A stretch of DNA of 64,000 nucleotides from an uncultured Clostridium sp. (GTDB lineage: Bacteria; Bacillota_I; Bacilli_A; RF39; UBA660). Shown here piece after piece: positions 1-64,000 of the stretch. The number at the start of each line of letters is the position of its first letter. Position 1 is the first letter of the stretch. The notes beneath the pieces are model-generated. The model saw nothing but the letters and a program-made list of their open reading frames with translations. It was not told the origin of the DNA and searched no databases. The stretch spans positions 1 to 64,000 of the forward strand of contig CAMIWC010000002.1 in the NCBI GenBank assembly GCA_946402315.1, given 5' to 3'. A program made the translations under genes and the position numbers.

Positions 1-52
1 CATCAGACTTTGACTCTGACATGCGCTAGTTCGAATCTAGCCGAGGCAGCCA
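1..52 (+). tRNA. tRNA-Gln(UUG), 3' part only
   Basis: The window opens inside this tRNA. The anticodon stem TCAGA/TCTGA encloses a 7-nt loop CTTTGAC, giving anticodon TTG (Gln, CAA codons). The T arm GCTAG-TTCGAAT-CTAGC is intact. It is followed by the 3' acceptor strand CGAGGCA, discriminator G and an encoded CCA. The D arm and 5' acceptor lie outside the window. Five bases separate it from the next tRNA, so the two are probably co-transcribed. Confidence 0.9.
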
Positions 53-57
53 TATTT

Positions 58-133
58 GTTCCGCTAGCTCAGTCGGTAGAGCATTTGACTTTTAATCAAA
101 GGGTCTGGAGTTCGAATCTCCAGCGGGACACCA
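58..133 (+). tRNA. tRNA-Lys(UUU)
   Basis: Complete tRNA with CCA encoded. The acceptor strands GTTCCGC and GCGGGAC pair, with one T-G wobble. The anticodon stem TTTGA/TCAAA holds loop CTTTTAA, anticodon TTT, reading Lys codons. The T arm is CTGGA-GTTCGAATC-TCCAG-like. It follows tRNA-Gln and is followed by an intrinsic terminator. Confidence 0.95.
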
Positions 134-141
134 TTTGAAAT

Positions 142-172
142 AAAACCTTGTTTAATAACAAGGTTTTTATTT
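142..172 (+). terminator. Intrinsic terminator of the tRNA operon
   Basis: An 11-bp perfect stem AAAACCTTGTT/AACAAGGTTTT with a 4-nt loop, followed by a T-rich tract. It closes the Gln-Lys tRNA unit. Confidence 0.85.
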
Positions 173-218
173 TTGTATTCATGCGTTATAATAAAAGTAT
201 AAAGGTTGTGAGTATTTT

Positions 219-1013
219 ATGGGAAAAAGTATTATTGTTGGAAGCATGAATATTCAAAATAAATATCGAATTAGTAACTATGATGGTATTGATCCTAGTG
301 GTCAAGATAATGCTTTAATATTAAGAGAATTCTTAGATGAATATAATATTGATATTTTAGGTACACAAGAATTAGTTCGTAAGTTTATTAAAAGATTAAA
401 TATTGTATTTAAACCAAAATATAAAATGTTTGGATCATTTAGATATGGTAATACTTTTTTGGTTAAAAAGATTAATATAGTAGATCGTTTTAATGAAACT
501 GCTAGTATTATTACAAAACATAAAGTTATAAAATCTCGTACTCATAGACTACCTTGGCTACCTCATAATATTAAAGATATTATTGATGGTATTAAAAGAA
601 AATCCTTAAGACCTAGAGTTGTTACATGTTGTGTAGTAGAAATTCCTGGGTGGGGAAGAGTAAATTATATTAATACTCACTTGGAACATAGATTAAATAT
701 AATTCAAATTAGACAATTAAATTATTTACACAAGTTAATCGAAAAATCTAAATATCCAGTTATTTTAACTGGTGACTTTAATATGGATATGAATATGCCT
801 AGATTTAAAAATTTTGTAGATAATTTAAATACTATTGGTTATATAAGAGTTCCTAATGATGAAAAAACATGGAAGTATCAAGAAGATAAGTTACCAATAG
901 ATCACGTGTTTATTCCTAAAGAATGGAAAATAGATAATGTAAATATTATTAAAACAAAAGACTTAAAGTATTTTAGTGATCATTATCCAATACTTGTTAA
1001 GATATCTAAATAA
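219..1013 (+). CDS. Endonuclease/exonuclease/phosphatase (EEP) family protein
   Basis: A 264-aa protein with the EEP (DNase I-like, Mg-dependent phosphodiesterase) signatures in order: N-terminal MNIQN, the metal-binding Glu in LGTQE (about residue 50), NTHLEH (about 152), GDFNMD (about 185), PIDHVFI (about 230) and the catalytic His motif SDHYP near the C-terminus. There is no signal peptide or membrane segment, so it should be cytoplasmic. The family covers nucleases, inositol-phosphate phosphatases and sphingomyelinases. The substrate cannot be assigned from sequence. It is a single-gene unit downstream of the tRNAs, with a TATAAT box at 187-192 and a weak AGG/GTGAG ribosome site before the ATG. 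Confidence 0.85.
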   Translation: MGKSIIVGSMNIQNKYRISNYDGIDPSGQDNALILREFLDEYNIDILGTQELVRKFIKRLNIVFKPKYKMFGSFRYGNTFLVKKINIVDRFNETASIITKHKVIKSRTHRLPWLPHNIKDIIDGIKRKSLRPRVVTCCVVEIPGWGRVNYINTHLEHRLNIIQIRQLNYLHKLIEKSKYPVILTGDFNMDMNMPRFKNFVDNLNTIGYIRVPNDEKTWKYQEDKLPIDHVFIPKEWKIDNVNIIKTKDLKYFSDHYPILVKISK

Positions 1014-1074
1014 TATTTAAATTTTATACAAATAATGGTACAATCAAAATAGTTTGTTTTTAAGGAGTGATATT

Positions 1075-2436
1075 ATGATATTAATCCCTAAAGTTGGATG
1101 TAATGAAGTAAAATATAATTCTAATTTAGCTAAGAAAACTGATTATGTAATTATAGTTAATGATAAAGATAGTAGTAATGTAGGAGACTTATTTAGTTTA
1201 TGGAATCAAAAAACTAATGTTGTTATATGTAATGATATTAGTGACTATTATGATTTCATGAAAAAAGAAAGTAAAATGACTAGTAATAGTAATATTGTTA
1301 TTACTGGTACTAAAAAGACTAGTTATGAAAGTTTATTAGATTATAAAAATCTTACAGAATTCTATTTCTTATATATTAAGACTATTAAAGATATAGATAA
1401 AAATATGAATAAGATTAATAAGAGTTTCTTAAATAAAAAGGATAATTCTATAGTAAAAGAACTTATGGATAATTTCATTACTATGAATTCTGGTGGGAAA
1501 TATATAAGAGCCTTCTTAATAGGTTTAGGATATCACCTATCTAGTAAAAAGAATGATGACTATTATATGCCTCTTGCAGTTGCATATGAAACATTCCAAA
1601 CAGCAATATTAATTCATGATGATATTATAGATAAAGCTGATACCAGAAGAGGAAAGACTACTATTCATAAAAAATATGAAGAAAAGTTTGATAAATTTGA
1701 TATAAAAGATAAAGAGTTTAATGCTATTAAAAAGGATACAGGAGCAGCTCTTGCTTTATGTGTTGGAGATATTGGATTCTTTTTATCAAATGATATTATT
1801 GTAAGTAATTATGCTAATAATAGTAATTTATCTAAATTATTAAAGTTATATAATTCCATTGTTATTTATACAGGAAAAGGTGAAGTTATAGATGTATATC
1901 TTCCTCTTGCTGAAAAATATAATTCTAAATTTGTAGTATCTGAAAAGGATATAATGGAAATATATAGATTAAAAACAGCTTGGTATACTATAACTGGACC
2001 TCTTGCTTTAGGTATGACTATTGGTGGAGCAACTGATAAAGCTATTACATCTTTAGAGAAATTAGCAGAACCTTTAGGAATTGCTTTCCAAATCAAAGAT
2101 GACATTTTAGGTATTTATAGTAGTGCTAATAAAATGGGAAAGAATAATTCTGATATAGAAGAATATAAACAAACAATTTTATTCTCTTATACAATGAATA
2201 CTGAGTACAAAGATGAATTATTAAAGTATTATGGTAAGAATAATCTTACTGAAAAAGATATCTTAAAAGTTAGAGAAATCTTTGAAAAGAGTGGAGCATA
2301 TGACTATGCAATCCATAAAATGGAAGAATTATTTAGTGAAAGTAAAAAACTTATTAAGAGTAATAGAAGTATGAAGAAAGATTATAAGAATATTCTTCAA
2401 GGATTTATTACTTATCTAGAATTAAGAGATAAATAA
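1075..2436 (+). CDS. Polyprenyl (trans-isoprenyl) diphosphate synthase family, with N-terminal extension
   Basis: The ATG at 1075 is preferred because AAGGAGTGA (1062-1070) lies just upstream; a TTG at 1054 sits before that ribosome site. The 453-aa product has a C-terminal all-alpha prenyltransferase domain from about residue 125. It has GGKYIR, a first Asp-rich motif HDDIID followed by RRG (about 180-190) and a second Asp-rich motif QIKDDILG (about 339-346). Such enzymes condense isopentenyl diphosphate with an allylic diphosphate to make quinone or lipid-carrier chains. The first ~110 residues match nothing I recognise and are unusual for this ~320-aa family. The next gene starts 1 nt after the stop, suggesting one operon with the membrane protein and the lipid kinase. 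Confidence 0.85.
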   Translation: MILIPKVGCNEVKYNSNLAKKTDYVIIVNDKDSSNVGDLFSLWNQKTNVVICNDISDYYDFMKKESKMTSNSNIVITGTKKTSYESLLDYKNLTEFYFLYIKTIKDIDKNMNKINKSFLNKKDNSIVKELMDNFITMNSGGKYIRAFLIGLGYHLSSKKNDDYYMPLAVAYETFQTAILIHDDIIDKADTRRGKTTIHKKYEEKFDKFDIKDKEFNAIKKDTGAALALCVGDIGFFLSNDIIVSNYANNSNLSKLLKLYNSIVIYTGKGEVIDVYLPLAEKYNSKFVVSEKDIMEIYRLKTAWYTITGPLALGMTIGGATDKAITSLEKLAEPLGIAFQIKDDILGIYSSANKMGKNNSDIEEYKQTILFSYTMNTEYKDELLKYYGKNNLTEKDILKVREIFEKSGAYDYAIHKMEELFSESKKLIKSNRSMKKDYKNILQGFITYLELRDK

Positions 2437-2437
2437 T

Positions 2438-2815
2438 ATGAAAAAACTATTAATAATTATATCTTTCTTTGGATTTATGTTTTCTTTAGGTACAACTATT
2501 AAGTATTATAAAGAAATAAATAATATTACTATTGTTGAATATAATTTCTATGCTAAAGAAAATGAAAAAGGTAAACAATATAAAATAAACTATAATGATA
2601 TAGAAGATAATAGATTAAAAGAAATAGTAAAAAAAGAAAAAGAAGCTGATGACTGTTCTTTTGATGATATTGGATTACCTAAATGTGTTAGTAAAATTAG
2701 AAATGATAGTATGAAGTATGAAAAATATTATATAGTTTATTATGGAGATAATTATTATAAAGTTATATATAAAGTTGCAGATATTAAATATTTAGATAAA
2801 ATAATAAATAATTAA
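2438..2815 (+). CDS. Small membrane-anchored protein, unknown function
   Basis: A 125-aa protein with an N-terminal hydrophobic segment (residues about 4-21, MKKLLIIISFFGFMFSLG) that is either a signal anchor or an uncleaved signal peptide. A charged, Tyr/Lys-rich extracytoplasmic part of about 100 residues follows. Two Cys (in DDCSF and PKCVSK) are 12 residues apart and could form a disulfide. There is no lipobox. The gene begins one base after the polyprenyl synthase stop and ends 16 nt before the lipid kinase, so it is probably co-transcribed with both. I do not recognise the family. Confidence 0.6.
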   Translation: MKKLLIIISFFGFMFSLGTTIKYYKEINNITIVEYNFYAKENEKGKQYKINYNDIEDNRLKEIVKKEKEADDCSFDDIGLPKCVSKIRNDSMKYEKYYIVYYGDNYYKVIYKVADIKYLDKIINN

Positions 2816-2831
2816 TTGAAAAGGTGAGTTT

Positions 2832-3764
2832 ATGAAAAAATGTGTAGTCATTTATAATTCTCATAGTGGTAAAAAAATTAAAAAGAATTTTTTAGCTAGT
2901 TATGTCGATATTTTACTTGAAAATGATTATGATCCAGAAATAATCTTTTCTAAATACAAAGGACATATAACAGAAACTGTAAGAAATCTTCCTAATGATG
3001 TTGATCTAGTTATTAGCGTTGGAGGAGATGGTACTTTTAATGAAGCAGTTAATGGTAACTTACAAAGAGAAAGGATGCTTCTTTTAGCTCATATTCCTCT
3101 AGGTACTACTAATGATATTGGTGCTATGTTTGGATATGGAAATGATGTTATCAAGAATTTAAAATATTTACTTGATGGAGAAGAAAGAAAAATAGATATT
3201 TGTACAGTTAATAAAAAAGCATTTGTTTATGTTGCTGGATTTGGTAAATTTATGACTATTCCATATGAAACTACTAGTGCTGCGAAAAAAAGACTTGGAT
3301 ATCTTGCCTATTTATCTGAAGGAGTTAAACATTTCTTTGGAAGAACAAGATTACATGAAATGACATATAAAGTAAATGGAGAAGAGTATACGGGACTATT
3401 TTCATTTATATTAATAAGTAATGCTAATCATATCGCAGGAATTAGTAACTTTTATAATAATGTTTATTTAGATGATAAAAAGTTTGAAGTATTATTCTGT
3501 AATCTTACTAAAAGAAAAGATATAGTTAAAAGTTTATTATATTTAACTGCAGGAGATATAACTAAAGTTCCTGGATTCTATTTTTATAAAACAGACAAAA
3601 TTGAGATTAATTTTACTAATGAAACTGATAAATGGTGCGTTGATGGAGAAGAACTTATGGGTAAAGCGCATAAGTATAAGATTGATATTGTAAGTGATTT
3701 TCCAGTAATGATGCCTAAAAAGAATATCAAGAAACTGTTTGTATCAGAAAAAAAGAACAACTAG
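2832..3764 (+). CDS. Diacylglycerol kinase / YegS-like lipid kinase
   Basis: A 310-aa protein of the DAGK catalytic family. It starts with YNSHSGKK, has the nucleotide-binding loop SVGGDGTFNEAVNG (about residue 60-73), then PLGTTNDIGAMFG (about 92-104) and the C-terminal WCVDGEEL motif, in the usual order and spacing. Members phosphorylate diacylglycerol or related lipids with ATP at the inner face of the membrane. AAGGTGAG precedes the ATG. Its co-directional neighbours (polyprenyl synthase, small membrane protein) suggest a membrane-lipid role. The exact substrate is not determined. The stop codon lies in the terminator loop. Confidence 0.9.
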   Translation: MKKCVVIYNSHSGKKIKKNFLASYVDILLENDYDPEIIFSKYKGHITETVRNLPNDVDLVISVGGDGTFNEAVNGNLQRERMLLLAHIPLGTTNDIGAMFGYGNDVIKNLKYLLDGEERKIDICTVNKKAFVYVAGFGKFMTIPYETTSAAKKRLGYLAYLSEGVKHFFGRTRLHEMTYKVNGEEYTGLFSFILISNANHIAGISNFYNNVYLDDKKFEVLFCNLTKRKDIVKSLLYLTAGDITKVPGFYFYKTDKIEINFTNETDKWCVDGEELMGKAHKYKIDIVSDFPVMMPKKNIKKLFVSEKKNN

Positions 3765-3779
3765 ATTGTTCTTTTTTTA
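3751..3779 (+). terminator. Intrinsic terminator after the lipid kinase
   Basis: Stem GAACAA/TTGTTC (extendable with A-T pairs), a short loop holding the stop codon, and a run of seven or more T. Confidence 0.8.
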
Positions 3780-3808
3780 TTGTATTAAAACTATAATTCT
3801 TTTATAAT
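3780..3808 (+). promoter_or_regulatory. Promoter of Cys-rich pair 1
   Basis: TTGTAT (3780-3785), 17-bp spacer, TATAAT (3803-3808), followed by ATTAAGATGATA. The -35 begins at the end of the preceding terminator's T-run. The same arrangement recurs before pair 2. Confidence 0.75.
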
Positions 3809-3835
3809 TAAGATGATAAGATAGGATGGATAGAT

Positions 3836-4594
3836 ATGAAGAGAAAAATATTTTATGTTATGTTATTTACAATTATATGTTTAGTTCCAAGAGTAGATGC
3901 AGCAACTGCTAGAAAGACTTGTAATCAAATTGAACTTAAGAACTACAAAGAAATAGCAACTAATATGACAGCTAATTATGAATTAGTAGCTAATATGGAA
4001 ACTTATGATGATTATGATAATATTCCTATGGGTGGTACAGCTCAAGATTATTATTATAGAATTATTATCGATAATGTTACTGAAGAATTCTATATTAAAG
4101 TTGGAGCTCATAAGTTCTTATATAAAGATTCTAAAGATGGAAAACTAGTAGCTGATTATATGTACCATGGTGGAGCAAATGTAAATGTTGGTATTTATGT
4201 TGCTGGAAATGGAGATTGTAAAGATACTTTAGTCAGAAATATTGCTGTTAAATTACCATATTATAACGTATATAGTGTTTTTCCTGAATGTGAAGGAAAA
4301 GTGGGTATATTAAAAATATGTTCTCCTGATATTGATACATCTAAAATAAATGAAGAATCATTTAAAAAAATGGTAAAAGAACAAGAAGAAGAATATAACA
4401 AAGAAAATGCACCAGAAGAAAAAGAAGAAGTTAAAGAAGAAAAATGGTATAAAAAAATTATTAATTGGTACAACGATAATAAAAAATTAACTATTCCTGC
4501 TACAGTAGCAGTAATCGTTTTAATAGTATTAATAGTTATTAAAGTAAAACGTGATAATAAGAACAAAATAAAAGTAGATTTGGGGGATATTTAA
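3836..4594 (+). CDS. Pair 1 small protein: secreted, single-pass C-anchored protein
   Basis: A 252-aa protein with a signal peptide (about 1-22, ending VDAA), a ~160-aa extracytoplasmic domain and an acidic Lys/Glu linker (about 180-205). A C-terminal membrane helix (IPATVAVIVLIVLIVIKV) leads to a short basic tail ending KVDLGDI. Four Cys (in TCNQ, GDCKDT, PECEG, KICSPD) recur in the pair 2 paralogue. Paralogues lie at 7789 and 11755, each directly before a ~1040-aa Cys-rich secreted protein; here the gap is 1 nt. The ribosome site of the large gene (TTGGGGG) lies in the codons for the DLGD tail. I do not recognise the family. A membrane partner or anchor of the large protein is an inference from strict pairing. 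Confidence 0.7.
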   Translation: MKRKIFYVMLFTIICLVPRVDAATARKTCNQIELKNYKEIATNMTANYELVANMETYDDYDNIPMGGTAQDYYYRIIIDNVTEEFYIKVGAHKFLYKDSKDGKLVADYMYHGGANVNVGIYVAGNGDCKDTLVRNIAVKLPYYNVYSVFPECEGKVGILKICSPDIDTSKINEESFKKMVKEQEEEYNKENAPEEKEEVKEEKWYKKIINWYNDNKKLTIPATVAVIVLIVLIVIKVKRDNKNKIKVDLGDI

Positions 4595-4595
4595 T

Positions 4596-7500
4596 ATGAA
4601 AAAAATAGTATTAATTATAACTACAATATTTTGGATTGTTCCTTTAATTGTTTTTGCTGATTGTATTCAACCAATTTCTGGAGGAGGTAGTTCTGAACCT
4701 CCTGCACCAAGCTATGGTCCTGGTTGTGGCGAAGAAAATGCCAATACTTGTCTTAGTACAGGAAATGGATTTGGAGTTAGATTTCAATTATATGAGGTAA
4801 AAAGTAAAGACGAGATATATTTAAAAGGATACTTTGATGTTTTAAAAGGAACATTACCATCTAACACAAGAATTAGTGCTCCTGGGCATAATACTTTGTA
4901 TAATAAATTACATTGTACTAAGGTAACTAGTTTACAAGCTGCTAGAGATAAGAGAGAATCATATCTTATACCAATAAAAGATGTTACTGGAGATGGATAT
5001 ATTACAGATGAAGATATGAGAGGTACTGTAAAAAAATATCTAAATGGTGACTATGGAAAAGTATGGATTGATGATAATATTTGTTGCGGAGATAATAGCG
5101 CATATAAAAAAGGAGAATTAGCTACATGGGCTTTTGATTACGAAGGAAATACACCTAAGAGTGGATTCTTATATACATATTTCTTTACTCCAATATTAGA
5201 GGGAGAATATGAAACTGCTGCTAATTTATTTGGAATGACAGAAGATGCTTTAATGGAAATGCTTAATCATCCAGATGATTATTACATTACCGCTGAAGTA
5301 TTATATACACATTATGATAGTATTCCTAAAACACCATATTACTTTATGCCTGTTAGTGAAAGTGGATTTACTCATGGAGCTAGAGATGTTCATACAGCAA
5401 TTATAACTACTCCTAATGATCCAGATGCTTATTTGTTGATTCCAAATATGATAAAAAAGGTTAATGCTGCTAATACACTTTACTATAACTGGTATGGTTA
5501 TAGTGATGGAAAACAAAATTATAAAGCAACATGTGAATATGCCTATGGATTTGAAGCATGGAATATTAGAGAAATATGTGATGAATGTGGTAAAAGTTGT
5601 GAAAACGATTGTAAAGATACTTATCCAGATTCTGCCGAAAGATTAGCTTGTGCAAAATCTTGGTGTGCAATAAATGATCCAGATAATACTGAATGTGTTA
5701 GTTCATGTAGAACTCCTGTTCCAGATGATGCTGGATGCTTGCCAGGAGAGACTGATGGTAAACAATGTAGTGATTATAAAGCTAGTAGAGATTCTAATTC
5801 AGAAAAAGAATTAGATTGTGAAGAAACGGATGAATCTATAATAAATAATAAGACTCATCTTGCTGCTAAGGTTTGTTATGATGATAATTCAGATTTTAGT
5901 GATGGTAATACTGAAGATTTAGGTACAGATGATTTCGATTATGGAACTAAGTTCTATAAAATTGTTTGTGAAACAACTCTTGATTTTAAAGATCTTCCAG
6001 GAAAACAATATATTTACCTAGATCAAGAACAACCTATGTTTATTCATTTTAGTTATAAAGTTAATTATAAAAAAGAATGTACTTTATATTATAAAATTGC
6101 TAGTCAATTAAAGACTGACAAAACAGGACTTTGGACATTAGATTATTCTAAAAGTAGAATTAAATATGATATAGATGCTTTAGATAATGCTTATGAAGAA
6201 ACTGAAACTAAGATGAATGATTCTGAAACAACTGCTGAAGAAAAATTAATCTATCAAGCTGTATTAACTAATATTACTACAACTAAAAATAAATTAGAAA
6301 GTATTTATAAAAATGCTATTACGAGATTAGAAAACTTATCTAGATCTGAAGCACCTGAAATAGTTAAAGAAAATGATCTTGAATTAGTTTTATTTGATTA
6401 TTCAACATATACAGAGTATCGTCCTACTGGACCTGAATTTGTTTTAGTACCATATATATGTGAACCAATAGACAAAGAAGAATTAGGAACTAGACTAATA
6501 TGTTTATTTAATAATTATGAAGAAGTTCAATATATAACATATAAAGAAGATAGTTATGAATGTAGGGGTGAAGGTGGACAATATGTTTATGATAGTGTTC
6601 ATAATAAAGGAACATATACAGAAACTGTTTATTACACTTTACCAGATAGTTATATAGGAGCTCATTCTGATAACATTGGACCATATCATACTATAAGTGA
6701 TTGTGAAGATGCAGTATCTAGTTCAAATGGATTCTGTAAAATTGTTGAGTACACTTATGTATTACCTCCATTTGATGGAGTAAATCCAACTGGATACGCT
6801 AGTGAAGTAGCTAAAGTAGGAGATAAATTAACATTAAAATTTGAAGCTGGAGAATGTAATGAGTTTGGATTCACTTACAAATGTGATTATGAATTTGAAG
6901 ATAAATACTGTGAAGCATGTAAAGGAATAGATAAGACTTCTGAGGAGTATAAAAAATGTCTATATGAAAAATGTGGATGTGAAGCTTATTGTGGATCAGA
7001 TGCAGCTTGTAGATTCTTATATTGTCCAAAACCATGTGAAGGATGCGACTGGGGAAAAGAATTAGAAGATGATGAGTGCCAAAAATGTGATGACAGCTGT
7101 AAGTCTTTAAAAAATGGCGATGTTAAGAAATATACAGATTGTATTTATGATGAATGTTGTTATAAACCATGTAATGGAAATATAGCATGTGAAGAAAGAT
7201 GCTGCATAAGTAAATGTAATTATTTATATTCAGGAAATGCTTCTGAAAGACAAAAATGTATTGAAGAAGAATGCCCTAGTCCACCACCAGGAGGGACAAA
7301 CTATATATTTAGAACAGTATCATTACATAATCCATTCCCAGATAGAGGAACTGAAACAGGAGTAATTGGTAAAAACTGGTATAACAAAGAAAAAATTATA
7401 ACAGACGCTGATGAAGCTGGAAGATATCATGATAGTACTTCGGGATTTAATAATAGATATGAATATAGTATAAAAATCAATTCTAAACAATTGAAACAAG

Positions 7501-7712
7501 TTAAAAAGATGGTTAAAGAAGAAAAACAAAGAATAGATGGCGTTGAATATAATGGAACAACATCATATAAATTCTTTAAGAAATCTGATGCTTATACAAG
7601 TGGAAAATCACCTTATGCATATTGTAGTAAATTCTTATATGAAGACCTAGCTAATATAGGTGTTAATGTTCAAACAACTGAAGCAAGTTTATACTGTGTT
7701 AGCATTAATTAA
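4596..7712 (+). CDS. Pair 1 large protein: secreted Cys-rich surface protein
   Basis: A 1038-aa protein with an N-terminal signal peptide (about 1-21, ending VFAD) and no other membrane helix or LPXTG signal. It starts with a Gly-rich stretch (SGGGSS). It carries an EF-hand/dockerin-like loop DVTGDGYITDED at about residue 129 and roughly fifty Cys, densest at about 320-400 and 770-900 (motifs such as CGCEAYCGSD and CNGNIAC). A helical region near 525-585 separates the Cys-rich parts. The C-terminal ~130 residues (PFPDRGT, NWYNKE, YAYCSKFLYEDL) are the part best conserved among the three paralogues. Many disulfides and an extracellular location are likely. The function is unknown; an adhesin or structural surface role is inference. 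Confidence 0.75.
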   Translation: MKKIVLIITTIFWIVPLIVFADCIQPISGGGSSEPPAPSYGPGCGEENANTCLSTGNGFGVRFQLYEVKSKDEIYLKGYFDVLKGTLPSNTRISAPGHNTLYNKLHCTKVTSLQAARDKRESYLIPIKDVTGDGYITDEDMRGTVKKYLNGDYGKVWIDDNICCGDNSAYKKGELATWAFDYEGNTPKSGFLYTYFFTPILEGEYETAANLFGMTEDALMEMLNHPDDYYITAEVLYTHYDSIPKTPYYFMPVSESGFTHGARDVHTAIITTPNDPDAYLLIPNMIKKVNAANTLYYNWYGYSDGKQNYKATCEYAYGFEAWNIREICDECGKSCENDCKDTYPDSAERLACAKSWCAINDPDNTECVSSCRTPVPDDAGCLPGETDGKQCSDYKASRDSNSEKELDCEETDESIINNKTHLAAKVCYDDNSDFSDGNTEDLGTDDFDYGTKFYKIVCETTLDFKDLPGKQYIYLDQEQPMFIHFSYKVNYKKECTLYYKIASQLKTDKTGLWTLDYSKSRIKYDIDALDNAYEETETKMNDSETTAEEKLIYQAVLTNITTTKNKLESIYKNAITRLENLSRSEAPEIVKENDLELVLFDYSTYTEYRPTGPEFVLVPYICEPIDKEELGTRLICLFNNYEEVQYITYKEDSYECRGEGGQYVYDSVHNKGTYTETVYYTLPDSYIGAHSDNIGPYHTISDCEDAVSSSNGFCKIVEYTYVLPPFDGVNPTGYASEVAKVGDKLTLKFEAGECNEFGFTYKCDYEFEDKYCEACKGIDKTSEEYKKCLYEKCGCEAYCGSDAACRFLYCPKPCEGCDWGKELEDDECQKCDDSCKSLKNGDVKKYTDCIYDECCYKPCNGNIACEERCCISKCNYLYSGNASERQKCIEEECPSPPPGGTNYIFRTVSLHNPFPDRGTETGVIGKNWYNKEKIITDADEAGRYHDSTSGFNNRYEYSIKINSKQLKQVKKMVKEEKQRIDGVEYNGTTSYKFFKKSDAYTSGKSPYAYCSKFLYEDLANIGVNVQTTEASLYCVSIN

Positions 7713-7736
7713 GACGAATATATTTCGTCTTTTTTA
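7711..7736 (+). terminator. Intrinsic terminator after Cys-rich pair 1
   Basis: Stem AAGACGAA/TTCGTCTT, short AT loop, then a T-run. It overlaps the stop codon. Confidence 0.85.
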
Positions 7737-7765
7737 TTGTAATAATAATAGATATCTTTTATAAT
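7737..7765 (+). promoter_or_regulatory. Promoter of Cys-rich pair 2
   Basis: TTGTAA (7737-7742), 17-bp spacer, TATAAT (7760-7765), followed by TAAAATGATAG. The context CTTTTATAATTAA(A/G)ATGATA matches the pair 1 promoter, as expected of a duplicated unit. Confidence 0.75.
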
Positions 7766-7788
7766 TAAAATGATAGGGTAGGATGTAT

Positions 7789-8544
7789 ATGAAGAAGAAT
7801 ATTTTGTTTGTTTTAATGCTAGTATTTATACTATTCTTTGGAACAAGTGTAGATGCAGCTAAAAAGAAAAACTGTGATCAACAAGTTCTTAAACCAATTA
7901 AAGAATTAGCTTCTCAAGTAACAGTTAATTATGAATTGGTTACTTATATGGATACATATGGAGATTATAGTAGAGTTCCTGATGGAGGTAATATTCAAGA
8001 TTACTACTATAACATCATAATAGATAATATGAGTGAAGAAATATATGTAGATTTTGGACCATATACTAAATATTATAAAGATTCTAAAGATGGAAAATTA
8101 GTTGTTGAATCTGCATTTAAAGGTGGTGCCAAACTATCAATAAATATTTATTCAGCTACTGGTGGAGACTGTAAAGATACATTAATTAAAACTATAGTAC
8201 TCAAACTTCCTTATTATAATATTTATAGTATCTATCCAGAATGTGAAGGAAATGTTGGTAAACTAAAAATATGTTCTCCTGATATAGATACATCTAAATA
8301 CTTAGATGATGATTTTAGAAGAATAGTTAAACAAGAAGAAGAGGAATATAACAAAAAACAAGAACAAGAAGAAGAACATAATAAAAATGAAAAATGGTAT
8401 ATAAAAATAATTAACTGGTATAAAGATAATAAAAAATTAACTATTCCTGCAACAATTGCAGTAGTATTATTAATACTATTAATAGTAATTAAAGTTAAAC
8501 TTGATAATAAGAGCAAAGTAAAAGTTGATTTGGGGGATATTTAA
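7789..8544 (+). CDS. Pair 2 small protein: secreted, single-pass C-anchored protein
   Basis: Close paralogue of the gene at 3836. It has a signal peptide ending near VDAA, an extracytoplasmic domain with the same four Cys, and the shared stretches PEC(E)GNVG, LKICSPDIDTSK and NKKLTIPAT. The acidic/Gln linker, C-terminal membrane helix and basic tail KVKVDLGDI also match. I prefer the ATG at 7789 over 7783 because the latter overlaps AGGATG, which sits at the ribosome-site position used in pair 1. The product is 251 aa. It is translated just ahead of the large paralogue (8546), with the Shine-Dalgarno for that gene inside the tail codons. The function is unknown. Confidence 0.7.
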   Translation: MKKNILFVLMLVFILFFGTSVDAAKKKNCDQQVLKPIKELASQVTVNYELVTYMDTYGDYSRVPDGGNIQDYYYNIIIDNMSEEIYVDFGPYTKYYKDSKDGKLVVESAFKGGAKLSINIYSATGGDCKDTLIKTIVLKLPYYNIYSIYPECEGNVGKLKICSPDIDTSKYLDDDFRRIVKQEEEEYNKKQEQEEEHNKNEKWYIKIINWYKDNKKLTIPATIAVVLLILLIVIKVKLDNKSKVKVDLGDI

Positions 8545-8545
8545 G

Positions 8546-11500
8546 ATGAAGAAAATATTATTAGTAATAACATTGTTAGTGTTTCCAATGGTAATCTTAG
8601 CACAAGATTGTCCTAGACCAATTTCTGGAGGAGGTAGTTCGTATGTTACACCATCTGATCCAGGAAGAGGATGTACTGCTTGGGATGGAAATACTTGTAA
8701 TAGTGATAGAAAAATTGGAATAAGATTCCAATTCTATAAAATTAATAGTAAAACTGATATTCAATTAAAAGGGTACTTTGATGTTTGGGATTCATTACCA
8801 ATGGCAAATGCTAGAATAAGTAAGCCTGGACAGAATACTCTTAAGAATAAGATTAATTGTACTAAAGTAGCTTCTTTGACTGCTGCTAGAACAAAAAGAG
8901 AAGGTCACCTTTTACCAGCTGATCTTAATAATGATGGATATATAAGTGATAGTGAAATGCAAACAGTAGTCCAAAACTATGTTGATGATGCATATGGTAA
9001 TACATATTTTGATTCAACTTTAAAGACAGCATTTAATAATGGTACAATGGCTACTTGGGCTTTCTATTATGAAGGGGAAACACCAATAAGTGGATATTTA
9101 TATACTTATTTCTTTAAGCCAATACTAGATGGATACTATGATGAAGCTGCTGCATTATTTGGAATGAGTAGAAGAGATTTAGATGAAATGTCTAAAGATC
9201 CAGACAAATATTACATTACAGCTGAAGTTATGTATGGGCATACAGATGCTCATGTAGGAACTCCATATTATTTAATGCCTGTAAGTGAAAGCGGATATAC
9301 TCATGGAGCTGAAGATAAGTATGTAGCAATTATAACTACTCCACAAGATGTTAATACTGTTGGTTTAATACCTAATTATATTAATAAAGTTTCAGCTACT
9401 GGTATTCATAGATATATGAACTATGGTCATGGATATGCTAATGATTCTTATGCATATCTAGCAACATGTAATAATGCTTATGGATTTGAAGCATGGAATA
9501 TAAGAGATGTATGTCCTCCATGTACTACAACACCAACTTGTGAAGTTGATTGTGGTGATTATGATTCAGACTCTGCTGAAAGATTAGCTTGTGCTACATC
9601 ATGGTGTGCTATTAATGATTCTGGAAATTCATCTTGTGTAAGTTCATGTACAAATCCTATTCCAGATGATTCTGGGTGCTTGCCTGGGGAAACTGATGGT
9701 AAACAATGTAGTGATTACAAAGCTGGTAGAGATAATAATTCATCTAAAACATTAGATTGCGAAGAAACAAGTCAATCTATAATTAATAATAAGACTCATC
9801 TTTCATCAAGAGTTTGTTATGATGATGATACTGATTTTGATGATGGAACAACTACTGATTTAGGTACAACAGATTTCGATTATGGAACGAAGTTCTATAA
9901 AATTGTATGTGATACTACATTTGATTTTAAAGATCTTCCAGGAAAACAATATATTTACTTAAGTAAGGAACAACCAATGAGTATCCATTTCAGTTATAAG
10001 GTTAATTATAAGAAAGAATGTACATTAAAATATAAAACATCAAGTGACAAAAAAGCATCAATTGGACTTTGGACAACAAATTATTCTAATAGTAGATTAA
10101 AATATGATATAGATGCTTTAGATAATGCTTATGAAGAAACTGAGAATAAGATGAATGATCCTGAAACAACTGCTGAAGAAAAGTTGGTTTATCAAGCTGT
10201 ATTAACTAATATTACTGCTACAAAAAATAAATTAAGTGGAATAGCAACTTCCGCTTCTTCAAGATTAGAAACATTATCAAGAACAGAAACTCCTGAAAAT
10301 ATATTACGTAATGATATAGAATTAGTATTATTTGATTATTCAACATATACAGAGTATCATCCAACTGGACCTGAATTTGAATTAATTCCAGTAGTATGTG
10401 AACCAATTGATTCAGAAACATTAGGAACTAGATTTATCTGTTTAATGAATAAAGTAGAAGAAGTACAATATGTAACAATAGGTTCAACTACCTATGAATG
10501 TAAGGGTGAAGGTGGACAATATGTCTATGATGCTGCTCATAATAAGGGAACTTATACTGAGACATTGTATTATACTTTACCAGATAGTTATATTGGAGCT
10601 CATTCTGATAACATTGGACCATATCATACAATAAGTGATTGTGAAGATGCTGTATCTGAAGCTAATGGGTTCTGTAAGGTAGTAGAGTATGCTTATGTAT
10701 TGCCTCCATTTGATGGAATAAGTCCAACTGGATACGCTAGTGAAGTAGCAAAGGTTGGAGATAAATTAACATTAAAATTTGAAGCTGGAGAATGTAATGA
10801 ATTCAGTTTCACTTATAAATGTGATTATGATTTCGATGATACTTATTGTGAGGCTTGCCAAGGAATGGATAAGACTTCTGAAGCTTATAAAAAATGTTTA
10901 TATGAAAACTGTGGATGTGAAGCTTATTGCGGATCTGATGTAGTATGTAGATTCTTATATTGCCCAGAACCTTGTGAAGGATGTGGATGGGGTCAAGTAT
11001 TAAGAGATGATGATTGCCAAGAGTGTGAGAAAAAATGTTCTTCATTACAAATGAATGCTAAAAAATATACAGATTGTATTTATGATGAATGTTGTTATAA
11101 ACCATGTAATGGAAACATAGCATGTGAAGAACAATGTTGTGTAAGTAAATGTAAGCATTTATATTCTGGTAATAGTGCTGCATATGAGACATGTTTAAAG
11201 GAACAATGTCCTGACCCTCCTCCTGATAAACCAGATGATCCGGGAAAAGACTATTTGTTTAGATCAATTTCTTTATATGATCCATTCCCAGATAGAGGAA
11301 CAAAAACTGGATTAATTGGTAATAACTGGTACAACAAAGAAAGATATATAACAGATGCTGGTGAAGCAGGACAATATCATGATAATACATCGGGATTTGG
11401 TAAAACAGATTATGAATATAGTATTACTATTAATTCTAAACAATTAAAACAAGTTAAGAAAATGGTAGAAGATGAAAAACAAAAAATAGATGGCGTTGAA

Positions 11501-11662
11501 TATAATGGAACAACATCATATAAATTCTTTAAAAAATCTAATGCTTATACAAGTGGAAAATCACCTTATGCATATTGTAGTAAGTTCTTATATGAAGACT
11601 TAGCTAATATAGGTGTTAGAGTTAAATCAACTGAAGATCTATACTGCCAAAAAGTAGATTAA
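8546..11662 (+). CDS. Pair 2 large protein: secreted Cys-rich surface protein
   Basis: Paralogue of the 4596 protein along its whole length. The ATG at 8546 is chosen because GGGGG lies just upstream; an in-frame ATG at 8525 precedes that site. The 1038-aa product has a signal peptide (ending near LAQD), a Gly-rich SGGGSS segment and a canonical EF-hand-type loop DLNNDGYISDSE at about residue 126. The same Cys framework follows (CGCEAYCGSDVVC, CNGNIACEEQCC), with a nearly invariant C-terminal domain ending at a Cys. The long identical blocks (for example GETDGKQCSDYKA, LPDSYIGAHSDNIGPYH) point to fairly recent duplication of pairs 1 and 2. The function is unknown. Confidence 0.75.
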   Translation: MKKILLVITLLVFPMVILAQDCPRPISGGGSSYVTPSDPGRGCTAWDGNTCNSDRKIGIRFQFYKINSKTDIQLKGYFDVWDSLPMANARISKPGQNTLKNKINCTKVASLTAARTKREGHLLPADLNNDGYISDSEMQTVVQNYVDDAYGNTYFDSTLKTAFNNGTMATWAFYYEGETPISGYLYTYFFKPILDGYYDEAAALFGMSRRDLDEMSKDPDKYYITAEVMYGHTDAHVGTPYYLMPVSESGYTHGAEDKYVAIITTPQDVNTVGLIPNYINKVSATGIHRYMNYGHGYANDSYAYLATCNNAYGFEAWNIRDVCPPCTTTPTCEVDCGDYDSDSAERLACATSWCAINDSGNSSCVSSCTNPIPDDSGCLPGETDGKQCSDYKAGRDNNSSKTLDCEETSQSIINNKTHLSSRVCYDDDTDFDDGTTTDLGTTDFDYGTKFYKIVCDTTFDFKDLPGKQYIYLSKEQPMSIHFSYKVNYKKECTLKYKTSSDKKASIGLWTTNYSNSRLKYDIDALDNAYEETENKMNDPETTAEEKLVYQAVLTNITATKNKLSGIATSASSRLETLSRTETPENILRNDIELVLFDYSTYTEYHPTGPEFELIPVVCEPIDSETLGTRFICLMNKVEEVQYVTIGSTTYECKGEGGQYVYDAAHNKGTYTETLYYTLPDSYIGAHSDNIGPYHTISDCEDAVSEANGFCKVVEYAYVLPPFDGISPTGYASEVAKVGDKLTLKFEAGECNEFSFTYKCDYDFDDTYCEACQGMDKTSEAYKKCLYENCGCEAYCGSDVVCRFLYCPEPCEGCGWGQVLRDDDCQECEKKCSSLQMNAKKYTDCIYDECCYKPCNGNIACEEQCCVSKCKHLYSGNSAAYETCLKEQCPDPPPDKPDDPGKDYLFRSISLYDPFPDRGTKTGLIGNNWYNKERYITDAGEAGQYHDNTSGFGKTDYEYSITINSKQLKQVKKMVEDEKQKIDGVEYNGTTSYKFFKKSNAYTSGKSPYAYCSKFLYEDLANIGVRVKSTEDLYCQKVD

Positions 11663-11689
11663 GGCGAATTTTATTCGCCTTTTATTTTT
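11661..11689 (+). terminator. Intrinsic terminator after Cys-rich pair 2
   Basis: Stem AAGGCGAAT/ATTCGCCTT with a 3-nt loop and a T-rich tail, overlapping the stop codon. Confidence 0.85.
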
Positions 11690-11699
11690 GCTAAAATGG

Positions 11700-11728
11700 T
11701 TGAATTATTTAGATAAAAAAACTATAAT
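11700..11728 (+). promoter_or_regulatory. Promoter of Cys-rich pair 3
   Basis: TTGAAT (11700-11705), 17-bp spacer, TATAAT (11723-11728). A purine-rich ribosome site GGAGTGGG follows before the ATG at 11755. Confidence 0.7.
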
Positions 11729-11754
11729 AATATTAGTATGATAGGAGTGGGAAA

Positions 11755-12504
11755 ATGCGTAAAAAACAATTAATAATTATGTTTTTAATTATATTTGCAT
11801 TTGCCTTTACAAAGGTTGATGCCGCAACTTGTTCTAACTTAACTGATTTGAAGACAGAAGCTAGTTTAATTGAGGTAAATTATGAACTTGTTAAACCTCA
11901 TGCTGGTGATAATGGAGATATGGAAGAATCTCTATATGGATACGATTTATATATTTCAAATGTATCTGATAATTTTGAAATAAGAATAGGTGGTATTTAT
12001 TATTCTTCTAAAGATGCCAAAAATGGAACATTATACTTAAAAGAAGCATTACAATACGGAGGATATACTACTACAGTTGAAGTATATGGTACAGAAAAAT
12101 CAGGATGTAAGGATTATAAGATTAGAGGTATATCTGTTAAACTACCTAGATATAATAGGTTTAGTGAATATGAAGAATGTATTGGTCATACAGCAGAATA
12201 TCCAATTTGTTATCCTGATGCTAATACAGAAAAATATTATGATGAAACATTTAAAGAAGAAGTATCAAAACAAGCAATAAAATATGAAGAAAAACAAAAA
12301 AAGAAAAATAAAAAAGAAAACAATAACACAAAAAAGAAAAACGTTTTTGAGTTATATCTAGATAATGCAGGAATAACGGTACCAATTACTATACTTATTG
12401 TTGTAGTAATTGCTGGAATTATATATAAAGTAATTGTTGATGATAAGAAAAAAGTAAAAATAGATTTGGGGGTAAAGAAAAATGTTAAAAAACGTCGTAA
12501 ATAG
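11755..12504 (+). CDS. Pair 3 small protein: secreted, single-pass C-anchored protein
   Basis: The more diverged third paralogue (249 aa). The signal peptide ends near VDAAT. The extracytoplasmic domain keeps NYELV, KLPRYN and two Cys motifs (SGCKDY, YEECIG). It then has a very Lys-rich linker (about 180-195), a membrane helix (about 205-228) and a longer basic tail (KIDLGVKKNVKKRRK). Unlike pairs 1 and 2 it overlaps the following large gene by 23 nt, so the two should be translationally coupled. The TTGGGGG ribosome site for the large gene is again in the DLG codons. The function is unknown. Confidence 0.7.
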   Translation: MRKKQLIIMFLIIFAFAFTKVDAATCSNLTDLKTEASLIEVNYELVKPHAGDNGDMEESLYGYDLYISNVSDNFEIRIGGIYYSSKDAKNGTLYLKEALQYGGYTTTVEVYGTEKSGCKDYKIRGISVKLPRYNRFSEYEECIGHTAEYPICYPDANTEKYYDETFKEEVSKQAIKYEEKQKKKNKKENNNTKKKNVFELYLDNAGITVPITILIVVVIAGIIYKVIVDDKKKVKIDLGVKKNVKKRRK

Positions 12505-15500
12505 ATTATTAGTTGTTTCTTTATTGATACTTACACCAATTGCTGTATTTGCTCAAGATTGTACAACTCCAGGAATTGGAGGAGGTGCATCTTCTGGTGG
12601 AGGAGGTACAGCTTATTCTGAAGGATGTAGTAGTGCAACTTGTGTAAGTATTCATAATGGAAAATATGTTGGAGTTAGATTCCAAATATATGAGTATTCT
12701 GGTGGAAGTGCTGATAATATTAAAATGATTGGTAAAGGAGTAGATGTTTGGGCAACAAACGAACTTAATGAACCTAATAAGTTCTTCTTTAGTAGTCCAT
12801 CAACTCCAAACTTACAAATAAAATCAAAATGTACAACTCCAGGAAATACATTTTATCCTACTACAATTCAAGGAAATCATACTTTAAGTTTTGCTGAATA
12901 TAGTAGTGGAAAATATGGTCAAGTTAAAGTTGATACAAGTTTAACCGATAGATATAAAAAACATACAATTAATACATGGGCATTTGTTCACGATGGAAAT
13001 AAACCAATTAGTGGATGGATATCAGAAAACTTATTGAAGAAGTTAATTGATGGATCTTCTACTAAGTTAGCTGAAGTTAAATCTCTATTCAGTTTGACTG
13101 ATGCTGAAATGACTAGAATCAGAACTAATCCTAAAAACATATATATTACAGCTGAAATATTATATCGTTTCTGGGAAAATCATACAGATCACTGGTATTT
13201 AGGAACAGTTTCTGAATCAGGAAGTGTTCATGGATATGGTGCATTACATAACGCTTTATATATTAGCGCATCTCATGATCCTGATGTTGGTAAGATTGTA
13301 CCAAACTATATTAAAAAGACTGAACCTACTACAGTAGGATTCATGGGAATAGGTAGTGGAGTAGGTGCTGAAGCAGCATGTAACGTTGCTAGAGGATACG
13401 CTGTATGGAATCTAGAAATGGTTTGTTGGGAATGTGGAGACAGTTGTGAAACAGCTTGTCAATACGCTCAAAAAGGAACTCAAGAAAGAGCAGCCTGTGC
13501 CGTTTCATATTGTAGTACTAAAGAACCTAATAATACTAGTTGTTTCAAAACTTGTACTACAGTTCCTGATGATGTTGGTTGTGATCCGGATACTGAAAAG
13601 AAATGTTCTGATTATAAAAACAAACCAGTTAAGAAATCAGATAATTGTAAAAATTTAGAATCTACTGATACTGAAGGGTTTAGTACTTCTATATCAGCTA
13701 AGATGTGTTACGATGAAAAAAGTGATTATGGAGATGGAAATGATGTAGAGTATTCATTAGGTACTCAAACATATTCAAATACTATTTACTATAAGATAGA
13801 TTGTACTGAAAAAATGGAGATTTCTGGTTTACCTTATCAACCACAATCTATTTACTTAACTGATAACACTCCTGGTAATTTCCATTTCAGTTATAAAGTT
13901 CTTTATAATAGAACTTGTGAATTATTCTATAAAACAAGTTTAGCTTATCGTAAAACTCATCCAAATACCTATTGGATTAAAGTAAATAATGATAGTGAAT
14001 GTGCTACTAAATGTAAACTAGATGAAGATAGAAAAGCTTTGGAAGATGCTGTTCCAAAAGCTGAAGCATTACTTGCTGAATATCAAGCTGCTTTAGCATT
14101 AAATCCAACAGATGAAAAACTAATCCAAAATGTTAGAGTTCAAGAAGGAACTATAAATTTCATTAATAATGTAATGATACCTAATCTAGATAAAACTAGA
14201 ACTAATGCGAAAGAAAGATTTAAAAATATATCTAATGAATCGACTCCAGAAGAGTTAACAATTAATGAATTAAAATTAAGAACATATAAATATGATAAAA
14301 TATCTGAACATGAAGATACACCACTAGATATGATTCCAATTGTTTGTACTCCAACTAATACCGAAACAGAAAAGAAAGAAAGATTCTTATGTATGCTTAA
14401 TGGTATGGATGGAGAAGGAATAAGAACTATTAAAATTCATGGTATCGATTATGAATGTGTAGGTACTGGTGGAGTTGTAGAAGGTACTGGAAGTACAGTT
14501 ACTTACGAAGAAGTAGTTGTTTACTCTGTACCAGATAGTTATGTATCAACTCAAGTAAATTCTGCTGGTAAAATATATCATTATGAAGATCAATGTGATG
14601 ATGCAACTAAAGGTGCTAATGGATTCTGTAAAATCATAGCATTTGGTTATACATTCCCAGCCTTTGACGGAAAAGATCTTCAAGATTATATTGATCAAGT
14701 TAATAGTGTGCCTGATAAAGTAACATTATCTATTCAAGGTGGACTATGTGATGAACTTGCTTACGACTTTACTTGCGATTACAAAGTTGAAGATCAATAT
14801 TGTACAGGTTGCGATGCTTATCCAGTTGGTTCAGATGCTTACATAGCATGTTATGAAGAAAACTGTTCATGTGATGCTTATTGTGGATCTGATGTAGTGT
14901 GTAGATATAAATATTGTCCTAAGTTATGTAAGGGATGTAATTGGAAAGAAGTAGAGGAGTCATGTACAAATTGTACTTCTAAGTGTTCCAATTATGTTGT
15001 AAATTCAAAAGAATATGTAACATGCTTCTATGATGAATGTTGTACCTCTCAATGTGATGGTAACTGTGGATGTACTTATAGTTGTTGTGCTACTAAGTGT
15101 GATGAATTATATTCATCTAATGCAACTAAATTAAAAGAATGTAAAACAGAATGTACTAAAGACTTACAAAGTTGTAAGGGTGGAAACGATTACTTATATC
15201 GTAATATATCTTTACATAATCCGTTCCCAGATAGAGGAACAGCTACTGGAAATATTGGAAACAACTGGTATAATAAAGAAAAGTATATTACTAATACTGA
15301 TGAAGATGGATACAAAGATAGTACTGATGGATTCTCAGAAGAGTATGAGTATTATATTAAGATTGATTCAAAGCAATTAAAAGAAGTAAAAAAGATGATT
15401 GAAGAAAACGGCGTTGATGAAGAAGGTAATAAAGATTCAACTATGTATAAAGCATTTGGTAAATCAAATTCATATATTAGTAAGAGAGATTCAAGAGCTT

Positions 15501-15598
15501 ATTGTAGTAAATTCTTACATGAAGATTTATCTAGAACAGGAGCTACTGTAAAAGTTAATTATGAATCTAGTACTAATTGTAAAAGTATAGGAGGTTAA
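12482..15598 (+). CDS. Pair 3 large protein: secreted Cys-rich surface protein
   Basis: A 1038-aa diverged paralogue of the 4596 and 8546 products. It has a signal peptide (about 1-24, ending VFAQD), a Gly/Ser-rich start, two Cys-rich regions (CGDSCETACQ, CSCDAYCGSDVVCRYKYC, CDGNCGCTYSCC) and the conserved C-terminal block (PFPDRGTATG, NNWYNKEKYIT, RAYCSKFLHEDL). The EF-hand-like loop of the other two copies is absent at the matching place. A long helical, Ala/Glu-rich segment lies near 520-590. The gene is followed at 4 nt by a pseudopilin-like gene whose ribosome site AGGAGGT overlaps this gene's end. Surface role and partner are inferred only. Confidence 0.75.
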   Translation: MLKNVVNRLLVVSLLILTPIAVFAQDCTTPGIGGGASSGGGGTAYSEGCSSATCVSIHNGKYVGVRFQIYEYSGGSADNIKMIGKGVDVWATNELNEPNKFFFSSPSTPNLQIKSKCTTPGNTFYPTTIQGNHTLSFAEYSSGKYGQVKVDTSLTDRYKKHTINTWAFVHDGNKPISGWISENLLKKLIDGSSTKLAEVKSLFSLTDAEMTRIRTNPKNIYITAEILYRFWENHTDHWYLGTVSESGSVHGYGALHNALYISASHDPDVGKIVPNYIKKTEPTTVGFMGIGSGVGAEAACNVARGYAVWNLEMVCWECGDSCETACQYAQKGTQERAACAVSYCSTKEPNNTSCFKTCTTVPDDVGCDPDTEKKCSDYKNKPVKKSDNCKNLESTDTEGFSTSISAKMCYDEKSDYGDGNDVEYSLGTQTYSNTIYYKIDCTEKMEISGLPYQPQSIYLTDNTPGNFHFSYKVLYNRTCELFYKTSLAYRKTHPNTYWIKVNNDSECATKCKLDEDRKALEDAVPKAEALLAEYQAALALNPTDEKLIQNVRVQEGTINFINNVMIPNLDKTRTNAKERFKNISNESTPEELTINELKLRTYKYDKISEHEDTPLDMIPIVCTPTNTETEKKERFLCMLNGMDGEGIRTIKIHGIDYECVGTGGVVEGTGSTVTYEEVVVYSVPDSYVSTQVNSAGKIYHYEDQCDDATKGANGFCKIIAFGYTFPAFDGKDLQDYIDQVNSVPDKVTLSIQGGLCDELAYDFTCDYKVEDQYCTGCDAYPVGSDAYIACYEENCSCDAYCGSDVVCRYKYCPKLCKGCNWKEVEESCTNCTSKCSNYVVNSKEYVTCFYDECCTSQCDGNCGCTYSCCATKCDELYSSNATKLKECKTECTKDLQSCKGGNDYLYRNISLHNPFPDRGTATGNIGNNWYNKEKYITNTDEDGYKDSTDGFSEEYEYYIKIDSKQLKEVKKMIEENGVDEEGNKDSTMYKAFGKSNSYISKRDSRAYCSKFLHEDLSRTGATVKVNYESSTNCKSIGG

Positions 15599-15601
15599 AA
15601 A

Positions 15602-16111
15602 ATGAAAGTATCAATTTGGGGTTATTTATTCTTATTCTTAGGACTATTAGGAATTGTCTTAATAAATGTATTTGGTGAAATAACAGTAAGTGACCAACAA
15701 AACTATTATTCTTTAAAAGAAATTACAAAAGCAGCTATGTTAGATGCTGTAGATACCGTTGCTTATCAATATGGTTTAGGATATGATGGTATTACTCAAA
15801 CTACTGATTCTGAATCAGTACACTGTAATGCTGGAGTTCCTGGAACAATAAGAATTATTAAAGAAAGATTTGTTGAGTTATTCATTGCTAAATTTGCTGA
15901 AGAGGCAGACTTAAATAGAAACTATGAAATAGTATTTGAAGACATTGATGAATGTCCTCCTAAAGTTACTGTAACTGTTAAATCAACTCAATCATTCAGT
16001 TTTATTCAAAAAGCCTTTGGAATGGATAAAAATGGAACAACTGTTGATTCTGCTGATATAGTTAATACTTTATCTGGAATCTTAGAAACTGATGAACCAT
16101 TTGAAAAATAA
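15602..16111 (+). CDS. Pseudopilin-like (TadE-like) membrane protein
   Basis: A 169-aa protein with one N-terminal hydrophobic helix (about residues 7-28), then a predicted amphipathic helix (SLKEITKAAMLDAVDTVAYQ) and a beta-rich domain with two Cys (VHCNAG, DECPPK). This layout, a single N-terminal helix continuing into a helix then a small globular domain, resembles TadE-type minor pseudopilins, as does the gene at 21358. There is no GFxxxE motif. Translation starts immediately after the third Cys-rich pair (ribosome site within its stop region), so it belongs to that transcript. It links the Cys-rich block to the Tad locus that follows. The assignment is tentative. Confidence 0.5.
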   Translation: MKVSIWGYLFLFLGLLGIVLINVFGEITVSDQQNYYSLKEITKAAMLDAVDTVAYQYGLGYDGITQTTDSESVHCNAGVPGTIRIIKERFVELFIAKFAEEADLNRNYEIVFEDIDECPPKVTVTVKSTQSFSFIQKAFGMDKNGTTVDSADIVNTLSGILETDEPFEK

Positions 16112-16112
16112 T

Positions 16113-16145
16113 AAAAAGAACGTTTAATAAACGTTCTTTTTTATT
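16113..16145. terminator. Bidirectional terminator between convergent genes
   Basis: Near-perfect stem AAAAGAACGTTTA/TAAACGTTCTTTT with T-runs on both strands. It serves the pseudopilin-like gene (+) and the thioredoxin-like lipoprotein (-). Confidence 0.85.
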
Positions 16146-16566
16146 TAATAAAACCAGTTTTCTTTAATTTGGATTCGATTACATCTTTAGTAACACTTGC
16201 TCCTGATAGTCTATCCATTGCACTTGTTTCTTTACCATCTTTGAAAAATATAACAGTAGGAGTACCATCAACATTATAATCTTTTAAGAACTGAGATAAA
16301 TCTTTTTGATCCATATCAGTTATGTTTAAACTATATCCTACAACTTTATTTTTTTCTAAGACATTTTTAAATTTTGGAGTGAATTCTGCACAATTACCAC
16401 AACCTGTTTGAACTATTTCTAATACAAAAGAATCTTTATTATCTAATTTTTTATTAAATTCTTTGTATGTAATATCTACAAGATAAGTTTCATTAGAATT
16501 ATTTTCACATCCAATTAATAAGAAACATAGTACAAACAAAAGACTAAATACTATCTTTTTGTTCAT
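16141..16566 (-). CDS. Thioredoxin-like lipoprotein
   Basis: A 141-aa protein on the minus strand. Start ATG at 16566 is preferred: GAGGTG lies at 16571-16576, and the in-frame ATG at 16578 overlaps that site. The N-terminus is a lipoprotein signal (LLIGC), then a thioredoxin fold with a CGNC redox site (about residue 55-58) and the cis-Pro loop GTPTVIFF. This gives a membrane-anchored extracytoplasmic thiol-disulfide protein. It may act as oxidase, reductase or isomerase; the direction cannot be told. It stands beside three very Cys-rich secreted proteins, which are plausible clients. The CxxC pair GN is unlike the usual GP or PH. Confidence 0.85.
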   Translation of the reverse strand: MNKKIVFSLLFVLCFLLIGCENNSNETYLVDITYKEFNKKLDNKDSFVLEIVQTGCGNCAEFTPKFKNVLEKNKVVGYSLNITDMDQKDLSQFLKDYNVDGTPTVIFFKDGKETSAMDRLSGASVTKDVIESKLKKTGFIK

Positions 16567-16617
16567 AATACACCTCATTTAGAATATTAACATATTAACC
16601 AAAATTTAACAATAAGA

Positions 16618-16646
16618 TTGTTTTTAAATGATAATTATTGTATACT
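16618..16646 (+). promoter_or_regulatory. Promoter of the Tad operon with internal 14-bp block
   Basis: TTGTTT (16618-16623), 17-bp spacer, TATACT (16641-16646). The spacer holds AAATGATAATTATT (16626-16639), found at the same place in the promoter at 21104-21132. TGATAAT matches a half-site of Fur-type operators and the right half matches only in part, so the regulator is unknown. Confidence 0.7.
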
Positions 16647-16652
16647 TATATA

Positions 16653-16841
16653 TATACTAGAGGGTTTGTAGTGTGACTGGCGTTTTTATTATGTCAAATT
16701 TTGAAAAGTTTATATTTCCTATAGTAATTCTATTGAAGACAAATTTTAAAAATAATAGAATAATATTATAGGGAGTCACCTATATATCTTTATGGTGTAA
16801 TAGAATTATGTACTTAGTATTAATAAGAAAGGGTGAATAAT
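16653..16841 (+). promoter_or_regulatory. Structured ~190-nt leader of the Tad operon with alternative pairings
   Basis: The stretch from the expected transcription start to the ATG holds no gene. GTGACT (16673-16678) can pair with AGTCAC (16774-16779). Inside it CCTATA (16718-16723) pairs with TATAGG (16767-16772), and ATTCTATT (16727-16734) with AATAGAAT (16754-16761). A second AATAGAATTA (16799-16808) offers TAATTCTATT (16725-16734) a 10-bp alternative. CACC (16777-16780) overlaps AGTCAC and can pair with GGTG at 16794-16797, or with GGTG in the ribosome site (16832-16835). This is a candidate cis-regulatory RNA of no class I recognise. Confidence 0.45.
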
Positions 16842-17720
16842 ATGAATAGTACACAAATTAAAATTAAAAAGTTTTTAGGTAATAGAAATACGGTTACAAT
16901 TTTATGTGCAATTATTGGTATTGCTGTTTTATTCGTTGGTTATACTATGACTGTTAATAGAGCGATTGAACCAGTACAAGTACCATATGCTAATAATGAT
17001 ATCCAACCTCGTGATAAGATTACTGAGGATGATATTAGTTATATGCCTCTAGCTAAGGCAGCATTAGATAAGATGAAAGGATCTATTTTAACTGATAAAG
17101 ATGATATTATTAATCACTATGCTGCAACTAATTCTTTAATTCCTAACGGAAGTTTATTCTATTCTTCTGCAGTAGTTAAAGAAAGACCTAACGAAGCAGT
17201 ATTTGAAGCAGGACCTAATATGAGATTAACATTCTTTAAAGTTAGTATGGATTCAAGTTATGTTAATTCTATTTTGCCTGATAATTATATAGATATATAC
17301 GCAAGCGTAAGAGATCAAACTACAGGAATGCCTTCTGTTGGTTTATATATTCAAGACGTAAGAGTTCTATCTGTTAAGACTGCAGATGGAGAAAACGTAT
17401 TTGAAAATACTGAAGAAAAAAGACAACCAGCTTATATTTTAGTAGCTGTTACTGAAACAGAATTCATGACATTAATGAAAGGTAGTGGATTAGGAGTTAC
17501 ATTCTCTTTAATACCAACTGCTAAGACTAAAAAAGATGTAGAAGAAGAGTCTAAGATGGTTTCTCAAGACTTTGAAGATTATGTTAATACAAGAGCTGGT
17601 GAATTTACATATAGTGGAGATAACGTAATCGATACTACAACTGATAAATCTGGTCAAGATGCACAAACAAAAACAGATGATACAACAACTAAAACAGAAG
17701 ATACTACTAAAAAACAATAA
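16842..17720 (+). CDS. CpaB/RcpC-like Tad pilus assembly protein with SAF domain
   Basis: A 292-aa protein. ATG at 16842 follows AGAAAGGGTGA; an in-frame GTG at 16833 lies within that site. One N-terminal membrane helix (about 20-38) is followed by a SAF-type segment (VPYANNDIQPRDKITEDD, about 46-65), a CpaB-like beta domain and a disordered Thr/Lys/Asp tail. CpaB-type proteins sit on the outer side of the membrane in Tad pilus machines and may bind peptidoglycan. It is the first gene of a run with TadA, TadB and TadC, which strongly supports the call. Confidence 0.8.
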   Translation: MNSTQIKIKKFLGNRNTVTILCAIIGIAVLFVGYTMTVNRAIEPVQVPYANNDIQPRDKITEDDISYMPLAKAALDKMKGSILTDKDDIINHYAATNSLIPNGSLFYSSAVVKERPNEAVFEAGPNMRLTFFKVSMDSSYVNSILPDNYIDIYASVRDQTTGMPSVGLYIQDVRVLSVKTADGENVFENTEEKRQPAYILVAVTETEFMTLMKGSGLGVTFSLIPTAKTKKDVEEESKMVSQDFEDYVNTRAGEFTYSGDNVIDTTTDKSGQDAQTKTDDTTTKTEDTTKKQ

Positions 17721-17756
17721 AAATATTTATAAAGAAAAAAAGAAAGGGAGATAGTT

Positions 17757-19382
17757 ATGGATGAAGCAATGAATCTTAATGGTATGGGTAGTTTAACACA
17801 ACAAGTGCCAACTATACCAACACCAGTTGAAACAGTAGAACAACCACAACCAGTAGTTGAAGAGACTCCAGTTGCTTCGCCAGAAGTTGCTCCAGAACCT
17901 GTAAACACTGAACCAGTTAAAGCTAATAATAATCTAGGATTTGAAGAACTAGATATGGTTCAAGAGTTAAGAGATGAGGAAGAACTACAAAAGAGACAAA
18001 AAAATGAAAGTATTTTCTCATCTATGGAATTTGGTCCATTAAAAAAATACTTAGAAGATGATGATGTTACCGATATCTCTTATAGTAATGGTGGACAATT
18101 ATGGTTAAAAACTTTAAGTAAAGGTGTTTATCGAGTAGATGAGCCTGGAGTAAATGATTCTCTTATTGAAAAAATAGCTTTCCAATGTTCAAACGTAATG
18201 GGTAAAACATTTAATATGGCTCATCCATTCTTGGACTCAGAATCAGCTGAGTTACGTATGAACTTTATACATGAATCTATTGCCAGAAATGGTATTGCGG
18301 TAGTTTTCCGTAAAACTCCTGCTAAGATTCGTTTAAAGAAAGAAAAATTAATGGAAGATAATTATGTATCACTTAGTGTACATGATTTCTTAATAAAAGC
18401 AGTACAAGGACATTGTAATATCATAATGTGTGGAGAAACTGGTTCTGGTAAAACTGAGTTCTTAAAGTATCTAGCAAGTCATACTTTTGAAAATGAAAAA
18501 GTAGTTACTATTGAGGATACACTAGAACTTCACTTGGATAGAATTTATCCACATCGTGATATAGTTGCGATGAAAACTAATAATATAGCAAGTTATTCAG
18601 ATGTACTTGTTACCTGCATGAGACAAAACCCAATATGGATATTACTTTCCGAGGTACGTAGTGCAGAAGCAGTTACTGCTGTACGTAACTCTATATCATC
18701 AGGACACTTTATTTTATCAACAATCCATGCTGATAAAGCATCAAATATACCATATCGTTTGTATTCATTACTTGAATCAAATATTGATGTAGAACAATTC
18801 TTAAATACAATGTATCGTTACATTCAATTAGGAGTTTATTTAAGAGGTAGATTTGATCCAAATCAAGGTAAATATGTTCGTGAAATTGGAGAAGTATGTG
18901 AATTTTACGTAGATGATGATAATAATTGTGTTTCTAATGTAATATATCAAAGAACAATCACTGGAGATGTAACTTATAAACCTATAAGTGAACATCTACT
19001 TCAATATATAGAAGGTCAAGGAATAGATATTAGTGATATTAGAAAGAGTAATGGTAATCTAGAGAAGATTCAAAACTATGATGATGAATTAAGTGCTGAA
19101 GCTGTTAAAGAAAAAGAAGAAACAGTAGAAGAGGTTAAACCAGTAGAACAAGTTACTCCAGTAGTAAATCCTACTCCAGTAACTCCAAGTCCTACAGTAA
19201 CATCAATTCCTGTAGTTAATCCACAACCAGTAGTTACACCTCAAGTTCAACCTACAGTTCCTGTTACTCCAGTACAACCACAAGTTGTTCAACAACCAAG
19301 CACAACTCCAGTTACTCCTCAACCAATACCTAAATTTACTATTCCAATTCCAGATTCAAATACAAATCCAAACGTAGGATAG
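17757..19382 (+). CDS. tadA: TadA/CpaF-type secretion ATPase with Pro-rich tails
   Basis: A 541-aa GspE-superfamily ATPase that would power Tad pilus assembly at the cytoplasmic face. It has Walker A GETGSGKTE (about residue 226), a Walker B-type stretch IWILLSEVRSAEA (about 295-305) and a His-box-like STIHADKASN (about 322). Residues 1-45 and about 470-541 are low-complexity Pro/Val/Gln-rich extensions (motifs PQPVVEE, TPVTPQP) unusual for CpaF (~450 aa). The Walker B Glu is kept, though LLSEVR replaces the common LLGEIR. AAAGGGAGA lies before the ATG. TadB follows 16 nt downstream. Confidence 0.9.
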   Translation: MDEAMNLNGMGSLTQQVPTIPTPVETVEQPQPVVEETPVASPEVAPEPVNTEPVKANNNLGFEELDMVQELRDEEELQKRQKNESIFSSMEFGPLKKYLEDDDVTDISYSNGGQLWLKTLSKGVYRVDEPGVNDSLIEKIAFQCSNVMGKTFNMAHPFLDSESAELRMNFIHESIARNGIAVVFRKTPAKIRLKKEKLMEDNYVSLSVHDFLIKAVQGHCNIIMCGETGSGKTEFLKYLASHTFENEKVVTIEDTLELHLDRIYPHRDIVAMKTNNIASYSDVLVTCMRQNPIWILLSEVRSAEAVTAVRNSISSGHFILSTIHADKASNIPYRLYSLLESNIDVEQFLNTMYRYIQLGVYLRGRFDPNQGKYVREIGEVCEFYVDDDNNCVSNVIYQRTITGDVTYKPISEHLLQYIEGQGIDISDIRKSNGNLEKIQNYDDELSAEAVKEKEETVEEVKPVEQVTPVVNPTPVTPSPTVTSIPVVNPQPVVTPQVQPTVPVTPVQPQVVQQPSTTPVTPQPIPKFTIPIPDSNTNPNVG

Positions 19383-19398
19383 AAAGGTCGGTGAAGGT

Positions 19399-20307
19399 AT
19401 GCATATACCTGTAGTAGAATTAATAATTTTACTATTATTAGGGACTTTTGCCATACTATATTACATCAAAAAGGGAGATTCCTTATATAAGTTTGTAGTT
19501 AATGGTGCAACGGTAGTTTATGATAAATATGCTCCGTTTTCTTATAAAACAGTCCGTGAGAAAGTAAAAGAATTAGGACAAAACTATACTGCTAAAGATT
19601 ATGGTGTTCAAGTTGCTCTCTTTGGTGGAGGAGCATTCTTAATTTCATACTTATATTTCTATAATATATTTGTATCTATAATCTATGTAATTGTGGCAAT
19701 TTCATTAATTCCATACTTACAATACTTAAGATGTAAAAGATTATATAGTGAATATATTTTTGAACAAATACAAGTATATACAACAAACACTATAATGGAG
19801 TTCCAAACAACTCAATCATTTGTTAAGGCTCTTGAAGGTGTATATGCATCTGGTGTACTTCAAGATCCAGTTTTATCTGATTTAAAAATAATGATAGATA
19901 TGTCATATCAAAATGGTACGATTGATGCATCTCTTGCTTATATGAATGAAAGATATGATTTCTATATGACAAGAAATATGCACCAATTATTCCTTCAAAT
20001 TACAAAAGAAGGTTCAAGAGATACTAACGATGTACTTGAAAATATGTTACAAGATATTGATACACTAGTTGAAGGTGTATATCGTGACCGTATGGATAGA
20101 AAAAACTTCCATCGTCAATTTGTTCAATATGGACTTATGCTTTACTTATTAGTAATGCTTATCCAATATTTGATACAAGTTGATACGTATCGTCAATTAT
20201 TAAAAGAACCACTTATTCTAGTAGCACTTCATATAATAGTTCTTTTAAATAGCTATTTCTTAGTAAATGGTGAAAAATATTATAATGAGAATGTGGGGGC
20301 TGAGTAG
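19399..20307 (+). CDS. tadB: TadB-like inner-membrane platform protein
   Basis: A 302-aa protein with an N-terminal membrane helix (about 4-22), a helix pair near 70-105 and two C-terminal helices (about 250-290). They flank a cytoplasmic helical domain (about 110-230, containing QTTQSFVKALEGV and LFLQITKEGSRDTNDVLENML) of the T2SSF/TadB type. It would form the platform on which the TadA ATPase acts. Order TadA-TadB-TadC and short spacing (2 nt to the next gene) support the call. The gene symbol is by position and fold rather than by close identity. Confidence 0.75.
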   Translation: MHIPVVELIILLLLGTFAILYYIKKGDSLYKFVVNGATVVYDKYAPFSYKTVREKVKELGQNYTAKDYGVQVALFGGGAFLISYLYFYNIFVSIIYVIVAISLIPYLQYLRCKRLYSEYIFEQIQVYTTNTIMEFQTTQSFVKALEGVYASGVLQDPVLSDLKIMIDMSYQNGTIDASLAYMNERYDFYMTRNMHQLFLQITKEGSRDTNDVLENMLQDIDTLVEGVYRDRMDRKNFHRQFVQYGLMLYLLVMLIQYLIQVDTYRQLLKEPLILVALHIIVLLNSYFLVNGEKYYNENVGAE

Positions 20308-20309
20308 AT

Positions 20310-21089
20310 ATGGTTATATTAATTGTTGCAGCATTAGTAATGTTTGCCCTTATTTATACAAGAACTATTGATACTAATAAGTTCCTTGATGAAAATGATT
20401 TCTATGTAAATCTTTTAAAAGAAAAAGATTGGAACTTCTATGTATCAGCTAAGTATGGAGAAAAAGTAAATGCAGATGATTTATTTAATAAAAGAATTAA
20501 ACAAACTTTTGTATATTCTGCAGTTATAATGTTACTTTTATTCACTAATTTTACATTCATAAACTTTGTCTTTATGATTGTAGTAGTCTTCTTAATATAT
20601 AAGATGCCTTATAATCAACTAAAATCTCATTATAAGAAATATATGATTAAGATAGATCAAATGTTACCTTATTATCTTAAGGGACTTGAAATTTTATGCC
20701 AAAACTATACTGTACCAGTAGCGTTAGCTCGTAGTATAGAAGATGCTCCAGATATATTTAAACCAGGATTGAGAACTATGGTAGAAAGAATTAACTCTGG
20801 AGATTCATCAATTCAACCGTATATGGATTTTGCTATTCAATATCCTGTAAGAGACTCAATGCGTATGATGAGACTTTTATATAGATTAGGAATTGGTGCA
20901 CAAGAAAATAAATATCAACAATTAATTATGTTCTCCAGATCTGTTTCTTCTTTACAAAATAAAGCAAGAGAAGATAAGTATAAACAAAGATTACAAGTTA
21001 TGGAAAGAAAAACTATGATTATGCTTGTTTGTACAGGTGGAGGATCAATGGTTATCATGTTAGCAGCTATGATGTACATGATGGGTTAA
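20310..21089 (+). CDS. tadC: TadC-like inner-membrane platform protein
   Basis: A 259-aa protein with an N-terminal helix (about 1-15), a helix pair near 68-100 and a C-terminal hydrophobic segment (MLVCTGGGSMVIMLAAMMYMMG). A helical cytoplasmic domain (about 110-230) contains MLPYYLKGLEILCQNYTVPVAL-type T2SSF features. It is the second platform subunit expected in Tad systems and lies 2 nt after TadB. The operon from 16842 apparently ends here, since a new promoter begins 14 nt after the stop and no clear hairpin intervenes. Confidence 0.7.
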   Translation: MVILIVAALVMFALIYTRTIDTNKFLDENDFYVNLLKEKDWNFYVSAKYGEKVNADDLFNKRIKQTFVYSAVIMLLLFTNFTFINFVFMIVVVFLIYKMPYNQLKSHYKKYMIKIDQMLPYYLKGLEILCQNYTVPVALARSIEDAPDIFKPGLRTMVERINSGDSSIQPYMDFAIQYPVRDSMRMMRLLYRLGIGAQENKYQQLIMFSRSVSSLQNKAREDKYKQRLQVMERKTMIMLVCTGGGSMVIMLAAMMYMMG

Positions 21090-21103
21090 TTTGACAACCA
21101 ATA

Positions 21104-21132
21104 TTGAAAACAAATGATAATTATTCTATAAT
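21104..21132 (+). promoter_or_regulatory. Promoter of the pilin operon with the shared 14-bp block
   Basis: TTGAAA (21104-21109), 17-bp spacer, TATAAT (21127-21132). The spacer carries AAATGATAATTATT (21112-21125), identical in sequence and position to the block in the 16618 promoter. A consensus TTGACA at 21091-21096 lies too far upstream of this -10. Confidence 0.75.
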
Positions 21133-21162
21133 TAAATTATAGTAGAGAGGAGGAAATAAAAT

Positions 21163-21324
21163 ATGAAAGAATCAACAGGAGAATTAAATATGACATTAGT
21201 TACAGTTGTTGCTGTAGCAGCTATTCTAATTTTTGCTACTACTTTTGTACCTCAAATCTTAAATAATGTACAAAATAGATGGAATAAAGCAGAAAATACA
21301 GCTGATAAGTTACAAAATGAATAA
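21163..21324 (+). CDS. Small Flp/Tad-type pilin candidate
   Basis: A 53-aa protein starting MKESTGELNM, with one hydrophobic helix (about residues 11-30, TLVTVVAVAAILIFATTFVP) and a short polar, amphipathic tail (NNVQNRWNKAENTADKL). Size, hydrophobic core and position between TadC and TadE/TadZ-like genes match Flp-type major pilins. A classical G/xxxxE prepilin cleavage motif is not clear, and the leader, if any, is very short. A strong ribosome site GAGAGGAGG and its own promoter suggest high expression, as expected of a major pilin. The role is inferred mainly from context. Confidence 0.65.
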   Translation: MKESTGELNMTLVTVVAVAAILIFATTFVPQILNNVQNRWNKAENTADKLQNE

Positions 21325-21357
21325 TAATTAAATCAAGAATAAAGAAGGTGAATTTCT

Positions 21358-21813
21358 ATGCGTGAGGCGATAGGTGGAACATTACTTTTGTACATAGTGC
21401 TTATTTTCTTATTTATATATATTATATTTATGGGTGTAGTAATTCACTATGGTCGTGTTTTTAGATGGAAGAATACAGTAGTGTCTTACATCGAGCAATA
21501 TGAAGGGGTTACTGATGATGTTGTTACTTTAGTAGAAAGAAATGTTGTTGCTAAAGGATACAATGATGGTCCTATTTGTGTTTGTTATAATCAAGCACCT
21601 AATGGGAATAGATATTATAATATAAAAATGTATATTAGATTTGCTATGCCATTAGTAGATAAGAGATTGTGGCCATATATACAAATAACAGGACAAACCT
21701 CAGGTATTGCTAAACTTAAGAATGGTGCTGCTAAAGATATCATAATTAAGTCATGTGATGAAGGATATGAAAATATTTCAAGTAAGAACGGACTAAAAAG
21801 CGACGGATGTTAG
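21358..21813 (+). CDS. TadE-like minor pseudopilin
   Basis: A 151-aa protein with one N-terminal membrane helix (about 8-28, LLLYIVLIFLFIYIIFMG), then a helical stretch (KNTVVSYIEQYEGVTDDVVTLVERN) and a small beta-rich domain with three Cys (PICVCY, KSCDEG). The layout parallels the protein at 15602. It sits between the pilin and the TadZ-like gene, as TadE/TadF pseudopilins often do. AAGAAGGTGA precedes the ATG. TadE is the best guess; no diagnostic motif proves it. Confidence 0.6.
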   Translation: MREAIGGTLLLYIVLIFLFIYIIFMGVVIHYGRVFRWKNTVVSYIEQYEGVTDDVVTLVERNVVAKGYNDGPICVCYNQAPNGNRYYNIKMYIRFAMPLVDKRLWPYIQITGQTSGIAKLKNGAAKDIIIKSCDEGYENISSKNGLKSDGC

Positions 21814-21825
21814 TGTGGTGCTTAT

Positions 21826-22812
21826 ATGAATGTATTAATTACTAATAAGCAAGAATCATTATTAGCTGGTTTAGATGTAGAAATAATTAAAACATTGCGT
21901 GGTGAATTTGATGCTGAAGAGATAATTGGTACTTTTTCCAATTTCTTTTTTGGTAGAATGATATTAGATTTAACGGCCATTAAGGATTTCAATAATATTA
22001 CTAATATTCAAAAGTTATCTATTGGGCTTCCTGTGGAAAAAATCATATTAGTATTACCTTCTGGTCAAGAGTACTCATCTAATATGTTTTTATCAAAGTT
22101 AATATCTATGGGATTCTATAACTTTACTACAAATCTAGAAGGAGTAAAGTATTTATTAGAAAGTCCTAATACATATAAGGATGTAGCTCATCTACAACAA
22201 TTAGAAACTCCAGTTGTACCAGTAATGATGCCAACTCAAGGAGCTGTACCTAGTGGTGGTAGTAGTGAGACATCACCAGTATTAAATATTCCACAAATAA
22301 GGATAATAGGATTCAAAAACGTAACCGATCAAGCTGGAGCGACTACACTGATAGTTAGAATAAAAAAAGAACTTGAAAAATATCATGGATTAAGTGTTAA
22401 AGCTATTGAAGTTGGTAAGAGAGATTTTACATATTTCAATGACGCATCCTTGGTATCAATAAATAAAGCTGAATTCCTACCAGAATTATCTCGTTCTGGA
22501 GGATTTGATTTAGTTATTATTGATATGAATGATTTAGATGAAAGTTCAGTAAATGAAATTTATTATTTAATTGAACCATCTATAATTAAAATCAATAAAA
22601 TAGCTAGAAGAGATAAAGAAGTATTTAATAAATTAAAAGATAAAAAAGTTGTTATTAATAAAAGTATGATATCTAATGATGATATTGCTGAATTTGCTGG
22701 AGAAAGTGGACTAAAGATATTTAGTGCAATTAGACCATTTAATGATCGTAGTAATGAAGCAGTATTAACTAATTTCTTAAATAGAATTGGTGTCATTCAT
22801 AATAGCAATTAA
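21826..22812 (+). CDS. TadZ/CpaE-like protein with degenerate P-loop
   Basis: A 328-aa soluble protein. The N-terminal half (about 1-125) looks like a receiver-type alpha/beta domain, followed by a Pro/Gly/Ser linker (about 130-155). A C-terminal half resembles ParA/MinD (IRIIGFKNV, TTLIVRIKKEL, VKAIEVGKRDF, DLVIIDMND). TadZ/CpaE proteins combine these domains and place the Tad machine in the cell. The Walker A equivalent reads DQAGATTLI and lacks the catalytic Lys, so ATP hydrolysis is doubtful. The gene ends the pilin operon. Confidence 0.7.
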   Translation: MNVLITNKQESLLAGLDVEIIKTLRGEFDAEEIIGTFSNFFFGRMILDLTAIKDFNNITNIQKLSIGLPVEKIILVLPSGQEYSSNMFLSKLISMGFYNFTTNLEGVKYLLESPNTYKDVAHLQQLETPVVPVMMPTQGAVPSGGSSETSPVLNIPQIRIIGFKNVTDQAGATTLIVRIKKELEKYHGLSVKAIEVGKRDFTYFNDASLVSINKAEFLPELSRSGGFDLVIIDMNDLDESSVNEIYYLIEPSIIKINKIARRDKEVFNKLKDKKVVINKSMISNDDIAEFAGESGLKIFSAIRPFNDRSNEAVLTNFLNRIGVIHNSN

Positions 22813-22834
22813 TGTGTCAAATAGTGTTTAAATA

Positions 22835-22863
22835 TTGACTTAATTTTGTAAATTAGATACTAT
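22835..22863 (+). promoter_or_regulatory. Promoter of the VirB2-like gene
   Basis: TTGACT (22835-22840), 17-bp spacer, TACTAT (22858-22863), 25 bp before the ATG at 22888. AGTGAGGAA is the ribosome site. The 14-bp block of the two Tad promoters is absent. Confidence 0.65.
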
Positions 22864-22887
22864 TATATTAGAAAGTGAGGAATAAAA

Positions 22888-23193
22888 ATGTTTTTATTAG
22901 ACTGTTCAGAAATCCAACCAATTATTAATTTTATTAAAACAGTATTCTTATTAATTCAATTTGCTGTTCCATTAGGATTAATCATCATGGGTGGATGGGA
23001 TTTAGGTAAAGCTGTGTTCTCAAGTGATGATAAAGAGATTAAGGCTGCAACTGGTAAATTAATTAAAAGAGCAATTGCTGCAGTAGCTATCTTCTTCCTA
23101 GTATTAATTGTTAAATTAATCCTTGGATTCGTTGCTGATTCTGGAGGATCTGACGGAGAAGGAGAAGCTAAAAGCGTATTTGATTGTTGGTAA
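22888..23193 (+). CDS. VirB2/TrbC-like two-helix membrane protein
   Basis: A 101-aa protein with two hydrophobic helices (about 18-38 and 60-85) split by a short charged loop (KAVFSSDDKEIKAATGKLIKR). Its tail is Gly/Glu/Asp-rich. This is the layout of VirB2/TrbC-family T4SS pilins. The loop-plus-helix pattern (KAAT-K-KR-IAAV-FF) is shared with the protein at 34776 inside the T4SS-like cluster. It has its own promoter and terminator directly after the Tad genes. An N-terminal Cys (LLDCSE) and a C-terminal Cys flank the protein. The role is inferred. Confidence 0.55.
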   Translation: MFLLDCSEIQPIINFIKTVFLLIQFAVPLGLIIMGGWDLGKAVFSSDDKEIKAATGKLIKRAIAAVAIFFLVLIVKLILGFVADSGGSDGEGEAKSVFDCW

Positions 23194-23220
23194 AAAGAGT
23201 TTATACTCTTTTTTCTTTTT
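23193..23220 (+). terminator. Intrinsic terminator after the VirB2-like gene
   Basis: Stem AAAAGAGT/ACTCTTTT with a short loop and T-rich tail. Confidence 0.8.
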
Positions 23221-23281
23221 GAAACTATTGCTAATCTAGTAATAGTTTTTTTTATATGTTAAAATTAGATTGGTGATACAT

Positions 23282-24208
23282 ATGAGTAAAATAGCAGTTT
23301 TAATACCTTGTTATAATGAAGCAAAAACAATAGCTAAAGTAGTGAAAGATTTTAAAAAAGAATTAAAAGATGCTACTATTTATGTCTATGATAATAATTC
23401 TACTGATGGAAGTGATAAATTAGCTAAAGAAGCTGGTGCTGTAGTTTATTATGAGAAGAAACAAGGAAAAGGTAATGTTGTTAGAACGATGTTTAGAGAA
23501 ATAGATGCTGATTGTTATATTATGGTAGATGCTGATGACACTTATCCTGTTAAAAATGCTAAAGAAATGGTTAAATATGTATTAGAAGAAAAATATGATA
23601 TGGTAATTGGAGATAGATTATCAAGTACTTATTTTAAAGAGAATAAAAGACCATTTCATAATTTAGGCAATAAGTTAGTAAGATTTTTAATAAATAGATT
23701 ATTTAAGAGTAATATTAGAGATATTATGACGGGATATAGAGCTTTTTCTAAAGATTTTGTAAAGATGTTTCCTGTTTTATCAGCTGGATTCGAAATAGAA
23801 ACAGAAATGACTATATTTGCTTTAGACCATAAATTTAATATTAAAGAGGTACCAGTTGATTATAAAGATCGAGAGGAAGGATCTGTTTCTAAATTAAATA
23901 CCTATTCTGATGGAGCTAGAGTATTAAAGACTATCGCTAGATTATTTAAAGAGTATAAACCTATGAGTTTCTTTGGTATTGTAAGTTTTATCTTTCTAAT
24001 AATAACTTTAGTATTTGGAATTCCTGTATTTGTAGAATATTTTGAAACAGGATTAGTTCCTAGATTTCCTACTTTGATATTTAGTGGATTTATGTTAATG
24101 ATTTCCCTTATGTCTTTAGTCTGTGGAATAATACTTGAAGTAGTGGTAAAAAAACATAAACAATTATTTGAAATAATGTACATAAATTATAAAAATAATA
24201 GAGGATAA
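23282..24208 (+). CDS. Family 2 glycosyltransferase, polyprenyl-phosphate sugar transferase type
   Basis: A 308-aa protein. ATG 23282 follows GGTGAT; upstream TTG/GTG codons are less likely. The GT-A domain opens with VLIPCYNEAKTI, has YDNNSTDGS and the metal-binding motif DADDTYP (about residue 84-90), then MTGYRAFSKDF. Two C-terminal membrane helices (about 237-260 and 272-295) resemble those of dolichyl/undecaprenyl-phosphate mannose or glucose synthases. It would load a sugar on a lipid carrier at the inner face. A GT-C-like membrane protein starts 1 nt after its stop, so the two probably form a glycosylation pair. Confidence 0.85.
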   Translation: MSKIAVLIPCYNEAKTIAKVVKDFKKELKDATIYVYDNNSTDGSDKLAKEAGAVVYYEKKQGKGNVVRTMFREIDADCYIMVDADDTYPVKNAKEMVKYVLEEKYDMVIGDRLSSTYFKENKRPFHNLGNKLVRFLINRLFKSNIRDIMTGYRAFSKDFVKMFPVLSAGFEIETEMTIFALDHKFNIKEVPVDYKDREEGSVSKLNTYSDGARVLKTIARLFKEYKPMSFFGIVSFIFLIITLVFGIPVFVEYFETGLVPRFPTLIFSGFMLMISLMSLVCGIILEVVVKKHKQLFEIMYINYKNNRG

Positions 24209-24209
24209 T

Positions 24210-25676
24210 ATGAACAAAATAAGAAAGATACTGACATTAGAAAACTTAATATGCTTATTCATAATAATAATCTACGGTATTTTATGGGTAAAAAAATATT
24301 ATGACAATGATTTGTTTTTTGATATAAAAACAGGAGAAACTATTATAAAATATGGAATAGACTTTAGAGATCATTTTAGTTTTATTCCAAATCTTACTTA
24401 TTTATATCATCATTGGTTATATGACTTGCTGGTGTATTATATAAATATATTTTTTGGTTTCTTTGGAATTAAGATGTTCTTTTTATTAATATTTATTACT
24501 TTCGGAATAATATATTTTATTAATTGTAATAGTGTTATTAATAATAAAATAATTGCTATTATAACTACAATTATTGTTATGTTTTATACTTCTTGTGTAT
24601 TTTCAACAAGAGTTCAATCTATTACTTATATCTTATTCTTTATAGAAGTATTAATACTTAATAAAATATATGAAACAGGTAATAGAAAGTATCTAATACC
24701 TTTAACAATCATATCTATTATGATTGTTAATATGCATATGCCTTTATGGATATTATGTTTTGTTTTATATCTTCCATATCTAGCTAGTATGATTATTAGT
24801 AATATTTTTAAAAAGAAACAATTTATAGATAAACCTAAAGATAATAAATTAATATATCTTACGGGAATAGTTATTCTATTATCAGGAATTATTTCTCCAT
24901 ATAGATCTATTCAATATACTTTTTTTATAAAAGCTATGCTTGCTGAATCTTTTAAAATTTTTCAAATATCAGAATTAGTATTAACTAGATTAATAAATTA
25001 TAAGTTTGAATTATTACTGTTATTATTATTTATACTAGGATTATATTTTAAAGTGTTAAAAGTAAAACTAAGAGATTTATTCTTGTTTTTAGGACTTTTT
25101 ATCTTTTCTTTAATAGCAATAAGAAATGTTGTATTTTTCTATATCTTTGGACCATATATATTATTAAAAAGTATAGATTCTAAGATAAATATAAAGACTA
25201 AGTTTTATATTAATAAAGATATTTTTCAAATATCAATACTAGTATTATTAATAGTTCTCTTTATTCGTTCTATATATGCTACCGATATTTATAATAATGA
25301 ATATAAAATTAATGAAACATATCCTGTAGAGATAGTTAATTATATAAAAGATAATATAGATTATAAGAATACTAGAATATATAATATGTTCTCTTTTGGA
25401 TCATATTTAGAATACAATGATATTCCTGTATTTATAGATAGTAGAGCAGAAGTCTATTCTAAAGAATTTAATGGAGGACATGACATAATATCTGATTATG
25501 TAGATTCTTTAGAATTAGATAGTTATAAGAATGTGTTTGAAGAATATAAATTTGAATATGCTATTATTGAAAATGATACAGATCTTTATCAATATTTGAA
25601 AATAGATACTTCATTTGAAGAGATAATGTCAAATGATCAATTCACTTTATATAAAGTAAATATAAGTCAGGAATGA
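24210..25676 (+). CDS. Polytopic GT-C-like membrane glycosyltransferase candidate
   Basis: A 488-aa protein with about ten hydrophobic helices and a C-terminal extracytoplasmic domain. The first loop (FFDIKTGETIIKYGI, DFRDHFSFIPN, HHWLYDLLVYY) has the acidic and aromatic pattern of GT-C type enzymes that use lipid-linked sugars. The C-terminal part (VFIDSRAEVYSK, FEYAIIEND) is typical of one such uncharacterised group. It follows the GT2 gene with 1-nt spacing, so it is likely to use that enzyme's product to modify a secreted or surface polymer. The acceptor is unknown. The stop is TGA, inside the terminator loop. Confidence 0.6.
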   Translation: MNKIRKILTLENLICLFIIIIYGILWVKKYYDNDLFFDIKTGETIIKYGIDFRDHFSFIPNLTYLYHHWLYDLLVYYINIFFGFFGIKMFFLLIFITFGIIYFINCNSVINNKIIAIITTIIVMFYTSCVFSTRVQSITYILFFIEVLILNKIYETGNRKYLIPLTIISIMIVNMHMPLWILCFVLYLPYLASMIISNIFKKKQFIDKPKDNKLIYLTGIVILLSGIISPYRSIQYTFFIKAMLAESFKIFQISELVLTRLINYKFELLLLLLFILGLYFKVLKVKLRDLFLFLGLFIFSLIAIRNVVFFYIFGPYILLKSIDSKINIKTKFYINKDIFQISILVLLIVLFIRSIYATDIYNNEYKINETYPVEIVNYIKDNIDYKNTRIYNMFSFGSYLEYNDIPVFIDSRAEVYSKEFNGGHDIISDYVDSLELDSYKNVFEEYKFEYAIIENDTDLYQYLKIDTSFEEIMSNDQFTLYKVNISQE

Positions 25677-25691
25677 TTTCTTGACTTTTTA
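25664..25691 (+). terminator. Intrinsic terminator after the GT-C-like gene
   Basis: A 10-bp stem AAGTCAGGAA/TTTCTTGACTT-like (one G-T pair) whose loop TGAT contains the TGA stop, then a T-run. Confidence 0.8.
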
Positions 25692-25720
25692 TTGTATATT
25701 TTTTTTGGCTATATTATAAT
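25692..25720 (+). promoter_or_regulatory. Promoter of the pseudopilin-like gene at 25739
   Basis: TTGTAT (25692-25697), 17-bp spacer, TATAAT (25715-25720). The -35 abuts the preceding terminator. Confidence 0.75.
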
Positions 25721-25738
25721 TAAAATAGAGGTGTTAAT

Positions 25739-26905
25739 ATGATGGATAAGTTAAGAAATATGGATAAAAAAATATTAGCAATGTTAATATTTATTATAGT
25801 AGTTATATTAGTTTTAGTATTTGCTTTAATTATATTAAGTTTAACTACTGGTGGTAAGATGTCTTATACAAAAGTAGAACAAACAATGGTAAGAGCTGCG
25901 AAGAAATATTATAAAGATAATCCTAGTCTACTTCCTAAAGCATATGGAAAAGATTCTGAAGTAGATGATACAACTTTAGCTTCTGGTGGATATATGAAAG
26001 ATTTATCTACATACACAGACGGAAAGAGTTGTACAGGAAAAGTAATAGTTGGTAAAACTAAAACTGATTATGATTATGTAGCCTACTTAGATTGTGGTGA
26101 TAGTTATCAAACAGCGTTATTCTATAAGATTCTTATTGATAAGAAGGTTGATTCTGGAGAAGGATTATATGCTGTAGAAGATTTCATTACTACTGATTAC
26201 AATCTTGATATAGATGAAGACGGATATGATTTATCTACAAATGAACTATTAAAAGGATATGTATTTAGAGGTCAAAGAGTAGATAACTATGTTAGTATTA
26301 ATAAAGCTACTTATAGAATTGTTAAAATAGATGGAAACAATGATATTATGATAGTTCAAGATAAGATTAATAATACTGCTTATTTTGATAATAGATATAA
26401 TTCAGAAACAGAAAAGAATAGTGGTATAAATGATTTCAGTGTTAGTAGAGTATATGATACTGCTAGAGATTATTATGAAACTAAGATTATTAATGATAAC
26501 CCAATTAGAACAAAAGGTGTTCCTAAGAGCATTTGTGTTGGAGCAAGAAGTGAAGATGAATCTAGAACTGATGGTAGTGTAGAGTGTTCAAAAGTACTAA
26601 AAGATACATATATTGGTTTACTTTCAGTTTATGATGTAATGAATGCATCTTTATCAAGTGAGTGTTCTTCAACAACTGATCCTAATTGTGGTAATTATAA
26701 TTATTTAACTGAAATTGGAGAATTCTGGACAGTAACTCCTAATGATGATAATTCATATACTGAATACAAAGTAACTAAGAATAAAGGTATTGTTTCATCA
26801 GAAACTAAATATTCAAGTGGATATAGATATACTTTCTATTTATCTAATAAAGTAATATATGTAAGTGGTTCTGGTACAAAGACAGATCCTTATATAATTA
26901 AATAG
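25739..26905 (+). CDS. Large pseudopilin-like protein without GFxxxE motif
   Basis: A 388-aa protein with a basic N-terminus, one membrane helix (about 14-36) and then YTKVEQTMVRAAKKYYKDN, a helix like that following the hydrophobic core in the 1532-aa prepilin. After it come a Cys-containing beta region (KSCTGKVIVG, YLDCGDSYQ), a stretch YVSINKATYRIVKIDG and a C-terminal domain with paired Cys (SECSSTTDPNCGN), ending SGTKTDPYIIK. The outline matches the head region of the 46807 protein. The canonical prepilin cleavage site is missing, so it may be anchored rather than processed. It forms a single-gene unit. Confidence 0.55.
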   Translation: MMDKLRNMDKKILAMLIFIIVVILVLVFALIILSLTTGGKMSYTKVEQTMVRAAKKYYKDNPSLLPKAYGKDSEVDDTTLASGGYMKDLSTYTDGKSCTGKVIVGKTKTDYDYVAYLDCGDSYQTALFYKILIDKKVDSGEGLYAVEDFITTDYNLDIDEDGYDLSTNELLKGYVFRGQRVDNYVSINKATYRIVKIDGNNDIMIVQDKINNTAYFDNRYNSETEKNSGINDFSVSRVYDTARDYYETKIINDNPIRTKGVPKSICVGARSEDESRTDGSVECSKVLKDTYIGLLSVYDVMNASLSSECSSTTDPNCGNYNYLTEIGEFWTVTPNDDNSYTEYKVTKNKGIVSSETKYSSGYRYTFYLSNKVIYVSGSGTKTDPYIIK

Positions 26906-26925
26906 TTCAGTAAAAAAATGTAAAT

Positions 26926-26961
26926 AAAAATAATTCTTTTATGATAAAAGAATTATTTTTT
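26926..26961 (+). terminator. Intrinsic terminator after the pseudopilin-like gene
   Basis: A 16-bp perfect stem, AAAAATAATTCTTTTA (26926-26941) with its complement at 26945-26960, loop TGA, ending in T. Confidence 0.85.
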
Positions 26962-26995
26962 TTGTTTTATGATATTTTTATAATAGGTGAAGACT

Positions 26996-27631
26996 ATGTA
27001 TATTTGTCCAGAGTGTGGTGAAAAATTAGATAAGAATGCTACTATATGTCCTTGCTGTGGAAGGGGTAATAAAAATAACTATAATTGTAAATATGATATT
27101 ATTTTAATTGTAGTTGGTTTTATTATGTTAACTATTGGAATAATAAATACTGTTTCTTCTGTTTATGAAACAAGAAAAACCACATATGAAGGAACAAATT
27201 ATAGTTTTGTATATAAAAATAAAGATTGGATTAAGAGTAAAAAATATAAATCAACAAATGATGATGTAGATGTACTAGTCTATAATACTTCTGAACAAGA
27301 AGAAGTATCTTATATTCAATTTAATAAAGAAATGACTGACGTTGGATTTGATGTTGATATAGATTCATCTAGAGAAGATTTATATCAAGCTTTATATAAA
27401 GAAATGGTCTTCTCTGGATATAATGAATTTAGTAATGTTTCATCTTCATTTAAACAAATAGATGATAAGTATTATATAGAAGCTAATTATAATAAATATG
27501 ATGTTAAGGGTAAAATGTACATAGTTTGTTTAAAAACAAAGATTCTTTCTTTCTATTTAGTAGGAGATCATCTAAATTCTAAATCAGAAGAAGCATTATT
27601 AGATATTATAAAAACTATAGAAATAAAATAA
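26996..27631 (+). CDS. Zinc-ribbon membrane protein, unknown function
   Basis: A 211-aa protein. ATG at 26996 follows AGGTGA; the in-frame GTG at 26987 lies in that site. The N-terminus is a zinc ribbon (CPECGEKL, then CPCCG), followed by a membrane helix (about 30-52) and a ~155-aa outer domain with no motif I recognise. The domain has alternating beta strands and ends LLDIIKTIEIK. Zinc-ribbon-plus-helix proteins of this shape are common and poorly characterised; another stands at 59631. The gene is a single unit with terminators on both sides. Confidence 0.65.
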   Translation: MYICPECGEKLDKNATICPCCGRGNKNNYNCKYDIILIVVGFIMLTIGIINTVSSVYETRKTTYEGTNYSFVYKNKDWIKSKKYKSTNDDVDVLVYNTSEQEEVSYIQFNKEMTDVGFDVDIDSSREDLYQALYKEMVFSGYNEFSNVSSSFKQIDDKYYIEANYNKYDVKGKMYIVCLKTKILSFYLVGDHLNSKSEEALLDIIKTIEIK

Positions 27632-27655
27632 GAGCTATTAAATAGCTCTTTTTTA
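27630..27655. terminator. Bidirectional terminator between convergent genes
   Basis: Stem AAGAGCTATT/AATAGCTCTT with a 1-nt centre and T-runs on both strands. Confidence 0.85.
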
Positions 27656-28063
27656 TACTCTGTCAAAGTAAGCAATTTTTCTTTCTGATACATCATCTTC
27701 AATAGCGTCTCTAAGTAGTTTTCTAACTTTTGCACCATCTTTTATATTTTTAAGTCTTATTAACCTACCATCATTAGTACTATCATGAGTATCAACTCTA
27801 ACTGTAATAGTAGATATCTTTAATACTCTTTGATATAGATTATCTGTTAAATCAGGATCTTTTAGCAAATATAATTCACAAGTATTCATTCTTCTTTTAA
27901 AGAATCCTGTAATAGTAATTAATTCATCTTTAGTAATTTGATATGTTGTAAAGTTTAAATGTATTTTTGTTAAGATTCTTTGCCATAAACCAGCTGGTTT
28001 TCCTTCCCATAATATATCAAATTCTGTTTCTTCAAAACTCTTTGCTTTTTTATTTTCTTCCAT
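27653..28063 (-). CDS. Bacterial PH-domain (bPH2-like) protein
   Basis: A 136-aa soluble protein on the minus strand. After a charged start and WEGKPAG, the sequence NFTTYQITKDELITITGF, ELYLLKDPDL and KISTITVRV, ending in an amphipathic helix (AKVRKLLRDAIED), fits the bacterial pleckstrin-homology fold (YdbT/bPH_2 type). Such proteins usually carry membrane helices; none is present here, so this is a free-standing domain. The function is unknown. It is read towards the zinc-ribbon gene. Confidence 0.65.
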   Translation of the reverse strand: MEENKKAKSFEETEFDILWEGKPAGLWQRILTKIHLNFTTYQITKDELITITGFFKRRMNTCELYLLKDPDLTDNLYQRVLKISTITVRVDTHDSTNDGRLIRLKNIKDGAKVRKLLRDAIEDDVSERKIAYFDRV

Positions 28064-28141
28064 CTAATCACTCCGTATCTAAAATAATTATATCATAGGA
28101 ACCATATTATTTGATATACTTTATATAGAAAGAGGTACAAT

Positions 28142-29368
28142 ATGGAAGAATTAATGACAAAATATGCACAAGTATTATTAGATACATGTTTAAAAGTAGA
28201 TAAGGGGCAACCACTATTTATAAGTGCTAATCCTGAAAGATTAGATTTTGTAAGAATAGTATGTAAATTAGCTTATGAAAGAGGAGTAACTGATATTCAT
28301 CTAGAATTAATAGATCCTTATTTAAAACATGATGCATTATTAAATTTAGGAGTAGAGGAATTAAAACAAACTCATTATTTTAATAAAAAGATTTGGGATA
28401 TATATGCAAAAAAGGGATCTGCTTATTTAATGCTTGCTTCAGAAACCCCAGGATTAATGAAAGATGTAGATCAGAAGAAACTAAGTACATTAACTGCTTA
28501 TGCTTATAAGACAAGAAAGTTCTTTGATAGTGAAAGAGATAAATCAAGAATATCTTGGTGTATAGCGGCAGTACCAACTTTAGCTTGGGCTAAACATATT
28601 TTTAAAGATAGTAAAGATCCTGTTAAAGACTTGTGGAATAAAATATTTGAAGTATGTTTAATAAAAGAGGAGAATCCAGAAAAAGCTTGGGATAGAAAAC
28701 TAGAAAGATTAGAAGGAATTGCTAAAAAACTAAATGATTATCAATTTGATGAATTGAGATATAAAAGTAGTAATGGTACTGATTTTAAAATAAAACTTCC
28801 AAAAAATCATATTTGGGCAACTGGATATGAACATCTAGAAAATGGTAAAAAAGTATTAGTTAATTATCCTACTGAAGAAGTATTTACTTCTCCAAAATAT
28901 GATACAGCTGAAGGAATAGTATATTCATCTAAACCGCTTAGTTATAATGGAGTTATTATTGATGAATTTAGTATTACTTTTAAAAATGGTAAAGTAGTTA
29001 AATCTCATGCTAAAAAAGGAAATGAAACATTATCTGAAATGATTAAAGTATGTAAAAATTCTGATTATTTAGGAGAAGTTGCGCTAGTTTCATATGATTC
29101 TCCAATATCAAATACTAAGATGGTGTTTGGAGAGACTTTATTTGATGAAAATGCTGCTTGTCACTTAGCTTTAGGAGATTCATTTCCAGAATGTATAAAA
29201 GATGGCCCTAAGAAAAGTAAAAACGAATTATATAAATTAGGACTAAATAAATGTGATAGTCATATTGATTTTATGATAGGTACATCTGATTTAAGTATTA
29301 TTGGAGTTAAAGATAATAAAGAAGTAGAAATATTTAATAATGGTAACTTTAGTAAAGAATTCAATTAA
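28142..29368 (+). CDS. Aminopeptidase, peptidase family M29 (AmpS/PepS type)
   Basis: A 408-aa cytoplasmic metallo-aminopeptidase. The whole length fits family M29. The N-terminal domain has KVDKGQPLFISAN. The C-terminal catalytic domain carries the ordered metal-ligand motifs EEVFTSP, GETLFDENAACHLALG and CDSHIDFMIGTSDL, which supply the Glu, His and Asp ligands of the two-metal site. It removes N-terminal residues from peptides for amino-acid recycling. AGAGGTAC lies before the ATG. It is a single-gene unit with a terminator just after the stop. Confidence 0.9.
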   Translation: MEELMTKYAQVLLDTCLKVDKGQPLFISANPERLDFVRIVCKLAYERGVTDIHLELIDPYLKHDALLNLGVEELKQTHYFNKKIWDIYAKKGSAYLMLASETPGLMKDVDQKKLSTLTAYAYKTRKFFDSERDKSRISWCIAAVPTLAWAKHIFKDSKDPVKDLWNKIFEVCLIKEENPEKAWDRKLERLEGIAKKLNDYQFDELRYKSSNGTDFKIKLPKNHIWATGYEHLENGKKVLVNYPTEEVFTSPKYDTAEGIVYSSKPLSYNGVIIDEFSITFKNGKVVKSHAKKGNETLSEMIKVCKNSDYLGEVALVSYDSPISNTKMVFGETLFDENAACHLALGDSFPECIKDGPKKSKNELYKLGLNKCDSHIDFMIGTSDLSIIGVKDNKEVEIFNNGNFSKEFN

Positions 29369-29389
29369 GAAGGTAAAACCTTCTTTTTC
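29367..29389 (+). terminator. Intrinsic terminator after the M29 aminopeptidase
   Basis: Stem AAGAAGGT/ACCTTCTT, loop AAA, then a T-run. Confidence 0.8.
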
Positions 29390-29418
29390 TTATGATATAA
29401 TTATTTCGAGGTGTTTGT

Positions 29419-30282
29419 ATGGTTATTGCAAATGAATGGAAAGAATATGAAGTGTTAGATGCATCAAATGGTGAAAAACTAGAAAGATGGGGAAACGTTT
29501 ATTTATTAAGACCAGATCCAGAAGTAATATGGAATGCAGGAAACTTATTAGAAAAATATCCACAAATAGATGCACATTATATTCGTAGTAATAAAGGTGG
29601 AGGACACTGGGAAAATATTAAAAGTGTTCCTAGTAGTTGGAAAGTAAAGTATAAAGATTTAACATTTAATTTAAAACAAATGGGATTTAAGCATACAGGA
29701 CTATTTCCAGAACAAGCAGTTAACTGGGACTATATGCGTGAAAAGATTAGAAAAGCAAATAGAGAAGTAAAAGTACTTAATCTTTTTGCTTATACAGGAG
29801 GAGCAACTGTAGCTTGTCTTAAAGAAGGTGCAAGTGTAGTTCATGTAGATTCATCTCGTGGTATGGTAGATTGGGCTAAAGAAAATGTAAAAGATAATGG
29901 ACTTGAGAATAGTTCAATTAGATATATTGTTGATGATGTAGTTAAATTTGTTAAAAGAGAAATACGTCGTGGAAATAAATATGATGGAATTATTATGGAT
30001 CCTCCTTCATATGGTAGAGGAAGTAATGGAGAAGTATGGGATATAGAAAAAGATTTATACAATTTGATTGAACTATGTACAGAACTTTTAAGTGATGAAC
30101 CATTATTTATGATTATTAATTCCTATTCAACAGGACTATCTAAAGAAGTAGTATCTAACTGTTTAAAATTGACTGTTCTAAAAAAATATAGTGGAACTAT
30201 AGAATCTATTGAAATAGGACTTCCTATTAAAAATACTGATTTAGTTCTTCCTTGTGGAGTAACAACTAGATATGAAATATAA
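29419..30282 (+). CDS. Class I SAM-dependent methyltransferase, RlmI/RlmK-like core
   Basis: A 287-aa Rossmann-fold methyltransferase. Residues about 115-130 (VLNLFAYTGGATVACL) form the SAM-binding motif I, HVDSSRGMVDWA is motif II and IIMDPPSYGRG (about 192-202) is motif IV, typical of base methyltransferases. It resembles the catalytic part of 23S rRNA m5C methyltransferases of the RlmI group but lacks their N-terminal PUA domain. It overlaps the RluA-type pseudouridine synthase by 11 nt, which supports an RNA-modification role. The exact target base is not assigned. Confidence 0.8.
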   Translation: MVIANEWKEYEVLDASNGEKLERWGNVYLLRPDPEVIWNAGNLLEKYPQIDAHYIRSNKGGGHWENIKSVPSSWKVKYKDLTFNLKQMGFKHTGLFPEQAVNWDYMREKIRKANREVKVLNLFAYTGGATVACLKEGASVVHVDSSRGMVDWAKENVKDNGLENSSIRYIVDDVVKFVKREIRRGNKYDGIIMDPPSYGRGSNGEVWDIEKDLYNLIELCTELLSDEPLFMIINSYSTGLSKEVVSNCLKLTVLKKYSGTIESIEIGLPIKNTDLVLPCGVTTRYEI

Positions 30283-30937
30283 GTTAGAAATATTATATGA
30301 AGATAATCATTTATTAGTAGTAGTTAAACCAGCTAATGTCTTAAGTCAAGGAGACGCTACTAAAGATGTTGATATGTTAACTATGTTAAAAGCGTATATT
30401 AAGGAAAAATATAATAAACCAGGAAATGTTTATTTAGGACTAGTTCATAGATTAGATAGACCAGTAGGAGGAGTAATGGTTTTTGCTAGAAGTTCAAAAG
30501 CTGCCTCTCGTCTTTCAAATGATATTAGAGTAGGAAATCTACATAAAAAGTACTATGCAATAGTAAATGATAATGGTTTAAAAGATGAAGATACTTTTAT
30601 AGATTGCTTAGAAAAAACTGATAATGGTACAGTAGTAAGTACTAAAGAAAAAGGTAAATATGCCGAATTATCATATCGAGTTCTAGAGAGAAATAAAGAT
30701 AAGAATTTGGCTTTAGTAGATATAGATTTAAAAACAGGAAGACATCATCAAATTAGAGTACAGTTTGCAAGTAGAGGACATGCTTTATATGGAGATCAAA
30801 GATATGGGGAGCTTAATAATAAACAAATAGCGTTATTTGCATATAGTCTAGAATTTCCTCATCCTACTACTAAGGAATTATTAAAATTTACTGCAAAACC
30901 TAATGGAGAAGTGTGGAATTATTTTAATACTTTTTAA
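30272..30937 (+). CDS. RluA-family pseudouridine synthase
   Basis: A 221-aa protein with the RluA catalytic motif LVHRLDRPVGGVMVFA (about residue 62-77; Asp of HRLD is the nucleophile), the EDNHLLVVVKPA start and the C-terminal GRHHQIRVQFASRGHALYGD motif. It has no S4 domain. It converts specific uridines to pseudouridine in rRNA or tRNA. Translation is coupled to the methyltransferase by an 11-nt overlap, so the pair probably modifies the same RNA or is co-regulated. The target is not determined. Confidence 0.85.
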   Translation: MKYKLEILYEDNHLLVVVKPANVLSQGDATKDVDMLTMLKAYIKEKYNKPGNVYLGLVHRLDRPVGGVMVFARSSKAASRLSNDIRVGNLHKKYYAIVNDNGLKDEDTFIDCLEKTDNGTVVSTKEKGKYAELSYRVLERNKDKNLALVDIDLKTGRHHQIRVQFASRGHALYGDQRYGELNNKQIALFAYSLEFPHPTTKELLKFTAKPNGEVWNYFNTF

Positions 30938-30946
30938 TTAAAATAA

Positions 30947-30975
30947 TTGCATTTCTTCTTTTATTTTGGTATATT
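30947..30975 (+). promoter_or_regulatory. Promoter upstream of the Pro-rich membrane protein
   Basis: TTGCAT (30947-30952), 17-bp spacer, TATATT (30970-30975), about 60 bp before the ATG at 31038. No clear hairpin separates it from the pseudouridine synthase, so readthrough is possible. Confidence 0.55.
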
Positions 30976-31037
30976 GTTATTAGAATAAGAGGGAAGGGTA
31001 AAGATTTGTATATTAACAGACCTTTAGAGGTATTATT

Positions 31038-31805
31038 ATGAACGTATTAGAATATTTAAGTTTTGATGTAAATTGGTTTACTACACCATCAGGAATTTTA
31101 GTTACTGTTGGTTTAGTACTAGTAATTATAGGATTAATTTTATTAGTAGTAAGTGGAAAGAAGAAAACTTCAGCTCCTACTATTGAGAATGTTGAAGCCC
31201 CAGCTCCTGTTGAAACACCAACACCAGTTGAAGCACCAACAACTCCAGAACCAGTAGCTGAAACTCCAGTTGCTCCAGTAGAACCAACTCCTGAAGTAAC
31301 TCCAGTAGAACCAACTCCAGTAGTTGAAGAGGCTGCTCCAGCAGAAGCTCCTGCTGAAGAAATAGGTGTATTAAATATTGAAGCTCCTGCTGAAGAACCA
31401 AAAGTAGAAGAAGCTCCAGTAACTGTTGAGCCTGCACCAGAGGTTGAACCAGCACCACAAATTGAAGAAGTTAAAGTAGAAGAACCAACTCCAGTAGTTG
31501 AAGAAACAAAAACAGAAGAACCAAAACAAGTATATGGAGGAGCAGATCCTACTGAAAATACTGAAACTCATGAAGAAGAACCAAAACAAGTATATGGAGG
31601 AGCAGATCCACTTGAAAATACAGGAGCACTTCCTAGAGTAGATATTCCTGCAGAAGAAGCAAAGGAAGAAAATCCTGCTACTGAGACACCAGCTCCAGCA
31701 GAAGAGAAAAAGGAAGAAGCTACACCAGTAGAGGAAAAACCAGAAACTCCTGCTGAAAAGCCAACAGCAACTCCTAATACAGATGTTGAAACATTAGAGT
31801 TCTAA
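31038..31805 (+). CDS. Membrane-anchored Pro/Glu-rich low-complexity protein
   Basis: A 255-aa protein with a short N-terminus, one membrane helix (about 19-40, ILVTVGLVLVIIGLILLVVSG) and a basic stop-transfer KKK. About 210 disordered residues rich in Pro, Glu, Val and Thr follow. By the positive-inside rule the tail is probably cytoplasmic. A 35-bp direct repeat encodes two copies of EEPKQVYGGADP. The motif PTPVVEE occurs twice here, again in the VirD4-like tail, and in near form (PQPVVEE) in the TadA N-terminus. That hints at a shared binding partner, but low-complexity drift could produce the same look. No family recognised. Confidence 0.6.
   Translation: MNVLEYLSFDVNWFTTPSGILVTVGLVLVIIGLILLVVSGKKKTSAPTIENVEAPAPVETPTPVEAPTTPEPVAETPVAPVEPTPEVTPVEPTPVVEEAAPAEAPAEEIGVLNIEAPAEEPKVEEAPVTVEPAPEVEPAPQIEEVKVEEPTPVVEETKTEEPKQVYGGADPTENTETHEEEPKQVYGGADPLENTGALPRVDIPAEEAKEENPATETPAPAEEKKEEATPVEEKPETPAEKPTATPNTDVETLEF
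31515..31609 (+). repeat. 35-bp direct repeat in the Pro-rich gene
   Basis: Copies at 31515-31549 and 31575-31609 (period 60 bp) are identical by eye. They begin GAAGAACCAAAACAAGTATA and encode EEPKQVYGGADP. Confidence 0.85.
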
Positions 31806-31822
31806 TAAGAACTCTTTTTTAT
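31796..31822 (+). terminator. Intrinsic terminator after the Pro-rich gene
   Basis: Stem AGAGTTCT/AGAACTCT, loop AATA holding part of the stop, then a T-run. Confidence 0.8.
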
Positions 31823-31871
31823 TTGTATACTTCCTAATACACAAAAATATAAAATAGTCAATATATTTTGT

Positions 31872-31907
31872 ATATGTGTTGACAAAATTATACACATATG
31901 CTATAAT
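31872..31907 (+). promoter_or_regulatory. Consensus promoter flanked by an 8-bp inverted repeat
   Basis: TTGACA (31879-31884), 17-bp spacer and TATAAT (31902-31907) form a perfect sigma-A promoter. ATATGTGT (31872-31879) and ACACATAT (31892-31899) are perfect inverted arms around the -35 and spacer, where a repressor would block RNA polymerase. Confidence 0.75.
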
Positions 31908-31929
31908 ATAGACACATTGAGATAAAGTG

Positions 31930-31957
31930 GGTAATTAAAAAGGGGTTGTAAATTACC
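31930..31957 (+). promoter_or_regulatory. Leader hairpin of the gene at 31983
   Basis: GGTAATT (31930-31936) and AATTACC (31951-31957) pair around a 14-nt loop that contains AAGGGG. It has no T-run, so it is not a terminator. It might stabilise the mRNA or present a decoy ribosome site. Confidence 0.5.
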
Positions 31958-31982
31958 ATAGTGTTTTAGGGGGTTGAATTAC

Positions 31983-32402
31983 ATGAAACAATCTTACATA
32001 TTTGAATATTTAAATGAAAATGATTTTAGAAAAAAAGAAAGAACAGTAAGAAAGTATAACATGCTTGCTTACAAAAAGTTGACATTTGAATATTATCCAG
32101 AATTACGTAATGGTGAATTCTTAGGTGAACTTGTATCTGTAAATAAAAAAGAAAAGACTAAAAGTTATGAATTAAAGTTACCTACAGATACATTATTTGC
32201 TAAAGTTCATGGAGAAATAAAACTACATTATACAGTATATGAAGATAAAAACATTATTCTTTTAACTAATATTACTCCTGAAGGTATATTAGATGAAGGA
32301 CATAGAGCAGAACTTAATACTTATAAAGGTGTTATGATATCTAAAACTAATCCTGAAAAAGATATGTTTAAAGTAAACTTATTAAATATGTTACAAAAAT
32401 AG
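31983..32402 (+). CDS. Small soluble protein, unknown function, strongly promoted
   Basis: A 139-aa protein. ATG at 31983 is preferred because AGGGGG (31968-31973) precedes it; an in-frame TTG at 31974 abuts that site. There is no membrane segment or Cys. The sequence mixes charged helix (ENDFRKKERTVRKYN) with beta-type stretches (FAKVHGEIKLHYTVYEDKNIILLTNIT). I do not recognise a family. The perfect promoter, inverted-repeat operator and leader hairpin suggest high but switchable expression. It lies just before the two prepilin genes but is separated from them by a terminator. Confidence 0.6.
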   Translation: MKQSYIFEYLNENDFRKKERTVRKYNMLAYKKLTFEYYPELRNGEFLGELVSVNKKEKTKSYELKLPTDTLFAKVHGEIKLHYTVYEDKNIILLTNITPEGILDEGHRAELNTYKGVMISKTNPEKDMFKVNLLNMLQK

Positions 32403-32433
32403 TAAAGAGTAAATCTTTACTATTTTATTTTTT
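32398..32433 (+). terminator. Intrinsic terminator after the gene at 31983
   Basis: Stem AATAGTAAAGA/TCTTTACTATT, 5-nt loop, T-rich tail; overlaps the stop. Confidence 0.8.
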
Positions 32434-32473
32434 CATAAAAAACGTTATACTATATAGTAGGATAGGTGATATT

Positions 32474-33028
32474 ATGAAGAATCAAAAAGGATTTACATTA
32501 ATTGAATTATTAGCTGTTGTTGTTATATTAGGACTATTAATGACAATTGCTATTCCAAATACTATTTCAATGATAGATAAACACAATAGAACTACATATC
32601 TAGAACATGGTAAAACATTTGCTTCTTTAGTAAAAGCAAAATTAAAAACAGATAGAGCATTGGAAATACCTGAAACAGATTCTACAGTATCTATAGTAAC
32701 TTTAGGATATCTTAATACAAATGATATTAAAAGTGATCCATATGGATCTGAATATAATAAAGAATTATCTTTTGTACTTGTTACAAATTCTGGTGGTAAT
32801 TTAAAGTATTATGTTCATTTAGTATCTTGTGCTAATAATGGTGCTTGTAATCCTGAAGTGTTTAATCAATGGAGAGGAATTACTCTAACAGAACTTGGAA
32901 ATTTAAGTAGTGATAATAAATATGATTATATTAAGACTTCTGGAGCTGAAGCTAACAAAATTAATACTATATCTTCAGATCCATTAGTTGGTACTAGAGC
33001 TTTATATATAGATGGTACTGCTCAATAG
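32474..33028 (+). CDS. Type IV prepilin-like protein A
   Basis: A 184-aa protein with a short basic leader and the canonical prepilin processing motif KGFTLIEL (cleavage expected after Gly, Glu at +5). A hydrophobic helix (LLAVVVILGLLMTIAIPNT) follows, then a globular head with two Cys (VSCANNGACN). A prepilin peptidase must act on it; none is seen in the window. Related prepilins lie at 33139 and 46807. It is monocistronic with its own terminator. Whether it is assembled by the Tad-type motor nearby or by a separate type IV pilus or competence machine elsewhere is not known. Confidence 0.85.
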   Translation: MKNQKGFTLIELLAVVVILGLLMTIAIPNTISMIDKHNRTTYLEHGKTFASLVKAKLKTDRALEIPETDSTVSIVTLGYLNTNDIKSDPYGSEYNKELSFVLVTNSGGNLKYYVHLVSCANNGACNPEVFNQWRGITLTELGNLSSDNKYDYIKTSGAEANKINTISSDPLVGTRALYIDGTAQ

Positions 33029-33053
33029 AATTAGTTTACTAATTCTTTTTTTA
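33027..33053 (+). terminator. Intrinsic terminator after prepilin A
   Basis: Stem AGAATTAGT/ACTAATTCT with a tight loop and T-run; overlaps the stop. Confidence 0.8.
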
Positions 33054-33138
33054 TGTAAATTAACAATTAATTATATTGAAACTAAAAAAAAGATATGATA
33101 ATATTTAAGTATAAGATAAAGAAAGGTAGGGAAAATTA

Positions 33139-33756
33139 ATGAAATTAAATAAGAAAGGATTTACATTGATCGAGTTACTAGCAGTTATCGTAATCTTAGG
33201 ATTATTAATGGCTATTGCAATTCCATCAGTAACTAGATATATTACTCAATCTAGATTAAAAACTCTAGTTAACAGTATTGATGGATTTATTCAAGGTGTA
33301 ACTACTGCAGTAAACGATAATGAATATGGAGCTTTATCAAATGGTGATAAACTATACTATATTCCAGTAAGTAACAAATCTGATGAATCTTGTATCTCTC
33401 TTGAAAAAGGTGGTACTGATCCATTTGGAGATTGGGATGAAGCATATGTTGTAGTTCACTATGATGCATCTAAATATAGTTACGACTATTATTTCACATT
33501 CATCGATAAAGCTGGATATGGAATGGCTTTAACAAAGAGTGACGCTATTAATACTAATGGTAAACAAATTGTTAACCCAGCTCCAGTTGCTAAAGCATCA
33601 TTAAAAACTCAAGTAACTGCTGTTATGGAATCAGGACAAACTGCAACTGCAATTTGTAATTCAGCTGGTAAGAAAGCAGACGGTACTTGTAACACAGCTT
33701 TAACAGCAACTGATGTAGTTGTACTTACTATTGGTAACCCTTGTACAGCTTCATAG
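33139..33756 (+). CDS. Type IV prepilin-like protein B
   Basis: A 205-aa protein with leader MKLNKKG, processing motif GFTLIELL and hydrophobic helix to IAIPSVTRYI. Its head domain has Cys in DESCISL and a C-terminal cluster (AICNSAG, GTCNTA, NPCTAS). The amino-terminal 30 residues are nearly those of prepilin A, but the heads differ, so the two are likely distinct major or minor pilins. GAAAGGTAGG is a good ribosome site. Codon choice (GCA, GTT, GTA) fits the neighbours. It is monocistronic, with a terminator after it. Confidence 0.85.
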   Translation: MKLNKKGFTLIELLAVIVILGLLMAIAIPSVTRYITQSRLKTLVNSIDGFIQGVTTAVNDNEYGALSNGDKLYYIPVSNKSDESCISLEKGGTDPFGDWDEAYVVVHYDASKYSYDYYFTFIDKAGYGMALTKSDAINTNGKQIVNPAPVAKASLKTQVTAVMESGQTATAICNSAGKKADGTCNTALTATDVVVLTIGNPCTAS

Positions 33757-33769
33757 TATATAGAAAATT

Positions 33770-33800
33770 AAGATTTAGGTTTTCCTAAATCTTTTTTTAT
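33770..33800 (+). terminator. Intrinsic terminator after prepilin B
   Basis: Stem AAGATTTAGG/CCTAAATCTT, loop TTTT, then a T-run. Confidence 0.9.
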
Positions 33801-33825
33801 TTGTTATAATAATATTGGTGATTAT

Positions 33826-34707
33826 ATGTTATATATTGGAAGTCATGTAAGTTTTACAAATAAAGATCAATTAGTTGGTAGTGTAGAAGAAGCTAATAGT
33901 TATGGAGCTAATACATTTATGTTTTATACTGGTGCTCCTCAAAACACTAATCGTAGTAAGATAGATAAAGATATAACTAAAGAAGCGTTTTCTCTTATGA
34001 AAAAATATGGAATAAATGCATCTAAAGTAATAGTTCATGCCCCTTATATTATTAACTTAGCTAATAATAAAGAAGAGGAAAAATACGAGTTTTCTAAGAG
34101 ATTTTTAAAAGAAGAAATATCTCGTTGCCATGAACTTAATATTCATTATTTAGTACTTCATCCAGGAAGTCATGTTGGTCTTGGAGAAGAAGTAGCAATT
34201 ACTAATATTACAAATGCTCTTAATGAGATTCTTAATAATTCTTATGATGTAATAGTGTTACTTGAAACAATGGCTGGTAAAGGCACAGAAGTAGGTAGAA
34301 CAATTGATGAAGTTAAAAGTATAATCGATAAGATAGATCATAAAGATAAGATAGGAATATGTCTTGATACATGTCATTTAAATGATGCTGGATATGATGT
34401 ATCTAACTTTGATTCTATTTTAGATGAAATAGATTCTAAGATAGGTTTATCTTATGTAAAATGTGTTCATGTTAATGATAGTAAAAATCCTATTGATTCT
34501 CATAAGGATAGACATGCTAATATTGGATTTGGTACGATTGGATTCGATAATTTAATTAAGATAATCTATAACTCTAGATTAGATAATATTCCTAAAATCT
34601 TAGAGACTCCTTATATTGGAGAATATGCTCCATATAAAGAAGAAATAGATATGATTAAAAACAAAAAATTTAATTCACATATATTTGATGAAAAATTAGA
34701 AAAATAG
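33826..34707 (+). CDS. nfo: Endonuclease IV (AP endonuclease), Nfo
   Basis: A 293-aa TIM-barrel DNA-repair enzyme that cleaves 5' to abasic sites with Zn. Family motifs are present in order: YIGSHVSF at the start, VHAPYIINLA, LHPGSHVG, LLETMAGKGTEVG, GICLDTCHLNDAGYD and HVNDSKNPIDSHKDRHANIG. They supply the His, Glu and Asp metal ligands. The length is normal for the family. It is a housekeeping gene between the prepilins and the T4SS-like cluster, with its own terminator. Confidence 0.95.
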   Translation: MLYIGSHVSFTNKDQLVGSVEEANSYGANTFMFYTGAPQNTNRSKIDKDITKEAFSLMKKYGINASKVIVHAPYIINLANNKEEEKYEFSKRFLKEEISRCHELNIHYLVLHPGSHVGLGEEVAITNITNALNEILNNSYDVIVLLETMAGKGTEVGRTIDEVKSIIDKIDHKDKIGICLDTCHLNDAGYDVSNFDSILDEIDSKIGLSYVKCVHVNDSKNPIDSHKDRHANIGFGTIGFDNLIKIIYNSRLDNIPKILETPYIGEYAPYKEEIDMIKNKKFNSHIFDEKLEK

Positions 34708-34708
34708 T

Positions 34709-34740
34709 AGTAAAAAGTGTTTTACTATTTTTTTCTTTTT
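34709..34740 (+). terminator. Intrinsic terminator after nfo
   Basis: Stem AGTAAAA/TTTTACT with loop AGTG, followed by a long T-rich tract. Confidence 0.7.
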
Positions 34741-34775
34741 GATATAATTAATATGATATAGTAGGTGAAGTATAT

Positions 34776-35162
34776 ATGAAAAAAAATATCATATTTGTAT
34801 TTATATTATTTTTAATTATTTTTACAGGAAATGTAGTATTTGCAGAAAATTGTGATGCGATTCTTACTACAGAAGCAGCAGATATGATTAAAGAAGTAAT
34901 TGGTTATATTAGAATAGGGGTACCAATTCTATTAATTATATTAACTATTATAGATTTTGCTGGGGTTTTAGGTTCGGATGATGAAAATGCTTTAAAAGTT
35001 GCAACTTCTAAAGTAACAAAAAGATTTATAGCAGCAGTCTTAGTATTCTTTGTTCCATTAATTATTAGCTTAATACTAAGTATTGATGCGGTTAATAATG
35101 CGTTAAATTTAGTAGATGATCCTACTTGTGGGGTAGCTACTGATGAAAGTGAAGGAGAATAA
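34776..35162 (+). CDS. VirB2/TrbC-like T4SS pilin candidate
   Basis: A 128-aa protein with a cleavable signal peptide (about 1-22, ending VFAEN), then two membrane helices (about 45-65 and 82-102). Between them is a loop (GSDDENALKVATSKVTKR). A short acidic tail has a Cys. This matches the VirB2/TrbC layout. It is the first gene of a run with TrbL-like, PrgI, VirB4 and VirD4 genes. The related protein at 22888 lacks an obvious signal peptide. The TrbL-like gene begins 17 nt downstream. Confidence 0.65.
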   Translation: MKKNIIFVFILFLIIFTGNVVFAENCDAILTTEAADMIKEVIGYIRIGVPILLIILTIIDFAGVLGSDDENALKVATSKVTKRFIAAVLVFFVPLIISLILSIDAVNNALNLVDDPTCGVATDESEGE

Positions 35163-35179
35163 AAAGGAAGGGATTAATT

Positions 35180-36937
35180 GTGACAAAAGATTTCTTTAAC
35201 AATTTTATACGTAGTCTATTTTGTTCAATTGATTACTTTATCTATTCATCTATAGAGTGGGTTACTCAAGGTATATTTGATATTTCAGAACTTAGAACTA
35301 ATATTAATATTGTTAGTCAGGTTAGAAATAAATTATATGTATTATTGGGAATATTCATGTTATTTAGGATTTCTATAACGTTGATTAATTATATGATAAA
35401 TCCTGAACAGATGGTGGATAGAGAAAGAGGTATTAAAAACTTAGTTGTAAGAACAGTCTTATTGATTGGCTTATTAATTATGTTACCTACTATTTTTAGT
35501 TATATGTACAAAGCTCAAAAAGTATTCTTACCAGTACTTCCAAGAGTACTTTTAGGAAAGAACGTTGAAGATGTTACAAGTACCGTAACTAAGAATTCTA
35601 ATCAAATGGCGGTGACCGTCTTGCAGGCTTTTTTCCATCCGTATTACTCGGATGTTGAAGGAGATGAGTTTGCATCGATAAACGGAGCTAGAGAAATAGA
35701 AGATCTGGATGATTTTGTCCAACATGTTAATGATACAAACTACATTGATGTACCACTTCTAGGAGAGAATGCTGTTGGATATAGTTATGAATATAGATTT
35801 TTCTTATCAACAATAGTTGGAATGATTATATTAGGACTATTATTAACATTAACTCTTGATATAGCAATTAGATTATTTAAGATGTTAATACTAGAGATGC
35901 TTGCTCCTATACCAATAATAGGTAGTATTGCTCCACCTAGTGGAAGAGAGAGCCCATTCCAAAGTTGGTTAAAGGAATTAACAATTACATTCTTTGATAT
36001 ATTTATAAAACTATCATTAGTTTATTTAGTACTATACTTTGTTACTGAGTTAAATGATAATAACTTATTCGTAACTTGGGAAAGTGCTGAAGGATCTAAG
36101 ATTAATCCATTAAGATTAATGTACTTAAAAGTATTCTTAATAATTGGATTATTAATATTTGCTCAACAAGCTCCAAAGTTTATTAGAAAGATCTTTGGAC
36201 TTAAAGATGGAGATGAAGGTAACTTCTTAGGAAGTATTGCTGGTGGTATAAGTGGATTTGGTTCTGGACTTATTTCTGGAGCTATTTCTGGACAAGGATT
36301 AAAAGGTGCTATCAGTGGAGGAATCCAAGGTGCTAGTATGGGATATCAAAATGCCTTAGCTAGAGGAAATGCTTCTGTTAGAAGTAGTACATTTGGAGAT
36401 AATGTTAATATCTCTAAAGACTTAAAAGAGTCTAGAGGTAATACAAGAAGTGGAATTCTTGCTAATCTTCAAAGTATGACTAGTAGTTCAAAACTTCGTG
36501 CAGAATCATCTAAATTAAGTACTAATGATTCGAGTATTGAAAGTGCTAGAACTTCATGGCAACAAGCTCAAAATTTAGCTGTTGAAGCAGAAAATAATTA
36601 TCGTAATTTAATAGCTTCTGGTCCTCGTGAAGGTGAATCAGTACAAGAATACAATGAAAGAAGAACAAGAGCTTATAATGATTATCAAAATAAATCTTCA
36701 AAAGCTAAAGAAGCAGAAGCTAATTATCAAAATGTTAGAGCTAGTTATGACAGATCAGGTGGTAAAGGACGTTCTGGATCTGTTGTTCATAGAGCTAGAA
36801 AGAAAATTGCAGCTGAAACAGGAGCTAACGTAAATAAATCTATGGCAGATGCTGTTAGTTCTGGCACAGCTCCAGCTAGTGAAACTACAATAGAAGCTAG
36901 AAGAAGCGAAAGAACGTCAAATAGTAATAATAGTTAG
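35180..36937 (+). CDS. VirB6/TrbL-like T4SS channel protein
   Basis: A 585-aa protein starting with GTG after GGAAGGG. It has about six membrane helices within residues 1-340 (for example LYVLLGIFMLFRISITLI, TVLLIGLLIMLPTIF, IVGMIILGLLLTLTLDIAI) and a large outer loop (about 110-200). A long cytoplasmic or disordered C-terminus is Gly-rich (SIAGGISGFGSGLISG) and then Ser/Ala/Asn-rich with coiled-coil character. This fits VirB6/TrbL/CD1108-type inner-membrane channel subunits of Gram-positive T4SS. PrgI follows 10 nt later. The exact helix count was not computed. Confidence 0.7.
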   Translation: MTKDFFNNFIRSLFCSIDYFIYSSIEWVTQGIFDISELRTNINIVSQVRNKLYVLLGIFMLFRISITLINYMINPEQMVDRERGIKNLVVRTVLLIGLLIMLPTIFSYMYKAQKVFLPVLPRVLLGKNVEDVTSTVTKNSNQMAVTVLQAFFHPYYSDVEGDEFASINGAREIEDLDDFVQHVNDTNYIDVPLLGENAVGYSYEYRFFLSTIVGMIILGLLLTLTLDIAIRLFKMLILEMLAPIPIIGSIAPPSGRESPFQSWLKELTITFFDIFIKLSLVYLVLYFVTELNDNNLFVTWESAEGSKINPLRLMYLKVFLIIGLLIFAQQAPKFIRKIFGLKDGDEGNFLGSIAGGISGFGSGLISGAISGQGLKGAISGGIQGASMGYQNALARGNASVRSSTFGDNVNISKDLKESRGNTRSGILANLQSMTSSSKLRAESSKLSTNDSSIESARTSWQQAQNLAVEAENNYRNLIASGPREGESVQEYNERRTRAYNDYQNKSSKAKEAEANYQNVRASYDRSGGKGRSGSVVHRARKKIAAETGANVNKSMADAVSSGTAPASETTIEARRSERTSNSNNS

Positions 36938-36947
36938 AGGTGGTTAG

Positions 36948-37283
36948 ATGGAAAACAATTATTTAATTCCTGCAAATGCCAATAAAGGAAAGTTGATTAT
37001 GGGTCTATTTAGACCTTTAGATGCAGCGATATTTGGAATTGGCTGTTTGGTAACGTTAGCTGGATTATTCTTGTTACAAAATATGCTAACAAAAATATCC
37101 GTAGCGGTACTAGTTATGTTACCAGCCCTTGTTACTGGTTTCCTAGTAATACCAATTCCGTATCAACATAATATATTGGTATTTATACAATGCATGATGA
37201 GATTTTTAAAAGAAAAACAAGAATATACATATGTATGGAAAGGATGGTGTGCTGATCGTGGCGAAGAAGAACGTAAAAGGTAG
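36948..37283 (+). CDS. PrgI/VirB3-like T4SS membrane protein
   Basis: A 111-aa protein with two close membrane helices (about 24-48 and 50-68) after MENNYLIPANANKGKLIMGLFRPL-type start. It ends with a short basic tail (MRFLKEKQEYTYVWKGW). This is the PrgI family pattern, and PrgI normally precedes VirB4 in Gram-positive T4SS, as here. It overlaps the N-terminal VirB4 ORF, so translation is coupled. Confidence 0.75.
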   Translation: MENNYLIPANANKGKLIMGLFRPLDAAIFGIGCLVTLAGLFLLQNMLTKISVAVLVMLPALVTGFLVIPIPYQHNILVFIQCMMRFLKEKQEYTYVWKGWCADRGEEERKR

Positions 37284-37815
37284 TATAAGATCTACTGAAA
37301 GCTGGATTCCAGTACAAAGTATCACAAATGGCATGATTGTACTTGATAACAATCAAAAAGTTACAGGAGTAAAGATAACTCCTAGAAATATCTTTATCTT
37401 GGATATTGAAACTCAAGCTGGAATTATTAATAACTTAAAGAATTTTTATAACCAAATAGATTATGAGTTCTGGTTAGTAGTTGCTGATAGACCAGTAGAT
37501 ATTTCAGTATTCATGTCTCAATTACAACTTCAATATAATCAAACCCAATCTCCTGCAGTAAGAAAATTAATTACAGAAGATATTCAAAAAGGTAACAGTT
37601 TTATGAATAATAATGTAGTTGATACTGAGTACTATATCCTATTTAAAGAAAATGATATGGATAAGATTCAAAAGAGAATTAGAGCACTAATTAATTCATT
37701 ATCAGCTTGTGGACTTACTTCTAGTCAAACAACTAATGATGATTTAAGAATAATTCTAGATAACTTCTTGAATGGTGGACAAACAACAGAATTTGGAACG
37801 GTGGTGGCACTATGA
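37258..37815 (+). CDS. VirB4 N-terminal domain as a separate protein
   Basis: A 185-aa protein. GTG at 37258 is chosen because AAGGATGG lies about 11 nt upstream; in-frame ATG 37231 and GTG 37249 are alternatives. The sequence (STESWIPVQSI, IVLDNNQKVTGVKI, FILDIETQAGI, FWLVVADRPVDIS) matches the start of VirB4/TraE-type ATPases, a small alpha/beta domain before the motor. Its stop overlaps the ATG of the motor ORF by 4 nt (ATGA). In most systems this is one polypeptide of about 800 aa. Here it seems to be a stable split rather than a frameshift, since both parts have good starts. Confidence 0.7.
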   Translation: MAKKNVKGSIRSTESWIPVQSITNGMIVLDNNQKVTGVKITPRNIFILDIETQAGIINNLKNFYNQIDYEFWLVVADRPVDISVFMSQLQLQYNQTQSPAVRKLITEDIQKGNSFMNNNVVDTEYYILFKENDMDKIQKRIRALINSLSACGLTSSQTTNDDLRIILDNFLNGGQTTEFGTVVAL

Positions 37816-39605
37816 GTAATAATTCATTTAAATCACAAATTGCACCAAAAAGTTTGGACTTTAATGCAAGTGATTTCTTCATTAGTGATAAATATGCAAC
37901 TATCTTAACAGTTGTATCTTATCCTAAATTTATTGCTCCAGGATATTTATCAACACTTACAAATATGTCTGGTATCAAGATTGTTATTAAACATATACCA
38001 GTACCATTCTCAACAATTTCAAGAATGTTAAATAAACAAATTGTTGATTTAAAAGCAAAGTATCAAGAAGAACATGATCGTACTCGTCAAGAAAGTATTA
38101 GATTAGACTATGAATCATTAGAGTATTTCGTATCTATGCTTGCTGGTAGTCAAGCACGTATCTTTGACTTCCAAATGCATATTATGATTACTGCTGATAC
38201 TAAAGAAGATCTAGAACTTAAAAAGGTTAATGTAAAGAACTATCTAGAAGCTATGGAATTACGTGCAGTTTCACTTAGATTTGAACAAGAAAAAGTTCTT
38301 AAATCTATGCTTCCAATCTTCCCTAAACAAGATTTGGAAGATCGTGTAGGTACTCCAATACCTTCAGTTACAATAGCTGCTATGTATCCATTTATCTTTG
38401 ATAGTATTAAGGATCCAGGATTAAGTGCACTTCTTGGTGTAGACTTCTCTGGAGGAGTAATTCTATTTAACCAATTCTTATATAAAATTAAGAAAGAAAA
38501 TAATCGTAATAATGCTAACCTAATTTTATTAGGTACATCTGGATCAGGAAAATCTACTGCTGCTAAGTTATTACTTCGTAACCACATTCGTAATGGTTGT
38601 CAAATTGTTGCAATTGACCCAGAAAACGAGTTAGAGGAAATGACTAAAGCTTTTGGTGGAGATACTATTGACTTAGGTAAAGGTGGAGAATTTGGTATGA
38701 TTAACCCTTTACAAATAGTTATTGATGCTGATGAAGATGAAATTAAACAAGGACTTGGATATACAGTTCTTACAAGAACATTACAATTCTTAAAAGCTTT
38801 CATGAAGTATTATGATCCATCTATTGAAGAAGATACATTAACTATTTTCTCTGAAATAGTACAAGATACATATCGTCGTTTTGGAATTGACTTTGATAAA
38901 GATTTCTATCACTTTACCGCAGCCGATTATCCAACATTCTCTGATGTATATGCAACTATTAAGAGTAGAATTATATCTATGCCAGAACATACTCATGAAA
39001 GAGAAACAATGGAAAAGTTAGAGTTAAAGATTAGACCTCTTACTAATGACTTAAAATATTACTTTGATGGAAAGACTACAATTACTCATAATAGTGATTT
39101 CATTACATTTAATATTAAAGAGTTAATGAATGCAGAACAAAATATTAAGAATGCATTATTCTTCAATATCTTAAAGTATGCATGGGGACTATGTCTTGAT
39201 AGAAACGTTGATACAGTAATGATGATTGACGAGGCTCACGTATTATTAGGAGATCAAAATAGCTTAGGTGCTGACTTCCTAGCTCAAGTACAAAGACGTG
39301 CTCGTAAATATAACACAGGAACAATTATTATTACACAACAACCATCAGACTTTGCTGCTCCTAACGTAATTATGCAAGGAAAGGCAATATTCGATAATGC
39401 TTCTTACTATCTAATCATGGGACTTAAGAAACAAGCTGCTGATGACTTAGGTAAATTAGTTGACTTAAATGACAATGAAAAAGAAAGTATTAAGAACTAT
39501 AGCCAAGGTGAAGCATTGTTTGTTTGTGGTAATAGACGTATGCGTATTAACATAATTGTTACTCCAGAAGAACTAGCATCATTTGGTTCTGGTGGAGGAC
39601 TATAG
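37812..39605 (+). CDS. VirB4-type T4SS ATPase, motor part
   Basis: A 597-aa protein with Walker A GTSGSGKST (about residue 241-249), Walker B MMIDEAHVLLG (about 469-479), the arginine-containing RRARKYNTG and a glutamine-rich IITQQPSDF sensor motif. All are typical of VirB4/TraE/TrsE motors that energise T4SS assembly and substrate transfer at the membrane. Residues 1-230 form the usual second N-terminal domain (DFFISDKYATILTV onwards). It starts within the stop of the preceding VirB4 fragment (ATGA overlap). It ends the first T4SS transcript, since a strong terminator follows. Confidence 0.9.
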   Translation: MSNNSFKSQIAPKSLDFNASDFFISDKYATILTVVSYPKFIAPGYLSTLTNMSGIKIVIKHIPVPFSTISRMLNKQIVDLKAKYQEEHDRTRQESIRLDYESLEYFVSMLAGSQARIFDFQMHIMITADTKEDLELKKVNVKNYLEAMELRAVSLRFEQEKVLKSMLPIFPKQDLEDRVGTPIPSVTIAAMYPFIFDSIKDPGLSALLGVDFSGGVILFNQFLYKIKKENNRNNANLILLGTSGSGKSTAAKLLLRNHIRNGCQIVAIDPENELEEMTKAFGGDTIDLGKGGEFGMINPLQIVIDADEDEIKQGLGYTVLTRTLQFLKAFMKYYDPSIEEDTLTIFSEIVQDTYRRFGIDFDKDFYHFTAADYPTFSDVYATIKSRIISMPEHTHERETMEKLELKIRPLTNDLKYYFDGKTTITHNSDFITFNIKELMNAEQNIKNALFFNILKYAWGLCLDRNVDTVMMIDEAHVLLGDQNSLGADFLAQVQRRARKYNTGTIIITQQPSDFAAPNVIMQGKAIFDNASYYLIMGLKKQAADDLGKLVDLNDNEKESIKNYSQGEALFVCGNRRMRINIIVTPEELASFGSGGGL

Positions 39606-39628
39606 AATTAATAAAAGTTAATTTAATA

Positions 39629-39661
39629 AAAGTGATTTTAAGTTTTAAAATCACTTTTTTA
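39629..39661 (+). terminator. Intrinsic terminator after VirB4
   Basis: A 12-bp stem AAAGTGATTTTA/TAAAATCACTTT, loop AGTTT, then a T-run. Confidence 0.9.
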
Positions 39662-39694
39662 ATGGTATAATTTTATTAGAATAGAGGTGATAGT

Positions 39695-41878
39695 ATGAAT
39701 GATGAAGATGATGTTATAGAAGAACAAGAAGAAGTAGAAAATAATCTAGAAATAGAAGATCAAGAGTATCAACTTCATGAAAGTACTATTACAACTACAA
39801 CAGCTACTAGAGTAGAACAAATAAGTGTAGGAGGTAAAATATTTTTAGAAAAAACACTTATGAATAAGTGGTTTTATATCTTAGCTTCTACTTTTTTAGG
39901 ATGCTTTTATGTTTTTGTTGTAATTCTTGCTTTTTTAGTAAAAACAACAGATGGTATGAATTACGCTATTGGTGAAACTGATAAGAATGAACAATATACT
40001 CAAATCTATCAAGCTGTTGATGAAGTAGAACAAGAAATACGTTCTAAGTACAATGTAAATATTAATAAGTATTTAATAATATCAGCCCTAACTGTATTTA
40101 TGAATAATCAGTATTATCAAAATAAAAGTATGGCTTTTAATTATGTAAATGTAGATGATGGTGCTAGTAGTAAATCTACTACAGTTATCAAGAACTTTGC
40201 TGAAATCTTAGCAAAATATCAAATAGTAACTAATACATCTTGTAGTATGCCTAGTGGTACTCCAAGACAAATAGCGTCTAACGATGATGAAGGAATGAAA
40301 TATTTTACAACTTCCGCATCTGATAAAGAAAAAAACTATGATTGTAATGGTATGGGAAGTCAATACAAAGTTTCTTGGAAACAAGGAGTACTAGATGATG
40401 ATAGTTCTGGTAGTGCTTTCTATTGGAATATGTTAGATGAGAACTTCTTTAATAATTACTATCCAGAGTACTTTGGACAATTAACGAAAAATGGTAGTAA
40501 TCCAGAACAATATTATGAAGCTGCTGATGAAGTATTAGATTATATATATTTATATGCTAAATATTTAAAACAATTAGATACTAAAGCTAATTCTTGTGCA
40601 GATACTACATTTACTACTATCTATCAAGAATGTGCTGGAGTTACAGTAGAACCAGATGCAGATGGTAAATATGGTGGTACTTATTCATTAGAAGAATATG
40701 TTGCTGGTGTTGTTGCTGATGAATCTTCACCACAGTATTCATCTTTAATTTTAAGTGATACTGGTCATGGTAATTATGCTGCTAATGAAGCAGTAGTAAA
40801 TGAAGCTATTAAAGCCTTTATAATTGCTATTAGATCTTACACACTTAGTAGAACTAATGGATGTACTAGAACTATTAAGAATAGTTCTGGAGATCAAAAC
40901 TTTAAACCTACAAATGATCCAATTATATTAGAATTAGTAAAAGAAACAGAAGGATTAGTAATTACTTATGAAGGTAAAGTAGTTTCTGCTGAATATGATT
41001 CGTTCTGTGGTGGAAAAGAAAAATGTAGAAATCAACATTGTACTGATCCATATAATTGTTATTATCAAAAGAAACCTACTGAAGAGAAACATTTAATAAC
41101 AATGCCTAGTAACTTTAATAGATATTATGGTGGTCATGGTAGAGGATTAAGTCAATGGGCTAATGTTTGGTATGCGTATCAAAAAGGATGGAATTATAAA
41201 CAATTATTAGAGTTCTTCTATGCTGATGGTATTCAAATCCAAAGATTAGCTAGTGCTAGTGGGGGACCAAGTGGATTATATTGTTCTAATTCATCTTCTG
41301 GTACTCAAGCTAAAGATTTTAATGAATTAGGAGATAAAGCTTATAATGGTGATAAAACTGCTCAAGAAGAATGGATTCAAAGAGTAGGTAAAATAGTACA
41401 AAATGCACAACATTCTAAGTATGGTATTAAAAATTCACTTATTATTGCGCAAATAATCAATGAAAGTGGATGGATGCATACACCAAATCATTTTAATGAT
41501 GATGGAACATCTTTAAATAATACTTGTAATAATATTATCGGTATTAATTACCAAATGGGTAAACCAATATCATCGCAAGATTCTAGATGGAGTGCTAATC
41601 CTCAAAAATGTCCTATGTCTGTACCATATTGGGATTCAAATGACCAATTAGCTTATAGAGTAGAAGATATGAGAAAATATGAAGATATAGAACAATGTAT
41701 AGAAGATTATGCAAATCTAGTATATATATATCATCCTGAATGTAAGAATAATAATAATATTGAATGTTATCGAAAATTCTTGGATCACTATACACCAGTA
41801 CCTGCTGGACAAGAAACAATTACTGAAAGATATATAAGAATTATAAGTATGTATAATCTAGAAAGATTTGATCAATAG
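39695..41878 (+). CDS. Membrane-anchored SpoIID-like / glucosaminidase peptidoglycan hydrolase
   Basis: A 727-aa protein: an acidic cytoplasmic start (about 1-55), one membrane helix (about 65-90) and an outer helical region. A SpoIID-type domain spans about 330-510 (YSLEEYVAGVVADE, AFIIAIRSYTLSR, SAEYDSFCGG, GHGRGLSQWANVWY). A glucosaminidase-like domain covers about 565-725 (SLIIAQIINESGW with the candidate catalytic Glu, then NNIIGINY). SpoIID proteins are lytic transglycosylases and glucosaminidases cut glycan strands, so the enzyme could open the wall for the secretion channel, the VirB1 role. It sits between VirB4 and VirD4. Fusion of these two domains is unusual to me. Confidence 0.8.
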   Translation: MNDEDDVIEEQEEVENNLEIEDQEYQLHESTITTTTATRVEQISVGGKIFLEKTLMNKWFYILASTFLGCFYVFVVILAFLVKTTDGMNYAIGETDKNEQYTQIYQAVDEVEQEIRSKYNVNINKYLIISALTVFMNNQYYQNKSMAFNYVNVDDGASSKSTTVIKNFAEILAKYQIVTNTSCSMPSGTPRQIASNDDEGMKYFTTSASDKEKNYDCNGMGSQYKVSWKQGVLDDDSSGSAFYWNMLDENFFNNYYPEYFGQLTKNGSNPEQYYEAADEVLDYIYLYAKYLKQLDTKANSCADTTFTTIYQECAGVTVEPDADGKYGGTYSLEEYVAGVVADESSPQYSSLILSDTGHGNYAANEAVVNEAIKAFIIAIRSYTLSRTNGCTRTIKNSSGDQNFKPTNDPIILELVKETEGLVITYEGKVVSAEYDSFCGGKEKCRNQHCTDPYNCYYQKKPTEEKHLITMPSNFNRYYGGHGRGLSQWANVWYAYQKGWNYKQLLEFFYADGIQIQRLASASGGPSGLYCSNSSSGTQAKDFNELGDKAYNGDKTAQEEWIQRVGKIVQNAQHSKYGIKNSLIIAQIINESGWMHTPNHFNDDGTSLNNTCNNIIGINYQMGKPISSQDSRWSANPQKCPMSVPYWDSNDQLAYRVEDMRKYEDIEQCIEDYANLVYIYHPECKNNNNIECYRKFLDHYTPVPAGQETITERYIRIISMYNLERFDQ

Positions 41879-41887
41879 AGGTGTTTT

Positions 41888-42586
41888 ATGAAAAAGAAAA
41901 ACATATTATTGTTAGTAATTATTACTTTATTTCTTACTGGATGTACATTTGAGTATAAAGCTAAGATAATGTTAGATGGTTCGGTTAGAGAAGAAGTAAA
42001 TACTGTTACTAAAACTAATGAAATATATACTGAAGAAGAATTAGAAAAAGTTACTTCAGATACTTTTAAAAAAGTAGTTAAAATATACTTAGATAATGCT
42101 GGTATAAAGAAAGCTAAAATAAAGTATTATAAAGATAGAATTGAGGGTAAAACAAAGACTACTTATAATAGTTTGTATTCTTATTCTAAAGATTCTAAAT
42201 TAGTAAAAACTCTATATGATGGATTAAGAATAACTAAAAAAAATGGTAAAACTTTAATAGAGTCAATTGATAGTAATTTTGAATTTGGTATAGAAGAATA
42301 TTATGGATCTACTATATCAATATCTCTTCCATATAAAGTAACTAATTCTAATGCTGATTCCGTTGATAAAAGTACTAATACTTATTCATGGAATTTAGAT
42401 GAAGATTTTACTGGTATTTCTTTAGAGTATAAAAATAGAATTTTTTATACTTTGAATGTTATTAAAATATTAAATTATGCTACTATTTATACATATTTTA
42501 CTATTGCTGTAATTTTAATAATAATTATATTTGTAATTTTTCTTATTTTGTATTATTATAGAGCAAAAAAACTTCGTAATAATTAA
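41888..42586 (+). CDS. Lipoprotein with C-terminal membrane helix, LppM-like
   Basis: A 232-aa protein with a lipoprotein signal (LFLTGCTFEY, Cys at about 19), a ~170-aa outer domain (EYKAKIMLDGSVREEVNTV start, beta-rich) and a C-terminal membrane helix (about 200-222) with a basic end. Attachment at both termini and the LDG start resemble LppM/DUF3153-type lipoproteins. This is a fold-level guess. The gene starts 9 nt after the hydrolase stop with ribosome site AGAGGTG, so it is probably made with it as an accessory of the T4SS-like complex. Confidence 0.6.
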   Translation: MKKKNILLLVIITLFLTGCTFEYKAKIMLDGSVREEVNTVTKTNEIYTEEELEKVTSDTFKKVVKIYLDNAGIKKAKIKYYKDRIEGKTKTTYNSLYSYSKDSKLVKTLYDGLRITKKNGKTLIESIDSNFEFGIEEYYGSTISISLPYKVTNSNADSVDKSTNTYSWNLDEDFTGISLEYKNRIFYTLNVIKILNYATIYTYFTIAVILIIIIFVIFLILYYYRAKKLRNN

Positions 42587-42615
42587 TTGTATTATTAAGG
42601 GTTTTTGTATATAAT
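42587..42615 (+). promoter_or_regulatory. Promoter of the VirD4-like gene
   Basis: TTGTAT (42587-42592), 17-bp spacer, TATAAT (42610-42615), immediately after the lipoprotein stop. Transcription should start near 42622, which supports the TTG start at 42650. Confidence 0.7.
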
Positions 42616-42649
42616 ATACTTGATTAATCGATTGAAAGAAGGGGTCACC

Positions 42650-44959
42650 TTGAAATTAAGATTTAGAGCAGAACCAAAAGATGTATTAATATTCTGTATA
42701 TTTTGCTTATTTCTATTGTACATTATATGTATTGGAATATTAAATTTATCTAGTATGGCTAATAGTGAGGGATTACATGGATTAAATCCACTTCCTGCCT
42801 TTACACCTAGATTTCTTAAAGGAACTATTGTTTTCTTTATTCTTGCTTTTGTAGGTTTATTATTAAGTGTTAGTTCTTTATTCTTTGAAAGAGATGAAGG
42901 TTTTGGATTAACTTTTAATAAAAAGGATAAAGGATATAGTAGATGGGCTAAAGAAAGAGAAATTAAGTCAGTTTTATATGAAGTTGATCCTAAAGCTCCA
43001 AGAAGTGAGCATGCAGGAATTCCATTAATTAGTAAAAATGGAAAACTTTGGGTAGATGATGGTGAATATCATACATTAGTTATTGGTGCTACTGGTGCTG
43101 GTAAAACTCAAAGTACTATTTTCCCAACTATTAAAGTTCTTGCTAAAAAAGGCGAATCTATGATTATGACTGACCCAAAAGGTGAGTTATATGAAAAGAC
43201 TGGTGGATTATTAAGAAAAAAAGGATATGATATTATTCTTCTTAACTTCCGTAGTCCACAAAAAGGAAATGCTTGGAATCCTATGTCACTTCCTTATAGA
43301 TTATATAAAACTGGTAATAAAGATAAAGCTATTGAGTTATTAGATGACTTAGCATTAAACATTCTATATGAAGAAAAGAGTGGAAATGCTGATCCATTCT
43401 GGGAAAAAACTAGTGCTGACTATTTCTCAGGACTCGCCTTAGGATTATTTGAAGATGCTCCTGAAGAACAAATTAACTTAAATAGTATTAGTATGACTAC
43501 TACTGTTGGAGAAGAAAAATGTGGAGGTTCTACTTATGTAAAAGAATACTTCAATATGAAAGATCCTAACTCTCCAGCTTATATAAATGCCAGTGGTACT
43601 ATTATGGCACCATCTGATACTAAAGGATCTATTATTTCAGTATTTAAACAAAAGATAAAATTATTCTCATCTCGTGAAAATTTATCAGAGATGTTAAGTT
43701 ATAGTGACTTTGATATGAATACTATTGGTGCTAGACCAACTGCAGTATTTATTATCATTCAAGATGAAAAGAAGACTTACCATTCACTAGCAACTATATT
43801 CGTAAAACAATGTTATGAAACATTAATCGACGTAGCTCAAGCTAATGGTGGAAAGCTTCCATGTAGAACTAATTTCTTACTAGATGAGTTTGCTAACATG
43901 CCACCATTAAAAGATGTTACAACTATGATTACTGCAGCTCGTTCAAGACAAATTAGATTTACAATGATTATCCAAAACTTTTCACAACTTAATCAAGTTT
44001 ATGGAAAAGAAAATGCTGAAACAATTAAAGGTAACTGTGGTAATATAGTTTACTTAATATCTACTGAGTTAGCTGCTTTGGAAGAAATTAGTAAATTATG
44101 TGGAGAAGTTAAATCTAAGAAAGATGATAAGACTGCTTCAACTCCATTAGTAACAGTTTCTGACTTACAAAGAATGAAACAATTTGACCAAATTGTTTTA
44201 AGATTAAGAATGCAACCATTCAAAACATCATTTACTCCTGATTTTAAAATAGATTGGGGTGGAGAAAAATCTCCTAAAGTAGAATATCCAGAACGTGAAA
44301 AACGTCCTGTTCAAGTATTTGATGTACGTGAATATGTTAAAAAGAAAAGACAAGAAAAAATAAAATCTATGATGATGGATGGAGAAGAGGGAGGAAGTAC
44401 TCAACCATTTGGTAAACCTTCACCTGTATTTGGAACACCATATGAGAGTCCTGCACCAAAGTCTGAAGCAACATTTATGACTCCTAAACCAGCAACTCCA
44501 CCACCAATCACAACAACAAAGACTGAAGAAAAGAGTTCAGGAACTCTTGATATTGATGACTTAGTTAAGAAGATTGATGCTAAGATTGCTGAAATTGAAA
44601 AAGAAGAAAAAGAATCTCAACAAAAAGAATCACCTGTTGTAAAAGAGACAGTTAAAGAAACAGTTAAAGAAACTGTTATTAAAGAACAAGTTCCTGTTGA
44701 ACCAGCTCCTGTTAAAGTAGTTGAGAAAGAACCAATGATTTCTTCTAAGGATATTGAGGATAAAGTAAATGAAATTATTAGAAATCAAGAGAATAATAAA
44801 GTTGAATACAAAGAACCAACTCCAGTTACTCCTCAACCAACTCCTGTAGTTGAAGAGAAGAAGAGAATAGTTGAAGAAAATGTTCCAAGTAATAAACCAT
44901 TAATATCATTAGATGATGTTAGTGAAACAGAATTCTTTGATGACTTTTTTGAAGAATAA
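42650..44959 (+). CDS. VirD4/TraG-type T4SS coupling protein
   Basis: A 769-aa protein. TTG at 42650 is chosen: GAAGGGGTCACC precedes it, and an upstream in-frame ATG at 42605 would lie before the predicted transcription start. Two N-terminal membrane helices (about 12-35 and 60-82) lead to a RecA-like motor with Walker A GATGAGKTQ (about 146) and Walker B LLDEFANMP (about 409), plus the TraG motif MIIQNFSQLNQVYG. Coupling proteins select substrates for the channel. The last ~200 residues are disordered Pro/Lys/Glu-rich (KETVKETVKETV, PTPVVEE), far longer than usual. No relaxase accompanies it, so its substrate is probably protein. Confidence 0.9.
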   Translation: MKLRFRAEPKDVLIFCIFCLFLLYIICIGILNLSSMANSEGLHGLNPLPAFTPRFLKGTIVFFILAFVGLLLSVSSLFFERDEGFGLTFNKKDKGYSRWAKEREIKSVLYEVDPKAPRSEHAGIPLISKNGKLWVDDGEYHTLVIGATGAGKTQSTIFPTIKVLAKKGESMIMTDPKGELYEKTGGLLRKKGYDIILLNFRSPQKGNAWNPMSLPYRLYKTGNKDKAIELLDDLALNILYEEKSGNADPFWEKTSADYFSGLALGLFEDAPEEQINLNSISMTTTVGEEKCGGSTYVKEYFNMKDPNSPAYINASGTIMAPSDTKGSIISVFKQKIKLFSSRENLSEMLSYSDFDMNTIGARPTAVFIIIQDEKKTYHSLATIFVKQCYETLIDVAQANGGKLPCRTNFLLDEFANMPPLKDVTTMITAARSRQIRFTMIIQNFSQLNQVYGKENAETIKGNCGNIVYLISTELAALEEISKLCGEVKSKKDDKTASTPLVTVSDLQRMKQFDQIVLRLRMQPFKTSFTPDFKIDWGGEKSPKVEYPEREKRPVQVFDVREYVKKKRQEKIKSMMMDGEEGGSTQPFGKPSPVFGTPYESPAPKSEATFMTPKPATPPPITTTKTEEKSSGTLDIDDLVKKIDAKIAEIEKEEKESQQKESPVVKETVKETVKETVIKEQVPVEPAPVKVVEKEPMISSKDIEDKVNEIIRNQENNKVEYKEPTPVTPQPTPVVEEKKRIVEENVPSNKPLISLDDVSETEFFDDFFEE

Positions 44960-44983
44960 GAGCAATTTATTGCTCTTTTTTTG
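44958..44983 (+). terminator. Intrinsic terminator after the VirD4-like gene
   Basis: Stem AAGAGCAA/TTGCTCTT with a 4-nt loop and a T-run; overlaps the stop region. Confidence 0.85.
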
Positions 44984-45021
44984 TTTGTATAATATAATTA
45001 ATATGATAAGCGGAGGCATTT

Positions 45022-45483
45022 ATGAAGACAAAAAGTTTTGCATTATACATATTTATAAAAGCAGTATTACCTTCATTATTTTGTATTTTCTTTTTATGGT
45101 TAATGGTAAGTGGTACTAAAACTGAAAAAGAAAAAACAAATGAAAAAGTATATAATTTTAATCCTAGAGAAATTAGTAAAGTAAATGGAATAGGTGTCCA
45201 AGAATTTGAAGCTAGTATGGCTACTATGAGTGATTCTGTATTCTTATTTTGCAGTAACGAAGATGAAAAATGTTATCAAATGCTAGTTGATCTACATTCT
45301 CTAGGAAAAGATGAAATAGAATATTTAAATGTATTAGAATTAGTTGATTCTGAAAAAGAATTATTAAAAAAGTATGATATTTTTAATGATAGTTTATATC
45401 CTAAATTAATAATTATTAAAAATAATAAATATAATTATTATAGTAAATATTTAACTAAAGAAGAATTAGATAAAATTCTATAG
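45022..45483 (+). CDS. Membrane-anchored thioredoxin-fold-like protein
   Basis: A 153-aa protein with one N-terminal membrane helix (about 8-30) and an outer domain that may have a thioredoxin-like fold: VFLFCSNEDEKCYQML at the place of the active-site helix, then LYPKLIIIKNNKY, which looks like the cis-Pro strand. The two Cys are spaced CX6C rather than CXXC, so classical redox activity is doubtful. It lies after VirD4 with a small gap and 9 nt before the next gene. The fold call is tentative. Confidence 0.45.
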   Translation: MKTKSFALYIFIKAVLPSLFCIFFLWLMVSGTKTEKEKTNEKVYNFNPREISKVNGIGVQEFEASMATMSDSVFLFCSNEDEKCYQMLVDLHSLGKDEIEYLNVLELVDSEKELLKKYDIFNDSLYPKLIIIKNNKYNYYSKYLTKEELDKIL

Positions 45484-45492
45484 AGGTGTTGT

Positions 45493-46707
45493 ATGAAAAA
45501 AGCGATAGGTTTTACAATATTTTTTGCTGTTTTAATGCTTATATATCAATTTGTCATAGTTTTTTTAGAAAATGGTCATGAAATAAAATATAAAATAGAA
45601 TCTAAAGATATGGTTTTTGATATAGTTGAATCATATGTAAAAGATGAAGATGTAAATGGTTATTATATTAATGTAAAAGTTAATGATAAATCATATAATT
45701 TCTTTGCTAAGAACCAATATAATAAACAAAAAAAGATTGTTACTGATATAAAGTACATTGAAAAAGATGGATACTTTTGTTTATATCCAATAACAGTTAA
45801 AGAAGATAAAGATATTGATATTCTATGTTCTGATAAGAATAAATATTATAATGTTTCTTATGTTAAAACAAAAACTAATCTAGATGATTTTATAAAAGAA
45901 TATGAAGATTTAGATAAATATAAGATTAATAATACGAAAGATAATCAATTAACAGAGTATTATTATGAAAATAATATTGATGATAATGAATATGTTGCTT
46001 TGTATAAATATAATTCTTTTGTAATATATAATAATCACAATGTTAAAAGGGTATCTATGTATTTTAAAGATGTTTACGTTAATGAAATAGGTGCTTATCT
46101 TGATTTCTATTACTTAACACCAGACACTACATCTTCTACTCAAAATACTAGAGAATACTTATTAGTTAATCTAAAAAATGCTACTAGTAGAACGATATAT
46201 CTAGATAGAGATTTCTCTACAAGTAGTTATAATCTTGGAATAGTTAATCATAAATTATATGTATTTGATTTAAAAAACAAAATTGAATATGAATTTGATA
46301 CTTATGGTAATTACAATATTGTAGGAGATCCTAGTAAAGGTTACAAGATATATCGTAATAATAAATGGGAAACAGTACCAGTAACCGAGTTTACTGAATC
46401 TAAATCAGTCTTTACTGAAGAGTATGAAGTACCATTTAAATATGATGAATTATATAATGCTTTAGAATTCTATTATGTAATTAGAAATAACGATTTATAT
46501 AAAGTATATAAGAATGATTTAGAAACAGAAATATACTTAGGAAATATTGGTAGTCATACTAATGTTAAAGTATATAAAGACAACTTATATTACATAAATA
46601 ATGGATACATATATAAGTATAATAAATATGGTAATAGAGCTATAGTTTATGACAATGAATTAATATATAATACCAGTAAAAATATGTATTATGTTTATGT
46701 AGAATAA
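45493..46707 (+). CDS. Membrane-anchored extracytoplasmic protein, unknown function
   Basis: A 404-aa protein with an N-terminal membrane helix (about 4-24, AIGFTIFFAVLMLIYQFVIVF) and a large Tyr/Asn/Asp-rich outer part. The outer part has repeated short strand motifs (YLVNLKNATSRTIYLD, KLYVFDLKNKIEYEFD, DLYKVYKNDLETEIYLG, NLYYINNGYIYKYN) that look like beta-propeller or beta-solenoid blades. There are two Cys only (FCLYP, DILCSD). It ends the VirD4 region and immediately precedes the giant prepilin. No family recognised. An accessory role in the surface machine is inferred from position only. Confidence 0.55.
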   Translation: MKKAIGFTIFFAVLMLIYQFVIVFLENGHEIKYKIESKDMVFDIVESYVKDEDVNGYYINVKVNDKSYNFFAKNQYNKQKKIVTDIKYIEKDGYFCLYPITVKEDKDIDILCSDKNKYYNVSYVKTKTNLDDFIKEYEDLDKYKINNTKDNQLTEYYYENNIDDNEYVALYKYNSFVIYNNHNVKRVSMYFKDVYVNEIGAYLDFYYLTPDTTSSTQNTREYLLVNLKNATSRTIYLDRDFSTSSYNLGIVNHKLYVFDLKNKIEYEFDTYGNYNIVGDPSKGYKIYRNNKWETVPVTEFTESKSVFTEEYEVPFKYDELYNALEFYYVIRNNDLYKVYKNDLETEIYLGNIGSHTNVKVYKDNLYYINNGYIYKYNKYGNRAIVYDNELIYNTSKNMYYVYVE

Positions 46708-46711
46708 AATT

Positions 46712-46745
46712 AAAAAAGAAGATAAAAAAAATCTTCTTTTTTTAT
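46712..46745 (+). terminator. Intrinsic terminator before the giant prepilin
   Basis: Stem AAAAAAGAAGAT/ATCTTCTTTTTT with an A-rich loop, ending in a T-run. Confidence 0.8.
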
Positions 46746-46806
46746 ATATAAAATGTTATACTAAAATAGAGTTAGAATAGGTTAGTAGTATATAGTAGGT
46801 GATTAT

Positions 46807-49800
46807 ATGAATAAGAATAAAAAAGGATTTACAATTATTGAGTTATTAGCAGTTATAGTGGTACTAGGATTAATTATTTTAGTTGCTATTCCTGCTATCA
46901 ATAGAGAACTTGGTAATTTTAGAAATAAATACTACGTTGAACTAGAAAAAACAGTTAAAGCAGCAGGACAAGACTACATTGGTGATAAAAGATTTGCTAA
47001 ACCAACTAAATTACTAAATACTAAAATAATAAAAGCATCTGATTTATCTAGTTTAAATTATATGGATCCTATAAAAGACTATAGAGGACATGAATGTGAT
47101 AATACAGATACTTCTTATAGTTATGTTGTAGTTGTAAAACTAGGGGAGAAAAAGTATGAATATCAAACATGTTTAAAATGTTCTGATGATGAATATGTTA
47201 CTGATACAACTAACCAACAATATGATTTATGTAATCCTGCTTGGTTAAATAATGAACATATTACTTATAATGGATTAAGTGGTGGAAGCGACGATATTCT
47301 ATGGGTTTATTATGGAACTAGTGCTGAAGCTATTGAAAGACAAGTTGGACTTACATATGGAGTTGTTAAAACAGATGGAAAAGGACATGAATTAGCATCT
47401 GTTTCTGAAGCGGGTTCTGGTAAAGCTAAAATTATTTATCCAGATAATATTAATGAATTAGTTGATGCTAATCTAGATACAGTAGTTGATTTAGTATATA
47501 CATTACCTAGTGGAGAAACTGTTACTAGAAAAGCTAAGATGTATAGATATGGAGTACCAAAGATAAATATTACTTATACTGAAGGTAATGCTTTTACTGG
47601 TAAAGCGGCTGGAGCTAGTTATGGTAGTGGTGCTAATGAATGGGCAAACCATTTAACAATAAGAGTATCTTATGCAGAAGATGATTTAAATAAATATGCG
47701 GAAGTTATTGCTCAACATGGTATTAAGAGAATTGAATATCAAATAGGTAATTCTGGAAACTGGTATCCTATTGAATCATGTAATTCTAGTAATGGTGGAA
47801 CTTGTGTATGGGATTTAAATAGTGTCTTTGACAAGAATATAAAAATTAGAATAGTAGATGATCAAGGTAACGCTAGTATGGAAACTCCATTAAGAACTAT
47901 TAAAGTAGACTCAGTAAAACCTACTGCTGAAATAGTAGTTACTCATAGTGGAGAATTAGTAGGTGGTATCTTTAATGGAGATGTTACAGTTACTTTGAAT
48001 ACTAATGATACTGGTGGAAGTCCTAGTTATAAAAAAGGTTTAACTACTAGTAGTACTCCTACATATAATAATGTTACTGAAATAGTATTACATGAAGATA
48101 CAAATACAACATATTATGGATATGTTATGGATGCTGCTGGAAATACAAGTCAAGATTCTAAGGCAGTTATAAGGGATACAACTCCTCCGGTAGTAAGAGT
48201 TACTATGATGAGATGTCAAGATCCAGATGCTAAAACTGGATGCGGTACAGTAAGTAATGCTGGACATACTACTGCTTGGTATTTAAGAGGAATGAGATAT
48301 GAAATCTTCGTTGTAGAAGATAACATGGATAGAATTGAAATATACCAAAATAACGCTGGAACATTCTCTAGTAACCCGGCTGTATCTAGTACACCAACAA
48401 GTGTAATTCCAGATACTCTAACTACTTATGCTAGTGTTACTGGTGGTGGAAAGAGAAGAATTAAGATTGTTGCAATAGATAAAGTTGGACAAAAAACAAC
48501 AGTAGAATATACTTTAAATATTTCTAAAGTATTTACAATAACTCTAAATAAAGATGGAGGTTCTGGTGGAACTGATAAAATCTATGAAGCATATGGAATA
48601 GGATTTGCTTCAACAGAAGCTAATGCTAAAAATGGAGTTTATTATGCAGGAAATACTGGATTAACAGTTCCTACAAAAAATCACTATGATTTTGATGGGT
48701 ATTATGATTCATCTTCTGCGGGTACAAAGTATTTTAATGGAACTGGTAAAATAACTACTAATGCAGATACTACTAGATTTGATTCTAATGATACTTTATA
48801 TGGAAGATGGACTCCAAAGAATTATACATTAACTTATAATAGTAATGGTGGAACTGCATGTTCACCAGCAACTATTACAAAAGCTTATAATGTTGCTTGG
48901 GGAGTTGCTTGTACACCAACAAAAACTGGTGGATATAAATTTGAAGGATGGCATGATACTACTGAAAGTGGTTCAACTATCAATGCCTCTACTAAAGCAA
49001 CTAAAGATGTTACAGCTATGGCTAAATGGCTAAAGACATATGACATTATTTACAATATTAATGGTGGAGATGGTGGTACTGTAGCCAATTCAACATGTGT
49101 TGTTAATACTGATTGTGTTGTTAAAGCAAATTCATATACAAAAACAGGATATCAATTCAGTCATTGGAATACTAAAGCCAATGGTACTGGAACTACTTAC
49201 TATCCTGATAATAAAATTACTTTAACTAATAAAAATATTACTTTATATGCTATTTGGGAACCTAATAGTGTAAGAATTACTTTAGATGATAATGGTGGTT
49301 CTGGTGGTTCTGGTTCTAAAACAGCTGTTTATGGACAAGATATGCCTCAAACAACACCACCATCAAAAGCATCAAATACATTTACTGGATATACTAAGAA
49401 TAAAAATGGTACAGGAACAAGATATTATAACCATTTAGGAAAATCTGCTCATGTAAGTGACTTTGCTTCAGCAGCAACTATTTATGCACAATGGTGTGCT
49501 AACTGTGTTAAACCAACTAATGGTGATTGTCAAACAACAGTTAATAACAATGGTACTTGTTCTTATAGTGCTACATGTGCTACTGGATATACTGTAAGTA
49601 ATGGAACAACTCAAACAGCTACTTGTACACCAAATACATTTACATTTGTTTATAAAAAGAATAATACTTCAGCAACTGGTACAATGTCTAATACAACTTG
49701 TACTTATGATCAAGCATGTAATTTACGTAATATCAATTTCTCATTAAGTGGATATACATTCCAAGGATGGGCTACAACTTCAACTGGAGCAGTAGTATAT

Positions 49801-51405
49801 GGAAATCAAGCTAATGTTAAAAATAAATATACTTCTGGATCACATAATATATATGCAGTATGGGCAAAAAATTACACATTATCTTATGATGGAAATGGTA
49901 ATACTGGAGGATCAACTGCTGCAACAACTTGTGTTAGTGGACAAGCATGTACTATTAGAACTAATGGATTTACTAAGTCAGGACATACATTTGCTGGATG
50001 GAATACAAAAGCAAATGGAAGCGGTACAAACTATTCAAATAATGGATCAATAACAATAACTGCTAATACGACATTATATGCAAAGTGGACTGTAAATACA
50101 TATACATTGACATATAATAATAATAGTGGTTCTGGATGTACTTCAAAAACAGGAACATATGGATCAACATGGGGTGCGTTATGTACACCAACTAGAAGTG
50201 GATATACATTTGTAAAATGGAATACAAAGTCAGATGGATCTGGATCAAATATAACATCAAGTACAACCGTATCAGGAAATTTGACAGTATATGCAATATG
50301 GGCAAAGAATTACACATTATCATTTAATGGAAATGGTAATACGGGAGGAAGTACAGCAAGTAAAACATGTGCTAGTGGAATATCATGTTCAATAACATCA
50401 AACGGATTTACTAAAACAGGACATGCATTTGCTGGATGGAATACAAAAGCTAATGGAACTGGTACAAACTATTCAAATAATGGTTCAATAACAATAACTG
50501 CAGATACAACATTGTATGCAAAATGGACTGCAAACACATATACATTAACATACAATAATAATAGCGGATCTGGATGTACTTCAAAAACAGGAACATATGG
50601 ATCAACATGGGGTACATTATGTACACCAACTAGAAGTGGATATACATTTGTAAAATGGAATACAAAGTCAGATGGATCTGGATCAAATATAACATCAAGT
50701 ACAACCGTATCAGGAAATTTGACAGTATATGCAATATGGGCAAAGAATTACACATTATCATTTAATGGAAATGGTAATACGGGAGGAAGTACAGCAAGTA
50801 AAACATGTGCTAGTGGAATATCATGTTCAATAACATCAAACGGATTTACTAAAACAGGACATGCATTTGCTGGATGGAATACAAAAGCTAATGGAACTGG
50901 TACAAACTATTCAAATAATGGTTCAATAACAATAACTGCAGATACAACATTGTATGCAAAATGGACTGCAAACACATATACATTAACATACAATAATAAT
51001 AGCGGATCTGGATGTACTTCAAAAACAGGAACATATGGATCAACATGGGGTACATTATGTACACCAACAAGATCGAGTTATACATTTAAAAGATGGAACA
51101 CAAAGTCAGATGGATCTGGAACAAATGTAACCTCAAGTACAACCGTATCAGGAAATTCGACAGTATATGCAATATGGGAATTATCTTGTGCTCTTGTTAC
51201 TCCAATTAACAATGCATCTAATCCACAATTTTGTTGGACATTAGCAACCACATTATTTGGAAGTGGTGCAGAATATGATAAATATTTATATTTATGTAAG
51301 AGTACTGATAAATCTACTTGTGTAAAAGCAACAAATGCTATGTGTCAACAAATTCCTAATCAATGGCCATATTACTCATATTACAGCCCAATAAAATGTA
51401 ATTAA
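46807..51405 (+). CDS. Giant type IV prepilin with InlB/Listeria-Bacteroides-type repeats
   Basis: A 1532-aa protein with leader MNKNKKG, processing motif GFTIIELL and a hydrophobic helix to VAIPAINREL, so it carries a prepilin N-terminus. A pilin-like head with Cys (YRGHECDNT, QTCLKCSDD) follows. Two or more Ig-like stretches come next (about 255-590; TPPVVRVTM between them), then about ten ~70-aa InlB-B-type repeats (about 590-1458; motifs YTLTYNNN, GYTFVKWNTKSDGSG, TVYAIW). A final Cys-containing domain ends the protein. Typical pilins are 130-200 aa. A shaft-tip or surface adhesin built on a pilin anchor is the likely role. The last repeats are nearly identical DNA. Confidence 0.85.
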   Translation: MNKNKKGFTIIELLAVIVVLGLIILVAIPAINRELGNFRNKYYVELEKTVKAAGQDYIGDKRFAKPTKLLNTKIIKASDLSSLNYMDPIKDYRGHECDNTDTSYSYVVVVKLGEKKYEYQTCLKCSDDEYVTDTTNQQYDLCNPAWLNNEHITYNGLSGGSDDILWVYYGTSAEAIERQVGLTYGVVKTDGKGHELASVSEAGSGKAKIIYPDNINELVDANLDTVVDLVYTLPSGETVTRKAKMYRYGVPKINITYTEGNAFTGKAAGASYGSGANEWANHLTIRVSYAEDDLNKYAEVIAQHGIKRIEYQIGNSGNWYPIESCNSSNGGTCVWDLNSVFDKNIKIRIVDDQGNASMETPLRTIKVDSVKPTAEIVVTHSGELVGGIFNGDVTVTLNTNDTGGSPSYKKGLTTSSTPTYNNVTEIVLHEDTNTTYYGYVMDAAGNTSQDSKAVIRDTTPPVVRVTMMRCQDPDAKTGCGTVSNAGHTTAWYLRGMRYEIFVVEDNMDRIEIYQNNAGTFSSNPAVSSTPTSVIPDTLTTYASVTGGGKRRIKIVAIDKVGQKTTVEYTLNISKVFTITLNKDGGSGGTDKIYEAYGIGFASTEANAKNGVYYAGNTGLTVPTKNHYDFDGYYDSSSAGTKYFNGTGKITTNADTTRFDSNDTLYGRWTPKNYTLTYNSNGGTACSPATITKAYNVAWGVACTPTKTGGYKFEGWHDTTESGSTINASTKATKDVTAMAKWLKTYDIIYNINGGDGGTVANSTCVVNTDCVVKANSYTKTGYQFSHWNTKANGTGTTYYPDNKITLTNKNITLYAIWEPNSVRITLDDNGGSGGSGSKTAVYGQDMPQTTPPSKASNTFTGYTKNKNGTGTRYYNHLGKSAHVSDFASAATIYAQWCANCVKPTNGDCQTTVNNNGTCSYSATCATGYTVSNGTTQTATCTPNTFTFVYKKNNTSATGTMSNTTCTYDQACNLRNINFSLSGYTFQGWATTSTGAVVYGNQANVKNKYTSGSHNIYAVWAKNYTLSYDGNGNTGGSTAATTCVSGQACTIRTNGFTKSGHTFAGWNTKANGSGTNYSNNGSITITANTTLYAKWTVNTYTLTYNNNSGSGCTSKTGTYGSTWGALCTPTRSGYTFVKWNTKSDGSGSNITSSTTVSGNLTVYAIWAKNYTLSFNGNGNTGGSTASKTCASGISCSITSNGFTKTGHAFAGWNTKANGTGTNYSNNGSITITADTTLYAKWTANTYTLTYNNNSGSGCTSKTGTYGSTWGTLCTPTRSGYTFVKWNTKSDGSGSNITSSTTVSGNLTVYAIWAKNYTLSFNGNGNTGGSTASKTCASGISCSITSNGFTKTGHAFAGWNTKANGTGTNYSNNGSITITADTTLYAKWTANTYTLTYNNNSGSGCTSKTGTYGSTWGTLCTPTRSSYTFKRWNTKSDGSGTNVTSSTTVSGNSTVYAIWELSCALVTPINNASNPQFCWTLATTLFGSGAEYDKYLYLCKSTDKSTCVKATNAMCQQIPNQWPYYSYYSPIKCN
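50101..51180 (+). repeat. 438-bp tandem repeats in the giant prepilin gene
   Basis: Units start at 50101, 50539 and 50977 (period 438 bp, 146 codons, two InlB-type repeats each); the third is partial. From about 50180 to 50629 the sequence looks identical to 50618-51067. Differences cluster in the first ~80 bp of unit 1 and the end of unit 3. Confidence 0.9.
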
Positions 51406-51419
51406 AGGAGAGTTATTAT

Positions 51420-52049
51420 ATGAAGAATAAAATATTAATATTATTAATAATAGTAATTGGAATATTTGCTATTGTAGGTGGAGTAGTTCTTGGTGGTAAT
51501 AACGGGACAGAGGAAGAAACAAATAATAAACCAAAAGAAAATCCTCCAGTAGTAGTTGATGAAAACTATGAAAAACATTATCAAACTCCAACTCCTCAAG
51601 AAGGAGAAACAATTAAGAATACAAGTGAAGAAGAAGTTAAAAACAACTATAAAAATATGGGATTTGATAAAGTAGAATGTTCAAATGGAGCATGTACAAT
51701 GTCTAAACCAGTAGGTGCTAAAGGTGAAGAAAATGATTCTTTACAAATAGCTTTCTATGAAGGAAATGTAGATTTTATAGGAATAAGAATGGTTTATTTA
51801 AAAACTTCATTTAATCCTTCTGTAGTAACAAAAGACCTAAATGCTGTATTAAATAATTATATTGGTTACCAACTAACTGATGAATTAACTAGTTCTGCTT
51901 ATGAAGAAATAAAAAATATTTCTGATGATACAAACTATGTTAAAGAATTTACTGTCGGTAATTATACATATTCTTATACAATGGGACAAAGTGGAAACAA
52001 TTATGTTTGTTCTTTGCAAGTCTTTAAAATCTCAAGAATTGATCAATAA
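51420..52049 (+). CDS. Membrane-anchored protein following the giant prepilin
   Basis: A 209-aa protein with one N-terminal membrane helix (about 5-25, ILILLIIVIGIFAIVGGVVLG), an acidic Pro/Glu/Asn linker (about 28-60) and an outer domain of about 140 residues. The domain has two Cys (VECSNGACTM) that probably form a disulfide and strand-rich sequence (LQIAFYEGNVDFIGIRMVYL). AAAGGAG is the ribosome site, 14 nt after the giant prepilin stop, with no terminator between them. The two are therefore probably one operon and this could be a dedicated partner. No family recognised. Confidence 0.6.
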   Translation: MKNKILILLIIVIGIFAIVGGVVLGGNNGTEEETNNKPKENPPVVVDENYEKHYQTPTPQEGETIKNTSEEEVKNNYKNMGFDKVECSNGACTMSKPVGAKGEENDSLQIAFYEGNVDFIGIRMVYLKTSFNPSVVTKDLNAVLNNYIGYQLTDELTSSAYEEIKNISDDTNYVKEFTVGNYTYSYTMGQSGNNYVCSLQVFKISRIDQ

Positions 52050-52072
52050 AGATGTCGTAAGACATCTTTTTA
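52048..52072 (+). terminator. Intrinsic terminator after the giant-prepilin operon
   Basis: Stem AAAGATGTC/GACATCTTT with a GTAA loop, then T-rich. Confidence 0.85.
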
Positions 52073-52122
52073 ATTGATTGTATTATATAATTATTGTAAA
52101 ATGTAAATATGGAAGTGATATT

Positions 52123-53490
52123 ATGAAATTAGATTTAGCAGATTTAATAAAAGATTATAAAAAATATTTAGATAAGGAAATAGTTTTAGAAGGATGGATA
52201 AGAAACCATCGTAAACAAAAAAGTTTTGGATTTATTGATTTCTCTGATGGTACTTGTTTTCCACATTTACAAATTGTATATGAAGAAGATATAAATAATT
52301 TTCTAGATATTCAAAAGATGTTGGTAGGATGTGCGATTAGAGTAGAAGGAACTCTTGTAAAATCTACAGGAAATCAAGAATATGAGTTAAAAGCAAAAGA
52401 AATAGAATTATTAGGTGATTGTCCTGCTGATTATCCAATTCAGCCTAAAAGACATACTAGAGAATTCTTAAGAGAAGTTGCTTATTTACGTCCAAGAACA
52501 AATCTATTTCAAGCTGTATTTAAAATAAGAAGTGTAGCTGCTCAAGCAATACATGAATATTTCCAATCTAATAACTATGTATATGTTCATACACCATTAA
52601 TAACTACAACAGATTGTGAAGGTAGTGATCAAATGTTTAAAATTACTACTTTAGATTTGAGTGGAGATAAGAAGTTAGATTTATCAAAAGACTTATTTGG
52701 TAAACAAGCATATATTACTGGAAGTGGACAACTTCATGGAGAAACATTTGCTTTAGCATTTAAAAAGATCTATACATTTGGACCTACATTTAGAACTGAA
52801 AACTCTAATACTAAAACACATGCTAATGAGTTCTGGATGATTGAACCTGAAATATCTTTCTGTGATTTAAATGGGTTAATGGATATAGAAGAAGACATGC
52901 TTAAATATATTGTTAAATATGTATTAGATAAATGTAGTGATGAAATAGATTTCTGTGATAGTTTTGTTGAAAAAGGATTAAGAGAGAAACTAGAGAAACT
53001 AGTAAGTTCTCACTTTTCAAGAATTACTCATCATGATGTAATAGATATTTTAAAGAAAGCAGATGTTAAATGGGAATTTACTCCTGATTATGATGATGAT
53101 ATTGCTAAAGAACACGAGAAATATATTACTGACTACTTTAATGGACCGGTATTTATTACAGATTGGCCAAAAGATATTAAAGCATGGTATATGAAAACTA
53201 ACCCAGATAATAAAACAGTTGCTGCAGTAGACTTAGAAGTTCCAGGAGCTGGAGAATTAATGGGTGGTTCTCAAAGAGAAGATGATTATGATATTCTTCT
53301 TAAACGTGCTAAAGAAATGGGAGTAGATATTGATAGTGTTGATTGGTATATGAATTTAAGAAGATTTGGTGGATGCTATCATGCTGGATTTGGTATGGGA
53401 TTTGAAAGATTAATTATCTACTTAACAGGAGTAGAAAACATTAGAGATGTAATACCTTATCCAAGAACTCCAGGAAACTGTCAATATTAA
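52123..53490 (+). CDS. asnS: Asparaginyl-tRNA synthetase
   Basis: A 455-aa class IIb synthetase. ATG at 52123 follows GGAAGTGA; the longer in-frame reading from 52078 would lie before any plausible leader. An N-terminal OB fold (IVLEGWIRNHRKQKSFGFIDF) is followed by the catalytic domain with TTDCEGSDQMF, GSGQLHGETFALAF, FRTENSNTKTHANEFWMIEPE (motif 2 region) and a C-terminal GFGMGFERLI (motif 3). The ENSNT and EFWMIEPE signatures separate AsnRS from AspRS. It charges tRNA-Asn with Asn. Monocistronic housekeeping gene. Confidence 0.95.
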   Translation: MKLDLADLIKDYKKYLDKEIVLEGWIRNHRKQKSFGFIDFSDGTCFPHLQIVYEEDINNFLDIQKMLVGCAIRVEGTLVKSTGNQEYELKAKEIELLGDCPADYPIQPKRHTREFLREVAYLRPRTNLFQAVFKIRSVAAQAIHEYFQSNNYVYVHTPLITTTDCEGSDQMFKITTLDLSGDKKLDLSKDLFGKQAYITGSGQLHGETFALAFKKIYTFGPTFRTENSNTKTHANEFWMIEPEISFCDLNGLMDIEEDMLKYIVKYVLDKCSDEIDFCDSFVEKGLREKLEKLVSSHFSRITHHDVIDILKKADVKWEFTPDYDDDIAKEHEKYITDYFNGPVFITDWPKDIKAWYMKTNPDNKTVAAVDLEVPGAGELMGGSQREDDYDILLKRAKEMGVDIDSVDWYMNLRRFGGCYHAGFGMGFERLIIYLTGVENIRDVIPYPRTPGNCQY

Positions 53491-53493
53491 AAT

Positions 53494-53518
53494 AAAGAGA
53501 AGTATTTCTCTTTTTTTT
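53494..53518 (+). terminator. Intrinsic terminator after asnS
   Basis: Stem AAAGAGAA/TTCTCTTT, loop GTAT, long T-run. Confidence 0.85.
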
Positions 53519-53562
53519 GTGGATAAAATACTATATACTTAATATAGAATAGGGGTGGTATT

Positions 53563-55209
53563 ATGGTACTACGTAAACCATATGCATTTTTAATAAGACA
53601 CTTTAAAGCTATTCATCTTATTCTAGTAGTACTAATGGCTATTCTTGCTTATAAAATGTATCAAATAAGTGCCTTTTTGGGTCCTTATATTGAATCAGGA
53701 GAATATCGTGCTATTAGTGGAGTAGCTAGTAAATATGTAGGATTATTAGGTTTTGTTTTACCGTTATTAATATTATTCCTTTTAGGTAGTATTACCTTCT
53801 TATTAAAGAGAAAAGAAAAACCTATAAAATTTTATTTAATATCAATGCTAATATATCTACTAGAACTAATAACAATAGTAGTAGCGTATTCAATATTAAC
53901 ATCTATTCAACAAGGAAATGTTAATACTACTTTTGCAAGTATATTTAGTGATTTAATTCGTGCTTTAGCAATTATACCTTTACCAATTATTATCGTATCT
54001 CTAGTAAGAGGTGTAGGATTTAATGTAAAGCAATTTAATTTTAAAAAAGATTTAATAGATCTTAGTATTGAAGAAGGGGACTCAGAAGAATTCGAATTAG
54101 ATGTAGAATTTGATAATGAGAACTTAAAAGCTAAATTTAATAGAAGATTAAGATTTATTAAATATGTATATTTAGAAAATAAGAAAGTATTCTTTGGAAT
54201 ACTAATATTAATTATATTTGTAATAATAGGTCTAGTAGTTAAATATATTACTAGTATTGAACATATTTATAAAGAAGGAGAACATTATTCTTCTAGTGGA
54301 ATTGACTTTGTAATAAATAAAACTTATATAACTAACTTGGATTGTCGAGGAAAAGAAGTAAAAGCTGATAAATATTATGTAATAGTTAATATGACTGGTA
54401 CTAATAATTATGATGAAGCCCAAAAATTACCAATGAATTATATTTATTTAAAAGTATCTGGTCATAAGCAATATAATCCAATTGATATCTATTTAGATGA
54501 ATTCTCTGATTTAGGTCCTAGAATGACTTCTGATACAGAAATAGATGCCAAAAAAACAATGAATTTTAATATAGTATTTGAAATAGATTCATCAGATAAA
54601 GATAATGAAATGAGATTTGATCATATTAAGAGTTTTAGTCAAAATTTAGATGGATCATATAAATATGCTAAAGTAGTAATTACTCCTAAAAAGTTTAAAG
54701 AAGAAAAAGTAGTTAATACTGTTAATTTAGGAGAGAAACTAGAGTTTAAAGATAGTTTAGTAGAAGGAACATCAATAACTATTAGTAGTGCTGAAATAGC
54801 TAATAAGTTTGAATATAAATATAAGAAGACTATTGGTGGCAAAGAAAAAGAATTTACTAAACCAATATATCCAACAGATTCATCTAAGTTTAAAAAATCA
54901 GTATTAAAAATGGATGCTAATCTAGTACAAAATCCAAGTTTGAATAAAAGGATATATAAAAGTTTCTATGAAAAGTTTGCTTTAATAGAATATGAAGTAG
55001 ATGGTAAGATGTACTATGGTAAATCATTTATAATTGATTTAACACAAAGTGATGGATATACTTATTTAGAAATAAATAAAGAAGCAAGTACTTCTAAAAA
55101 AGTTAACCTAGTATTTACTATTAGAGATAAAGTATATAAGTACACTATTATTGATATTCAAGAAGAAGAAAAAACAGAAGATAAAAAAGATGTGGTTAGT
55201 AAGAACTAA
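53563..55209 (+). CDS. Polytopic membrane protein with extracytoplasmic beta domain, unknown function
   Basis: A 548-aa protein. Four membrane helices lie in residues about 15-160. A cytoplasmic acidic segment follows (DLSIEEGDSEEFELDVEFD), then another helix (about 208-228) and a C-terminal outer part of ~310 residues. That part opens with GIDFVINKTYITN and has YYVIVNMTGTNNY, a strand pattern that recalls DUF4352/telokin-like domains, but the match is weak. There is no enzyme motif. It is monocistronic between asnS and tRNA-Cys. The function is unknown; a link to the surface machine upstream is possible but not shown. Confidence 0.6.
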   Translation: MVLRKPYAFLIRHFKAIHLILVVLMAILAYKMYQISAFLGPYIESGEYRAISGVASKYVGLLGFVLPLLILFLLGSITFLLKRKEKPIKFYLISMLIYLLELITIVVAYSILTSIQQGNVNTTFASIFSDLIRALAIIPLPIIIVSLVRGVGFNVKQFNFKKDLIDLSIEEGDSEEFELDVEFDNENLKAKFNRRLRFIKYVYLENKKVFFGILILIIFVIIGLVVKYITSIEHIYKEGEHYSSSGIDFVINKTYITNLDCRGKEVKADKYYVIVNMTGTNNYDEAQKLPMNYIYLKVSGHKQYNPIDIYLDEFSDLGPRMTSDTEIDAKKTMNFNIVFEIDSSDKDNEMRFDHIKSFSQNLDGSYKYAKVVITPKKFKEEKVVNTVNLGEKLEFKDSLVEGTSITISSAEIANKFEYKYKKTIGGKEKEFTKPIYPTDSSKFKKSVLKMDANLVQNPSLNKRIYKSFYEKFALIEYEVDGKMYYGKSFIIDLTQSDGYTYLEINKEASTSKKVNLVFTIRDKVYKYTIIDIQEEEKTEDKKDVVSKN

Positions 55210-55222
55210 TCACATCTTTTTT
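55185..55222 (+). terminator. Intrinsic terminator before tRNA-Cys
   Basis: A 16-bp stem AAAAGATGTGGTTAGT (55185-55200) pairing with 55205-55220 (one G-T), loop AAGA. The stop codon lies in the stem. Confidence 0.9.
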
Positions 55223-55272
55223 ATAAAATTATTGAATTAGTTTATAGTATTTGTTATAATCTATTTATCGAT

Positions 55273-55346
55273 GGGTCTATAGCCAAGTGGTAAGGCATGG
55301 GACTGCAACTCCCCGAGCGCTGGTTCAAATCCGGCTAGGCCCTCCA
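55273..55346 (+). tRNA. tRNA-Cys(GCA)
   Basis: Acceptor GGGTCTA pairs with TAGGCCC (one T-G). Anticodon loop CTGCAAC gives GCA, reading Cys codons. Discriminator is T, as usual for tRNA-Cys, and CCA is encoded. The T arm CTGGTTCAAATCCGG is intact. It is a solitary tRNA gene. Demand for Cys codons in this region is high because of the Cys-rich secreted proteins. Confidence 0.92.
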
Positions 55347-55357
55347 TAATAAAAAGT

Positions 55358-55387
55358 ACTTAAACTAATTAGTTTAAGTTTTTTTAT
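55358..55387 (+). terminator. Intrinsic terminator after tRNA-Cys
   Basis: Palindrome ACTTAAACTA...TAGTTTAAGT (55358-55379) followed by a T-run. Confidence 0.85.
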
Positions 55388-55488
55388 GGCTTGAGCTTGT
55401 CTAACCTCGCTTGTTGTCCTTGAAAAAATGGCCCAAATGAAATAAAATATAATTGTTTTATGAACAAAAAATGAAGGAGTAATTTTTA

Positions 55489-56586
55489 ATGACGGAAAAT
55501 GATTTAATAAAAGTTAAAGCAGAAATGATATGTCACGGGATTTTAGCAACGCCATTGGCTGAAGAAATATTTAAAGTTCAGAATCCATATGACATGCATA
55601 AGCAAGGAAGATATTTTGGTATCATGATGAAACTTAATGATGAGTTAGGTGTTTTATCAAATGTATCATATATTGATAATGATGATATAAAATACAAACT
55701 TGTTGGAGATAAAGATGATGTATGGTTAGCAGATAAAGATGATAATCGTATTTGTAAAGTAACATATATTCATGCTCCAAAATGGTATGGAATGAAAACA
55801 TCATCTGGTAAACCTACTTCAGAGGTTTTTATTGATGAAGGAGAAAGATTCTTACATATGACATATTCTGGATGTGACTATGGAAAATGTGGATTAGGAT
55901 GCAAGTTCTGTGGTTGTAATTCAGGTATTGATAATCCTACATCAGATGAGATTGCTGAAACAGTTCATTTTGCAGATGGAGAAAGAAATTATCAAGTTTG
56001 TCTTGGGGGTGGTACAAGGTTACCTATTAAAAATAGTGTAGAATCTTTTGCTGAGATGATAAAAAAGATTCGCGCAAAATCTCCTGATATTCCGATTTGG
56101 GTTGAAATGGTTCCACCTACAAACGAAGAAATCAAAGAGTTGGTTTCCTTAGGAGCTACTTCATTTGGTTTCAATATAGAAGTGTTCGATACTAACTTGA
56201 GAAAAGTAATTTGTCCTGGAAAAGGAGCAATTGGTATTGATACATATATTGAAAGATCAAAATATGCTAATGAACTATTAGGTGGTAACAAAATTGGAAG
56301 TACTCTTATATGTGGTATCGCACCAGTTGAAACAATAAAATTAGGTGTTGATGAATTAACAAAGAATGGTATTCATCCATGTATACTAGCTTTTAGACCA
56401 TCTGAAGGATCAGAGTATGAAAGTTTAAAAGAATGTGACGCTGATACTTTTTATGATTGTAGTGATTATGCAGTTAAAAAGATGTTAGAACATGGTTTGG
56501 ATATATTTAAAAACGAAGGATGCTTATTGTGTGAATATTGTACAATAATGCATGACTTAACAAGAAAATATGGAAAGGTGAAGTGA
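55489..56586 (+). CDS. Radical SAM enzyme, unknown substrate
   Basis: A 365-aa protein with a radical SAM cluster motif CGLGCKFCGC (CX3CX2C, about residue 134-143) and the following barrel features (VCLGGGTRLP, IWVEMVPPTNEEI, LAFRPSEGSEY). A second Cys group near the C-terminus, CLLCEYC (about 345-351), may bind another cluster. The N-terminal ~110 residues are a distinct alpha/beta region. The overall size and GGGTR turn recall BioB/HydE-type enzymes, but I cannot name the reaction. It lies just downstream of tRNA-Cys and 3 nt before a dehydrogenase-like gene. A short, less AT-rich stretch precedes it (55389-55438), a possible sign of acquisition. Confidence 0.8.
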   Translation: MTENDLIKVKAEMICHGILATPLAEEIFKVQNPYDMHKQGRYFGIMMKLNDELGVLSNVSYIDNDDIKYKLVGDKDDVWLADKDDNRICKVTYIHAPKWYGMKTSSGKPTSEVFIDEGERFLHMTYSGCDYGKCGLGCKFCGCNSGIDNPTSDEIAETVHFADGERNYQVCLGGGTRLPIKNSVESFAEMIKKIRAKSPDIPIWVEMVPPTNEEIKELVSLGATSFGFNIEVFDTNLRKVICPGKGAIGIDTYIERSKYANELLGGNKIGSTLICGIAPVETIKLGVDELTKNGIHPCILAFRPSEGSEYESLKECDADTFYDCSDYAVKKMLEHGLDIFKNEGCLLCEYCTIMHDLTRKYGKVK

Positions 56587-56589
56587 TTT

Positions 56590-57513
56590 ATGGAATTATA
56601 CGTTGTTGGTAGTAAAAAAGATTTTAATGAAGAACAATTAAAAAGATTAGAAGGTTTAGGACAATTAATATTTATTGAAGAAGTAAAAGATAAGTATAAT
56701 GAACAATACGTTACTAGTAATGAAGAAAAAATTATTGTTCTAGATCCAGATTTAGTTGGTTGGGAATTTCCTAACGATTTAATTGAGAAGATTAATAATT
56801 TAAAAGCAATTTGTTTAATGTCTACTGCTTTTAATTATATTGATATAGATTTTTGTAATGAGAAGGGTATAGTTGTTACAAATGTGCCAAAGTATTCAAC
56901 TAACTCTGTAGCTGAATATGCAAGTTTCTTAATGATGGCAGTTGCTAGAAAACTTCCATTACAAATGAAAAATGGTCCTAAAGATGATTATGCTGATACA
57001 TATTGTGGAACTCAAGTAAGAGATAAAAAAATAGGAATAATAGGTTTAGGAACTATTGGTACAAGAGTTGCTGAAATACTAACTGGTATGGGAATGGAAG
57101 TATTATATTGGTCAAGAACAAAAAGAGATAGTAGATTTAAATATGTAGAATTAGAAGAATTGTTTAAATCAGTTGATTTCATTTTTCCAACATTCTCTAT
57201 AAATGAAGATACATTAAAAATTATTACAGATAGTTTAATTAATTCAATGAAACCATCAGCAAGTATTATTAGTATAGTAGGTACTGATTGTATGAACAAA
57301 GAATTAGTATTGAATAAAGTAAAAGAAAACCAATTATATGGTTTTGCTTTTGAAAGTGATAAAGAGAGTATAAATGATTATGAAGGAAATGTAATGATTA
57401 CTCCACATTATGCTTGGTATACTAAAGATTCTCTAGAGAATTGTATTGAAATTTGGGTACAATCTGTTGAAGGTATTGCTAAAGGAAATCTTGTTAATGT
57501 AGTAAAAAACTAG
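56590..57513 (+). CDS. D-2-hydroxyacid dehydrogenase-like protein lacking the catalytic Arg
   Basis: A 307-aa protein of the NAD-dependent D-2-hydroxyacid dehydrogenase family: IGIIGLGTIGTRVAEIL (GxGxxG, about 144-160), VVTNVPKYSTNSVAEYA before it and TPHYAWYT (catalytic His region, about 277). The usual Arg-containing motif after MKPSA (NTARG-like) is replaced by SIVGTD. The Glu region reads FAFESDKES, so activity may be altered or lost. It starts 3 nt after the radical SAM gene and is surely co-transcribed. The pair may make or modify a hydroxyacid-type product; that is inference. Confidence 0.8.
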   Translation: MELYVVGSKKDFNEEQLKRLEGLGQLIFIEEVKDKYNEQYVTSNEEKIIVLDPDLVGWEFPNDLIEKINNLKAICLMSTAFNYIDIDFCNEKGIVVTNVPKYSTNSVAEYASFLMMAVARKLPLQMKNGPKDDYADTYCGTQVRDKKIGIIGLGTIGTRVAEILTGMGMEVLYWSRTKRDSRFKYVELEELFKSVDFIFPTFSINEDTLKIITDSLINSMKPSASIISIVGTDCMNKELVLNKVKENQLYGFAFESDKESINDYEGNVMITPHYAWYTKDSLENCIEIWVQSVEGIAKGNLVNVVKN

Positions 57514-57536
57514 TCATATGACTAGTTTTTTTATTT
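57505..57536. terminator. Bidirectional terminator between convergent genes
   Basis: Perfect palindrome AAAAACTAGTCAT/ATGACTAGTTTTT (57505-57530), serving the dehydrogenase-like gene and the minus-strand gene at 57531. Confidence 0.9.
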
Positions 57537-57977
57537 ACTATATTTATTAATGAATCTTGTAAAATTCTCTGTTTGATATGGAATAGTACTCTCAACTATT
57601 TTAGCTAATAACTTATGTGATTTATTAGTAGTTGTATCAATACTTATTCTTTTGCTTTTTGAATTTAATAAAGCAGCATTCTTAACAGTAATATTTTTAA
57701 TTTCACTATTAGGAATAAATGTATAACTATTTTTATCTAGATTCATTTTAGCTATATTTAAAGTAAATGGTATTCCTGGTTGTTTTAAATAAAAGAAACC
57801 AATTCCTGTATCTGTTTGATTTATTAATAATGCATCATATGGATATTCCATACCATTTACAAATCCTGATGATTTTTGCATATCTTTATATGCTATAAAG
57901 TAATTATTTTCATTACCTCTACATCCAACACTATCAAATAATTGAATCACTTTGTTTAATTCATTAAATTCATCCAT
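57531..57977 (-). CDS. Small soluble protein, unknown function
   Basis: A 148-aa protein on the minus strand with no membrane segment. A helical start (MDEFNELNKVIQLFD) is followed by strand-rich sequence (DALLINQTDTGIGFFYL, SYTFIPNSEIKNITVKN) and a C-terminal helix. The pattern SEIKNITVKN with KSKRISIDTT resembles a PH-like fold seen in other small bacterial proteins, but I cannot claim a family. GAGGTGAAACAATG gives a good ribosome site. It is divergent from the uracil permease. Confidence 0.55.
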   Translation of the reverse strand: MDEFNELNKVIQLFDSVGCRGNENNYFIAYKDMQKSSGFVNGMEYPYDALLINQTDTGIGFFYLKQPGIPFTLNIAKMNLDKNSYTFIPNSEIKNITVKNAALLNSKSKRISIDTTTNKSHKLLAKIVESTIPYQTENFTRFINKYSK

Positions 57978-58050
57978 TGTTTCACCTCTATATTTTTATA
58001 ATACTACGAATAATTTATATATGCTATAATTATCAATAAGGAGAATAAAT

Positions 58051-59337
58051 ATGAGTAAAAAATTATTATATGATACTAATGAAAAACCACCATTGATACA
58101 GACATTAATACTTGCATTTCAACATGTATTTGCAATGTTTGGAGCTACTATATTAGTTCCAATAACAATTAATGAAACAGCTGGTTGTGAAGTAATACCT
58201 GTTTCAACAGCATTACTTGCTAGTGGAATAGGAACTCTTCTATATATTCTATGTACTAAAAGAAAGTCGCCTGTTTATTTAGGTAGTTCATTTGCTTTTG
58301 TTACACCGGTAATAATTGCTTTTGGTAAGGGGGGAATATCTGCTGTAACAACTGGATTAATAACAGTTGGATTAATCTATATAATTGTCGCATTATTAAT
58401 TAAATTAATTGGAAAATCTTGGATAGATCATTTACTACCACCTGTAGTAATTGGACCTATGATTATGATTATTGGATTATCTCTAGCACCTAATGCTATT
58501 AAACAAATAGGTTTAACTGGAGATAGCTTAGTTTGGCAAAATCTATTAGTTGCTTTTGTATCTTTCTTTGTAACAATAGTATTTGCTATCTATGCTAAAG
58601 GATTCTTAAAAGTAATACCATTCTTATTAGGAATAATAAATGGATATATCTTATCTATTGCTTTAGGAATAGTAGATTTTGGAGTAGTAAGTGATACTGG
58701 TATATTATCTGTTCCAAGAATACTAGTACCATTTAAAGATTATTCATTTAGTTTTATTGGAATAGTTATAATTGCTCCAATAGCACTTGTATCAATTGCT
58801 GAGCATATCGGAGATCATATGGCTTTATCAAGTATAATTGGAAAAGATTTAATTAAAGATCCCGGACTAGATAGAACACTTTTAGGAGATGGAGTTGCGA
58901 CTACAGTAGCTGGTTTAATCGGTGGTCCTGCTAATACAACATATGGTGAAAATACTAGTGTAGTAGGAATGAGTAGAGTAGCATCTATTTTTGTTATATC
59001 TTTAGCTGCAATTATTTCAATTATCTTATCATTCTTTGAAGTAGTTTCAGCAGTTTTATCAACAATACCTTCTCCAGTATTAGGCGGAGTATCATTATTA
59101 CTATATGGATTCATATCAGTAAATGGTTTAAAGGTATTAATAGAAAATAAAGTAGATTATAATAATTTAAAAAATGTAATAATTACATCAACAATGTTAT
59201 TATTTGGATTAGGAGGAGCAATGGTAACTATATCAGCTGGAGATTTATCAGTATCAATTACAGGTATGAGTTTAGCTGCGATAGTTGGAATATTATTAAA
59301 TTTAATTTTAGGACCAGAAACAAATAATAAAAAATAA
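58051..59337 (+). CDS. Uracil/xanthine permease family (UraA-like, NCS2)
   Basis: A 428-aa polytopic protein with about 12-14 hydrophobic segments of the NCS2 nucleobase transporter family: LAFQHVFAMFGATILVP at the start, GSSFAFVTP, AEHIGDHMALSSI and GGPANTTYGENTSVVGMSRVAS. The Glu residues of AEH and YGEN correspond to substrate- and proton-coupling positions in UraA. The family imports uracil or purines by proton symport; uracil is favoured by overall resemblance to UraA but not proven. Single gene with strong ribosome site AAGGAG and a terminator. Confidence 0.85.
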   Translation: MSKKLLYDTNEKPPLIQTLILAFQHVFAMFGATILVPITINETAGCEVIPVSTALLASGIGTLLYILCTKRKSPVYLGSSFAFVTPVIIAFGKGGISAVTTGLITVGLIYIIVALLIKLIGKSWIDHLLPPVVIGPMIMIIGLSLAPNAIKQIGLTGDSLVWQNLLVAFVSFFVTIVFAIYAKGFLKVIPFLLGIINGYILSIALGIVDFGVVSDTGILSVPRILVPFKDYSFSFIGIVIIAPIALVSIAEHIGDHMALSSIIGKDLIKDPGLDRTLLGDGVATTVAGLIGGPANTTYGENTSVVGMSRVASIFVISLAAIISIILSFFEVVSAVLSTIPSPVLGGVSLLLYGFISVNGLKVLIENKVDYNNLKNVIITSTMLLFGLGGAMVTISAGDLSVSITGMSLAAIVGILLNLILGPETNNKK

Positions 59338-59365
59338 AGAATTAGTTAACTAATTCTTTTTTTAT
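59337..59365 (+). terminator. Intrinsic terminator after the permease
   Basis: Palindrome AAAGAATTAGTT/AACTAATTCTTT (59337-59360) and T-run. Confidence 0.85.
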
Positions 59366-59404
59366 TTAATATAGTATTATATAATATAGAAACAGGAGGG
59401 TTTT

Positions 59405-59620
59405 ATGATTAGACATTTAAAGATAGTAGAAAGATTATTAAGCTGTAATTATGGAGTAGGAGTTTTTCATAAAGACGTTCATTATATTCCAAATTTTAGA
59501 TTAAATAAAAGTAATATTGATGTTCCTAGAGATACCCGTAAAAGAGAATATAGAATGATTCCTAAAAAAGGACATGAAAAAGAACGTCAATACGTTAAAA
59601 AAAAGAGAGACTTTCAATAG
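59405..59620 (+). CDS. Small basic protein, unknown function
   Basis: A 71-aa protein, strongly basic (Lys/Arg-rich, especially the last 30 residues: KREYRMIPKKGHEKERQYV), with no membrane helix. An excellent ribosome site ACAGGAGGG precedes ATG, and the gene is enclosed by its own promoter region and terminator, so it is probably expressed. The charge suggests RNA or nucleic-acid binding, but no motif proves it. No family recognised. Confidence 0.55.
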   Translation: MIRHLKIVERLLSCNYGVGVFHKDVHYIPNFRLNKSNIDVPRDTRKREYRMIPKKGHEKERQYVKKKRDFQ

Positions 59621-59634
59621 TTTCTCTTTTTTAT
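59601..59634. terminator. Bidirectional terminator between convergent genes
   Basis: A 12-bp stem AAAAGAGAGACT/AGTTTCTCTTTT (one G-T) with loop TTCAAT and T-runs on both strands. Confidence 0.85.
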
Positions 59635-60248
59635 TTAACTATAAATTCAATTGAAGTTCCATCAACCCAGAAATTTGGATTATAGTCTATTACAATACTA
59701 GTAGCATCTTTAGGTACTTCCCAGAAAACCCATCCAATAGTCTTCTTTCCTTTTCCAATTGTATCAGTAATTGTTTTATAATCATTACCAGACCAAATAT
59801 ATTCTTCACATTCCACATTATCAGCACTCATATTAAAGTCATATGATGTAACATATTCTTCATCCGAATCACCTATGTTTTCAACTTCAAATTTTACTGC
59901 TACTATTCTCATTCCTTGAGCAGGTGCAAAGTATCCATCATATTTAGTCCATCCATCTATAACTTCTAGCATTGTAACTTTTGTATAGCTGTTTTCAAAA
60001 GTTTCATTTAGTTTAAATTTAGTTTTTCCATTCTTATCTTTATATGAATTCTCAGTTTCTTTAACAGCTTCATCAACAGCATTTGCACAACCATTTACGC
60101 AAGCAACTAATCCAAAAAAGATAATAGCTAGAACGATAAGTATTTTTGCCCAAGTAGGCAATCCTAACTTACCTCCACATTTTGGACATCTTTTTGCATT
60201 CTTTGCAACTTGTTCTCCACAATATTTACAATTTTTAATTTTTGCCAT
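59631..60248 (-). CDS. Zinc-ribbon, membrane-anchored DUF4352-like protein
   Basis: A 205-aa protein on the minus strand. A zinc ribbon (CKYCGEQV then CPKCGGKL), one membrane helix (about 33-52) and an outer domain of about 135 residues with YTKVTMLEVIDGW, MRIVAVKFEVENIGD and IGWVFWEVPKDA. This matches the DUF4352/telokin-like pattern found in many Gram-positive surface proteins, some linked to immunity. AAAGGAG lies before ATG. It is divergent from the small regulator at 60363, and the gap holds a GC-rich direct repeat that may control both. Confidence 0.75.
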   Translation of the reverse strand: MAKIKNCKYCGEQVAKNAKRCPKCGGKLGLPTWAKILIVLAIIFFGLVACVNGCANAVDEAVKETENSYKDKNGKTKFKLNETFENSYTKVTMLEVIDGWTKYDGYFAPAQGMRIVAVKFEVENIGDSDEEYVTSYDFNMSADNVECEEYIWSGNDYKTITDTIGKGKKTIGWVFWEVPKDATSIVIDYNPNFWVDGTSIEFIVK

Positions 60249-60294
60249 TTTTAAACTCCTTTCTATATTTATTTTATATTTTTTATTATGCTTA

Positions 60295-60319
60295 TTCCCG
60301 GACTTGATAGTTCCCGGAC
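60295..60319. promoter_or_regulatory. Direct-repeat operator candidate TTCCCGGAC x2
   Basis: TTCCCGGAC occurs at 60295-60303 and again at 60311-60319 (16-bp spacing, about one and a half helical turns) in an otherwise nearly pure AT gap between divergent genes. It lies upstream of a TATATT box at 60343-60348 serving the XRE gene. Confidence 0.6.
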
Positions 60320-60362
60320 ATTTTAGTCTTTTAAAAGTAATTATATTATTGAGGTGAATATA

Positions 60363-60605
60363 ATGACTACTTTTAAAAGAGATTTTGATTTTGATAATGA
60401 TTTTATGAAAAGAGTTTCTAATAATATAAGAAAATATAGATTACTAGCAGGTATAACTCAAGAACAATTAGCTGTAGATGTAGAAAAAAGCTATGACTTT
60501 ATTAGAAGACTCGAATATAAAAAAGGAGAGATAGGTTGTTCATTAGAAACTTTATATAGAATTTCTATTGTATTAGGTGTATCTATCGATAAATTTTTTG
60601 AATAA
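60363..60605 (+). CDS. XRE-family helix-turn-helix regulator
   Basis: An 80-aa protein. ATG at 60363 follows GAGGTGA; the in-frame GTG at 60354 is inside that site. After a short N-terminus, residues about 17-75 form a Cro/CI helix-turn-helix (NIRKYRLLAGITQEQLAVD, YDFIRRLEYKKGEIG, LETLYRISIVLGVSIDKFF). It is a DNA-binding domain only, so effector sensing, if any, is not visible. Divergent from the DUF4352-like gene and beside the TTCCCGGAC repeats, which are plausible binding sites. Confidence 0.9.
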   Translation: MTTFKRDFDFDNDFMKRVSNNIRKYRLLAGITQEQLAVDVEKSYDFIRRLEYKKGEIGCSLETLYRISIVLGVSIDKFFE

Positions 60606-60633
60606 AAAAGACAACTATATATAGTTGTTTTTC
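60605..60633 (+). terminator. Intrinsic terminator after the XRE gene
   Basis: Palindrome ACAACTATATATAGTTGT (60611-60628) followed by T. Confidence 0.75.
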
Positions 60634-60677
60634 TATTAAATAATATAAAAATATAATATAATAATAACGGTGATTTT

Positions 60678-61559
60678 ATGTATAGTTTGATTACATTTTT
60701 ATGTTGGGGAATAGCTGATCTATTCTATAAAAAAGGAAATGTTAGTAAAGAAAAGTATAATGAATTAAAAACTGGTTTAATAGTTGGTTTAGTAATGGGA
60801 TTACATGCAACTATATATTTAATTGTTAAAGGACTTAATTTAAATCTAATAGAAATGATTAAATATCTACCTGTATCATTATGTTATATATCTTCAATGA
60901 TATTAGGATATAAAGGACTTAAGTACTTAGAATTATCTTTATCTAGTCCTATTCAAAATACATCAGGAGTAATTACTTCTTTGTTATTATTGTTATTCTT
61001 TAAAGAAAAGTATCCTTTGATTGCTTATATAGGAATAATATTAGTATTTATTGGAATAATTATTATTTCTCGTTTAGAAAGAAAAGAAGATAGAAGCACA
61101 AAACTAAATATAAGTAAGAATAGAAAAATAAATATCTTAATTATTATCTTTCCTATTATGTATTGTATTTTAGATGGAATGGGTACATTTTTAGATGCTT
61201 TATATTTAGATAAGTTTGGTCTAATTAGTGAAGATAGTGCGTTGATATGTTATGAATATACATTTTTATTATATGCCTTTATTACTTATATATTTTTAAA
61301 GAAGAAAAAAGAAAAGATTAGAGTAATAAAAGATATAGATAAATTACTCGCAGCTGAATTAGAAACATTAGGTCAATTCTTTTATGTTTTTGCGATGGCT
61401 AAAGATTCTACTATAGGTGCTACTATAATAGGTTCTTATTGTTTATTATCATTAGTTTTATCTCATATATTTTTAAAAGAAAAGCTATCTATTGGTAAAT
61501 ATATTGGTTTATTAATAGCTTTTTCTGGTTTAATTATTCTAACTATTTTAGATATCTAA
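60678..61559 (+). CDS. EamA/DMT-family transporter
   Basis: A 293-aa protein with about ten membrane helices in two repeats. Each repeat ends in the EamA-type pattern (SPIQNTSGVITSLLLLLFFKEK, AYIGIILVFIGIIIISR; then TIGATIIGSYCLLSLVLSHIFLKEKLS, YIGLLIAFSGLIILT). The family exports or imports small metabolites such as amino acids or nucleosides; the substrate is unknown. Ribosome site AACGGTGATT precedes ATG. The following genes are close but have their own ribosome sites and probably a promoter (TATAAT at about 61567). Confidence 0.85.
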   Translation: MYSLITFLCWGIADLFYKKGNVSKEKYNELKTGLIVGLVMGLHATIYLIVKGLNLNLIEMIKYLPVSLCYISSMILGYKGLKYLELSLSSPIQNTSGVITSLLLLLFFKEKYPLIAYIGIILVFIGIIIISRLERKEDRSTKLNISKNRKINILIIIFPIMYCILDGMGTFLDALYLDKFGLISEDSALICYEYTFLLYAFITYIFLKKKKEKIRVIKDIDKLLAAELETLGQFFYVFAMAKDSTIGATIIGSYCLLSLVLSHIFLKEKLSIGKYIGLLIAFSGLIILTILDI

Positions 61560-61589
61560 TTTATGATATAATGATAATAGGTGAATAAT

Positions 61590-62324
61590 ATGACAAATAT
61601 ATTTGAACAACGTAAGATTAAATTAATAAAGAATAAAGTTTATGCGATAATAGCTGATGCCTTAGAACATAATAGATTTTCTTTGTTTATGTCACATGAA
61701 TTTCAAAGAATAATGGATGATCCTAAAATGTCTTATGAAAACCTAAGTTATTTTTATGACTTGTATGGTCAATGGGATAAAGAGTGTCATCTGCCTAACG
61801 ATTTTGGAGTATTTTTAGATGATTTAGCTCTAGATCAAACTAGAATAATTGGAGTTCGTCGTGTTAGATTTGATAATCCTGATGATTTGATAGATGTTAT
61901 GAGAAATGGTTCAACTAATTATGGACATAAAAACGCAGTTGGCGGAGGAGCAGATATGAAGTTGCCGCCACCATCATTGTCGTTTACACCATTTAGAGGA
62001 AGATTAGCTGATTATATTAATTTAGTAGGTAGTTATGGTGGAAATAATATTTTTTCTCAAATTGAAGGACTTGATTCAAAAGAATTTGATACTTCTAATA
62101 ATATAGTAATATTTGCAGAATTCCCAAGAGATATCATAGATGATGATTTAGGAATCATAGATAAATCTAGAATTGATGAAGTATATGATAGAAGTGGAAA
62201 TGATCCTAAAGTTAGACCAGAACATTTAATTGGTGCGACTATAAAAAATAAAGATGGACTGGATACTTACTATACTAAAAGCGAAATAATATCTTATAAA
62301 GATAATGGAGGAAAGGTGGCTTAA
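61590..62324 (+). CDS. Soluble protein, unknown function
   Basis: A 244-aa protein. ATG at 61590 follows AGGTGAATA. There is no membrane segment. Features include a helical start (EQRKIKLIKNKVYAIIADALEH), a His/Asp-containing centre (GVRRVRFDNPDDLIDVMRNGS), a Gly-rich loop (NAVGGGADMKLPPPSLSF) and a C-terminal stretch RPEHLIGATIKN. The pattern could be a small enzyme or an ADP-ribosyltransferase-like fold, but no catalytic signature is firm. The next gene starts 1 nt after its stop. Confidence 0.6.
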   Translation: MTNIFEQRKIKLIKNKVYAIIADALEHNRFSLFMSHEFQRIMDDPKMSYENLSYFYDLYGQWDKECHLPNDFGVFLDDLALDQTRIIGVRRVRFDNPDDLIDVMRNGSTNYGHKNAVGGGADMKLPPPSLSFTPFRGRLADYINLVGSYGGNNIFSQIEGLDSKEFDTSNNIVIFAEFPRDIIDDDLGIIDKSRIDEVYDRSGNDPKVRPEHLIGATIKNKDGLDTYYTKSEIISYKDNGGKVA

Positions 62325-62325
62325 T

Positions 62326-62622
62326 ATGAAAAAAACAATTATAAAAGTTTTAATAGGAGTTGCTATTTTTATAGCAATCATTGTTGCAATAGTTTTATAT
62401 GTAATTGGTACATCTAAAAAGTTTGTTTGTACTGGAGATCAAGGATCAATTACTCTTTATTATAAAGATGGTAAAATAACTGGTTATAAAGGTAATGGAT
62501 ATTCATACGATTTAGATGAACAACAAGAAATAGCTGAAAGAATAGGTATAGATACTTATTTAGAAGAATTTAATTCTTGGTTTTTAGCTAATTCTACTAA
62601 TGGTAAATGTGAGAAAAAATAG
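62326..62622 (+). CDS. Small membrane-anchored protein, unknown function
   Basis: A 98-aa protein. ATG at 62326 follows GAGGAAAGGTGG, which lies inside the end of the previous gene; the in-frame ATG at 62305 is upstream of that site. One N-terminal helix (about 5-27, IKVLIGVAIFIAIIVAIVLYVI) and a ~70-aa outer domain with two Cys (FVCTGD, GKCEKK) that could pair. The strand SITLYYKDGKITGYKGNG is typical of small YxEA-like exported domains. Coupled to the preceding gene. No family recognised. Confidence 0.55.
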   Translation: MKKTIIKVLIGVAIFIAIIVAIVLYVIGTSKKFVCTGDQGSITLYYKDGKITGYKGNGYSYDLDEQQEIAERIGIDTYLEEFNSWFLANSTNGKCEKK

Positions 62623-62645
62623 AAGAGTAATCTTCTATTTTTGTT
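62618..62645 (+). terminator. Intrinsic terminator before dnaE
   Basis: Stem AAATAGAAGA/TCTTCTATTT, loop GTAA, T-rich tail. Confidence 0.85.
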
Positions 62646-62681
62646 TATAAAAAGATATAATTAAGTAAAGGAAGTGATATT

Positions 62682-64000
62682 ATGTATATACCTTTATATG
62701 TAAAGAGTAATTATTCTTTATTATCAAGTTTAGTTACTATAGATAGTTTAATTGATTTATGTGTATCACATAATATTACTGAGATAGCACTTTGTGATGA
62801 TGATTTAACATATGTAATGAACTTCTATAAAAAGTGCAAAGATAATAATATAAAACCAATTATTGGATTAGATGTAAAAATAGATAATATATCAGTACTT
62901 TTGTATGCAAAAAGTTATCAAGGATATCAATCTTTAATAAAATTATCTACTTTAAAATATAGTAGAGAAATAACTATTGATGACTTAAAAGAATATAAAA
63001 AAGATGTATTATGTATCCTACCATTTTCTAGTATTAGTAAATATGATGAATTAAAAAAAATATATTCTGATATTTATTTGGGATATCAAAATAAAGGAGA
63101 AGAAAAACTAGTATTAGAACAAACTGATAATATTGTTTTCTTAAATAAAATATTATATTTAAATGAAGCTGATTCATCTTATCTAAAGTATTTATATATG
63201 ATTAGAGATGGGAAAACTATTAGTGATGAAATAGATCTTCCGGATGAAGTTAATTATTATATAGAAGAAAAAGAAGTAGTAAATATTTATTCTAAAAAGG
63301 GAATTAATAATACTAAGGTTATTGCTGACTTATGTAACTTTGAATTTGTAGATAACGGAGTCCTTTTACCAATTTATGAAACTGGTAAAGGTAGTAGTGA
63401 TGATTACTTAGAGAAGTTAAGTATTAAAGGATTACAAAAAAGACTTAATAACAACGTAAGTGATACGTATAAAGAAAGATTATTATATGAGTTATCAGTT
63501 ATTAAAAAAATGGGATTTTCTAATTATTTCTTAGTTGTTTATGATTTTATAAAATATGCTAAACAAAATAATATATTAGTAGGTCCTGGAAGAGGTTCTG
63601 CAGTAGGTTCGCTTGTTGCTTATTCATTAGGTATAACTGATATTGATCCAATTGAATATGATTTGTTATTTGAACGTTTCTTAAATCCAGAACGTATTTC
63701 TATGCCTGATATTGATACTGATTTTCCTGATGTTTATCGTGATCAAGTAATAGATTATGTAAAAGATAAATATGGTGAAAAGAGAGTAGCTGGAATAGTT
63801 ACTTTTGGAACTCTAAGTACAAGACTTGTTATTAGAGATGTAGGACGTGTCTTAAATGCTGAAGCAAAAGATATAGATTATTTATGTAAAAGAGTACCAA
63901 CTATATCTAAACAAAAAATAGGATACTTCTATCAAAATGATAAAGATTTTAGAAGTATGATTGATAGTGATGAAAAACTAAAGTTATTATTTAAAATATG
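62682..64000 (+). CDS. dnaE: DNA polymerase III alpha subunit (DnaE type), 5' part
   Basis: The reading frame runs open from ATG 62682 (ribosome site AAGGAAGTGA) past the window end, about 439 codons. The N-terminus is a PHP domain in which the usual His pair of HxHS is replaced (PLYVKSNYSLL). The polymerase palm follows, with GPGRGSAVGSLVAYSLGITDIDP (about 306-328) and the catalytic Asp motif MPDIDTDFPD (about 346-355). This is DnaE rather than PolC: there is no exonuclease insertion and the PHP is at the start. It is the replicative or error-prone polymerase of the cell. Confidence 0.93.
   Translation, partial: MYIPLYVKSNYSLLSSLVTIDSLIDLCVSHNITEIALCDDDLTYVMNFYKKCKDNNIKPIIGLDVKIDNISVLLYAKSYQGYQSLIKLSTLKYSREITIDDLKEYKKDVLCILPFSSISKYDELKKIYSDIYLGYQNKGEEKLVLEQTDNIVFLNKILYLNEADSSYLKYLYMIRDGKTISDEIDLPDEVNYYIEEKEVVNIYSKKGINNTKVIADLCNFEFVDNGVLLPIYETGKGSSDDYLEKLSIKGLQKRLNNNVSDTYKERLLYELSVIKKMGFSNYFLVVYDFIKYAKQNNILVGPGRGSAVGSLVAYSLGITDIDPIEYDLLFERFLNPERISMPDIDTDFPDVYRDQVIDYVKDKYGEKRVAGIVTFGTLSTRLVIRDVGRVLNAEAKDIDYLCKRVPTISKQKIGYFYQNDKDFRSMIDSDEKLKLLFKI

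Follow-up and report, generated by a model that had tools for sequence, protein, structure and literature searches.

Tandem pairs of an Ig-like membrane-anchored protein and a Cys-rich secreted protein belong to a conserved Tad-like pilus locus of uncultured RF39 Bacilli and may supply exchangeable pilus end-pieces

The window analysed here, a stretch of 64,000 nucleotides from an uncultured RF39 bacterium (assembly GCA_946402315.1, contig CAMIWC010000002.1, positions 1 to 64,000), contains three consecutive pairs of genes at positions 3836-15598, each pair encoding a protein of ~250 aa (here called SMALL) and a Cys-rich protein of ~1040 aa (LARGE), and the question that this locus raises is what such pairs do at the head of a Tad-like operon. 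An earlier note on this DNA, made by inspection of the sequence, had described these three serial units, and the open reading frames confirm them (Table 1). SMALL consists of a signal peptide, an ectodomain, and a C-terminal membrane helix, while the three LARGE proteins, each 1038 aa long and predicted to be secreted, carry 53, 51, and 55 cysteines (LARGE1, LARGE2, and LARGE3, respectively). The source genome is a 0.96-Mb assembly that is 74% complete; related records are uncultured Bacilli, Tenericutes, and Erysipelotrichaceae MAGs, largely from rumen and gut. Our literature search found no link between RF39 and Tad pili.

Table 1. Features of the tandem pairs and of the genes that follow them (positions in the window)
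Feature	Position	Strand	Remarks
SMALL1	3836..4594	+	252 aa; signal peptide, Ig-like ectodomain, C-terminal membrane helix; AF2 pLDDT 87.9
LARGE1	4596..7712	+	Cys-rich, secreted; C-terminal LCT domain 7293-7709
Terminator-like hairpin	7711..7731	+	3' of pair 1
SMALL2	7783..8544	+	253 aa
LARGE2	8546..11662	+	LCT 11243-11659
Terminator-like hairpin	11661..11681	+	3' of pair 2
SMALL3	11755..12504	+	249 aa
LARGE3	12482..15598	+	LCT 15182-15595; 23-nt overlap with SMALL3
DUF5411 protein	15602..16111	+	PF17424 E=1.6e-34; N-terminal membrane helix; proposed pilin-like adaptor
Bidirectional terminator-like hairpin	16113..16141	.	after the pair 3-DUF5411 unit
Thioredoxin-fold lipoprotein (CGNC)	16141..16578	-	possible disulfide catalyst for Cys-rich proteins
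CpaB-like	16833..17720	+	TIGR03177 E=1.2e-11, RcpC E=1.5e-7
TadA/CpaF-like ATPase	17757..19382	+	
TadB-position membrane protein	19399..20307	+	no Pfam match
TadC-position membrane protein	20310..21089	+	no T2SSF match
Flp-like pilin candidate	21163..21324	+	53 aa; sequence MKESTGELNMTLVTV...
TadE-position small membrane protein	21358..21813	+	
CpaE-position protein	21826..22812	+	

The copies are spaced by ~3.95 kb (with the start of LARGE2 taken at 8546, which was judged better than the listed TTG at 8525). Identity is 69% between LARGE1 and LARGE2 and 60% between SMALL1 and SMALL2, as compared to 37-39% between LARGE1 and LARGE3 and 34% between SMALL1 and SMALL3; the third pair is thus diverged, as had been noted, and the "long identical stretches" reported for pairs 1 and 2 are better described as blocks at 80-92% identity, in which exact runs reach only 35-53 nt. 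The C-terminal part of pairs 1 and 2 also showed lower synonymous divergence, a suggestive difference only, and gene conversion between these two pairs was not significant (p=0.06). Terminator-like hairpins do follow pairs 1 and 2 only; pair 3 has none and runs to within 3 nt of the gene for a DUF5411 protein. With regard to the promoter previously assigned to each unit, similar TTGNAN-17-TATAAT boxes are found upstream of each SMALL gene, but the scan as a whole yielded 81 boxes versus 106 in shuffled sequence and hence fell below expectation, and we thus treat these promoters as putative.

The view that neither protein belongs to a recognisable family held up, as Pfam and NCBIfam gave nothing convincing for either, and the best matches to the PDB by sequence had E values of 0.2-0.5. 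Baculo_F, EF-hand, and LIC_10190 matches were weak, below cut-off, and were rejected. The C-terminal membrane helix of SMALL is present in 67/67 homologues, SMALL has four invariant cysteines, and the structure model (pLDDT 87.9) predicts a seven-strand sandwich, a linker helix, and the membrane helix; by fold, the nearest PDB entries are generic Ig-like domains (E 0.06 or worse). For LARGE, 64 homologues chosen by gene position only range from 574 to 1566 aa with a median of 38 cysteines. Hydropathy predicts a signal peptide in 58 of these 64 and a membrane helix beyond the N-terminus in none, and 55 share a C-terminal domain of ~135 aa, here called LCT, with the consensus YRxISLxNPFPxxRxxGxNW ... 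Y..xLxPxxIxxIRxYN ... CxSxFL. The LARGE model (pLDDT 69) has an ordered alpha/beta domain at the N-terminus (residues ~51-262), a central region of strands that includes a long helical hairpin (521-582), and Cys-rich helical hairpins; LCT is poorly modelled, and comparison of the model with the PDB by fold gave no credible match. No PilY1 beta-propeller was found in LARGE (Pfam, 30 LARGE proteins; PDB by sequence and by fold), no vWA domain in Pfam scans, no similarity to any adhesin, and no prepilin leader with a pilin helix, the only hydrophobic helix of the protein being that of an ordinary signal peptide. The lack of a propeller, a vWA domain, and adhesin similarity counts against a pilus end-piece.

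The genes that follow pair 3 include clear homologues of TadA/CpaF and CpaB/RcpC of the Tad system, with RcpC above its Pfam cut-off and TadA and CpaB below the NCBIfam equivalog cut-offs. The labels TadB, TadC, TadE, and CpaE were assigned by position, size, and membrane pattern; the TadB and TadC proteins have the right position, length, and membrane helices and are strongly conserved in the family, and a search for the T2SSF domain in them gave no match at E<=1. The position of the 53-aa pilin-like ORF is conserved in relatives, and the only Peptidase_A24 in the genome lies on another contig, beside a PilC-like gene. Maps of ~60 loci showed the common gene order SMALL, LARGE, DUF5411, CpaB, TadA, TadB, TadC, TadE-like, and CpaE-like. 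To guard against selection bias, 80 named loci were chosen by TadA alone, and among the 52 of these that had CpaB and at least 7 kb before it, DUF5411 was present in 51, SMALL in 49, LARGE/LCT in 48, and all three in 48; in 48/52 loci, SMALL, LARGE/LCT, and DUF5411 stand directly upstream of CpaB. We are thus highly confident that the pairs belong to the Tad locus, which the earlier note had taken for a mere neighbour. Some SMALL-LARGE pairs do lie away from any Tad gene (loci L066, L067, and L051), an observation that counts against a role as pilus end-piece.

LCT was detected in 228/288 genomes of the order and, in a class-wide draw, in 33/38 genomes of its own family and 0/258 genomes of other families of the class; the range of SMALL in the same draw is similar, with the weak matches in other families covering only the charged linker and the membrane helix and hence being discounted. 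A profile built from the three SMALL proteins of the window found relatives in 90/193 family genomes. A survey of pair number, suggested previously, showed one LCT copy in most genomes, two or three in ~40/228, and, among these, three in 8 (as counted from the order-wide table); the occurrence of several cassettes per single machine counts in favour of a pilus end-piece.

The evidence for a two-part, surface-exposed unit is that the two genes are coupled, that their trees agree, and that SMALL is never found without LCT. SMALL ends and LARGE starts within a few nucleotides in most relatives, most commonly with a 4-nt overlap indicative of translational coupling; 21 genomes had both SMALL and LCT, 7 had LCT without SMALL, 5 had neither, and none had SMALL alone (Fisher p=0.003). 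The SMALL and LARGE trees are congruent and the pairs duplicate together: in both trees, window pairs 1 and 2 are sisters and group with the first pair of the nearest relative, whose second pair groups with window pair 3, and the second pairs of two other loci (L079 and L098) are sisters. This topology indicates that a two-cassette array is older than the species split and that the third cassette is a duplicate of the first type. Strict pairing, as originally claimed, did not hold, because one sub-clade of six genomes without SMALL keeps LARGE, DUF5411, and the Tad genes, with LARGE coupled instead to a sortase-like protein (His and Cys conserved, Arg in most; Pfam Sortase E ~1e-5, just below cut-off), adjoined by Ig-like and multi-membrane-helix genes. 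A C-terminal sorting signal was absent from the LARGE proteins of this sub-clade. The constant core is therefore LARGE-DUF5411-Tad, and the unit, with LARGE-DUF5411 heading the Tad operon, is wider than the pair. The swap itself is explained by wall anchoring no less readily than by pilus loading, which counts against a pilus end-piece.

Divergence rises from the motor outward. Median identities over 150 random locus pairs, measured with shuffled controls, were 68% for TadA, 62% for TadB, 54% for TadC, 47% for CpaE, 44% for DUF5411, and 41% for CpaB, falling to 31% for LCT (control 26%) and 29% for SMALL (control 26%); LCT and SMALL barely exceed their controls in pairwise identity and are recognised by profiles. 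The N-terminal part of LARGE, at 26% versus 25% when shuffled, is saturated in its between-genus divergence, as expected if this part faces targets.

The protein between LARGE and the operon, DUF5411, matches PF17424 at 119 bits (curated cut-off 30) and has the consensus MKES.WGY..I.LG....., followed by a membrane-linked helix and a small domain. Its WG|Y-like start is conserved, but the standard prepilin motif (G/A-x4-E/F in the first 16 residues) occurs in only 2/52 DUF5411 proteins, which makes its assignment as a pilin uncertain. In one relative (locus L056), DUF5411 carries a Cys-rich extension of ~650 aa (whole protein 783 aa, 49 Cys), and shorter extensions occur in others; a large Cys-rich domain can therefore be presented at the DUF5411 position, on a stem anchored by its N-terminus. 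Matches to DUF5411 in other families were weak and came from loci with no recognised Tad gene in the short contexts available.

The explanation that we favour is that the three pairs are paralogous cassettes, each supplying an exchangeable end-piece to the same Tad-like pilus. The sequences show that LARGE, DUF5411, and SMALL are members of a conserved Tad locus, that SMALL and LARGE duplicate jointly, and that LARGE keeps its tail while its front is saturated, along with the topology and the predicted SMALL fold; physical contacts among the products, a position at the tip, an adhesive role, and disulfide catalysis are inferred. LARGE would be exported by Sec as a non-pilin protein, and its cysteines would be oxidised, possibly by the neighbouring thioredoxin-fold lipoprotein, a gene found near SMALL in 31/112 relative loci. 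SMALL, as a co-translated, membrane-anchored partner with a predicted Ig-like fold, may hold LARGE at the outer face of the membrane until LCT docks on the short, N-anchored, pilin-like DUF5411 protein. With the onset of TadA-driven polymerisation, DUF5411 would enter the filament, leaving the ~900 N-terminal, hypervariable residues of LARGE facing outward, where they would set the binding target of the pilus. We give about even chances to this assignment, in which LARGE is a distal part of the Tad filament that can be exchanged, DUF5411 is its adaptor, and SMALL is its loading partner; placing LARGE on the pilus tip goes a step beyond membership in the Tad locus and could, in our estimate, equally prove right or wrong.

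The main rival, in our judgement unlikely, is that LARGE is a cell-surface adhesin tethered by SMALL (by a sortase-dependent route in one sub-clade) and merely co-expressed with the Tad pilus. A high-confidence Ig-like sandwich with a C-terminal membrane helix is a plain anchor design, and the strict coupling and co-duplication of SMALL and LARGE, the replacement of SMALL by a sortase-like protein (His, Cys, and Arg conserved), and the pairs remote from Tad genes all suit such a tether; however, LARGE is linked more tightly and more constantly to DUF5411 and CpaB than to SMALL, a pure anchor would not need a Tad operon in >90% of loci, and LARGE lacks a sorting signal. Secretion is improbable: that the Tad-like machine is a pseudopilus pump with LARGE as its released substrate is at odds with the single membrane of the cell, where Sec export alone already releases LARGE, and with the co-encoded Flp-like pilin candidate, conserved in place, which argues for a filament. 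The conserved LARGE tail could equally be a docking element or an export signal. In favour of a secretory role, LARGE is soluble by design, and a gene-context model assigned a secretion-related function to an operon of Roseburia, Ruminococcus, and Eubacterium that combines CpaF, PilC/GspF, and DUF5411 with an internalin-B-like protein (PMC9523054). Finally, tandem copies with patchy identity and N-terminal saturation could mark a variable surface-antigen family that evades immunity or phages by recombination between pairs of the array, the Tad neighbourhood being incidental; since most genomes hold one copy, the patchiness test was not significant (p=0.06), and Tad linkage is family-wide, we consider this very improbable.

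Should the pilus end-piece reading hold, DUF5411 would gain a location and a role open to testing, as would two protein families that have no entry in Pfam, NCBIfam, or the PDB yet are carried by most members of a large family of gut-type, uncultured Bacilli. With the docking tail kept and the front saturated, the part that sets specificity could then be read directly from genome sequence. In its full form, the reading describes a non-pilin tip cassette of two components, an Ig-like membrane-anchored loader and a hypervariable Cys-rich end-piece whose C-terminal docking domain is private to it. One monoderm family would have evolved this cassette as its own solution for a Tad pilus, swapping it in tandem copies and, in one sub-clade, rewiring it to a sortase; we advance this tentatively, at somewhat less than even chances.

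Among known systems, PilY1 is soluble, with a type I signal peptide, a poorly conserved N-terminus, and a conserved C-terminal domain contacting minor pilins, and Myxococcus has three PilY1 clusters for a single machine (PMC7541494). LARGE resembles PilY1/PilC1 of type IVa pili as a large Sec-exported non-pilin with a variable N-terminal part, a conserved C-terminal part, and alternative copies per machine (PMC7541494), but it has no beta-propeller, has its own tail of ~135 aa, and goes with a Tad-like machine and a membrane-anchored partner. Four tip complexes, exchangeable and with many predicted disulfides, are known from Kil Tad pili (PMC12075869), and CpaL is a candidate Tad tip (PMC12607857). 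To TadG/CpaL/KilN, LARGE would correspond as a large, disulfide-rich, distal Tad-pilus component, exchangeable in Kil (PMC12075869, PMC12607857); by contrast, those proteins fuse a pilin helix to the distal domain, whereas LARGE has an ordinary signal peptide and its stem would be the separate DUF5411. The vWA domain, which LARGE lacks, is a feature of CpaL and not of all TadG/CpaL/KilN members. The DUF5411-CpaF-GspF-internalin-like operon of Clostridia likewise places a large surface protein together with DUF5411 and a pilus ATPase, although its description includes no SMALL or LCT (PMC9523054). Glu5, which DUF5411 lacks, is likewise missing from the tip pilins PilX and GspK (PMC7541494), and extended DUF5411 proteins resemble tip pilins that carry a distal domain. 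While our tests place LARGE outside the PilY1 and TadG/CpaL/KilN families, it most plausibly works in the same way.

On two of its other contigs (C7 and C12) the source genome encodes PilC/ComGB-like proteins and one prepilin peptidase, amounting to a second type IV filament system besides Tad; it also encodes four sortases. A type IV secretion-like gene cluster lies at window positions 34776-41878 and includes genes for a T4SS-pilin-like protein, a TrbL-like protein and a VirB4/TraG-like ATPase, together with a glucosaminidase + SpoIID protein.

The small membrane protein whose gene follows that of CpaE is conserved in many relatives, where it closes the Tad operon. On 32 related contigs, members of the RKPYAFLIKNF family are encoded within Tad loci, frequently immediately 5' of the unit that pairs LARGE (the Cys-rich secreted protein) with either SMALL (its membrane-anchored partner) or a sortase; the window copy is ~38 kb distant from the SMALL-LARGE unit. 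In the L196-L201 sub-clade of relatives, the SMALL position is taken by a sortase-like gene, and both this gene and one for an Ig-like surface protein are coupled to LARGE, DUF5411 (the proposed pilin-like adaptor) and Tad.

Additional features in the window and in one related locus (L056)
Feature	Location	Remarks
Two proteins, each with a classical type IV prepilin N-terminus (GFTLIELLAVVVILGLL)	window 32474-33756	apart from Tad operon
Small membrane protein, 3' of CpaE	window 22888-23193	matches T4SS_pilin weakly, at E=8e-4, which does not reach the cut-off
~530-aa membrane protein, RKPYAFLIKNF family	window 53563-55149	DUF4352-like
DUF5411 fusion with ~650-aa Cys-rich region	L056:6140-8491	783-aa protein, 49 Cys
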